A stretch of DNA of 30,850 bases, from positions 1 to 30,850 of IMG/VR virus record IMGVR_UViG_3300032516_000115. The stretch is one strand, 5' to 3'. This DNA is from a virus. Shown here one piece after another: positions 1 to 30,850 of this stretch. Made by a program: the position numbers and the translations under genes. Position 1 is the stretch's first letter. Every line of letters begins with the position of its first letter. The notes under the pieces are model-generated. The model saw nothing but the letters and a program-made list of their open reading frames with translations, had not been told where the DNA came from and searched no databases.

Positions 1-98
1 GGGGGTACCTATCTGATTCGCTCCTAACGTAGCTTGAGAGTTGCCCCTCTTGCTCGGGCGGGTCAACATGAGACATGCTTGGACCTATTCCTTACATG

Positions 99-118
99 CC
101 TGCCTCTTTAGAGGCGGG
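99..118 (+). other. RNA stem-loop in left leader
   Basis: CCTGCCTC (99-106) pairs with GAGGCGGG (111-118) around a TTTA loop, giving eight pairs of which one is a T-G wobble. It lies inside the longer inverted repeat GGTCAAC (61-67) / GTTGACC (121-127), so a two-level structure is possible. No T tract follows it, so it is not a simple terminator. Its function is unknown. Confidence 0.4.
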
Positions 119-125
119 TAGTTGA

Positions 126-158
126 CCTCAGTCTCCTTTTCACTGAGGGCTTTATTAT
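126..158 (+). terminator. Possible rho-independent terminator
   Basis: CCTCAGT (126-132) and ACTGAGG (142-148) form a 7-bp stem with a 9-nt loop, followed by the T-rich GCTTTATTA. This could end a transcript that enters from the left of the window. The T tract is broken, so the call is moderate. Confidence 0.35.
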
Positions 159-303
159 GGGTAACTCGGGAACTCAAGGAGTCATAAAGACGTGGGAGGG
201 GATTTGGGTTTGGATTGGGTTTTGGGCTCCGATCGAGTGCAGTTTGCAAGATATTAAGAGGGTAAAATCCGTGCCTTGGGGGACAAGGGTTAGGTCAAAA
301 TGT

Positions 304-345
304 TGCACTTATGAGAATGGCAACTGCACTTATGAGAAGTGCAAC
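304..345. repeat. 21-bp tandem repeat, operator-like
   Basis: Two adjacent 21-bp units (304-324 and 325-345) differ only at two neighbouring bases. Each begins TGCACTTATGAGAA. The second unit contains a perfect inverted repeat, TGCACTT (325-331) and AAGTGCA (337-343), separated by ATGAG. Tandem palindromic units just upstream of an early operon are typical of repressor or replication-initiator binding sites. No regulator gene is visible in the window to pair with them. Confidence 0.5.
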
Positions 346-370
346 CAATTGGCATATACAGCCTTTAGTC

Positions 371-396
371 AAAAAAAAACTGGCCACTTGGGCCAG
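371..396 (-). terminator. Terminator-like hairpin, minus orientation
   Basis: CTGGCC (380-385) pairs with GGCCAG (391-396). Read on the minus strand the stem is followed directly by a run of nine T residues (complement of 371-379), the standard form of a rho-independent terminator. It would stop leftward transcription, yet the nearest genes read rightward. It may block antisense or read-through transcripts entering the control region. Confidence 0.45.
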
Positions 397-458
397 CTTT
401 CCCAACTCCGTATTCTTTGATACAAAGTCAGTACTCTAAACATTATGAAAGCCTTAGC

Positions 459-1166
459 ATGACTAAATCCTACATTCAACCATCCACTCGCTTTAATAAA
501 ATCAATCATCCTCATTATTTCGTCGAAGCTGTGCGCAAAAAGGACTACATAGGCATATGCCGTCATTTTCTCTGGCAAATGAATCGTTCAAATAATCAGC
601 CTCTTACTCAAAAATCAATAGTGTCAACGATTGCAGGGTTGACAGAATATGGCGATATTGATAGTCGAACATTGACTAACGCATTAGTAATTATGGCCAA
701 ACATGGAGAGATAGAGCGTTTCAAAGGTATCACGAATCGAGTTGGTTGGAATCCCGATGTGACAAATCAAGTAAAATGGACTCGTTTTAATTCGTCGTAC
801 AACGGGAATTCTCTGCAGATTTACACTGAAGAGGAAGCGAATTCGATCATGAAACTTCTGAAATTATCAAACTCTGCGCCGTTTTCGCCGCGTGATTTTG
901 AAGACCTGCAACACACTATTGAGATAGAGGAAAATGAGATGCTGAAAGAACAAGTAGTAAATTTACGCAGTGACGTGGCGAGCTTGAAAAGCGAAGTAGC
1001 ATCAGTAACAGAAAATCTCGCATCCGTGACCGTAGATCTAGAGGCTTTCAAAAAGCTTTGTTATGAGAAGTTCAAGACTAGCGAGATTCAGGAATGGTTC
1101 AAAGAGCACGGACTGGGCCGGGAAAGACCGGCACCTATTTTGGATTATCTCCGATCTGGGAGATAG
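459..1166 (+). CDS. Unrecognised early phage protein with C-terminal coiled coil
   Basis: A 235-aa protein that I do not recognise. I start it at ATG 459 with a weak GAAAG upstream. The open frame extends in frame to a TTG at 417, but that would begin next to a hairpin and lacks a ribosome site. The N-terminal half (about residues 20-90) has a helix-rich pattern with a stretch (QPLTQKSIVSTIAGLTEYG) that could be a winged-helix fold. Residues about 158-205 are a heptad-like coiled coil with repeated L/V spacing. A basic tail (GRERPAPILDYLRSGR) follows. As first gene of the early operon, in front of recombination genes, it could be a DNA-binding regulator or replication-organising protein. That is inference. 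Confidence 0.65.
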   Translation: MTKSYIQPSTRFNKINHPHYFVEAVRKKDYIGICRHFLWQMNRSNNQPLTQKSIVSTIAGLTEYGDIDSRTLTNALVIMAKHGEIERFKGITNRVGWNPDVTNQVKWTRFNSSYNGNSLQIYTEEEANSIMKLLKLSNSAPFSPRDFEDLQHTIEIEENEMLKEQVVNLRSDVASLKSEVASVTENLASVTVDLEAFKKLCYEKFKTSEIQEWFKEHGLGRERPAPILDYLRSGR

Positions 1167-1181
1167 ATCCCTCCAATTCCT

Positions 1182-1201
1182 CCCACCGATGAATCGGTGG
1201 G
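1182..1201 (+). promoter_or_regulatory. Intergenic stem-loop before small ORF
   Basis: CCCACCGA (1182-1189) pairs perfectly with TCGGTGGG (1194-1201) around a TGAA loop. It lies between the stop of the first gene (1166) and the GAGGAAG ribosome site at 1211. No T tract follows, so it is more likely an mRNA processing or stability element, or an attenuator, than a terminator. Confidence 0.4.
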
Positions 1202-1221
1202 TATCCTTGTGAGGAAGTATT

Positions 1222-1392
1222 ATGAAACAACTCTTCAAAAAGCTGGATCAACAAGAAGAGGAACTAACCAAAATGCAGGTAAAATTAGACAGAATTTTAC
1301 AAGCTACCGATTTTCTTATGTCTAGAGCAAAAGGCGAAGATGTAGAGGAAGTAAAAAAGCTCTATCTTGTTAGGGACTCCGAGCATGACTAA
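1222..1392 (+). CDS. Small helical phage protein
   Basis: A 56-aa protein beginning MKQLFKKLDQQEEEL, preceded by a strong GAGGAAG ribosome site with 6-nt spacing. Residues about 5-30 have coiled-coil character (LDQQEEELTKMQVKLDRIL), and the rest is charged and helical. The stop overlaps the start of the next gene by 8 bases, which suggests coupled translation within the early operon. I do not recognise the family. Its quality rests on the ribosome site and overlap rather than on similarity. Confidence 0.6.
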   Translation: MKQLFKKLDQQEEELTKMQVKLDRILQATDFLMSRAKGEDVEEVKKLYLVRDSEHD

Positions 1393-1558
1393 ACTCTCCG
1401 TTCCTGCAATCCGGGCCCTCCGCAAAGAACATTCCTTGCGTCAAATAGTGAGGCATTACGAAGCTAAAGGGCACACAGTCCTAGAAATCAGAAAGGTTAT
1501 AGAGAAGTGCAAAAAGCCGATGTTCCGCGATCTGAGCAAGAGCATGACAGATGAGTAA
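1385..1558 (+). CDS. Small basic helical protein, possibly DNA-binding
   Basis: A 57-aa protein starting at ATG 1385; a TTG six codons upstream is a less likely start. It is basic, with the segment IRALRKEHSLRQIVRHYEAKGHTVLEIRKVIEKC resembling paired helices of a helix-turn-helix, though I cannot assign a family. It overlaps the previous gene by 8 bases and the exonuclease start by 8 bases (ATGAGTAA), so it is placed tightly in the operon. It might be an accessory factor of the recombination module; this is inference from position. Confidence 0.55.
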   Translation: MTKLSVPAIRALRKEHSLRQIVRHYEAKGHTVLEIRKVIEKCKKPMFRDLSKSMTDE

Positions 1559-2291
1559 AACCTACTTCTCGCACGAAGCCCTGAGTAACAGCGGCATAAA
1601 GCAGATCCTCAAAAGCCCCCGAAAATTCCGCTACTGGACCGATACCGAAAAAGCAGACAGTTCAGACTTTCGCATCGGTCGAGCGCTTCACAACATAGTC
1701 CTAGAGCCAGAACGGCCTAGGATTTTGCTTTATGACCAAACCCAGACATTCCAGAGCAAAGCCGGTCAGGCCTTTTTAGCCGCTAACCCCGATTCGATCT
1801 GCCTGACAGCCGACGAGTACGCCACGGTGAGCGGAATGGCCGAGTCAATCGCATCAAATCACAGCGTGTCGCGTCTGATCGCGTCATGCCCTGTGAGAGA
1901 GGCGGAAATCTATGGCCAGGAGCTTACAGCTTTCGGACCGATCAAGAGTAAGGCCATGGTCGATGCGATGAGTAGCGGGCTGATTTTGGACCTGAAAACG
2001 ACAAGGGATGATCCCGGGGACTTTCTGTGGACCGGGAAAAGGTTTGGGTATGACATTCAGGCGGCATGGTATCGCCATATGGCATACACGCACGTCGATG
2101 GCAATATGCGGGAGTTTGTCTTTATCGTCGTTGAGAAAAATCCTCCCTATGAGATTGCGCTCTACCAGACTAAACCGGAAACCTTCGAAAAAGGCTGGGA
2201 AAAGTGTGCAGAAGGAATCGAAGCCTATGGGCAGTGTATGTCCTTGAACCGTTGGCCCGCGCGTGATACAAGCGTTCTTTTGGAGTTTTAA
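1551..2291 (+). CDS. RecE-type PD-(D/E)XK exonuclease
   Basis: A 246-aa protein with the layout of the phage RecE C-terminal / PD-(D/E)XK exonuclease family (DUF3799-like). Visible signature residues are H47 in GRALHNIVLEP, acidic E117/E119, D138 in KAMVDAM, and the core D147-L-K149 in LDLKTT. The QxxxY-like segment GYDIQAAWYRHM follows near residue 165. Such enzymes degrade one strand of double-stranded DNA ends to leave 3' tails. The next gene is a RecT-like annealing protein, the normal partner in a phage recombination pair. The length fits a stand-alone catalytic domain. Start ATG 1551 overlaps the previous stop. Confidence 0.88.
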   Translation: MSKTYFSHEALSNSGIKQILKSPRKFRYWTDTEKADSSDFRIGRALHNIVLEPERPRILLYDQTQTFQSKAGQAFLAANPDSICLTADEYATVSGMAESIASNHSVSRLIASCPVREAEIYGQELTAFGPIKSKAMVDAMSSGLILDLKTTRDDPGDFLWTGKRFGYDIQAAWYRHMAYTHVDGNMREFVFIVVEKNPPYEIALYQTKPETFEKGWEKCAEGIEAYGQCMSLNRWPARDTSVLLEF

Positions 2292-2294
2292 ATC

Positions 2295-2948
2295 ATGAGC
2301 GAAGAAACCGCACCCGCTACGCAAGCACAGGCCGTGACCGAGATTACTTCAGCCGAAGCTATGGGCATGAAAGAAATGGATGTGCAGCTCTTTAAGCGCG
2401 CGCAATTCTATGCTACCGCTACGATAGTTCCTAAGGATTATCAGCGTAATCCTGCTAACTGCTATATCGCAGTTGAGATGGCCCATCGCATGAATCTTCC
2501 CCCTATGTTCGTGATGAACGGCCTATATATCGTGCACGGTCGCCCTGCGTGGTCTGCGAAAGCTCTTATCCAACTCGCTAAAAGCACGGTTTTAAAAGAT
2601 CTGACATACGTCCTCGATAAGTCCGATCCCAACAACTGGCGCTGCGTTTGTCACGCCGAGACTAGAAACGGTCGCACGGTAGAAGGCCCTGAGATTTCGG
2701 TTAAACTCGCTAAGGACTGGGGCTGGTGGGATAAGAACCCTATTTGGAAAAACGGCACCGAACTTATGCTCCGCTATCGTGCTGCTGCCTGGCTCATCGC
2801 TACCGAATTCCCCGAGTGTAGTCAGGGCATCCTCACGAAAGAAGAGATCGAAGACACCGAAGCGGTCGACGGCTTTTCTCGCAACTTCCCGAAGAAAGTC
2901 GCGGGTAAACCTTTAGCCGATCTCATTGGCGCGGAGAGCGTGCAATGA
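2295..2948 (+). CDS. RecT/Bet-type single-strand annealing protein
   Basis: A 217-aa protein with features of the RecT/Bet annealing superfamily. These include the N-terminal segment IVPKDYQRNPANCYIAVEMA, a glycine-bearing core (MFVMNGLYIVHGRPAWSAKAL), and the C-terminal motif ELMLRYRAAAWLIATEFPE followed by GILTKEEIEDTEA, which is highly typical of this family. These proteins coat 3' single strands made by the partner exonuclease and anneal them to complementary DNA. It lies 3 bases after the exonuclease stop, with GGAG inside the exonuclease end as ribosome site. The acidic tail after residue 185 is less conserved. Confidence 0.85.
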   Translation: MSEETAPATQAQAVTEITSAEAMGMKEMDVQLFKRAQFYATATIVPKDYQRNPANCYIAVEMAHRMNLPPMFVMNGLYIVHGRPAWSAKALIQLAKSTVLKDLTYVLDKSDPNNWRCVCHAETRNGRTVEGPEISVKLAKDWGWWDKNPIWKNGTELMLRYRAAAWLIATEFPECSQGILTKEEIEDTEAVDGFSRNFPKKVAGKPLADLIGAESVQ

Positions 2949-2962
2949 TTGCGGTCCTTTGA

Positions 2963-3004
2963 GACCTCTGATAGGCTGGGTCAAAATACCCCAGCTCAGA
3001 GGTC
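2963..3004 (+). promoter_or_regulatory. Long stem-loop that masks the resolvase ribosome site
   Basis: GACCTCTGA (2963-2971) pairs with TCAGAGGTC (2996-3004), and GCTGGG (2975-2980) pairs with CCCAGC (2990-2995), leaving only a TAG bulge on one side and an apical loop of about 9 nt. The AGAGG at 2998-3002 is the only plausible ribosome site for ATG 3008 and lies wholly within the stem. A competing short hairpin, GGTC (2953-2956) with GACC (2963-2966), would open the base of the stem. Confidence 0.65.
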
Positions 3005-3007
3005 CGC

Positions 3008-3493
3008 ATGGCGCAACACGAGGTCGTTGTAGGGATAGATCCCGGTATAAAAGGCTGTCTTGTCGTCCTTGAAACCGTCACAGGACACTTGCTAGACAAG
3101 ACTTTGATGCCTTCCGACGTACTCGATATTTATAAATTCCTCTACTCCGTCAAGAATACATTCCCATCGCTCATCATCGCCTGTGAAAAAGCTCAGACGT
3201 TGCCCCAAGTTCAAGGGGCTAAATCCGCGTTCACAACGGGCCGAAACTTCGGGCAGCTAGAAGCTGCGATTAGGCTCCTCTACGTCCCTGCGCAGTATAT
3301 TCCGCCCGTTACATGGCAGGCTGAGCTTCACAAGGGGGCCGATGGGCCAGGGCCGAAGGAGAGATCTCTTTCGGTTGCGAAAAATCTCTGGCCGTGGGAA
3401 ACCTTTACGTTTTCCGAAAAACAGCAGAAAGCCCAAGACGGTATCGTGGACGCCATGCTTATTGCGGAGTTTCTCAGGAGAAGAGTCAAGTGA
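3008..3493 (+). CDS. RuvC-fold Holliday junction resolvase
   Basis: A 161-aa RuvC/RNase H-fold nuclease. The acidic catalytic pattern is visible: D11 in VVVGIDPGIKG, E60 in IIACEKAQ, and D144/D148 in AQDGIVDAMLIAEF. The internal segment TTGRNFGQLEAAI and the PPVTWQ motif are typical of phage and bacterial RuvC-like resolvases. It should cut four-way DNA junctions made during recombination or replication, clearing DNA before packaging. It completes the exonuclease and annealing-protein set upstream. Its start codon sits 4 bases after a strong RNA stem that hides the ribosome site, so its translation may be controlled separately from the upstream genes. Confidence 0.85.
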   Translation: MAQHEVVVGIDPGIKGCLVVLETVTGHLLDKTLMPSDVLDIYKFLYSVKNTFPSLIIACEKAQTLPQVQGAKSAFTTGRNFGQLEAAIRLLYVPAQYIPPVTWQAELHKGADGPGPKERSLSVAKNLWPWETFTFSEKQQKAQDGIVDAMLIAEFLRRRVK

Positions 3494-3521
3494 AGTGGAT
3501 ACCTAGAATAAAGACCCTTCG

Positions 3522-3608
3522 ATGAAAGCGATGATTGGATCAGATTTGGCTTTTGTTGGCACGCTTGGAGTTCTACTCTTGCCCTTGATCTTCCAAGATG
3601 GACTATAG
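3522..3608 (+). CDS. Possible 28-residue hydrophobic peptide
   Basis: ATG 3522 opens a 28-residue frame with a single hydrophobic stretch of about 17 residues (FVGTLGVLLLPLIF core), enough for one membrane pass, ending at TAG 3606-3608. The ribosome site is weak (AAAGA). It overlaps the start of the next frame by 11 bases. It could be a small membrane peptide of the phage, or chance. Confidence 0.25.
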   Translation: MKAMIGSDLAFVGTLGVLLLPLIFQDGL

Positions 3609-3795
3609 AATTCGATTGGGGGAAAGAGTGAACCTTAGGCCTAGATACCTAGATTATAAACAGATGACGAAAAAGCAGCTGATCGAATGTATCAAGGAAC
3701 TAGAGGCGGAGGTCAATAAGCTGATCATGCTGAGGATTAAAGATGATCATAAAACCCCTCAAAAAGCTGAAACGCCTTCTGAGCAAGGGCTATAG
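3598..3795 (+). CDS. Small charged phage protein
   Basis: A 65-aa frame from ATG 3598; an internal ATG at 3664 would give 43 aa. Neither start has a good ribosome site. The central segment MTKKQLIECIKELEAEVNKLI is a short amphipathic coiled coil that closely resembles helical segments found in many small phage proteins. The tail is hydrophilic. No family or function can be assigned, and the start remains uncertain. Confidence 0.45.
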   Translation: MDYRIRLGERVNLRPRYLDYKQMTKKQLIECIKELEAEVNKLIMLRIKDDHKTPQKAETPSEQGL

Positions 3796-3863
3796 GTATG
3801 TCACTTTCCCTCCAGCCAACACCTGATTTATGATCACTACACCCAGTCACATAGGAGCCATAA

Positions 3864-4091
3864 ATGGCTAACCCGTTCGCCGACCTAAACAACAAGATCC
3901 GAGACGCAGACGATCGGTTCACGAAACGTGAGTATATCGCAGCGAAGATGCTGCAAGGCCTGATAAGTCGCGAAAGAGATTTCACTTTTAGTGCGACGAA
4001 TGCAAACAATCTTACGATCAGTGCAATCCAAATTGCAGACATGCTGATCGAAAATTTAAGAACCAGGCCTACAGGAGCAGCAGTAAAATGA
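3864..4091 (+). CDS. Small phage protein of unknown function
   Basis: A 75-aa protein preceded by TAGGAGCC, a good ribosome site. It is mostly helical and amphipathic (residues 5-65) with no membrane segment or recognised motif. Its stop overlaps the start of the next gene by 4 bases (ATGA), so translation is probably coupled to the DUF6948-like gene. It heads the accessory cassette 3864-5225. Confidence 0.6.
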   Translation: MANPFADLNNKIRDADDRFTKREYIAAKMLQGLISRERDFTFSATNANNLTISAIQIADMLIENLRTRPTGAAVK

Positions 4092-4366
4092 GCGAATTTG
4101 TTATTGTTAGAACCTTTTCCGCAGGAGTTCACTGCGGTCTTTTGATTTTCCAACAAGGAAAAGAAGTACATTTAAGGGATGCTCGACGAATATGGCGCTG
4201 GCGTGGTGCTAATACTCTAAACGAAGTTTCCATCAAAGGAGTTTCCGATGATTATTCAAGAATCAGCGAGCCGGTGGAAAGAATTGAATTGACCGAAGCA
4301 ATCGAAATCATTCCTTGCACAGATATCGCAAGAGAAAATCTTTCAAGGAGTCGTTGGGATGACTGA
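4088..4366 (+). CDS. DUF6948-like protein
   Basis: A 92-aa protein with the pattern VRTFSAGVHCGLLIFQQGKE, then LRDARRIWRWRGANTLNEVS, RISEPV and LTEAIEIIPC, ending in ARENLSRSRWDD. From memory this matches a widespread phage/prophage family called DUF6948. Its function is unknown. Related loci often carry a GY/GS/GD repeat protein directly next to it, or fused to the C terminus. Here the stop overlaps the repeat gene's start by 8 bases (ATGACTGA), so the two are translationally coupled. The fold looks beta-rich with a basic central segment (DARRIWRWR). The family name has moderate certainty because no search was possible. Confidence 0.7.
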   Translation: MSEFVIVRTFSAGVHCGLLIFQQGKEVHLRDARRIWRWRGANTLNEVSIKGVSDDYSRISEPVERIELTEAIEIIPCTDIARENLSRSRWDD

Positions 4367-4712
4367 CAGTCTTGACAGCTACGGCTACGGCTACGGCTCC
4401 GGCTCCGGCTCCGGCTCCGGCTACGGCTCCGGCTCCGGCTACGGCTACGGCTCCGGCTCCGGCTACGGCTACGGCTACGGCTACGGCTCCGGCTCCGGCT
4501 CCGGCTCCGGCTACGGCGACAGCTACGGCTACGGCTCCGGCGACGGCTACGGCTACGGCTACGGCTCCGGCTACGGCTCCGGCTCCGGCTCCGGCGACAG
4601 CTACGGCTACGGCTACGGCTCCGGCTCCGGCGACGGCTCCGGCTCCGGCGACAGCTACGGCTACGGCTCCGGCGACGGCGACGGCGACGGCTCCGGCGAC
4701 GGCGACGGCTAA
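4359..4712 (+). CDS. GY/GS/GD dipeptide-repeat low-complexity protein
   Basis: A 117-aa protein. After the leader MTDSLDS, every residue belongs to a YG, SG or DG pair, apart from a few DS pairs. Tyrosines dominate the first two thirds and aspartates the last third, so negative charge rises toward the C terminus. There is no hydrophobic core, signal or membrane segment. The DNA is an almost pure GGC-NNC hexamer array in which NNC is TAC, TCC or GAC, one base change apart. All three forward frames are open because of this composition, but only this frame starts by overlap with the DUF6948-like gene and ends just before the ribosome site of the RyR gene. It is expected to be disordered. Function unknown. 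Confidence 0.7.
   Translation: MTDSLDSYGYGYGSGSGSGSGYGSGSGYGYGSGSGYGYGYGYGSGSGSGSGYGDSYGYGSGDGYGYGYGSGYGSGSGSGDSYGYGYGSGSGDGSGSGDSYGYGSGDGDGDGSGDGDG
4374..4709. repeat. Hexanucleotide repeat array (GGCTAC/GGCTCC/GGCGAC)
   Basis: An uninterrupted run of about 55 six-base units, all in one frame. Four units carry AGC instead of GGC and all occur in the same context, GACAGCTAC, at 4374, 4518, 4596 and 4650. The distances (144, 78 and 54 bases) are all multiples of six. Gain or loss of a unit keeps the reading frame, so length can vary without loss of the protein. Confidence 0.85.
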
Positions 4713-4736
4713 AAAATATTTAAAGGAGATAAAAAA

Positions 4737-5225
4737 ATGAGCGAAGAATTAACCGAAGTTTCCCACGACGAGATTAAGGCTTTCATGAACGAGCCCGAGG
4801 AGCCTAAGGCTCCGGCACCGATGATCATTGACGATTGGGAACCGGAAGAGGAAAAGAAAGACCATCGGAAGACCACAGAAGAGATTTGCATCATCGCTCA
4901 CAAGGCTTTGAACGCCTACGAAGGACTGGACAGCCCGTGGGAATATGAACCCGACCTGTACAAAGCGGAGATGCTTCAGAAAGCAGCCTATTTCATTAGC
5001 ACAGCTGCTAACCCAAACGGCTACGAAGAATGCAGTAAAATGCACGATGTGAATTTGGAAGTTAAGCTAAAAACAGGCTGGAAGTATGGGGAAAGCTATT
5101 CTGATGAAGAGAAAACCGACCCTTACCTCTTGCCTTACCGCGTGATTCCGATGGAAGAAAAAACCAAGGACTTTATGCTGAGAAGCATCGTCCTTGCTTT
5201 GCTCCAAGTCTGGAAAGGGTACTGA
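4737..5225 (+). CDS. RyR-domain protein
   Basis: A 162-aa protein with a strong ribosome site (AAAGGAG, 8 bases before ATG). Residues 1-45 are acidic and proline-rich. Residues about 46-155 match the RyR domain found once per prokaryotic or phage protein and repeated in animal ryanodine receptors. Key features are a helical start (TEEICIIAHKALNAYEG), then HDVNLEVKLKTGWKYGESYSD, EKTDPYLLPY, and the final helix EEKTKDFMLRSIVLALLQVW. The GW.YG and KT.P.L.PY elements are the family signature. The domain is thought to bind small ligands or nucleotides in prokaryotes, but the ligand here is unknown. It is the last gene of the plus-strand block. Confidence 0.8.
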   Translation: MSEELTEVSHDEIKAFMNEPEEPKAPAPMIIDDWEPEEEKKDHRKTTEEICIIAHKALNAYEGLDSPWEYEPDLYKAEMLQKAAYFISTAANPNGYEECSKMHDVNLEVKLKTGWKYGESYSDEEKTDPYLLPYRVIPMEEKTKDFMLRSIVLALLQVWKGY

Positions 5226-5231
5226 ACGATG

Positions 5232-5254
5232 GTCCCCTTATCGGGGACTGTCTC
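5232..5254 (+). terminator. Probable terminator between convergent operons
   Basis: GTCCCC (5232-5237) pairs with GGGGAC (5243-5248) around TTATC, followed by TGTCTCTT. It lies 6 bases after the RyR stop, between the plus-strand early genes and the end of the minus-strand late operon. The T tract is imperfect, so termination may be partial. Confidence 0.5.
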
Positions 5255-5259
5255 TTGCG

Positions 5260-5601
5260 TCACCCGCCCCGATTCAGTATTTGTTGCCTGATCGAAACGT
5301 CAACGGTAAGGTTACCCGTACCAGACGTATAGACCCAAACCACCCGCACGTAGGGATAGTTGATATCTGTTAAATTTATCAGAGTATCTGCCGATGCCGT
5401 GACCGCCGTCGCCGTCTGAATCAGAAAAGGCCTAGCGAAGTCTTGCGTGAACGCAGCTTGAAGCGATAGCGTTCCGACCACGTCCGCGCCGGTAATAGTC
5501 ACGCCCACGGCTACGTTGCCGTTGTCTCCCGTAGGGATCGCAGACGATGTAAAGTTAGTAACCGCCGTCTGAATCGGTATGAATGAATCCCATATTCTCA
5601 T
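5260..5601 (-). CDS. Small beta-rich virion protein, last gene of late operon
   Basis: A 113-aa protein with alternating hydrophobic and Thr/Ser/Val residues (VAVGVTITGADVVGTLSLQAAF; LTVDVSIRQQIL), a pattern of beta strands. It starts with an ATGA overlap on the stop of the 749-aa gene, so it belongs to the same transcript. Length and composition suit a small structural protein such as a tail accessory or head-decorating protein, but I recognise no family. Its stop is 35 bases from the stop of the convergent RyR gene. Confidence 0.6.
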   Translation of the reverse strand: MRIWDSFIPIQTAVTNFTSSAIPTGDNGNVAVGVTITGADVVGTLSLQAAFTQDFARPFLIQTATAVTASADTLINLTDINYPYVRVVWVYTSGTGNLTVDVSIRQQILNRGG

Positions 5602-7847
5602 GGCCCTGTTTCCTCCATTAATTGCTTATATTCTGGGTCTTTTTGCATCAGCATCGTGTGAGTGATCGCGATAGCCTGTGGGCCCCGCTTGGCGGCTTCG
5701 CTATAAATCTGAGCGAACTTTTGGCCTCGAGGGCTGTCGATCGCATCGACTATCTTTCTAACCACAGTTTTCCCGACGACATCCGACACCGCGCCGGCAG
5801 TCGATCCCAGAAAACTCATGATTTTACTGCCGCCGTGCATGCCAGCAGCTTCAGCGACGGCACCGCCTGCCTCTGCTCCGAGCTTTGTAAGACGAGAGCC
5901 CTGTATCTGACCGCCCGTCATAGCCCGCTTCACGTAGGCATTGCGTGCTTGATCAGTATAGTAATTTATAGGCTTACCCTCAGCTAGAGCGATAGCTTCC
6001 ATCTGCTTCCTTCGGTCGTTAAACTGCTCTGGCCGCCGTCCGTATTTTTCCATAAAAGCGCGGGCATTCTCGTCCTTGCCGAGACCTTTGCTAAGGTCGG
6101 CTATGTCTTTTCCCCGAGCGTATTCAGGCTTGAACTTTTCAGCAGCCTCGCCTATTTTCCGCCCTTTCTCGGCCTCTACAAATAAATTAGGAAGCTCATA
6201 GTTTCCTTCGTAGTCTAGGCCTTCGATGCTTTTTGCTTTCTCAAGCTGAGGGGCATAGTCGCGGCCTTGGATGTCTTTTAATTTGTCTAAGTTAGGCTTA
6301 ATTCCGCCACCAAAAGCAGTATCAGCAGCTTCCAAAGCGCCCAGCCTAGCCTCGCGCCCCGGGCTGTGTATGTCTCCCATCTGCCTATAGATAGCATCAG
6401 GATCATTGCCAAACTGCTCTTGAAAATCCTTTAAAGGACCCATTTTTGTCGACGTTTCTTTCATCGCTTGCCGATAGCCCGGAATTATCTTCTTAGCCTT
6501 TTCCGACATTCCGCGCCTGATGTCCATCAGCGCACGTCCACCCGGTCCTATCCTCTGACCTGCAGCCTGGGCTGCGTAAATATGCTCTATATCGTCGTCT
6601 AGATCCTGCGTCAAACGCCTAAATTTAGCGACTGGGATTACTTTGTCTTCAAGAGTATCCAGTCTAGAAAGCCATTTTTTAATAGCTTGCGCCTGTTCCC
6701 CGCCTTCATCAGACAAGGTTACTAGAAGATCGTTAAGGTTTCTTTGAGCCACGGCACGGAAAGGCGCAATCTTCACATTTTTACCAGACGCGATTGCTAA
6801 TTCGGTTGCAGCTTGGGAAGAAGCAGAGATAGCAGCCCGCGCCTTTTTTGGGAGTGCAGCGATATCCGTTGCCAGCCCTCGTCTCACATTTTCAGACTCT
6901 GCTAGATCCTGAGCTTCGCTTTTTGCTACGCCTTCTTTCAATTCCCTAGCCTGCCCCATTCCTTCCGATCTTTCCCGCACAGCTGTGGAAGCGTATTGAT
7001 TTCGTTTTAGCGCTGCTTCAGCTTCAGCTTGCCGGATTGCCTCTGCTTCACTGCGTCCTGCCTGCTCGCCAATCAGCTCTCCACGCTTTTTCATTTCTCT
7101 ACCCGCTGCCGACATCTCCTCATAGGTGTTTTGAGGATCTATAGACTGAACAGCAGGCCGGTTGGCCCGGTAATAAGCAAGGTCTTCCCCAGGAATTTGA
7201 GCCACGAAACGTGAGTAACCATGCCCAAGGCCTTTGGCGATTTGCGGAACGACATCGGCACCGCCCTGAAACATAGCGGCATATTTTGCCGAGTCGATGG
7301 CATCTTCGCCCGATCCACCGCGTGAGAGAGTGTCCGCTGCCGACACTCCAGCAGCCTTAACCCCGCGCTCAGCAGTTTGAGCACCGAAACGCCACAATCT
7401 TCCGGCCCAGCTCGTGGCTTCAGGGATCAGCTTCGAGGTCCGCGAAGCGGAAACACCGGGCACCGTCAATCCTGCCAAAGCCGATTTGCTAAAGGATGCC
7501 AAAGGACTTGCCGCATCGTAGCGGTTGCGCTCGGCCTCTGCCTTTTGGGCTGCTTTTTGGTTCCTATCGTAGAGCTGGCCAAAGCTGCTCTCGGAAAAAG
7601 GAGTCTCAGCTGCTGCCTCTAAGCCGGAGGCGATTTTTGTACCTAGGTCCGCAATAGGCTTTCCGATAACCGGAAGACTTTCCCCAATCGAGCTGCCTTT
7701 TGCATAACTTTCGCCGAATTTCTTAGCCTGATCCCATGCACCTTTCAACATGAAGTTACTGTCGTAACCAGCATCAGAAGTCTTTCTCTGCCTAGCTTTG
7801 GTAAGCCTAGCATCGAGTAGCGCGTTATCAAGTTCTTCATCGGTCAC
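5598..7847 (-). CDS. Large alpha-helical internal/ejection protein
   Basis: A 749-aa protein started by GTG at 7847, with a full GGAGGT ribosome site and a GTGA overlap on the preceding stop. It is rich in Ala, Glu, Arg, Lys and Gly. Long helical stretches occupy about residues 240-560, and a Gly/Ala-rich segment (GGAVAEAAGMHGGSKIMSFLGSTAGAVSDVVG) lies near residue 680. No enzyme motif is visible. In podoviruses the genes after the portal often encode large helical proteins that are ejected with the DNA, which fits size, composition and position. The assignment is by context, not by similarity. Confidence 0.6.
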   Translation of the reverse strand: MTDEELDNALLDARLTKARQRKTSDAGYDSNFMLKGAWDQAKKFGESYAKGSSIGESLPVIGKPIADLGTKIASGLEAAAETPFSESSFGQLYDRNQKAAQKAEAERNRYDAASPLASFSKSALAGLTVPGVSASRTSKLIPEATSWAGRLWRFGAQTAERGVKAAGVSAADTLSRGGSGEDAIDSAKYAAMFQGGADVVPQIAKGLGHGYSRFVAQIPGEDLAYYRANRPAVQSIDPQNTYEEMSAAGREMKKRGELIGEQAGRSEAEAIRQAEAEAALKRNQYASTAVRERSEGMGQARELKEGVAKSEAQDLAESENVRRGLATDIAALPKKARAAISASSQAATELAIASGKNVKIAPFRAVAQRNLNDLLVTLSDEGGEQAQAIKKWLSRLDTLEDKVIPVAKFRRLTQDLDDDIEHIYAAQAAGQRIGPGGRALMDIRRGMSEKAKKIIPGYRQAMKETSTKMGPLKDFQEQFGNDPDAIYRQMGDIHSPGREARLGALEAADTAFGGGIKPNLDKLKDIQGRDYAPQLEKAKSIEGLDYEGNYELPNLFVEAEKGRKIGEAAEKFKPEYARGKDIADLSKGLGKDENARAFMEKYGRRPEQFNDRRKQMEAIALAEGKPINYYTDQARNAYVKRAMTGGQIQGSRLTKLGAEAGGAVAEAAGMHGGSKIMSFLGSTAGAVSDVVGKTVVRKIVDAIDSPRGQKFAQIYSEAAKRGPQAIAITHTMLMQKDPEYKQLMEETGP

Positions 7848-9103
7848 GGCTGACCTCCGTTCAGTTCTTGCAGCTCTTTTAGTTTCTCTTCGCGCGTCAT
7901 TTCATGCAAGGGTTTGAAACCTGCAGCCGAAGGTAGGGGCGGTGTTTCGGTTTTTTTAGCGGGTTTTGCTTTTGGAATATACATTCCGCCTTCATCAAAA
8001 TCTTCTTTCTGCAAACCATGCCGATTCAAAGTATCCCAATACTCGTCTGGGTGCAGTTTTCTAAGATTAGCAGCAACGCCTAAACCGGAAACTTGCGCTT
8101 TTACAAGCTGATCTTTGCGGATAGCTTTTTCTCGCTGGACAGTCTCAGCAAGCTTTTTAACAAAATCATTCATCGCCCCACCTGTAGGGATACCAGTAAT
8201 GTATTCCTGAAGGGATTGCAGATTGCCTTGGGCCGAAACAGGTACCAGTTCATGCACTCCACTAACTGTTGAAACCCCGCTTGTTAGTAGGTTATCTAAG
8301 CCTTTGGCGAGTTCCTGGATTTGCCTCTTATCGATATCTTTTTTAAGCTGACCGTTCTCGTCGAAAATTAAGCCCTCGACCGCCTCAGCTTGAAGCACTT
8401 TATCATTCAGCTTAGCCATCGACCCAGCACGCTGGCCGCTAGGGTTTATTCTCGCTTCCAAGTCCTTTAACTCCTGGTCGAGGACTTTGCGATCACCTGC
8501 TGTTTTGCGTTCTGCTTGACCGGTGTCTCTTGGGTGCGCTCTATCCCAATCAATTTTTTCTTGTCGCTGCTTAAAATTCCTATCCTCATTTGCGGTCCTA
8601 GTTTTCGCCGCCTCATCGAGGAACCCTTGACGCTGCATGTATTGCTTAATCTTCAGATGCCGATCTTCATCGCTCTGCACTTGCTGTCGATCCTGGTTGA
8701 TGCCCTGCATGGTCTGGGCGTTCTGCCCCTGAAGCTGGCCTAGGTACTTATCGAGTCCACCACCGGAGGCTTGTTTTCCCCCGATGGTGCCAGCTGCATT
8801 TGCTGCGCTATTGAATAGGCCGATTAGGCCTAGATCCCTGTTATTATCTTGCAAGGCTTCCATCGGAGCCCTGCCTGCGTGACGTGAGTCCGGCGACATA
8901 GGCATCTGCCCTTGGGCTTCTTGCTTGCGTAAATATTCTTTTATCTTCTCGCGTGGATCGTCAGGGATTCTAGGTGTATTTGGCATGACACTTGGAGTCA
9001 CTGGGATCGGTCTTGCCGGAGCAATATCGCTCTCATCGTTTGTAACTGGCTCGCCGTACATATCGAGTTCTAGGTCTTCATCGTCCACGCCTGGAATCGG
9101 CAT
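7844..9103 (-). CDS. Putative internal virion protein (Gln/Arg-rich)
   Basis: A 419-aa protein. I place the start at ATG 9103 because GGAGGA (complement of 9111-9116) sits at ideal distance. The longer frame to 9136 would begin inside a parS palindrome and lacks a ribosome site. The N terminus is acidic then proline-rich (IPVTPSVMPNTPRIPDDP). The middle, about residues 70-240, is Gln/Arg/Lys-rich and helical. The C terminus is basic and proline-rich before a final helix (REEKLKELQELNGG). It has no recognised motif. Position among the post-portal genes suggests an ejection or internal head protein. The two parS-like sites lie in its upstream gap. Confidence 0.6.
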   Translation of the reverse strand: MPIPGVDDEDLELDMYGEPVTNDESDIAPARPIPVTPSVMPNTPRIPDDPREKIKEYLRKQEAQGQMPMSPDSRHAGRAPMEALQDNNRDLGLIGLFNSAANAAGTIGGKQASGGGLDKYLGQLQGQNAQTMQGINQDRQQVQSDEDRHLKIKQYMQRQGFLDEAAKTRTANEDRNFKQRQEKIDWDRAHPRDTGQAERKTAGDRKVLDQELKDLEARINPSGQRAGSMAKLNDKVLQAEAVEGLIFDENGQLKKDIDKRQIQELAKGLDNLLTSGVSTVSGVHELVPVSAQGNLQSLQEYITGIPTGGAMNDFVKKLAETVQREKAIRKDQLVKAQVSGLGVAANLRKLHPDEYWDTLNRHGLQKEDFDEGGMYIPKAKPAKKTETPPLPSAAGFKPLHEMTREEKLKELQELNGGQP

Positions 9104-9119
9104 TCTATTTTCCTCCGAG

Positions 9120-9135
9120 TGTTCCACGTGGAACA
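9120..9135. promoter_or_regulatory. parS-like centromere site 1
   Basis: TGTTCCACGTGGAACA is a perfect 16-bp palindrome. The chromosomal parS consensus bound by ParB is TGTTTCACGTGAAACA; variants with C at position 5 and G at position 12 are known functional chromosomal sites in several bacterial groups. It lies in the 64-bp gap between two late genes. A T run follows on the plus strand, but the flanking genes read on the minus strand. Confidence 0.8.
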
Positions 9136-9147
9136 CTTTTTAAAATA

Positions 9148-9163
9148 TGTTTCACGTGGAACA
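9148..9163. promoter_or_regulatory. parS-like centromere site 2
   Basis: TGTTTCACGTGGAACA differs from the 16-bp ParB-site consensus at one base and from site 1 at one base. It is 28 bp from site 1, start to start. The ACTTTTTAA that follows each site is also repeated, so the pair looks like a duplication of about 24 bp. It lies 4 bases beyond the stop of the 413-aa gene. Confidence 0.8.
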
Positions 9164-9167
9164 CTTT

Positions 9168-10409
9168 TTAACTTTGGCCGTAAGCAGAATCATAAGAACG
9201 AGCCGAGGAGTATTTATCGGCCGGACGGGAATAGTATTTATCCCAGCGCGCGTCTTCCCTGTCCTGAGCTTCTTTTTGCGACTGAGCGCTGGCCTTCCCG
9301 CCGTAATACCCAGCTGCAGCCCCTGCTATGCCTCCGATCATTTGATTTCGGTCCTGAGCACTTTGCATCGCTTGCGCGTTTTGCTGGTAGCCGATCCCAG
9401 ACATAGCCGACTGCTTTGACATCTGATCCTGATAAGCCTGCCGACGCAGATCGTTTTGCCGATCTTTTTCACGAGCACCCCAGTTAGCCTGCTGCTCGGC
9501 GATGGTGTTCTGGTAGTTCCGCTCACCGACATCGTTTTGATACTTCATCTGAGCCAAACGGTTTTTGTTCTCTAAGTTATAGCGCTGCGTTTCATTGCCC
9601 AGCCCTACGTTTCGATTCGATACGTCTTGCTGCTGGCCTATGTTATATCGCTGCGCGTCGTTTTGCATCTGTGCCCTTTGGTTCAGGTAATCTTGATAAT
9701 TTTTTGATGTCCGCTGATTAAACGAGTTGATGATATCGGTGTTGCCCGCTTCCTGAGCTAGTTCATCCTGAGATAGTTGGCGGCCCATCTGCCCTGCTCC
9801 CTGAATAGCAGCAAGCTTATCTTTATATGCCGCGATGGCTGCTGCTTGAGACTGAGCAGCCCCGCCCTGCATCGCGTCGGAAGATCCCTGGAGCGCGGAC
9901 GCAAACGAGAGACCAGAACCAAGCATACCTCGGCGCTGGGCATCTTGAAGTGAGGATTGAGTTCTCTGCTGCGCTTGAGCCTGGGCCTGATCGGCGGCTT
10001 GCTGCATGCGAATCTTGAGTTCAGGAGATTCTCCTTTCGCCACGGCTTGAAGCTGACGAAGAGCATCGATCTGAGCGCCTCTGCCTTCTTTTTGTGCAGC
10101 GGATCCCTTAACAAGCTCAGGCCTCGATTCGCCAACAAACTGGGCCGCCTGCGGTGCATAGGTAGCCACGACTTTATAAGTTTCAGGAGTTAAACGCGAG
10201 AAATCAAGCTTCGCGCCTTCGAGCTGCTGGGTAATGTACTTCGGCGGATCGTTGATTGAGATATCGTAGCCAGGAGGCACAATAGCTTCGAACGCCGCTT
10301 TTATAGCGTTCAGCTGCTTTTTACTAGCGCCCCTAGCCTGCGAGGCAGAATATTCCTGAGCCAGCGCAGATACCGCTGCAATACCGGCTGCGATTAACGT
10401 TGGGTCCAT
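9168..10409 (-). CDS. Gln/Ala-rich putative internal virion protein
   Basis: A 413-aa protein extremely rich in Gln, Ala, Asn and Tyr. An N-terminal hydrophobic segment (PTLIAAGIAAVSALAQEY) and a Gly/Ala segment near residue 360 (MIGGIAGAAAGYYGGKASA) flank a long polar helical core containing repeated QRYN-type blocks (DAQRYNIGQQ; ETQRYNLENK). Such proteins with membrane-active ends are typical of podovirus ejection proteins. It starts by a TAATG overlap with the preceding gene and a GGAGGAGAG ribosome site. Its stop is followed by the parS pair, making this the only roomy gap among the post-portal genes. Confidence 0.6.
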   Translation of the reverse strand: MDPTLIAAGIAAVSALAQEYSASQARGASKKQLNAIKAAFEAIVPPGYDISINDPPKYITQQLEGAKLDFSRLTPETYKVVATYAPQAAQFVGESRPELVKGSAAQKEGRGAQIDALRQLQAVAKGESPELKIRMQQAADQAQAQAQQRTQSSLQDAQRRGMLGSGLSFASALQGSSDAMQGGAAQSQAAAIAAYKDKLAAIQGAGQMGRQLSQDELAQEAGNTDIINSFNQRTSKNYQDYLNQRAQMQNDAQRYNIGQQQDVSNRNVGLGNETQRYNLENKNRLAQMKYQNDVGERNYQNTIAEQQANWGAREKDRQNDLRRQAYQDQMSKQSAMSGIGYQQNAQAMQSAQDRNQMIGGIAGAAAGYYGGKASAQSQKEAQDREDARWDKYYSRPADKYSSARSYDSAYGQS

Positions 10410-11812
10410 TATTCTCTCCTCCCCGCTTTAGAGCTTTTCTTTTGCTGGCCGCGTAATGTCATCGACGAATTGATCCCGGAGCCTGCATTCTGCATCGATG
10501 GAAGTGCTGCGCCCGGACTAGGCGAGAAGATGGATTCCATCGGCTGATCCAGTGGTATATTCAGCTCGGGAGGACCGGCCTGCTGATAGTCACCCGGCGA
10601 TGGCGTAGGCGGCTTCCAATCCTGCAGTGGGCCGCCCTTTGCTTCCCATTCCGATTGCCTCTGCCTGATTTGGTCCAAAAGGCCATTATAGGCCGCGTCT
10701 TTTTTGAACTCATAATCTTTGGGCACTCCGCCCAAATCTTGCGTGAGAGTGTCGGAATTTCCGAGCAGGCCCTCGGCGCGGTTGTATTGATCGACATCGT
10801 CTGCAGTCAAAAGCTGTTTCCAATCCACGTCCCTATTCATCGAAATATAGGGATTGAAGTCTATATTACCCTCATCAATCCACCGTGCAGCTGCTTCACC
10901 GCCTAGGTTTTTCTTCGCTTCAGCCTTTAGGGCTTCAATATCTTTCGCGGCAAGCTTAGACGGGTCAAGGCCCGCACGCCTTGCGTCTTCTGCAGCTTCT
11001 CTATCTTGGGCTGCTTTTGTTATCTGCGAAGCATAGCCTCCGAGCTGGCTCCTAATGTCATTTGTAGCTCCCGAATAAGCGCCTGAGAGCATATCCTGAG
11101 CCTTTTTCGTCTCCGTCTCTTGTGCCGACGTGTCAGCCTTTCGAAGCGCCTCTTGGCGAGCTAGCAGATCAGACTGCTGCTGCCGAAAGCCTTGGTTTTG
11201 CCTTAAAAGAGACGCATCTAATCGGGCCTGACCGCCCGTATAGCTAGGCCCTGCTTCGCCGCGATAAAGAGAGCCTAAATCTTTCACGTAATCGATATTA
11301 GGAACTTCATCCAGTCCACCAAAGCCACCGAAAAGCGCTGGACTACCGCCCGATAGACGTTTAGAAACAGTCTGAAAATCTTCTGACTTGCCACCAATCG
11401 CATTTTTAAGGGTATCAGAGCTGAGTTTAAAACCTTCAGCCTCTTTCTGAGCTTTTTGTTGATAACTGTTCGCCTTCTCTTGAAGCGCTTGCTCACCTTT
11501 TGCTAAGGACTCGCCCGCTCTATTCAGCGATTGCGCCGGAAGTCGAACGTTCGACGCCGCAGACGAGTAAGCAGACGAGTAAGCCTGAGGATTATAGCCC
11601 GCTGGAGCTTTCGCTGTGGACTGAGCAGGAGGGCCTGCTGCAGACCCTCCGACGCCCGGCGAAGATACCGAGCCACTCGTAGATGTTTTCTGAATCGCAT
11701 CGGTTCCTCCGGCCTGAGTCGTCGTCCCCTGATTGGTCTGCTGGCCGCCAAAGATATTCTGCTTTCCTGGGTCCTCTGGATCATCCGAGAGCGAGTTAAA
11801 AAGGTAAGCCAT
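10409..11812 (-). CDS. Putative internal/ejection protein next to portal
   Basis: A 467-aa protein starting by TAATG overlap with the portal stop, with AGGAGC as ribosome site. Residues 10-100 are low in complexity and rich in Gly, Ser, Thr, Gln and Ala. Residues about 100-310 are helical and charged, rich in Lys, Glu and Ala. The C terminus is proline-rich with a basic end (GQQKKSSKAGRRE). No catalytic motif is seen. Its place immediately after the portal fits a portal-associated or internal head protein. I do not recognise the family. Confidence 0.6.
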   Translation of the reverse strand: MAYLFNSLSDDPEDPGKQNIFGGQQTNQGTTTQAGGTDAIQKTSTSGSVSSPGVGGSAAGPPAQSTAKAPAGYNPQAYSSAYSSAASNVRLPAQSLNRAGESLAKGEQALQEKANSYQQKAQKEAEGFKLSSDTLKNAIGGKSEDFQTVSKRLSGGSPALFGGFGGLDEVPNIDYVKDLGSLYRGEAGPSYTGGQARLDASLLRQNQGFRQQQSDLLARQEALRKADTSAQETETKKAQDMLSGAYSGATNDIRSQLGGYASQITKAAQDREAAEDARRAGLDPSKLAAKDIEALKAEAKKNLGGEAAARWIDEGNIDFNPYISMNRDVDWKQLLTADDVDQYNRAEGLLGNSDTLTQDLGGVPKDYEFKKDAAYNGLLDQIRQRQSEWEAKGGPLQDWKPPTPSPGDYQQAGPPELNIPLDQPMESIFSPSPGAALPSMQNAGSGINSSMTLRGQQKKSSKAGRRE

Positions 11813-13833
11813 TATCTAGCTCCTATCTTAGAGACCAAATCGGGCGCGGGTTTGGCAACGTTGGCCGGTGTCCCCGGGGGCTCTTGCGGGGCCCGCTGCG
11901 GACGCTGCGGAACTTCCATCCCTGGAGGAGGCATGTGAGGAGGAGGACCGCCTTGAGGCATCTTCCCGGTTTGGATCATCGCTGCGAAGAAGGGGTCCAT
12001 TTCATGAGCCAGCTGATTATGCTCGGCGATATGCTCCAGGAATCGACCCGAAAGGTTTTTGTCGAGCCTCACCTTAGGATCGTTCAAAGGAATCGAATGC
12101 ATCATAATATGATACGCATGATCGTCGATATTCACAGCTACAATTTCTTCGCCCTTGATCAGCGACTCATTTTCGTTATTGACCAAATCTTCTTGGCTCA
12201 ATTCATTCTTATAAAGTTCTTCCGGTGGGGCACCTTCGAGTACCGCAAAATAACCCTTGGTATTGGTCACAGCCCCCATATTAATCAGGTCTTTGGCAAT
12301 TTCGACACGGCCCGGGAGAGTGTTCATCAAAGGATTAACTTCCTGAAGCTCTACGCCTTTCACCGAGTCCAGGTCTTTCCCCTCAAATTCCCTAGAATAC
12401 GATTGCCCACCGGTCGAGGTATTCAGACTTCTAGGCACCGATGCAAAGCGCCGATAACAGTTGATAGCTCCCAGCACAGCTTCGTGCAGCATCTGCCTAG
12501 AGGATTTAGCCGTCGCGTTAATCGTCTCATAGGCGGTCGCCGTAAGCGTGGCAATCGCAGTCCCTGAGCTGACTTGCGGTGGAGGATCACCGCGTAGGGC
12601 AGAGTTGACCTGTGAGATTTCCATCATCAGGCCTTTGAGCATTTCCGAAAACTTATAGGTTTCCGGTGCGCTTTGCGTGAGTTGAAGCGCTTCCGGTTTT
12701 CCTCCGTTCGGCACTCCTGGTTGCGGTGTATAGCTGATCCAATTCATGCCGAGGATTGCCTGAGTGTTGATCCCCGAACCCCTTGGCGCGATTATGTTTT
12801 GCACTCCGAATGAACTGTTATTGGTAGCGATGCTCGAGAGGCATGTATCATACATTTCCTGTAGTGGGAGCAAATTACTATAAAAAGGATACCCAAGACC
12901 TGTATTCGGAATAGCCTCTGGGCGGGAAACATAAACAGGAAGCTCACCATAGATGTTGATATCATCGTATAGAATACATGTAGAAGACCCATATGCTATG
13001 AAACGCCCCTCAGGCAAGGCAGGCGAAGATTTATGAAAGGCGTTCCAAATGTAAACGTTGTCGTCATCCGACGGGCACATCGATGCCTGAATATTAAACC
13101 AGCCCTGCTGCTGCCTCACGCTGGGAAGCGCTAGGAGTTCCTGCTTTAGCTTAGGAAACTGGGCGATAAGGTCCCAGCGATTATGAATTTCACGGACCTG
13201 AACCCATTGCCAGTCTTTGGGGTTAGGAATTTGAGGATCGAAGTTCACGTCCCAGACGGTCGGTACCGAAATAGCAACGTCACCCTTGAAGTGACTAGCT
13301 CCAATCATGTCTTTGGTGAAGAAAGCGCCCTTGTCCGTTCGCCACCGAACGAACATAAATCCCATACCTGTAACCATACCGTTCTCGATAGAATCAGCAT
13401 ATTTTAGGTCTAGAAACTGGTTTTTGACGATGTCCTTGCAAAGTGCATTGCCGAGCCTCGCAGCTTCCATAAGGTTTGGCTGCTCATAGTCTTTCATCGA
13501 CCCATCGCCTGGATTGACGAGACAGCGAAAGTAGAGATCCTGCTTAGTCACAATTCCTACAATCTGCCGAATGAGAGAGCGCGACATCGGGACGAGCATT
13601 TGAATCAGTTCGCCTTGCTTGCCTTTGAAGATAAGGCTAGTATCCCAGTTACTGGGCGCTATGACATTGCTAAAATAGATTAGTTGGTTTCTGAACCAAG
13701 TCATATAAATTGGGTTGTTTCCCCAAGCCTTATTTCCGTGGTCGTTATACGGATGAAGATGGCTCACAAGCTTGAATTGGTCCTGGTCGGCCCACCAATA
13801 TGAATCGCTCGACCCTTTGTAATCTAATACCAT
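11812..13833 (-). CDS. Portal protein (podovirus type)
   Basis: A 673-aa protein with the general character of P22-type portal proteins, which form the dodecameric ring at the DNA-entry vertex. Visible features include a Trp/Tyr-rich N terminus (SYWWADQDQFKLV), a clip/stem-like region around LYFRCLVNPGDG and LKYADSIENGMVTGMGFMFVRW, and VPTVWDVNFDPQI followed by WVQVREIHNRWDL. A helical segment with ALRGDPPPQVSSGTAIATLTATAYETINATAKSSRQML is typical of portal helices. The C terminus (about 620-673) is proline-rich. A GGGAG ribosome site lies upstream. Similarity is judged by pattern only. Confidence 0.75.
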   Translation of the reverse strand: MVLDYKGSSDSYWWADQDQFKLVSHLHPYNDHGNKAWGNNPIYMTWFRNQLIYFSNVIAPSNWDTSLIFKGKQGELIQMLVPMSRSLIRQIVGIVTKQDLYFRCLVNPGDGSMKDYEQPNLMEAARLGNALCKDIVKNQFLDLKYADSIENGMVTGMGFMFVRWRTDKGAFFTKDMIGASHFKGDVAISVPTVWDVNFDPQIPNPKDWQWVQVREIHNRWDLIAQFPKLKQELLALPSVRQQQGWFNIQASMCPSDDDNVYIWNAFHKSSPALPEGRFIAYGSSTCILYDDINIYGELPVYVSRPEAIPNTGLGYPFYSNLLPLQEMYDTCLSSIATNNSSFGVQNIIAPRGSGINTQAILGMNWISYTPQPGVPNGGKPEALQLTQSAPETYKFSEMLKGLMMEISQVNSALRGDPPPQVSSGTAIATLTATAYETINATAKSSRQMLHEAVLGAINCYRRFASVPRSLNTSTGGQSYSREFEGKDLDSVKGVELQEVNPLMNTLPGRVEIAKDLINMGAVTNTKGYFAVLEGAPPEELYKNELSQEDLVNNENESLIKGEEIVAVNIDDHAYHIMMHSIPLNDPKVRLDKNLSGRFLEHIAEHNQLAHEMDPFFAAMIQTGKMPQGGPPPHMPPPGMEVPQRPQRAPQEPPGTPANVAKPAPDLVSKIGAR

Positions 13834-13842
13834 TGTGACTCC

Positions 13843-16800
13843 CTATCGAGTGACGCGCTCAGAATACCCATGCACCGCATACGAAAGACTCTGTATCAGC
13901 AGCGGTTCACATGCTTGTCTGTTGCTCAATATCGCCTTAATAAACGTCGACCGTGAAGCAAATAACGGGATGTAGGTCCTGATTATAAGCGAAGGATACG
14001 TCCCGTTCACAATCTGAATATTCCCGCTCGTCGCTGTCGATCCCCACTCAAAGAGTCCCCAAGGACCATCGCCCCAGCCCTCTATCGCGGTAGCCGTACT
14101 CTGCGTTACAAGCTGCGCCTGCCAATCGGTTATGCCCGATCCCCGTATCGATTCATTAGCAAAATCGATCAGAAGATCTGAGATCATGTTTTGCCTAAGG
14201 TGTAGCTGAAATTGGCTGAATTGCTTTTCCCGTCCGACCTGCCCAGCGTGAAACGGGGCGAAGGTCATATCGGAGGTGAAGCCTTGGTAAAAATTAACAG
14301 CATCGCCGGTGCCGGGTATTGTTGTTGCGGAAACAAAGGTCAGATCATAGCCGATCCCGTTCACGGCCACCGATGTAATCCTATTAATAAGCTGGTTATA
14401 AAGGACGACATCCCCCGGCAACGGGACGAAAATATTCCCGCTGACCATGACAGCGTAAACGGTGTTGGTTCCGGTAGCCTGAGCTGTTCCGACGGCGAAC
14501 TCGTTACTGTAGTCGACGAGATTAAATGATTTTCTTTGCCGAAGCACTTTCGTGTTTTCTTGACCTTGCACCGCGTAAATAGTCCCATCGGGGCCTAGGG
14601 CCATGGCTTGAAAGATGACATCGGTCGTGGTCCAGCTTTGATTGAGCACGTTAAACATGTAAGTGATGGGAGCAATACCGGAACGTTGGTCTGTTTGACA
14701 AAAATACCAAGTTCGGCCGGACTCGTAGCCGAAAGATGCAAAGACATCCACATTCACAAGGCCCACAATCGGCTGGATAGGATCATCGATACGCCTGCTT
14801 ATAATCTGTACTGAAGTCTCACTGATGCTAACCAGTCCCTGATTAGATAGGGCCATCACCGAGTTGTTGATCGTGTCAGCACCCTTGCTCGAGTCGACCA
14901 AGACCGTGCCGTCTATAATCGTGATCGAGAACTGATCGATCGTGTCGCCTGTCAGCTTAAAGATGCCATCTTCTTTTAGGATGATAACCGAATCACGAAG
15001 AGTGAAGATTCGTCTTATCGCTTTTTGCTTAGCGCCGGCCCGAAAGAAATTGACGATAGGCACTGCTTCAGGCTCGCCGATTTTACTTACAAAGATCGTA
15101 TCGGGTAGCACGTCGTTTTGCGACGATACTTGCACACCCGATAGAAATGAGGTCGGCAAAGGTGGAATAAATGGTTGCGGCGAGTTGGTCTGAAGTCTCA
15201 CGAAGAGATTAGTATTGGTGGCGTCGAAGGCCTTTAATTCTATCCTGATCTGGCCGGGATTGTCATCAAATGTTGAGGCGTAATTAGCGTACATGTAGGC
15301 GCTATTTCGGTTGATAGCTTTCACCAAAGCATAGGCGGTGTTCGCTACCTGAACCCCTACACTTGACGATGTTTGATCAGAAAAGAAGACCGGGAAAGTG
15401 CCGTTCGTGAGAAATGAAAAAGTAATCGCAGTGGCCGTGTTTCCCGTCGAAACTATCGTAAATGTATTAACGGTCGAGGCTGTAATCGTATATGTTCCAC
15501 GTGGAACACTTCCCGTAACAGCTTCAATGTCTACCGTCCAACCCGTTGATGCACCGTGGTTTGCGTAGGTTATAACTACGTTAGTGATGCCTGCAACACT
15601 AGTAGCAGCAGTAGTTTTATTACCTAACGCGGTACCTGAAACCGCTAGATAGCTTTCCTGGACTGAGTTATAGACAAATATTACGAAGTTCCCGCCTGCT
15701 ATCCCTGCAGGATTCACGAGGTTTAAAAACAGCCGCTGCTTAGTGCTTACGTTGGCATAGAGCATGTAGTTCTTATAGAGCTGGATATCCTGGGCCAAGG
15801 GAGGTCTTGCGTTCGCCTGCAGCTCGCCCTCCCGCGTGTTCGGATTGGTGTACAGCTGTGCGCCTAGTAGGCTAGAGTCCACCGTGTCGGTATAGAGGAT
15901 ATAGCCGAGGTCAAGGTCGGTTTGAGTCAGATTGACTTCTGCAGCTAGGGCGAAATCAGGGCTTGGAGATACGTCAGATCCGGCAGAGCTGGTAGTCCGA
16001 TAGACTTGATAAAACCACTCGAAAGTGGCGTCATTTATCTCCGATGGGATAGAAAATTCCAGCGTAGCCTGGCGGCTGAAAGTATAGTCTAGCGTTCCAC
16101 CTGTGGGGTTATTCACAACCTGGAATTGAAAGGTCAGAGCTGTAGGCGTAGCGCTCACGGTTTGAGTGCCGTTAGCATCGGTGTCCGAAGCATTAGTGAC
16201 GACGATTTGATCGCCTACGACCAAAAGATGAGGGCTTGTCGTGGTCACCGTAACAGTGAAAGGCGTAGGCCCAGTGGAACTGTAACTAAGTCCTGTCCCC
16301 GTAGGCCCAAAGCCGACGTAAGCTATGTCAGATGGAGAACTAAGGAGAAGATTTCCGTTCGCATCCCTTCGACCGAATAAGATCCTATAGCCAGTCTCGG
16401 AATTTGCAGGCAAAGGCCCCGCTGCCGTCCCCGTTTCCATAGCTTTCAGGTCGAGAGCAGGAGGAACGCCCGCTTTTTGCACGGTGGAATTATAAGCTTC
16501 CAGCCTGAAAATGCCGCTTCCAGTTGTGAAGTAAAGGTTATTATTCTGCTCGGCTGTTCGATAAGGATCGAGCGGGTTATAGCTTTCGCCCGTTAGAACC
16601 ACAGCGTTATATTGCGGAGAATAGTCCTCATCGGGAGAGATTTGATCAAAAGTATTGATATAGCGTACATCGTTTCCGATCATGATCAGATAATTCTGGT
16701 AGGTAACCATCGTTCTGATCGGATTATTGAGCGGAGACGTGTAATAGGTGTACCAACCATGGGTTTTAGACAATATCGCATCGCTTTGAATTTCGACGTT

Positions 16801-16896
16801 GCTGCAAACTTCCATAGCGCCGTCTGGGACGTCAAACGAGTTGGCTTGGAGGTATAGGCCAGAGAACTTTCTAATTTCTGGAAATGAGATAGGCAT
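13843..16896 (-). CDS. Large tail hub/stabilisation-like protein
   Basis: A 1017-aa protein started at ATG 16896, which overlaps the adaptor stop (TAATG) and has GGGAG upstream; a longer frame to 16923 lacks this. The N terminus (FPEIRKFSGLYLQANSFDVPDGAMEVCSNVEI) followed by repeated beta units (TMVTYQNYLIMIGNDVRYI; RTAEQNNNLYFTTGSGIFRL; IFTLRDSVIILKEDGIFKLTG) resembles beta-propeller tail proteins like the P22 stabilisation protein gp10, but about twice as long. Residues about 240-290 and 430-530 look like inserted Ig-like or jelly-roll domains. The in-frame parS-like site encodes part of GSVPRGTYTIT within one insert. Tail nozzle or hub is the best guess. Confidence 0.65.
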   Translation of the reverse strand: MPISFPEIRKFSGLYLQANSFDVPDGAMEVCSNVEIQSDAILSKTHGWYTYYTSPLNNPIRTMVTYQNYLIMIGNDVRYINTFDQISPDEDYSPQYNAVVLTGESYNPLDPYRTAEQNNNLYFTTGSGIFRLEAYNSTVQKAGVPPALDLKAMETGTAAGPLPANSETGYRILFGRRDANGNLLLSSPSDIAYVGFGPTGTGLSYSSTGPTPFTVTVTTTSPHLLVVGDQIVVTNASDTDANGTQTVSATPTALTFQFQVVNNPTGGTLDYTFSRQATLEFSIPSEINDATFEWFYQVYRTTSSAGSDVSPSPDFALAAEVNLTQTDLDLGYILYTDTVDSSLLGAQLYTNPNTREGELQANARPPLAQDIQLYKNYMLYANVSTKQRLFLNLVNPAGIAGGNFVIFVYNSVQESYLAVSGTALGNKTTAATSVAGITNVVITYANHGASTGWTVDIEAVTGSVPRGTYTITASTVNTFTIVSTGNTATAITFSFLTNGTFPVFFSDQTSSSVGVQVANTAYALVKAINRNSAYMYANYASTFDDNPGQIRIELKAFDATNTNLFVRLQTNSPQPFIPPLPTSFLSGVQVSSQNDVLPDTIFVSKIGEPEAVPIVNFFRAGAKQKAIRRIFTLRDSVIILKEDGIFKLTGDTIDQFSITIIDGTVLVDSSKGADTINNSVMALSNQGLVSISETSVQIISRRIDDPIQPIVGLVNVDVFASFGYESGRTWYFCQTDQRSGIAPITYMFNVLNQSWTTTDVIFQAMALGPDGTIYAVQGQENTKVLRQRKSFNLVDYSNEFAVGTAQATGTNTVYAVMVSGNIFVPLPGDVVLYNQLINRITSVAVNGIGYDLTFVSATTIPGTGDAVNFYQGFTSDMTFAPFHAGQVGREKQFSQFQLHLRQNMISDLLIDFANESIRGSGITDWQAQLVTQSTATAIEGWGDGPWGLFEWGSTATSGNIQIVNGTYPSLIIRTYIPLFASRSTFIKAILSNRQACEPLLIQSLSYAVHGYSERVTR
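15493..15508. promoter_or_regulatory. parS-like centromere site 3, inside a coding sequence
   Basis: A second perfect copy of TGTTCCACGTGGAACA, identical to site 1, lies 6.4 kb from the pair. It is embedded in frame in the 1017-aa hub gene, where the minus strand reads codons for S-V-P-R-G-T-Y. It is not followed by a T tract, which argues against a terminator role for this sequence class. Confidence 0.75.
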
Positions 16897-17837
16897 TAAA
16901 CGCTCCCCCCCCAGATTCCCCATAACCCTCTTCGTGGACCGCCTACAAACCCATAGTCATTGATGATCGGAGTCGACTCACCTTCAACCCTAGGCTCGAG
17001 CAGGAGCTTTAAGTTCTTATCCTGAAGATCCCGCGTCTCTTTCAAAGCATCCCGCCCTTCAAAGTCGCCGATAGCCTGCAGGACTTCCATCGCCGTAAGC
17101 GTGACAAGGTATGGCTCAGCAGGGTCCGGAATTTGGACTATGGGGGCAGTTTGAGCAATAGATAGGTAATCGCCCACAGCAATATCGGTAGGCACTTGGC
17201 CCAAAGCAAAGGATAAAGTAGTGCCAGCAATAGCTGTAATAACTCGGTCAATCGCATAGCTACTATTCCCGCTCACGCCTTGAATGAAATCGACCGTAGA
17301 ATTTACAAAGATCGTCGCCGGTACACTCGACACGACGACATCATCGGTTATAGGTCCGAAAGTAAAAGAGACCACGGTGCAAGCGTCAGAGACAGGCACA
17401 AGCTTTCCAGGCCCGAGGAACCACCATAGTTGAAGGCTATAGCCATCGGCCTGAGGAACGGGAACCACGACGATCTTGTCCCCGTAAAAGTAAAAGCCGA
17501 ACGGAGTACCCGAGGCACGGTAGAACTGCTCTCTTTCCACGGCGATCTTGGGAAAGTCCGCCCTTCCCCCAGACGGGGAAACTACTTTCACCTCACGGAG
17601 TTTACGACCTAAAGCACGCGGAGGAATGCCGTATTCATTCACCCACGAAAGGATAGGCACAAGCGAACGCGTGACAAAAAACTCCTGCTGCAGTGAGTCG
17701 ATCACTGGCACGAGCGTGTCTTGCATCTTTCGATTGCCAAAAGCTAATAGGTCGGCATTCGTAAACCGAGTTTGATTGCTCGGAATCGTAATAAGCCTTT
17801 TCACATCGGCTAAAAACTCGTCTGTGGTAATTGTCAT
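16896..17837 (-). CDS. Head-to-tail adaptor-like protein
   Basis: A 313-aa protein. The N-terminal helical part (TTDEFLADVKRLITIPSNQTRFTNADLLAFGNRKMQDTLVPVI) is characteristic of connector/adaptor proteins that sit below the portal in podoviruses. A beta-rich part follows, with a Pro/Gly-rich patch (LWWFLGPGKLVPVSD). The C-terminal helix (YLVTLTAMEVLQAIGDFEGRDALKETRDLQDKNLKLLLEP) is also typical. It lies directly before the hub gene, consistent with forming the tail junction. A ribosome site of AAGGG type precedes ATG. The family is inferred by pattern, and a tail tubular protein A role is the main alternative. Confidence 0.6.
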   Translation of the reverse strand: MTITTDEFLADVKRLITIPSNQTRFTNADLLAFGNRKMQDTLVPVIDSLQQEFFVTRSLVPILSWVNEYGIPPRALGRKLREVKVVSPSGGRADFPKIAVEREQFYRASGTPFGFYFYGDKIVVVPVPQADGYSLQLWWFLGPGKLVPVSDACTVVSFTFGPITDDVVVSSVPATIFVNSTVDFIQGVSGNSSYAIDRVITAIAGTTLSFALGQVPTDIAVGDYLSIAQTAPIVQIPDPAEPYLVTLTAMEVLQAIGDFEGRDALKETRDLQDKNLKLLLEPRVEGESTPIINDYGFVGGPRRGLWGIWGGSV

Positions 17838-17840
17838 AAA

Positions 17841-18278
17841 TTACCCTTTTTTGATGGGTTTTCCTGACATTTTACCTTTTGTACCGATCGAAATCATGAC
17901 CGCAGTTTTGCCGCCAAGATTTTTCTTCTTGTTGGTCATAAATTCTTTTTGTTCTTCTCGCCAATCGCCTGGCTTGAAGTTTCCTTCGGCTAAAGCTTCA
18001 GAAACAGGCTCATCCATTTCCTCTTGCGAGGAGTCGCTCTCTTCGCTCGAAACATCGGAAGGATGCGCGCTCTCGAGGTCGCTCATTCCGGATTCTTCGG
18101 CTTCGTCGACTTTTCTGGACAGTCCTGGCCTTTGCGCGAGCCGAGATATACCCTCAGCATCATCAGGATTATCTCCGTCATCTTCTCCCACATGAGATTT
18201 CCCCCTCTCATGCCTCAGAGACTGCTTTTTCTTCATGAGCGTGTCTCTTAAGGCCGCTCGCATGGCTGATTTTATCAT
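17841..18278 (-). CDS. Acidic disordered protein of unknown function
   Basis: A 145-aa protein with a basic N terminus (MRAALRDTLMKKKQSLRHERGK), an acidic Ser/Glu/Asp-rich middle (residues about 30-95) and a basic C terminus (MTNKKKNLGGKTAVMISIG). GGGAGGG upstream of ATG 18278 is a strong ribosome site. It stands between the fibre genes and the adaptor with 3 bases to the next start. The composition suggests a flexible linker, assembly or scaffolding factor. I recognise no family. Confidence 0.55.
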   Translation of the reverse strand: MIKSAMRAALRDTLMKKKQSLRHERGKSHVGEDDGDNPDDAEGISRLAQRPGLSRKVDEAEESGMSDLESAHPSDVSSEESDSSQEEMDEPVSEALAEGNFKPGDWREEQKEFMTNKKKNLGGKTAVMISIGTKGKMSGKPIKKG

Positions 18279-18311
18279 TTTAGCACCCTCCCGAGGTGTA
18301 CGCCAGTTTGA

Positions 18312-19049
18312 TTACAAGACGGTGTACGAAAAGGTCCATGTCGCGAGGCTTGAAGCCGTGGCTGTAGAGTTAAATCCGATCTCAGCTCGATCGTTCGTCA
18401 CGTCCGCTATCACGGTGCAAGGAGAATATGCTGTACCCGATGCCGCAGCTCGATTTGCGTTACCGGCGAGATCGGTAGTAGCTGCAAGGTTGCTTGCGAC
18501 TGGAAGAGATACATAGAAAATAGATGCTGTGTTAGCTGCCGAAGTCGTTACAACTGCGGATTGCCCCGAGACGTAAACCGTGTTTCCAACTCTTTGATAA
18601 GTCGCAGGCAAAGCCGAAGCGGATACAACGTTAGTGCCCACGGTCATGGTCGGTGTATACGTTCCGCCCAAGGTTTGCGTGATCGATTGATCTCGTGATA
18701 CTTCCCGCCAGATAGCGGAGAGCTGATCCCACTGAAGCTCGAGATAATCGTTGACGCTCGCTGTCCATGTGCCGCTCGTAAGGAGCACGTTACCCGTGCT
18801 GAGGAGCTCGCACTTAAACGTTGATCCGCCCACAAGACAAATGTGCAAAATCTGCCCATCCACCGAGCCATTGGTAAGGGAGAAAGTTCGGCTTGTCGCC
18901 GTAGCGTTGTCGGATGTCAGCCGAAGAAAGGGAAGACGCCCAGGATTTACAACGGTGTTATCTGCCGAGAGCGTGACGTTAGTCACCGCTTCGCCCAAAG
19001 CCATACCAGGATAGATGTTGCCTGTTCGGAAAGATTCGCCTACGCCCAT
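18312..19049 (-). CDS. Fibre- or spike-like beta-rich protein
   Basis: A 245-aa protein rich in Thr, Ser, Ala, Val and Asn. It has repeated beta-strand patterns (VTLSADNTVVNPGRLPFLRL; GQILHICLVGGSTFKCELLSTGNVLLTSGTW). The segment YLELQWDQLSAIWREVSRD is characteristic of phage fibre domains that build triple beta-helices. The C-terminal half (GTYTPTMTVGTNVVSASALPATYQRVGNTVYVSGQSAVV) closely resembles receptor-binding tips in phage fibres. It lies next to the main fibre and the S74 chaperone gene. An AAGGAC ribosome site precedes ATG. Likely adsorption apparatus. Confidence 0.65.
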   Translation of the reverse strand: MGVGESFRTGNIYPGMALGEAVTNVTLSADNTVVNPGRLPFLRLTSDNATATSRTFSLTNGSVDGQILHICLVGGSTFKCELLSTGNVLLTSGTWTASVNDYLELQWDQLSAIWREVSRDQSITQTLGGTYTPTMTVGTNVVSASALPATYQRVGNTVYVSGQSAVVTTSAANTASIFYVSLPVASNLAATTDLAGNANRAAASGTAYSPCTVIADVTNDRAEIGFNSTATASSLATWTFSYTVL

Positions 19050-19050
19050 G

Positions 19051-19470
19051 TTACAGTCCTTTCAATTCATCGATTTGTGATTGCAATTCTTTTATTGCGC
19101 CGACCAAATAAGGTACGAGCACACTTAAATCAATTTCCCAAGGTTGGCCATGTTCAGGCAAAGGATCGACTCCGTTGTCTGTGTTCATCGTGTAGTCAGG
19201 AAAGACATTGATGTATTCCTGCGCTATAAAACCCGATAAAATCTGTTCAGGAGCTGAGGAAAAACGAAAATTTACGGGCCTCAGACCTTGCAACGTTTCA
19301 ACGCAGTCGGGCAGATTTACGACGTCGGTTTTTATCCGCGCATCGCTCTTATGCTTGAAATACTCGATCTGCTGCAGGCGATCTTCGGCAGCTTTCTTGC
19401 TGGCAAACACACCGAGAATCTTTCCTGATTCTGATTTTATAAACCATTTTTTACCGTCTTTTACGATCAT
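19051..19470 (-). CDS. Stand-alone S74-type intramolecular chaperone domain
   Basis: A 139-aa protein. Residues about 1-40 are a small beta-alpha module (KKWFIKSESGKILGVFASKKAAEDRLQQIEYFKH) seen in various phage proteins. Residues 42-139 match the peptidase S74 chaperone domain: S42-D-A-R-I-K47 with the catalytic Ser and Lys positions, VETLQGLRPVNFRF, SGFIAQEYINVFPDY, and the final helix SVLVPYLVGAIKELQSQIDELKGL. S74 domains usually sit at the C terminus of fibres, assist trimer folding and cut themselves off. Here it is a separate gene starting one base after the fibre stop, with almost no ribosome site, so it is probably translated by coupling to the fibre gene. Confidence 0.8.
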   Translation of the reverse strand: MIVKDGKKWFIKSESGKILGVFASKKAAEDRLQQIEYFKHKSDARIKTDVVNLPDCVETLQGLRPVNFRFSSAPEQILSGFIAQEYINVFPDYTMNTDNGVDPLPEHGQPWEIDLSVLVPYLVGAIKELQSQIDELKGL

Positions 19471-19471
19471 A

Positions 19472-22400
19472 TTATGCCCATGAAGGTCGTGATTCGAGTT
19501 CGACGTCGCCGGACCAAATAACTCCAGTACAAGTCGTCGAAGAGGCGCAACTAAGGCTTAAGTTTCCAGTATTAGGGCCGACATATGTTCCAAGTATTGC
19601 ACCCGAACCACCGGCTAGCATTAGTCCAGATATTGCCTGAGAATAGTTGGCTATATTCTTAAACGTGACGCCAGTAATGGCTGCTGAAACGCTTGTTAGT
19701 GTTGCTGAAGTAAACGTTCCAAATACATTAAACTTCAGCCGATGGTTGCCATCTTGATCCTGGTAGTAGATACCGGAAGCCCGCTGCGTGGCCCAACCAG
19801 CCTGCCCGCTAGTAACTGTCATTTGAAAAGTGCCTTTGGTCGGAGCCACAAGGCCGAATGCGTTGGTGTTGGCTACGCCAAAGCCTACGGGGGAAGATGG
19901 AGTAAGAATCTTAAGTCGCCAAAACCATCCGTTCGTCCAATCATGATAGGCAGAAGCATCACCGCGAGACCACGCCCGCTTCATAAACTTTACGTCAATA
20001 TCCGTGGTACTTCCGCTTACTCTCGATAATGCTACTCCTGCATCGTCAGCTACTGCCGTAGCACGGAAGACATATGGAGAAATATTTAAGCTACCAGTTG
20101 ATTGAAATACATCGACAGGCTGCCATACGGCTGTGGATGTCTCTTGAAATTCCAAGATGATTTGGTCAGTGACTTGAATCGGATATTGCGCCCGCACCCG
20201 CTGAGTAAAATTCGCTGCTGCAGCACCCGTGATTGCTGCACCTGCTGGACCATACTGAAATGCCGTTGTGTTAGTTGTTCCCCAAGCTGTGCTGTTGCTT
20301 AAATATTGAACCTGCGCGCCCGCGCCGAGGTTCAGCGTGGCCGTGGCTTCGTTGATGGGGAGCGTGAAATCAAAATAGAAGACCGTACCCGAGGAAAGAT
20401 CGCTTTCTATTAGGTTTGCTCCGCCTTGCTTACGGAAAATGATGGTTGAAGTCGTCCCATACGTAGGCATAAGCAATGTGTTGCTTGGTGCTGATGTTGC
20501 CCATGTAGCCGATCCAAATCCATCTCGCACTGATGCAGAAGCCAAAGCTGTCGTATTTATCGTGTAACCTGAGGGAAGGTTAAATGTTACATTGTTTGCT
20601 GTTGAAGTTGTCGCCGTCCCACCTCCCCAGATACCTCGAAAGCGAACACTGCTCCCAATTTGCTCAATGGTTAATGAGTTTGTTGTTGGCGATGCAATAG
20701 CGGCGTTGGTAAACATGGTATATGCCGTTACTGAACTAACTCGGCTAATACCAGCCCCCTGCGCAGGAGGATTCGGCGTAAAGGTCACGGCGTTGAGATA
20801 GAGCGGTGTCGTGCCGGCAGCTGTCCTAGCGACGATCCGAAGCTCCATATACTGCGTACCTGAAGCCCCTGCTAGGCCGTTGGTTTGAAAGTTTGTTGTC
20901 CCAGTCGGAATAGAGGACGTCGGAAGAGTGATTTGAACATAGCTTCCGCCGTAGTTAGACGCCGTATTTGTGTAAAGCTGAAGTTCATAGCCGCCCGCCG
21001 TTGCCGTGGTAGCTTGAGACCATAGGATACCGCACAAAAAGCTGTAGTCGGCTTGATCCATCGTCCATCGATAGTAAGCGTAGTCTGTGTTTCCAGACAC
21101 GCGCGTAATCTTTATTGCGGTAGTTTGAGTGATGTTGTCAGGTAAATTTCCGGCTGTAGTTTCGTTACCTATCGTGATTCCTGCGCCTGAAACAGCCCAT
21201 CCCTCGGCCATATTCGACGAGGTGATATAGTTCTTGACGCCAGAACCGCTAGAGGCAGCGCCCGAGTTACTACCGTAGGTTGCCTGCCAGCTCGCAGCCG
21301 TGGTACCCGAAGTGAGGACACAGGTGAGGTGCAGCATGGTGTTGGCAGCCATGGCCTGGATCACGTTCGCGCCCGAACTATTGACGGTAACTGTACCTGT
21401 CGAACTATTGACGATCATGAATTGCTGGCCGAGAACCAAAGTCGATGTAACAGGCATCACGACGGTTTGAGTGCTCGTTCCCGTGAAATACTGCAGATAG
21501 TTCGAAGCAACGGTTAGAGTCGTCGTGCCTGCAGCTGTAGCCGTTGTCGAATAACCCTGGATGTGGTTTTTAGCCGACAAATTGCTGTTCGCGTCCCAAC
21601 CGGCGAATGATGAAGCAGTAGGAGTCGTGGTTACAGACGTGACCGAAGTTCCGCCCGATGTGATCGGCAGCGTCCCAGTGACACCCGTATTGAGCGGCAA
21701 TCCTGTCGCATTCGTTAAAACGAGCGCAGACGGGGTTCCAAGGGCCGGAGTCGTAAGAGTAGGGCTTGAGCTGTAAACAAGGTTCACTGTCCCTGTGCGC
21801 CCGCTAGCGATATCGAGAAGGGCAAGCTGAGTGCTCGTGGTCGAGGATGTTGCTATCGCACTGTTAGTGTTGGTAGTGAGAGCTCTCGACGCTGTCGTAA
21901 AGGCTGTTCCCTTCACCCCTTGCGCGTCTATTTCGAGGTATTTAGTGGCACCAGTCGTGTCGGTCACGCTGAATAGATCGACACCGATCGGAGCCGCGTT
22001 ATCGCGAATCCCGAACGTGCCGATTGTGGATGAGAGCGTGAGGAGAGGCGCCACGGAAATATCGTAGGCGGTCTGTAGCGTAGTTGTAGCGATGGCTCCG
22101 CCGCTAGATCCTGAATCAAATCGTGCAGCGTTCAGAAGGGAAGCCGTAGCAGCGTTGAGCGCTACGCAGTTTTTTTGCACAACGATATAACCGATGAGAA
22201 TGGCGAAGCCGGCAATTCCTGGATCGATAACAAAGGATTCCGTGCTGATCGCGGCGATAGCGTTTGCAAGACTCGAATAGGTATTCTGGCCGTATTGGAT
22301 GCGGACATTGTTACTCGGAAAGAGAAATACCCGCTGAATCGTCGAGGTCGCTACTGCGCCTGGAACCGGTGTAATCACGCCGCCTACATCATAGTTGGTC

Positions 22401-23686
22401 GGATCGATATTCGTTACCGATCCCGTGGTACCGCCGAGCTGCGTGCGGTAGGCAAACGACTGAGGGGTATTGGCTGCAGTCGTCACAACATGCGGGTTAG
22501 TCGGGATGGTTGAGATCTGATAGTAGCGGCTAAACATCTTACCTACGGCTTTTTTAAAGGTAAGGTTCGCGCCGTTGGATGAGATGGTATTACCCTGGAC
22601 GTTGAACGGGCCGATCGCGTCCAGAAGGTCCTGATACTGGTTTGCTATCGATTGAGAATTGTCGGCTAAGGTATCGGTAAAGCTTATTGTGACTCGGTTA
22701 CTATGATTCATTCGGCCGATAAAGATATTGTCACGCTGCTGCTGAGGAGTCGGGAAAGTAGTCTGCTGAAGAATTGTCCCGCCCGATGTGAGGAGGATAT
22801 AGCTGATATCGTTGGTCGCGATATTGGTGACCGTCTGAGCTGTGAAAGCTCCCCAGCTCAAAGAGTTTATGGTCGGAGCTGTGGGTGTCGTATACGTTAC
22901 GATGAGCCCTGTTCCGGCTGTCATATCGAATTTCGTCGGATCGGCGTTGATCGAGAGAACCCCGCCCGAGATAAGGCCTGTGCTATTATTCAGTCCGCCG
23001 TATTGGATCTTCGTAGCGCCGATATTTGCCGAAGCCGAAACGTCTGCGTCCACAATCGAGGATGCTGATATAGTTCCGCCTGAGCCTTTTAAAACTCCGG
23101 TTAATAAGCTTACGTCCTGAGCAAGACCGCCGCGTGATGTGGATAGATACTGTTCTTGTGATAAATTACCGAGACCGTTATTTATCACAACCCAGTCGGG
23201 AGTGGCCGCTGCGATAGCTGACCTTGCAACCGATCCAGGAGCAAAGCTGAGGATCTGAGTGTAGATGTTCCAGTTATTATCGGAGCTGTTATAGACCAGG
23301 CTGATAGCGTCGTTATTTGAAGAGATAACGAACGAGGCAGCGCCGTCGATAGTCGCGCCGCCCGTGGTCGTGATCGTAATGTTGTTGGTTGAAGCATCAC
23401 CTTTGCCATCCAAAATGTTAAACGTTTGTCCCTGCACTCCGCTCGGCAACACGACAGAGGTAGGCCCGGCAATGGTTCGGTTTATCGAGACGATGCAATC
23501 TGTAGATGAAGCAACGGTTACAGGGGAAGTGGTCGCTAAACGAAAGGCGACTTTCTGATTTGTAGTACCCTGCGCATTCGCTAGAGCAATAAGGTAATTC
23601 GATAGAGAGCCCCAGCCTACCTCGCCCGTAGCTGGCACCGAATATATAGTTCCACCGATACTTGGCCACTGGACGTTAGTCGACAT
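19472..23686 (-). CDS. Major tail fibre protein
   Basis: A 1404-aa protein rich in Thr, Ser, Ala, Asn and Gly throughout. The N-terminal part (IGGTIYSVPATGEVGWGSLSNYLIALANAQG) is a likely virion-attachment region. It is followed by repeated fibre motifs, including QTFNILDGKGDASTNNITIT and TIDGAASFVIS, and SVARSAIAAATPDWVVINNGLGNL. A TxxSLTTPALGTPSALVLTNATGLP block near residue 640 and GVTGTLPITSGGTSVT are classic phage fibre repeats. Residues about 820-1404 hold several beta-sandwich-like domains that may bind the receptor. An AAGGG ribosome site precedes ATG. It lies after the capsid gene and a hairpin, and it is the largest gene in the window. Confidence 0.85.
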   Translation of the reverse strand: MSTNVQWPSIGGTIYSVPATGEVGWGSLSNYLIALANAQGTTNQKVAFRLATTSPVTVASSTDCIVSINRTIAGPTSVVLPSGVQGQTFNILDGKGDASTNNITITTTGGATIDGAASFVISSNNDAISLVYNSSDNNWNIYTQILSFAPGSVARSAIAAATPDWVVINNGLGNLSQEQYLSTSRGGLAQDVSLLTGVLKGSGGTISASSIVDADVSASANIGATKIQYGGLNNSTGLISGGVLSINADPTKFDMTAGTGLIVTYTTPTAPTINSLSWGAFTAQTVTNIATNDISYILLTSGGTILQQTTFPTPQQQRDNIFIGRMNHSNRVTISFTDTLADNSQSIANQYQDLLDAIGPFNVQGNTISSNGANLTFKKAVGKMFSRYYQISTIPTNPHVVTTAANTPQSFAYRTQLGGTTGSVTNIDPTNYDVGGVITPVPGAVATSTIQRVFLFPSNNVRIQYGQNTYSSLANAIAAISTESFVIDPGIAGFAILIGYIVVQKNCVALNAATASLLNAARFDSGSSGGAIATTTLQTAYDISVAPLLTLSSTIGTFGIRDNAAPIGVDLFSVTDTTGATKYLEIDAQGVKGTAFTTASRALTTNTNSAIATSSTTSTQLALLDIASGRTGTVNLVYSSSPTLTTPALGTPSALVLTNATGLPLNTGVTGTLPITSGGTSVTSVTTTPTASSFAGWDANSNLSAKNHIQGYSTTATAAGTTTLTVASNYLQYFTGTSTQTVVMPVTSTLVLGQQFMIVNSSTGTVTVNSSGANVIQAMAANTMLHLTCVLTSGTTAASWQATYGSNSGAASSGSGVKNYITSSNMAEGWAVSGAGITIGNETTAGNLPDNITQTTAIKITRVSGNTDYAYYRWTMDQADYSFLCGILWSQATTATAGGYELQLYTNTASNYGGSYVQITLPTSSIPTGTTNFQTNGLAGASGTQYMELRIVARTAAGTTPLYLNAVTFTPNPPAQGAGISRVSSVTAYTMFTNAAIASPTTNSLTIEQIGSSVRFRGIWGGGTATTSTANNVTFNLPSGYTINTTALASASVRDGFGSATWATSAPSNTLLMPTYGTTSTIIFRKQGGANLIESDLSSGTVFYFDFTLPINEATATLNLGAGAQVQYLSNSTAWGTTNTTAFQYGPAGAAITGAAAANFTQRVRAQYPIQVTDQIILEFQETSTAVWQPVDVFQSTGSLNISPYVFRATAVADDAGVALSRVSGSTTDIDVKFMKRAWSRGDASAYHDWTNGWFWRLKILTPSSPVGFGVANTNAFGLVAPTKGTFQMTVTSGQAGWATQRASGIYYQDQDGNHRLKFNVFGTFTSATLTSVSAAITGVTFKNIANYSQAISGLMLAGGSGAILGTYVGPNTGNLSLSCASSTTCTGVIWSGDVELESRPSWA

Positions 23687-23707
23687 AAGTCGCCCTTAAG
23701 GTAAACG

Positions 23708-23730
23708 GGCCGGGGAAAAAATCCCCAGCC
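23708..23730 (-). terminator. Hairpin after capsid gene, possible partial terminator
   Basis: GGC-CGGGG (23708-23715) pairs with CCCC-A-GCC (23723-23730) with one mismatch, around an A/T-rich loop. It lies between the capsid stop and the fibre start. On the minus strand the loop is T-rich but no T tract follows the stem. A partial terminator or stability element that keeps capsid expression above fibre expression is plausible. Confidence 0.4.
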
Positions 23731-23753
23731 ACTCTTAGAAAGACAGCTGAAAC

Positions 23754-25112
23754 TTAAGCAGCTTCATCGTTAATGTTATTGATAACAAACGATTTTGCCG
23801 GAGCATGACAGAAAATGTACTGATCTGCATAGGAACGGAAAGCATAGCCGGCCTGGTTTTGCAAAGGAAAAATCACTTCGCCGGGGATGCCAGGCACGGT
23901 GAACGAAATTTCTGCAGATCCAGAACGAGACCAGTCGCCCTGAAGGTGAAGACCGTAAGCTTCGCCTTCCTTTACCATCCGGTGAGCATGAATAGAGATC
24001 TTTCCAGTCTGCGACCAGAAGGTGATCGTCTGAAAGCCGTTCTCAGCACCGCCCGGCTTATAGCTCTCGTCGTACATACGGAGCCCGGACTCTGTGACGA
24101 TAAGATTCGCCCAGCTTCGAGGATTCACATACATATCGATATCGCCGTCAAGGCCACCGCGTGCAACGGCTTGAGCCACGGCACCTTGGATGCCTGTAAG
24201 CTGTCCGGAGATTCCAGGAGTTCCGTTCAGGCTAAGCTTTTGCTGGTTGTTGTTGATGACGTTCCCTTTCCAAAGGGAATACGTCGAGGTTGAAATACCG
24301 AACAAGGTCCCAGTCTGAGAGAGGATGTTATTGATTCCAACCATCTCTTGAGCAGTCGCCTGACCTTTGAAACAAATTCGGTTCGAAGTGGTGGAGGACG
24401 CCACGGTAGGCACGAAATCCACCTGGATAGCGCCCTGCAGAGGATCTACCGCGACCATCTTACCTTCTTTGAGCACCGCGCCTGCAGAGTCAAGCTGCTG
24501 CACAACAACGCCTTCCGTTCCGACCCAAATCCCAGCAGCAAACGAGCCTTGGCCGAACAAAATCCAGTTGGAAGTGGTGTTGACTCCGTTCGTGAAGGTT
24601 ACGTTGGTACCGTTGATGCTCAGCGTACCTGTGCCGTTGGTAAACGAAATTCCGCGATACGTTCCTGTGTAGTAGGAAACGTAGCCGAGCAGTGCCGGTG
24701 CCTGCCCATAGAGGCGAAGGATTTCAAGCAGCTTGCCATGGGATTTTAGGTTATTCTTTACGACATGCTTTGTACCATCGTAAAAAGCTTTCTCTCCTCC
24801 GCCTGCAGAGCGAGAAATAACGCCCCAAGGAACGATGGAAGAAAGCACAGTGCTATAAGGCACAACCGTTGCTTGCTGCACAGATCCTGCACTCGATGGG
24901 TTCAGCTCGAAAGCTGTCATCGAAGAACCACCCAACGTCCAGCCCACTTCGTTAGTGAGGATGACAGCTTCTACCCAACTCTCACCGACTTTTTGTTTTT
25001 CGCTGAACGGAATAGCTTTCTGAAGCAAATAGTCTTCAGGCAAAAGGTCATGGATCTGTCCATAAACCTTCTTAAATAAGTTGACTACATCCGGTGTGCT
25101 TACTGCTGACAT
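23754..25112 (-). CDS. Major capsid protein
   Basis: A 452-aa protein placed after a scaffold-like and a decoration-like gene. The N-terminal helical segment (TPDVVNLFKKVYGQIHDLLPEDYLLQKAIPF) and the internal DIDMYVNPRSWANLIVTESGLRMYDESYK, close to a long P-domain-like region, are typical of HK97-fold capsid proteins. The C-terminal FVIPGIPGEVIFPLQNQAGYAFRSYADQ-like stretch contains beta strands as in the A domain. A beta-rich insert (about residues 150-230, TGTYRGISFTNGTGTLSINGTN) could be a surface domain. A strong AAAGGGGA ribosome site is present. The fold is inferred by position and pattern. Confidence 0.75.
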   Translation of the reverse strand: MSAVSTPDVVNLFKKVYGQIHDLLPEDYLLQKAIPFSEKQKVGESWVEAVILTNEVGWTLGGSSMTAFELNPSSAGSVQQATVVPYSTVLSSIVPWGVISRSAGGGEKAFYDGTKHVVKNNLKSHGKLLEILRLYGQAPALLGYVSYYTGTYRGISFTNGTGTLSINGTNVTFTNGVNTTSNWILFGQGSFAAGIWVGTEGVVVQQLDSAGAVLKEGKMVAVDPLQGAIQVDFVPTVASSTTSNRICFKGQATAQEMVGINNILSQTGTLFGISTSTYSLWKGNVINNNQQKLSLNGTPGISGQLTGIQGAVAQAVARGGLDGDIDMYVNPRSWANLIVTESGLRMYDESYKPGGAENGFQTITFWSQTGKISIHAHRMVKEGEAYGLHLQGDWSRSGSAEISFTVPGIPGEVIFPLQNQAGYAFRSYADQYIFCHAPAKSFVINNINDEAA

Positions 25113-25139
25113 ATCTTATTCCCCTTTCTTTTATTTCGA

Positions 25140-25646
25140 TTATTTGCTGATCCAGTAAAGGCGCGCAATGATCATCCCAGAGGTCAAGGCATCAAGGCCT
25201 GATACCACAATTTTGAAAGCTAGGTTACCCGTGGAAGACTGTGCCGTAGCTGTTTCCAGCGTAGAGGCTGTCATACCCACAGAGCCGAACGCAGCACGAT
25301 CGGAAACGGTTCCGAGTCCGGTACCGCTCATGACCCGTGCTTCAAGTTTTAGCAGTTGAAAGCTTTGAGCCAGAATCGAAGGAGAGCCCGACATGCGGAT
25401 AATGCCAGCAAAAGCATCGGTACCCATCGCCGTTGCATCGAAGTAGGTAGCTGGGAAGTCGTTAGCGACGCCTAGATAGTTATCGATCGTAGCCTGGGTA
25501 ATGGCATCGAAAGAAGTAAGAGAATCAGCGCCCTGAGGAACAGGGGAAACGGTCTTAGCAGCAGTGATTTGATACGTGAAATCCAGCACGTTAGGCTGGC
25601 TTTTAGCGTGCTTTTCATTCCAGAAAAATAGCGGTTGTGATGGCAT
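25140..25646 (-). CDS. Probable decoration or minor head protein
   Basis: A 168-aa protein beginning MPSQPLFFWNEKHAKS, with GGAGGG as ribosome site. After the first 30 residues it is small-residue rich and beta-like (TGTGLGTVSDRAAFGSVGMTASTLE; LAFKIVVSGLDALTSGMIIARLYW). It lies between the scaffold-like gene and the capsid gene, where phage decoration or capsid-cement proteins are often found. No catalytic motif is visible. The role is inferred from position; a minor head or vertex protein is an equally fair reading. Confidence 0.5.
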   Translation of the reverse strand: MPSQPLFFWNEKHAKSQPNVLDFTYQITAAKTVSPVPQGADSLTSFDAITQATIDNYLGVANDFPATYFDATAMGTDAFAGIIRMSGSPSILAQSFQLLKLEARVMSGTGLGTVSDRAAFGSVGMTASTLETATAQSSTGNLAFKIVVSGLDALTSGMIIARLYWISK

Positions 25647-25649
25647 GGC

Positions 25650-26609
25650 TTAACGCCCTCCTGAGTATTTTTCGTCCATTTTTTTAAAGAAGTCTTCAGT
25701 TCTCATGACTTTTTGCGCTTTGGGTCTTCCCTGAAAATCAGACTCTGCTTTTGGAGTGCTTCGCCCTTGCCGGGTAGGAGCGTAAAGCTGATCGATTTCT
25801 TGCTGCCGTAGTGCTGAGAGCTGCTCTTTTGTGAGCATTTTCATCAGCTGTTCGGCTGAAAGACGCTTTGTGTAAGCGCTTGAGCGAATATCATATCGCT
25901 CTTGAATCTTTCTCAGCACGTCCGCATGGGATGGTGGAGATGATCGGACAGTTCTACCAGCTTGCTCTTCTTGGTCTACGTATTCCAGATAAGCAAGCAT
26001 CTCATCTATAATCAGTTCGGTCACTTCTGGGAGGTCCGCCACGGATAATCCCAGCTTTCGACCTTCGTCCAAGACTTGCTTTATTTCGTTATCGATGACT
26101 TGCATCGATTGTTGCTGAAGCTGGGACTTTTGAGACTCTTCAGCTTTACTCTTAATATCCTGAAGCTGACGTTCTGCGTCTTCTGCTCTTCGCTGTGCTA
26201 TCAGGCGCTGCTGCTCGTCTTTACTTTTCTCGTCCCATTGTATCTGCTCCCACACCAATTTGTCTGCGAATTTCTTAGCCTTGTCAAACCCAATCAGCTC
26301 GATGAGTTCTTCAAAGTCTTCCGCTTGCGGGTCCTTTAGCTTCTCCAGCCGTGCCTTAGCCTCTTTCTCCACCTTGGACGCCTGAGCCAGCCTTTTCTCG
26401 GCACCATGGCCCTTCTCGGCTCGCTTGACCAGCTCGTCATAGTCAACTTCGTACTCCTCTCCCATCGCCTTGTATTTATGTTTAACCTTCTTCCACTCCG
26501 GTATCGTATCGGGAGCATTTTCAACTCCTGTTTGAGCTTCAGAGCTTTGAGACGAGGAAACTTGCGAGGAGCCTGAGGTAGGAGCAGCTGAAGGTGATGC
26601 ATCGACCAT
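25650..26609 (-). CDS. Probable scaffold protein
   Basis: A 319-aa hydrophilic protein. The N terminus (residues 1-40) is Ser/Ala/Gln-rich, followed by IPEWKKVKHKYKAMGEEYEVDYDELVKRAEKG, a module frequently seen in phage scaffold proteins. A long coiled-coil region rich in Glu, Gln, Lys and Arg (about residues 65-185) and helical segments follow. The C terminus is basic, ending MRTEDFFKKMDEKYSGGR, as scaffold proteins usually end in a capsid-binding helix-turn-helix. It lies two genes before the capsid gene. An AAAGG ribosome site lies 9 bases upstream of ATG. No protease motif is seen. Confidence 0.75.
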   Translation of the reverse strand: MVDASPSAAPTSGSSQVSSSQSSEAQTGVENAPDTIPEWKKVKHKYKAMGEEYEVDYDELVKRAEKGHGAEKRLAQASKVEKEAKARLEKLKDPQAEDFEELIELIGFDKAKKFADKLVWEQIQWDEKSKDEQQRLIAQRRAEDAERQLQDIKSKAEESQKSQLQQQSMQVIDNEIKQVLDEGRKLGLSVADLPEVTELIIDEMLAYLEYVDQEEQAGRTVRSSPPSHADVLRKIQERYDIRSSAYTKRLSAEQLMKMLTKEQLSALRQQEIDQLYAPTRQGRSTPKAESDFQGRPKAQKVMRTEDFFKKMDEKYSGGR

Positions 26610-26632
26610 AGGTGTTGCCTTTCATGATTCTG

Positions 26633-26672
26633 GGCCGGTAAGCGGGAGGTAATTTTCCCCTATTTTCCGGCC
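26633..26672 (-). terminator. GC-rich hairpin in late-operon gap
   Basis: GGCCGG (26633-26638) pairs with CCGGCC (26667-26672), with an inner GGGA/TCCC pairing in the 28-nt loop. It lies in the 91-bp gap between the 130-aa gene and the scaffold-like gene. There is no T tract after it on the minus strand, so a stability or processing role is as likely as termination. Confidence 0.3.
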
Positions 26673-26700
26673 TATGAGTCAAAAGGGCAAGATAAATATA

Positions 26701-27093
26701 TCAGAAAAGAATGATGAGAGTCGTAGCGATGGGATCGGTAGGAGTGCCAGTGAAGACAGCTTTGACTTGAAGCGTAGCATCAGTCCCCATCTGCCAGGCA
26801 AAGGAAAGAGGAGCTGCGGACATCGGAACGACCTTAGTTATCCAAACATGCTTCGGGACTTTCTTCGTTTGAAGATTGATGCTGAGGATCTGCGAATGCT
26901 TCAAATCCACAGTTCGGACATCTGAATCTAGGTTGTCTTCCACCGTCAGGGTCTTGCGAAAGGCTCCTACGGTCTGGCTTGCAAAGTCTGCTAGATACAG
27001 GATGAAGTCCTCCAGGTCTCCAGCCCCCAGCTTGCTGAGACTCTGAATCACTCGGCCCGAATCGAATATCCTCGAGAGACTTAACTTTGCCAT
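26701..27093 (-). CDS. Small virion-associated protein of unknown function
   Basis: A 130-aa protein following a GGAGAAAAG ribosome site. The N-terminal part (residues 1-55) is helical; the C-terminal part is beta-like and Thr/Pro-rich (QTKKVPKHVWITKVVPMSAAPLSFAW; VFTGTPTDPIATTLIILF). An overlapping frame at 26834-27175 reads 113 aa but looks like a shadow. Position between the terminase and the scaffold gene suggests a structural or assembly role. I recognise no family. Confidence 0.5.
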   Translation of the reverse strand: MAKLSLSRIFDSGRVIQSLSKLGAGDLEDFILYLADFASQTVGAFRKTLTVEDNLDSDVRTVDLKHSQILSINLQTKKVPKHVWITKVVPMSAAPLSFAWQMGTDATLQVKAVFTGTPTDPIATTLIILF

Positions 27094-27159
27094 CTTTTCT
27101 CCGAATGATTATGGGATAAGATCGCTCACCTTTCTTCGGCCAAAGACCTTCGAAATCTT

Positions 27160-27306
27160 TTACATCTGCATCCATTCCTTGTCCTCGTGCATCTGAAACG
27201 CTAAATAGAGTGATCGTTCTTCACTCGTAAGATCGACCACTCTGAAATCCGTATATCGACCATGTTTGAGAATGCATTCCCACAATTTGCACAAGACGCG
27301 AACCAT
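27160..27306 (-). CDS. Small 48-aa late protein
   Basis: ATG at 27306 (complement) follows a very good TAGGAG ribosome site and opens a 48-residue frame ending at TAA 27160-27162. It begins MVRVLCKLWECILKHGRYTD and ends EDKEWMQM. The start lies 2 bases after the TerL stop, so it fills the gap between TerL and the 130-aa gene exactly as a real gene would. Two Cys near the N terminus (residues 6 and 11) could bind a metal but no other motif is visible. Function unknown. Confidence 0.55.
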   Translation of the reverse strand: MVRVLCKLWECILKHGRYTDFRVVDLTSEERSLYLAFQMHEDKEWMQM

Positions 27307-27308
27307 AA

Positions 27309-28781
27309 TCAACTCCTAAAGCGTCCGAAGCCCTTAACGGGAATTGCCTCTTGATACTCAGACTCTTGTTGACGCTGTGGTATGTGATGATTCGGCGATA
27401 GTACTGCCTGATTTACAGGCAAGTCCATCGAAAATTCACTGGTATAAGGATTGTCGTGCGACTGCATCCGTACCGCATACATCATATCAGCAACGCCGTC
27501 CATATGCCCCAAGGCCTCGTTGCGATCGAAGTCGGTTTTGTTTTTATTCAAGATCCCAGACTCTGCTGAGACTATAAGGAACTTGCAACGCGGATGAATA
27601 AGGGCCTTTCGTCGCTGAAACCGCACGTTCAAGGTGTTCAGTGCTGCCCTCCAATCCAGCTTTTCGGGAAGCTGAGCCTCATAGTTATAGTCTTGCATGA
27701 GGTCGACCGTCACAAGCTGCGGGGGAGCATCGACATAGCGAGCATAGATATTGTGCTTCGCTTCCATGAGTCGGCATTCTGTGATGATTTCAGAGGTTGG
27801 CGTATTGGGCTCAAAGACGCGGCAATCCCAGAACAGATCGATGTCGTTAAGATAATCATAGGTGTGAAGCATCGCACAGGTCTTATCTCTCACTCCGCCC
27901 CAATCGATTGTAACCGACATGAAGCAGCGCATAGGCAGTTCAAAGTTTCGGACATTAAAGCGTGAGTCGTAGTCAGGTAGACAGACTAAACGTGGATCTC
28001 GGTGGACCTCACACAGGTATTCTCGCTTGTAGTCGGGAGTGTCGACGCCGCCGCAGCGTTCCGCGCAAGCCGCTTTTTGTTCCTCGTTTAGGGCGATGTT
28101 GTCGTTGATGGTAAAGCAGGCATAGGCGTTTTTCAGCTTTGCATTCGGTATCGTCGTCGTAATGTAGGGATGATTCGGGTATTTCGGCAAAGTCGTGAGG
28201 AATATGATTTTCCCGTCGACGCTGTGGGTAAGAGCGGGCCCAAGGTCCGAGCGAAGAGAGGTCAGGTAATCATCCTCTGGAACGTCGACGATCTCTTCCA
28301 AGATGATCTTATGAACTGTTTTACCCCTCTGGGAGCTACTGTTCTCGTTGAGCCCACCGATCACGATCTCGGTGTAATCGTCTGACTTTTTGAGGTCATG
28401 GTAGACGTGATACCTATTCTCCGCCTTCATTTGCTTGATCAGCCCATTTGGTGCGGTCTTAGTTAGAAAGCGCATCTTAGGCCCGACGATATCTTTGGTT
28501 TGTTTCGTGTCCGGTCCCATGATGAGGATACAGCAGTCTCTATGCTTGATGGCTTCGGAGAGAGCGTAGCAGGCGCCGATTGTCGATTTGCCAAACTGCC
28601 GAGCGCAGTCAACCACGTACTCTACAACGCCTTTGGGGAGATTTTGGAGCTGATACCAAATAGGAAGCTGCTGAGGCCACAGGAGGAATTCGAGATTCCC
28701 GGAAAGCCAGAGAGCGTCGAGAAGCTGACGTTCAGTTATCGGGGTTTTAGGTAGAAGCATTCGTCTTTTTTCTCGCCGCAT
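27309..28781 (-). CDS. terL: Terminase large subunit
   Basis: A 490-aa packaging motor with an ATPase and a nuclease domain. The Walker A-like motif is at residues 59-67 (CARQFGKST), a Walker B-like segment at 158-163 (KIILEE), with the coupling motif near 192-199 (IIFLTTLP). The C-terminal nuclease shows the first acidic residue at D293 in SVTIDWGG and a late acidic cluster in ALGHMDGVADMMYAVR (about 427-442). It translocates DNA into the capsid and cuts it. It overlaps TerS by 35 bases, with a second possible start at M8. The terminase pair stands at the head of the minus-strand operon. Confidence 0.88.
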   Translation of the reverse strand: MRREKRRMLLPKTPITERQLLDALWLSGNLEFLLWPQQLPIWYQLQNLPKGVVEYVVDCARQFGKSTIGACYALSEAIKHRDCCILIMGPDTKQTKDIVGPKMRFLTKTAPNGLIKQMKAENRYHVYHDLKKSDDYTEIVIGGLNENSSSQRGKTVHKIILEEIVDVPEDDYLTSLRSDLGPALTHSVDGKIIFLTTLPKYPNHPYITTTIPNAKLKNAYACFTINDNIALNEEQKAACAERCGGVDTPDYKREYLCEVHRDPRLVCLPDYDSRFNVRNFELPMRCFMSVTIDWGGVRDKTCAMLHTYDYLNDIDLFWDCRVFEPNTPTSEIITECRLMEAKHNIYARYVDAPPQLVTVDLMQDYNYEAQLPEKLDWRAALNTLNVRFQRRKALIHPRCKFLIVSAESGILNKNKTDFDRNEALGHMDGVADMMYAVRMQSHDNPYTSEFSMDLPVNQAVLSPNHHIPQRQQESEYQEAIPVKGFGRFRS

Positions 28782-29064
28782 TTATTCGATAGGCTTCGAC
28801 TAGGACTTCGGGCGGTATCTGCGTGAGCAGCGAGCTTGCTAAATTCTCGTCGTTGGCCTGCCCTTTTTCGTCGACCGGCTTTAGTTTTGGATGTGAATAA
28901 GACACTATCATCTCTAAGCACTTTTGCTTAATGTCTTCCCGCTCAAGGGTTTCATAGAGCTTAACGGCTTCCTCAGCACAGGAAAAATTGAGCCTAGCTA
29001 AGTCTTCACGAAAGCCCATCGATGCCTTATTGGGTGAGCCTTTTGGTCTTCCTTTACCTGCCAT
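28747..29064 (-). CDS. terS: Terminase small subunit
   Basis: A 105-aa protein beginning MAGKGRPKGSPNKASMGFRE. The GRPKGSPNK segment is a basic DNA-binding motif very common in phage terminase small subunits. The central helical part (about 25-60) and the oligomerisation-like helices follow, with an Asn/Lys-rich tail. It overlaps TerL and lies at the head of the late operon, with a GGTGG ribosome site 5 bases before ATG. It should recognise the packaging site and hand DNA to TerL. No promoter is clearly visible in the 116-bp gap upstream. Confidence 0.8.
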   Translation of the reverse strand: MAGKGRPKGSPNKASMGFREDLARLNFSCAEEAVKLYETLEREDIKQKCLEMIVSYSHPKLKPVDEKGQANDENLASSLLTQIPPEVLVEAYRINAARKKTNAST

Positions 29065-29107
29065 TATCCACCTATTATTTTATTGCCGCATGTGCAACGT
29101 GACGCAA

Positions 29108-29137
29108 TTGCCCGCGTGAAATGTCCCATGCTATTAT
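29108..29137 (+). promoter_or_regulatory. Candidate sigma-70-type promoter
   Basis: TTGCCC (29108-29113) and TATTAT (29132-29137) are separated by 18 bases and point toward the lipoprotein gene that starts 44 bases later. The match is fair, and the promoter strength cannot be judged. Confidence 0.3.
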
Positions 29138-29180
29138 GTCTTGATTATCCCTTAAATTGTTATAACCCAGGAACTTTACG

Positions 29181-30623
29181 ATGCAAAGAATATTTGAATG
29201 CCTCTTGCTCGCGTCTGCCCTGGTTTACGGCTGCGGGAAAACAACCACGGTCGTTCGAGAGGGAGGTCAATTGCAGGAACCGCCACAGCAAAGACCGGAG
29301 GGGCCTATTCCTCCGATCGCTAAGCCTTCCAACTCGACCATCGAGAATGATGAAGTCGAGGATGCTGCACTGTCTGATGCTCTATCGCTCAATTCTGCTG
29401 ATGCCCTGAATACAGTTTACCTATCTGCAGCAAATTTTCAAAACTTTGGTGATGATACAAAGATCGCCGGTCAAGGGACAAACCTTGGCCTAAACCTTCT
29501 CAGCAATACGACCTTCATCGAGACGATGAGACCCGTGAACGCGAGCAAAACCATATGGGCTGTGGATCTTAGGGATTATTTCGGTAGCAAAGGCCTTCTC
29601 GTATGGCGTTTGATCGAAGACAACGCGGTGATCAAGATCGTCTCTCAGACCACGCGGTTTAAAAATATTCAGTTCATCACGCAAAAGCGGATACCGGTGA
29701 TGCATGCTCAGATCTTCCTTGAGACCGCGTTCAAGGCTTCTGTTTACTATCAGATCAAAGAAGTCCCTCAAGCAGAAAATGATTTCTGGCTGAAGCAAGG
29801 CATAAATCGGCAAAAGCAGTTCGATGACAGGGACAGAGATATTTTCCTTGCTGGGCTTGCTGACTCGCAGATCGCGCCCGACCACAATCGGGAAGTTCGT
29901 CGCATGGAAGGTGTCAACGGGCCTTGCTGGAACACCTATGATGTTGACGCTAATGCCGTTATTACGCAGTCTAACTTTTTTCTGTTCCCCTTTCCGCCAG
30001 AAGCCAGGAGCAAACAGACTTTGATCCATAACGCTGGTGAGATTTTATGTAGGCAGCCCAACGGCCTATTTGTCGGAGCACTTTATAACGGAGCCGGTGT
30101 AAGAGCCGACGTTGCTCCTACAACGGTCGTGGTCAATACCAGGACTTCTGCCCTTGGTCTTGACCCTTCGATTACTCTAAGGGACTGCGCAGGCTGTCAC
30201 ACGCAGTTCGTGCTCGCTGTGAAGGATGATCTCGCTCGGCAGATCAAAGATAACCCTTTCTCTGCGTCAGATAAGCTACTAGGCCAGATCTTCTTCAAGC
30301 CTCAAGCGCAATTAGACTCTGTGATTGCCCAGGATAATAAAGACCATGCCGCATCATTGGCCCAGCTTGGAATCAACGGCGGTGGACCGGACGCGATGAA
30401 CACAGGGCTTATCGATAAGATGAGGGACGGCTACACAGCCAAAGAGTTGGCGGCTTTTCTATATATCTCCGAAGCGGACTTTTTGAACCGCTTAGCCGGC
30501 TCTCAGACTGCGTCACAAGAGGTAGGTCAGTTACTTCAAGGAGGGAGCATCGGGTTCATCCAGCTGCAGGCGTCAATACAGCGTATCATAGACGATCTAA
30601 ACCTATTTCGCGATGTGCAATGA
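29181..30623 (+). CDS. Secreted lipoprotein with haem-c motif
   Basis: A 480-aa protein with a lipoprotein-like signal (hydrophobic residues 8-15, C18 after VYG; the Tyr is unusual for a lipobox). The N-terminal part after it is Pro/Glu-rich. A haem-c motif CAGCH is at residues 336-340. The flanking pattern (LNLLSNTTFI, KTIWAVDLRDYFG at about 100-140, and then GEILCRQPNGLFVGALYNGAGVRADVAPTTVVV before CAGCH) closely resembles large secreted c-type proteins found in Myxococcota, Bdellovibrionota and Planctomycetes. An electron-transfer or haem-sensing role is likely but unproven. It is divergent from TerS and does not look like a phage gene. An AGGAAC ribosome site is present. Confidence 0.75.
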   Translation: MQRIFECLLLASALVYGCGKTTTVVREGGQLQEPPQQRPEGPIPPIAKPSNSTIENDEVEDAALSDALSLNSADALNTVYLSAANFQNFGDDTKIAGQGTNLGLNLLSNTTFIETMRPVNASKTIWAVDLRDYFGSKGLLVWRLIEDNAVIKIVSQTTRFKNIQFITQKRIPVMHAQIFLETAFKASVYYQIKEVPQAENDFWLKQGINRQKQFDDRDRDIFLAGLADSQIAPDHNREVRRMEGVNGPCWNTYDVDANAVITQSNFFLFPFPPEARSKQTLIHNAGEILCRQPNGLFVGALYNGAGVRADVAPTTVVVNTRTSALGLDPSITLRDCAGCHTQFVLAVKDDLARQIKDNPFSASDKLLGQIFFKPQAQLDSVIAQDNKDHAASLAQLGINGGGPDAMNTGLIDKMRDGYTAKELAAFLYISEADFLNRLAGSQTASQEVGQLLQGGSIGFIQLQASIQRIIDDLNLFRDVQ

Positions 30624-30632
30624 GGAGCTAGT

Positions 30633-30850
30633 ATGCGTCTGTTAATGCGGAATGTCCTGATAGGTTTTATGTTCTGGGGTTGCGGCTCTCAACGTGAGCT
30701 TGAGCCGAAAACCCCTATTCCAGAAAGTCCCGGACAGCCCTCTGGTAAAGACTTCGCGCAGGTGACAGCGATCACAAATCAATACTGTCTCCGATGCCAT
30801 TCAACATCGCCCTTTTTAAAATCCGAAGCTGCTTGGGATGCGAGCGAGGC
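30633..30850 (+). CDS. Second haem-c lipoprotein, truncated by window end
   Basis: The first 72 residues of a protein with a signal (MRLLMRNVLIGFMFWG, C17 as lipid attachment residue), a Pro/Glu-rich linker, and a haem-c motif CLRCH at residues 52-56. A GAGGAG ribosome site precedes ATG and the gene starts 9 bases after the previous stop. The two genes therefore form an operon of envelope-located c-type lipoproteins. The end of the gene is not in the window, so the family cannot be named beyond cytochrome-c-like. Confidence 0.65.
   Translation, partial: MRLLMRNVLIGFMFWGCGSQRELEPKTPIPESPGQPSGKDFAQVTAITNQYCLRCHSTSPFLKSEAAWDASE

Follow-up and report, generated by a model that had tools for sequence, protein, structure and literature searches.

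Three chromosomal-type parS sites, one of them in frame within a structural gene, in a phage genome fragment with no detected ParB gene

Introduction

Phage phi29, a reported user of the Spo0J protein of its host, carries four copies of the parS sequence TGTTTCACGTGGAACA, in gp10, gp15, gp17, and just after gp16, three of them inside ORFs. A role of host Spo0J (ParB) in the segregation or entrapment of phi29 DNA is reported in a passage of a later paper that cites Meijer et al. 2005, in which Spo0J is described as carrying phi29 DNA into spores (PMC9437464). Another case of borrowed parS, with experimental support, is SGI1, whose two parS mimics hijack the parABS system of an IncC plasmid (PMC10954446).

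The phage fragment described here resembles the phi29 group in several respects. Both have more than one chromosomal-type parS; phi29 has no annotated parB, and none is seen in the 30.8 kb of our fragment. Structural and lysis genes of the phi29 group contain copies whose reading phase matches that of the in-gene copy reported below, and the phi29 16-mer is identical to one of our sites. Unlike the phi29 group, this phage belongs to another lineage, akin to a Silvanigrella phage, and has a tandem pair of sites 28 bp apart. With SGI1, a mobile element that has a centromere without partition genes and is stabilized by the proteins of another replicon, the resemblance is one of principle, as SGI1 mimics a plasmid parS whereas here a chromosomal 16-mer is found in a phage.

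Content of the record

The window, that is, the whole stretch of DNA analyzed, is the entire virus record IMGVR_UViG_3300032516_000115, a linear fragment 30,850 bases long that codes for a terminase, a portal, a likely capsid, tail fiber proteins, and RecE/RecT-type recombination genes. The portal protein (11812-13833, phrog_156) and the terminase large subunit (27309-28781, phrog_2) are both on the minus strand, as is a weak match to an SU10 adaptor protein (16896-17837; PF24175, below the curated cutoff). We found neither a ParB_N domain nor a ParA-type ATPase in the 30.8-kb fragment nor, within those 30.8 kb, the parA and parB genes that a phage-plasmid with its own parABS would carry. We saw no integrase in the ORFs that were scanned. 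Searches with the portal, capsid, and lipoprotein sequences matched no host genome, and sporulation is not implied for this phage.

Several other features of the record deserve mention. An array of a 12-bp unit with 23 registers and periodic 18-bp steps (4314-4763, plus strand) falls in the ORF at 4359-4712 and represents either a protein built of short repeats or an array of tandem units. Beside the packaging genes, the plus-strand gene at 29181-30623 codes for a protein of 480 amino acids (aa) that begins with a lipobox-like sequence (YGCGK) and contains a heme-type motif, CAGCH; it had no relative among the genome contigs searched and is possibly host DNA or a moron. Last, a minus-strand ORF of 139 aa (19051-19470) is similar to the C-terminal part of tail fiber proteins in PHROGs and forms a separate gene beside the 1,404-aa fiber.

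Three parS sites in the fragment

An earlier note on this DNA had pointed to a perfect palindromic 16-mer inside a large gene, repeated 6.4 kb away, and had considered this unlikely to be due to chance. Both copies are real, and the position and reading frame of the first are correct: the perfect parS 16-mer TGTTCCACGTGGAACA is found at 15493-15508, inside a minus-strand structural gene, and the identical sequence at 9120-9135, in an intergenic stretch flanked by minus-strand genes. The latter copy is one half of a pair, as a further site, TGTTTCACGTGGAACA, the same 16-mer as in phi29, is found 28 bp away at 9148-9163. This sequence is one base off a perfect palindrome but still fits the chromosomal ParB-site pattern TGTTNCACGTGNAACA, which all three sites match, and CTT follows the 16 bases in every case. 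Elsewhere in the record there is no further parS within three mismatches. The trio is far beyond chance: dinucleotide-preserving shuffles contain a mean of 0.07 matches, and the three observed were not reached in any of 100.

The pair precedes a minus-strand gene without assigned function (7844-9102, start position inferred), in whose leader it is placed, ahead of the ATG at about 9102 and of the likely ribosome site. A GTG at 9136 on the minus strand opens a reading MFHVEH that is parS itself and is probably not the true start of this gene.

The site inside the structural gene

The gene that contains the site at 15493-15508 (13843-16896, or to 16923, minus strand; 1,017 aa) is located between the portal gene and the SU10-type adaptor match. 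The codons at the site, AGT GTT CCA CGT GGA ACA TAT, read S-V-P-R-G-T-Y (residues 463 to 469 of the 1,017-aa form), with the 16-mer itself covering xxT GTT CCA CGT GGA ACA. The protein had no match in Pfam or PHROGs, and its predicted structure had a pLDDT of 28, too low for use, so the label of hub given to this gene in the earlier note is not established.

The same note had proposed that these bases are constrained by a DNA code in addition to the protein code, and this is supported, as the peptide alone does not explain the 16-mer: for SVPRGT encoded with the codon usage found in the structural genes of this phage, the odds of the exact sequence are about 8e-5. Among 25 ORFs checked in all three phases, SVPRGT was the sole peptide able to encode the parS core. 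Close homologs of the gene were absent from the virus contigs searched, and tblastn gave no match for the peptide module around the site. We did find two distant homologs, with 29 to 32% aa identity, one of which lacks most of the segment while the other reads T-A-G-R-Y when aligned, so at most the G and the Y look like a peptide motif. That V, P, R, and T are not shared with these homologs also speaks against a conserved peptide motif as the whole explanation, the alternative that the note itself had raised.

In the records of the two distant homologs there is no parS within two mismatches anywhere, which indicates that parS is not a family-wide trait. The search for viral relatives gave one distant relative. 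Proteobacteria phage MWH-Nonnen-W8red 1 (CP017838; host, Silvanigrella aquatica) has a homologous terminase, capsid, portal, and 1,000-aa structural protein (29 to 43% identity), but it has no parS within two mismatches and most of the site-bearing segment is missing. A longer relative, of 43 kb, has no ParB_N.

Conservation at the DNA level in other phages

The phi29 group allowed us to follow in-gene copies through related genomes. We picked seven phi29-related genomes by gp15-16 similarity, regardless of parS. The gp10 and gp15 copies are kept in six of the seven, with flanking DNA identity down to 68 to 72%, and PumA1, the most distant, has no copies. In codon alignments of phi29 with the six copy-bearing relatives (seven phages), all 14 columns of the parS core are invariant in both genes. 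The core is the only fully invariant 14-column window among 758 in gp15, and in gp10 the longest invariant run, of 22 bases, contains parS; across the rest of both genes, only 10 to 13% of the invariant degenerate residues use one shared codon. In gp15, a change from G to E falls on precisely the position where parS is degenerate. With the core invariant in spite of such a substitution in the protein, it is the DNA code that is kept in this group and not the peptide.

Marine phage families (the L052/L074/L152 and L123/L031 groups), whose sequences are unrelated to this phage, also have parS of the chromosomal type among their packaging and structural genes. It takes the form either of a pair just ahead of terL or of a site in frame in a gene that terminates directly before the portal gene, the site reading E-N-V-P-R-G-T-S. 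Homologs of this parS-bearing gene were gathered by protein alone. Of the five non-self homologs that align at the site, four have a perfect in-gene parS and the fifth has one mismatch; one of the perfect copies, with 80% local DNA identity, shows a change from P to S at a parS-degenerate base. The remaining six homologs have a perfect parS nearby. The sequences of this marine family agree with the phi29 group on DNA-level conservation of in-gene parS. As a third group, L074, L152, and about 45 related marine contigs have a parS pair just upstream of terL, although most were found by the pair pattern and are hence selected for it; in this mostly pair-selected set the spacing is about 24 bp, with one TGTTCC-type and one TGTTTC-type site, and DNA identity is 70 to 99%. 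None of the eight isolate records akin to the marine families has parS, which, together with the distant relatives of our phage that lack it, indicates that the trait comes and goes.

parS in virus contigs at large

At least 120 virus contigs contain the exact 16-mer, and at least 119 contain parS pairs that fit within 32 bases, versus 1 and 17 contigs for two control palindromes sharing the core. Host DNA may be present in some of the parS-bearing contigs. Among 50 parS-bearing records of at least 20 kb, 47 had no ParB_N match and 2 passed the ParB_N cutoff, while the phrog_2 terminase was found in 18. Sites inside genes (ORFs of at least 250 aa, including a few near-duplicates) use one phase in 33 of 40 cases. 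This phase encodes V-P/S-R-G/E-T, while the others require either Cys with Trp or Phe with His; the bias reflects tolerance and not selection, since a chance origin would favor it too. Over 115 distinct virus contexts, conservation ends at the 16-mer save for a weak adjacent A, and there is no T tract, as would be expected for a protein-binding site rather than a terminator.

Two virus contigs carry five (L108, 4324-10457) and nine (L154, record G048, 1285-12436) parS sites within about 10 kb, and the nine-site record had no ParB_N match. We also saw phage ORFs whose GTG or ATG starts read M-F-H-V-E-H/Q, which is parS in another phase; these starts are probably miscalled. Our search of the open literature returned no publication on ParB-less parS in phages at large, which does not disprove that one exists.

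Possible roles of the sites

The sequence at 15493-15508 is supported as a parS-type site and a candidate target of ParB. With three parS and no gene seen for ParB, the phage probably borrows the segregation machinery of its host. We consider it probable, though well short of certain, that the three chromosomal-type sites are under selection and that the phage DNA is handled by host ParB and its segregation machinery; the best reading is that of a phage of the phi29 kind, carrying parS for the ParB of its host. Clamps of host ParB would load on the three sites and slide over the neighboring late genes, and the phage DNA would thereby be tied to the ParA/SMC segregation machinery. Infecting or dormant phage genomes could then travel with the host origin and, in cases of delayed lysis, would be retained as the cell divides. 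The copy at 15493-15508 could sit in a structural gene because the V-P/S-R-G/E-T phase asks little of the protein.

Points that run counter to this explanation are the lack of parS in the records of the two distant homologs and in the isolates akin to the marine families, and the fact that the record is a linear fragment, as a ParB gene could sit in the missing part. The phage might then be an extrachromosomal prophage with its own ParB, perhaps ParA, and the three sites as its own centromere. The lack of an integrase among the scanned ORFs and the two ParB_N-positive records among the 50 would fit such a prophage, but the 47 similar records and the 43-kb relative without ParB_N argue against it, and it is rare for the ParB of a phage to use the exact 16-mer of chromosomes. 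We regard it as unlikely. Slightly less likely still is a regulatory role, in which host ParB would spread and silence the late genes until replication dilutes it, acting as a roadblock and lysis timer. All three sites are indeed among late genes, as are most of those of phi29, and the pair is just upstream of a likely ribosome site; nevertheless, no promoter stands out at the sites, in-gene copies are far from known promoters, and site positions vary between phage families.

The two other alternatives are less probable. Replicating phage DNA could act as a decoy that titrates host ParB and upsets host segregation or division, in the way that the parS mimics of SGI1 stabilize SGI1 and destabilize its helper plasmid (PMC10954446). 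We think this very improbable, as three is a small number of sites for one genome and their position would not have to be conserved for titration. The least credible option is an RNA hairpin or terminator, or the operator of a phage repressor that resembles parS by accident. On the plus strand, the pair does form a long hairpin with a T tract, but such folding is expected of any two palindromes and gives no independent support, and the genes on either side of the pair are on the minus strand. The same 16-mer is found again in unrelated phages, and the end of flank conservation at its borders also points away from a hairpin. An intrinsic terminator was rejected, with no T tract on the minus (coding) strand at any of the three sites. 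The in-gene copy has no T tract, in line with the suggestion of the earlier note that this class of sequence is not simply a terminator hairpin.

Implications for phage biology

The use of host Spo0J by phi29 is usually told as a trick for spore entry. We suggest, tentatively, that hitchhiking on host ParB-parS could be common among phages, far outside those of spore-forming hosts, and that this window would be one instance of it. Many unrelated ParB-less phages would then keep parS, often hidden in late genes as V-P/S-R-G/E-T codons, and their dormant or slowly replicating genomes would be partitioned, or compacted by SMC, together with the host origin. For annotation, the finding is a warning that VPRGT, VSRGT, or VPRET peptides and MFHVEH starts in phages can be parS and not protein features, and it yields a simple sequence signature. 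More than 100 diverse virus contigs with the exact parS, mostly ParB-less, together with the conservation of in-gene copies at the DNA level, suggest that phages may widely exploit host segregation outside sporulation.
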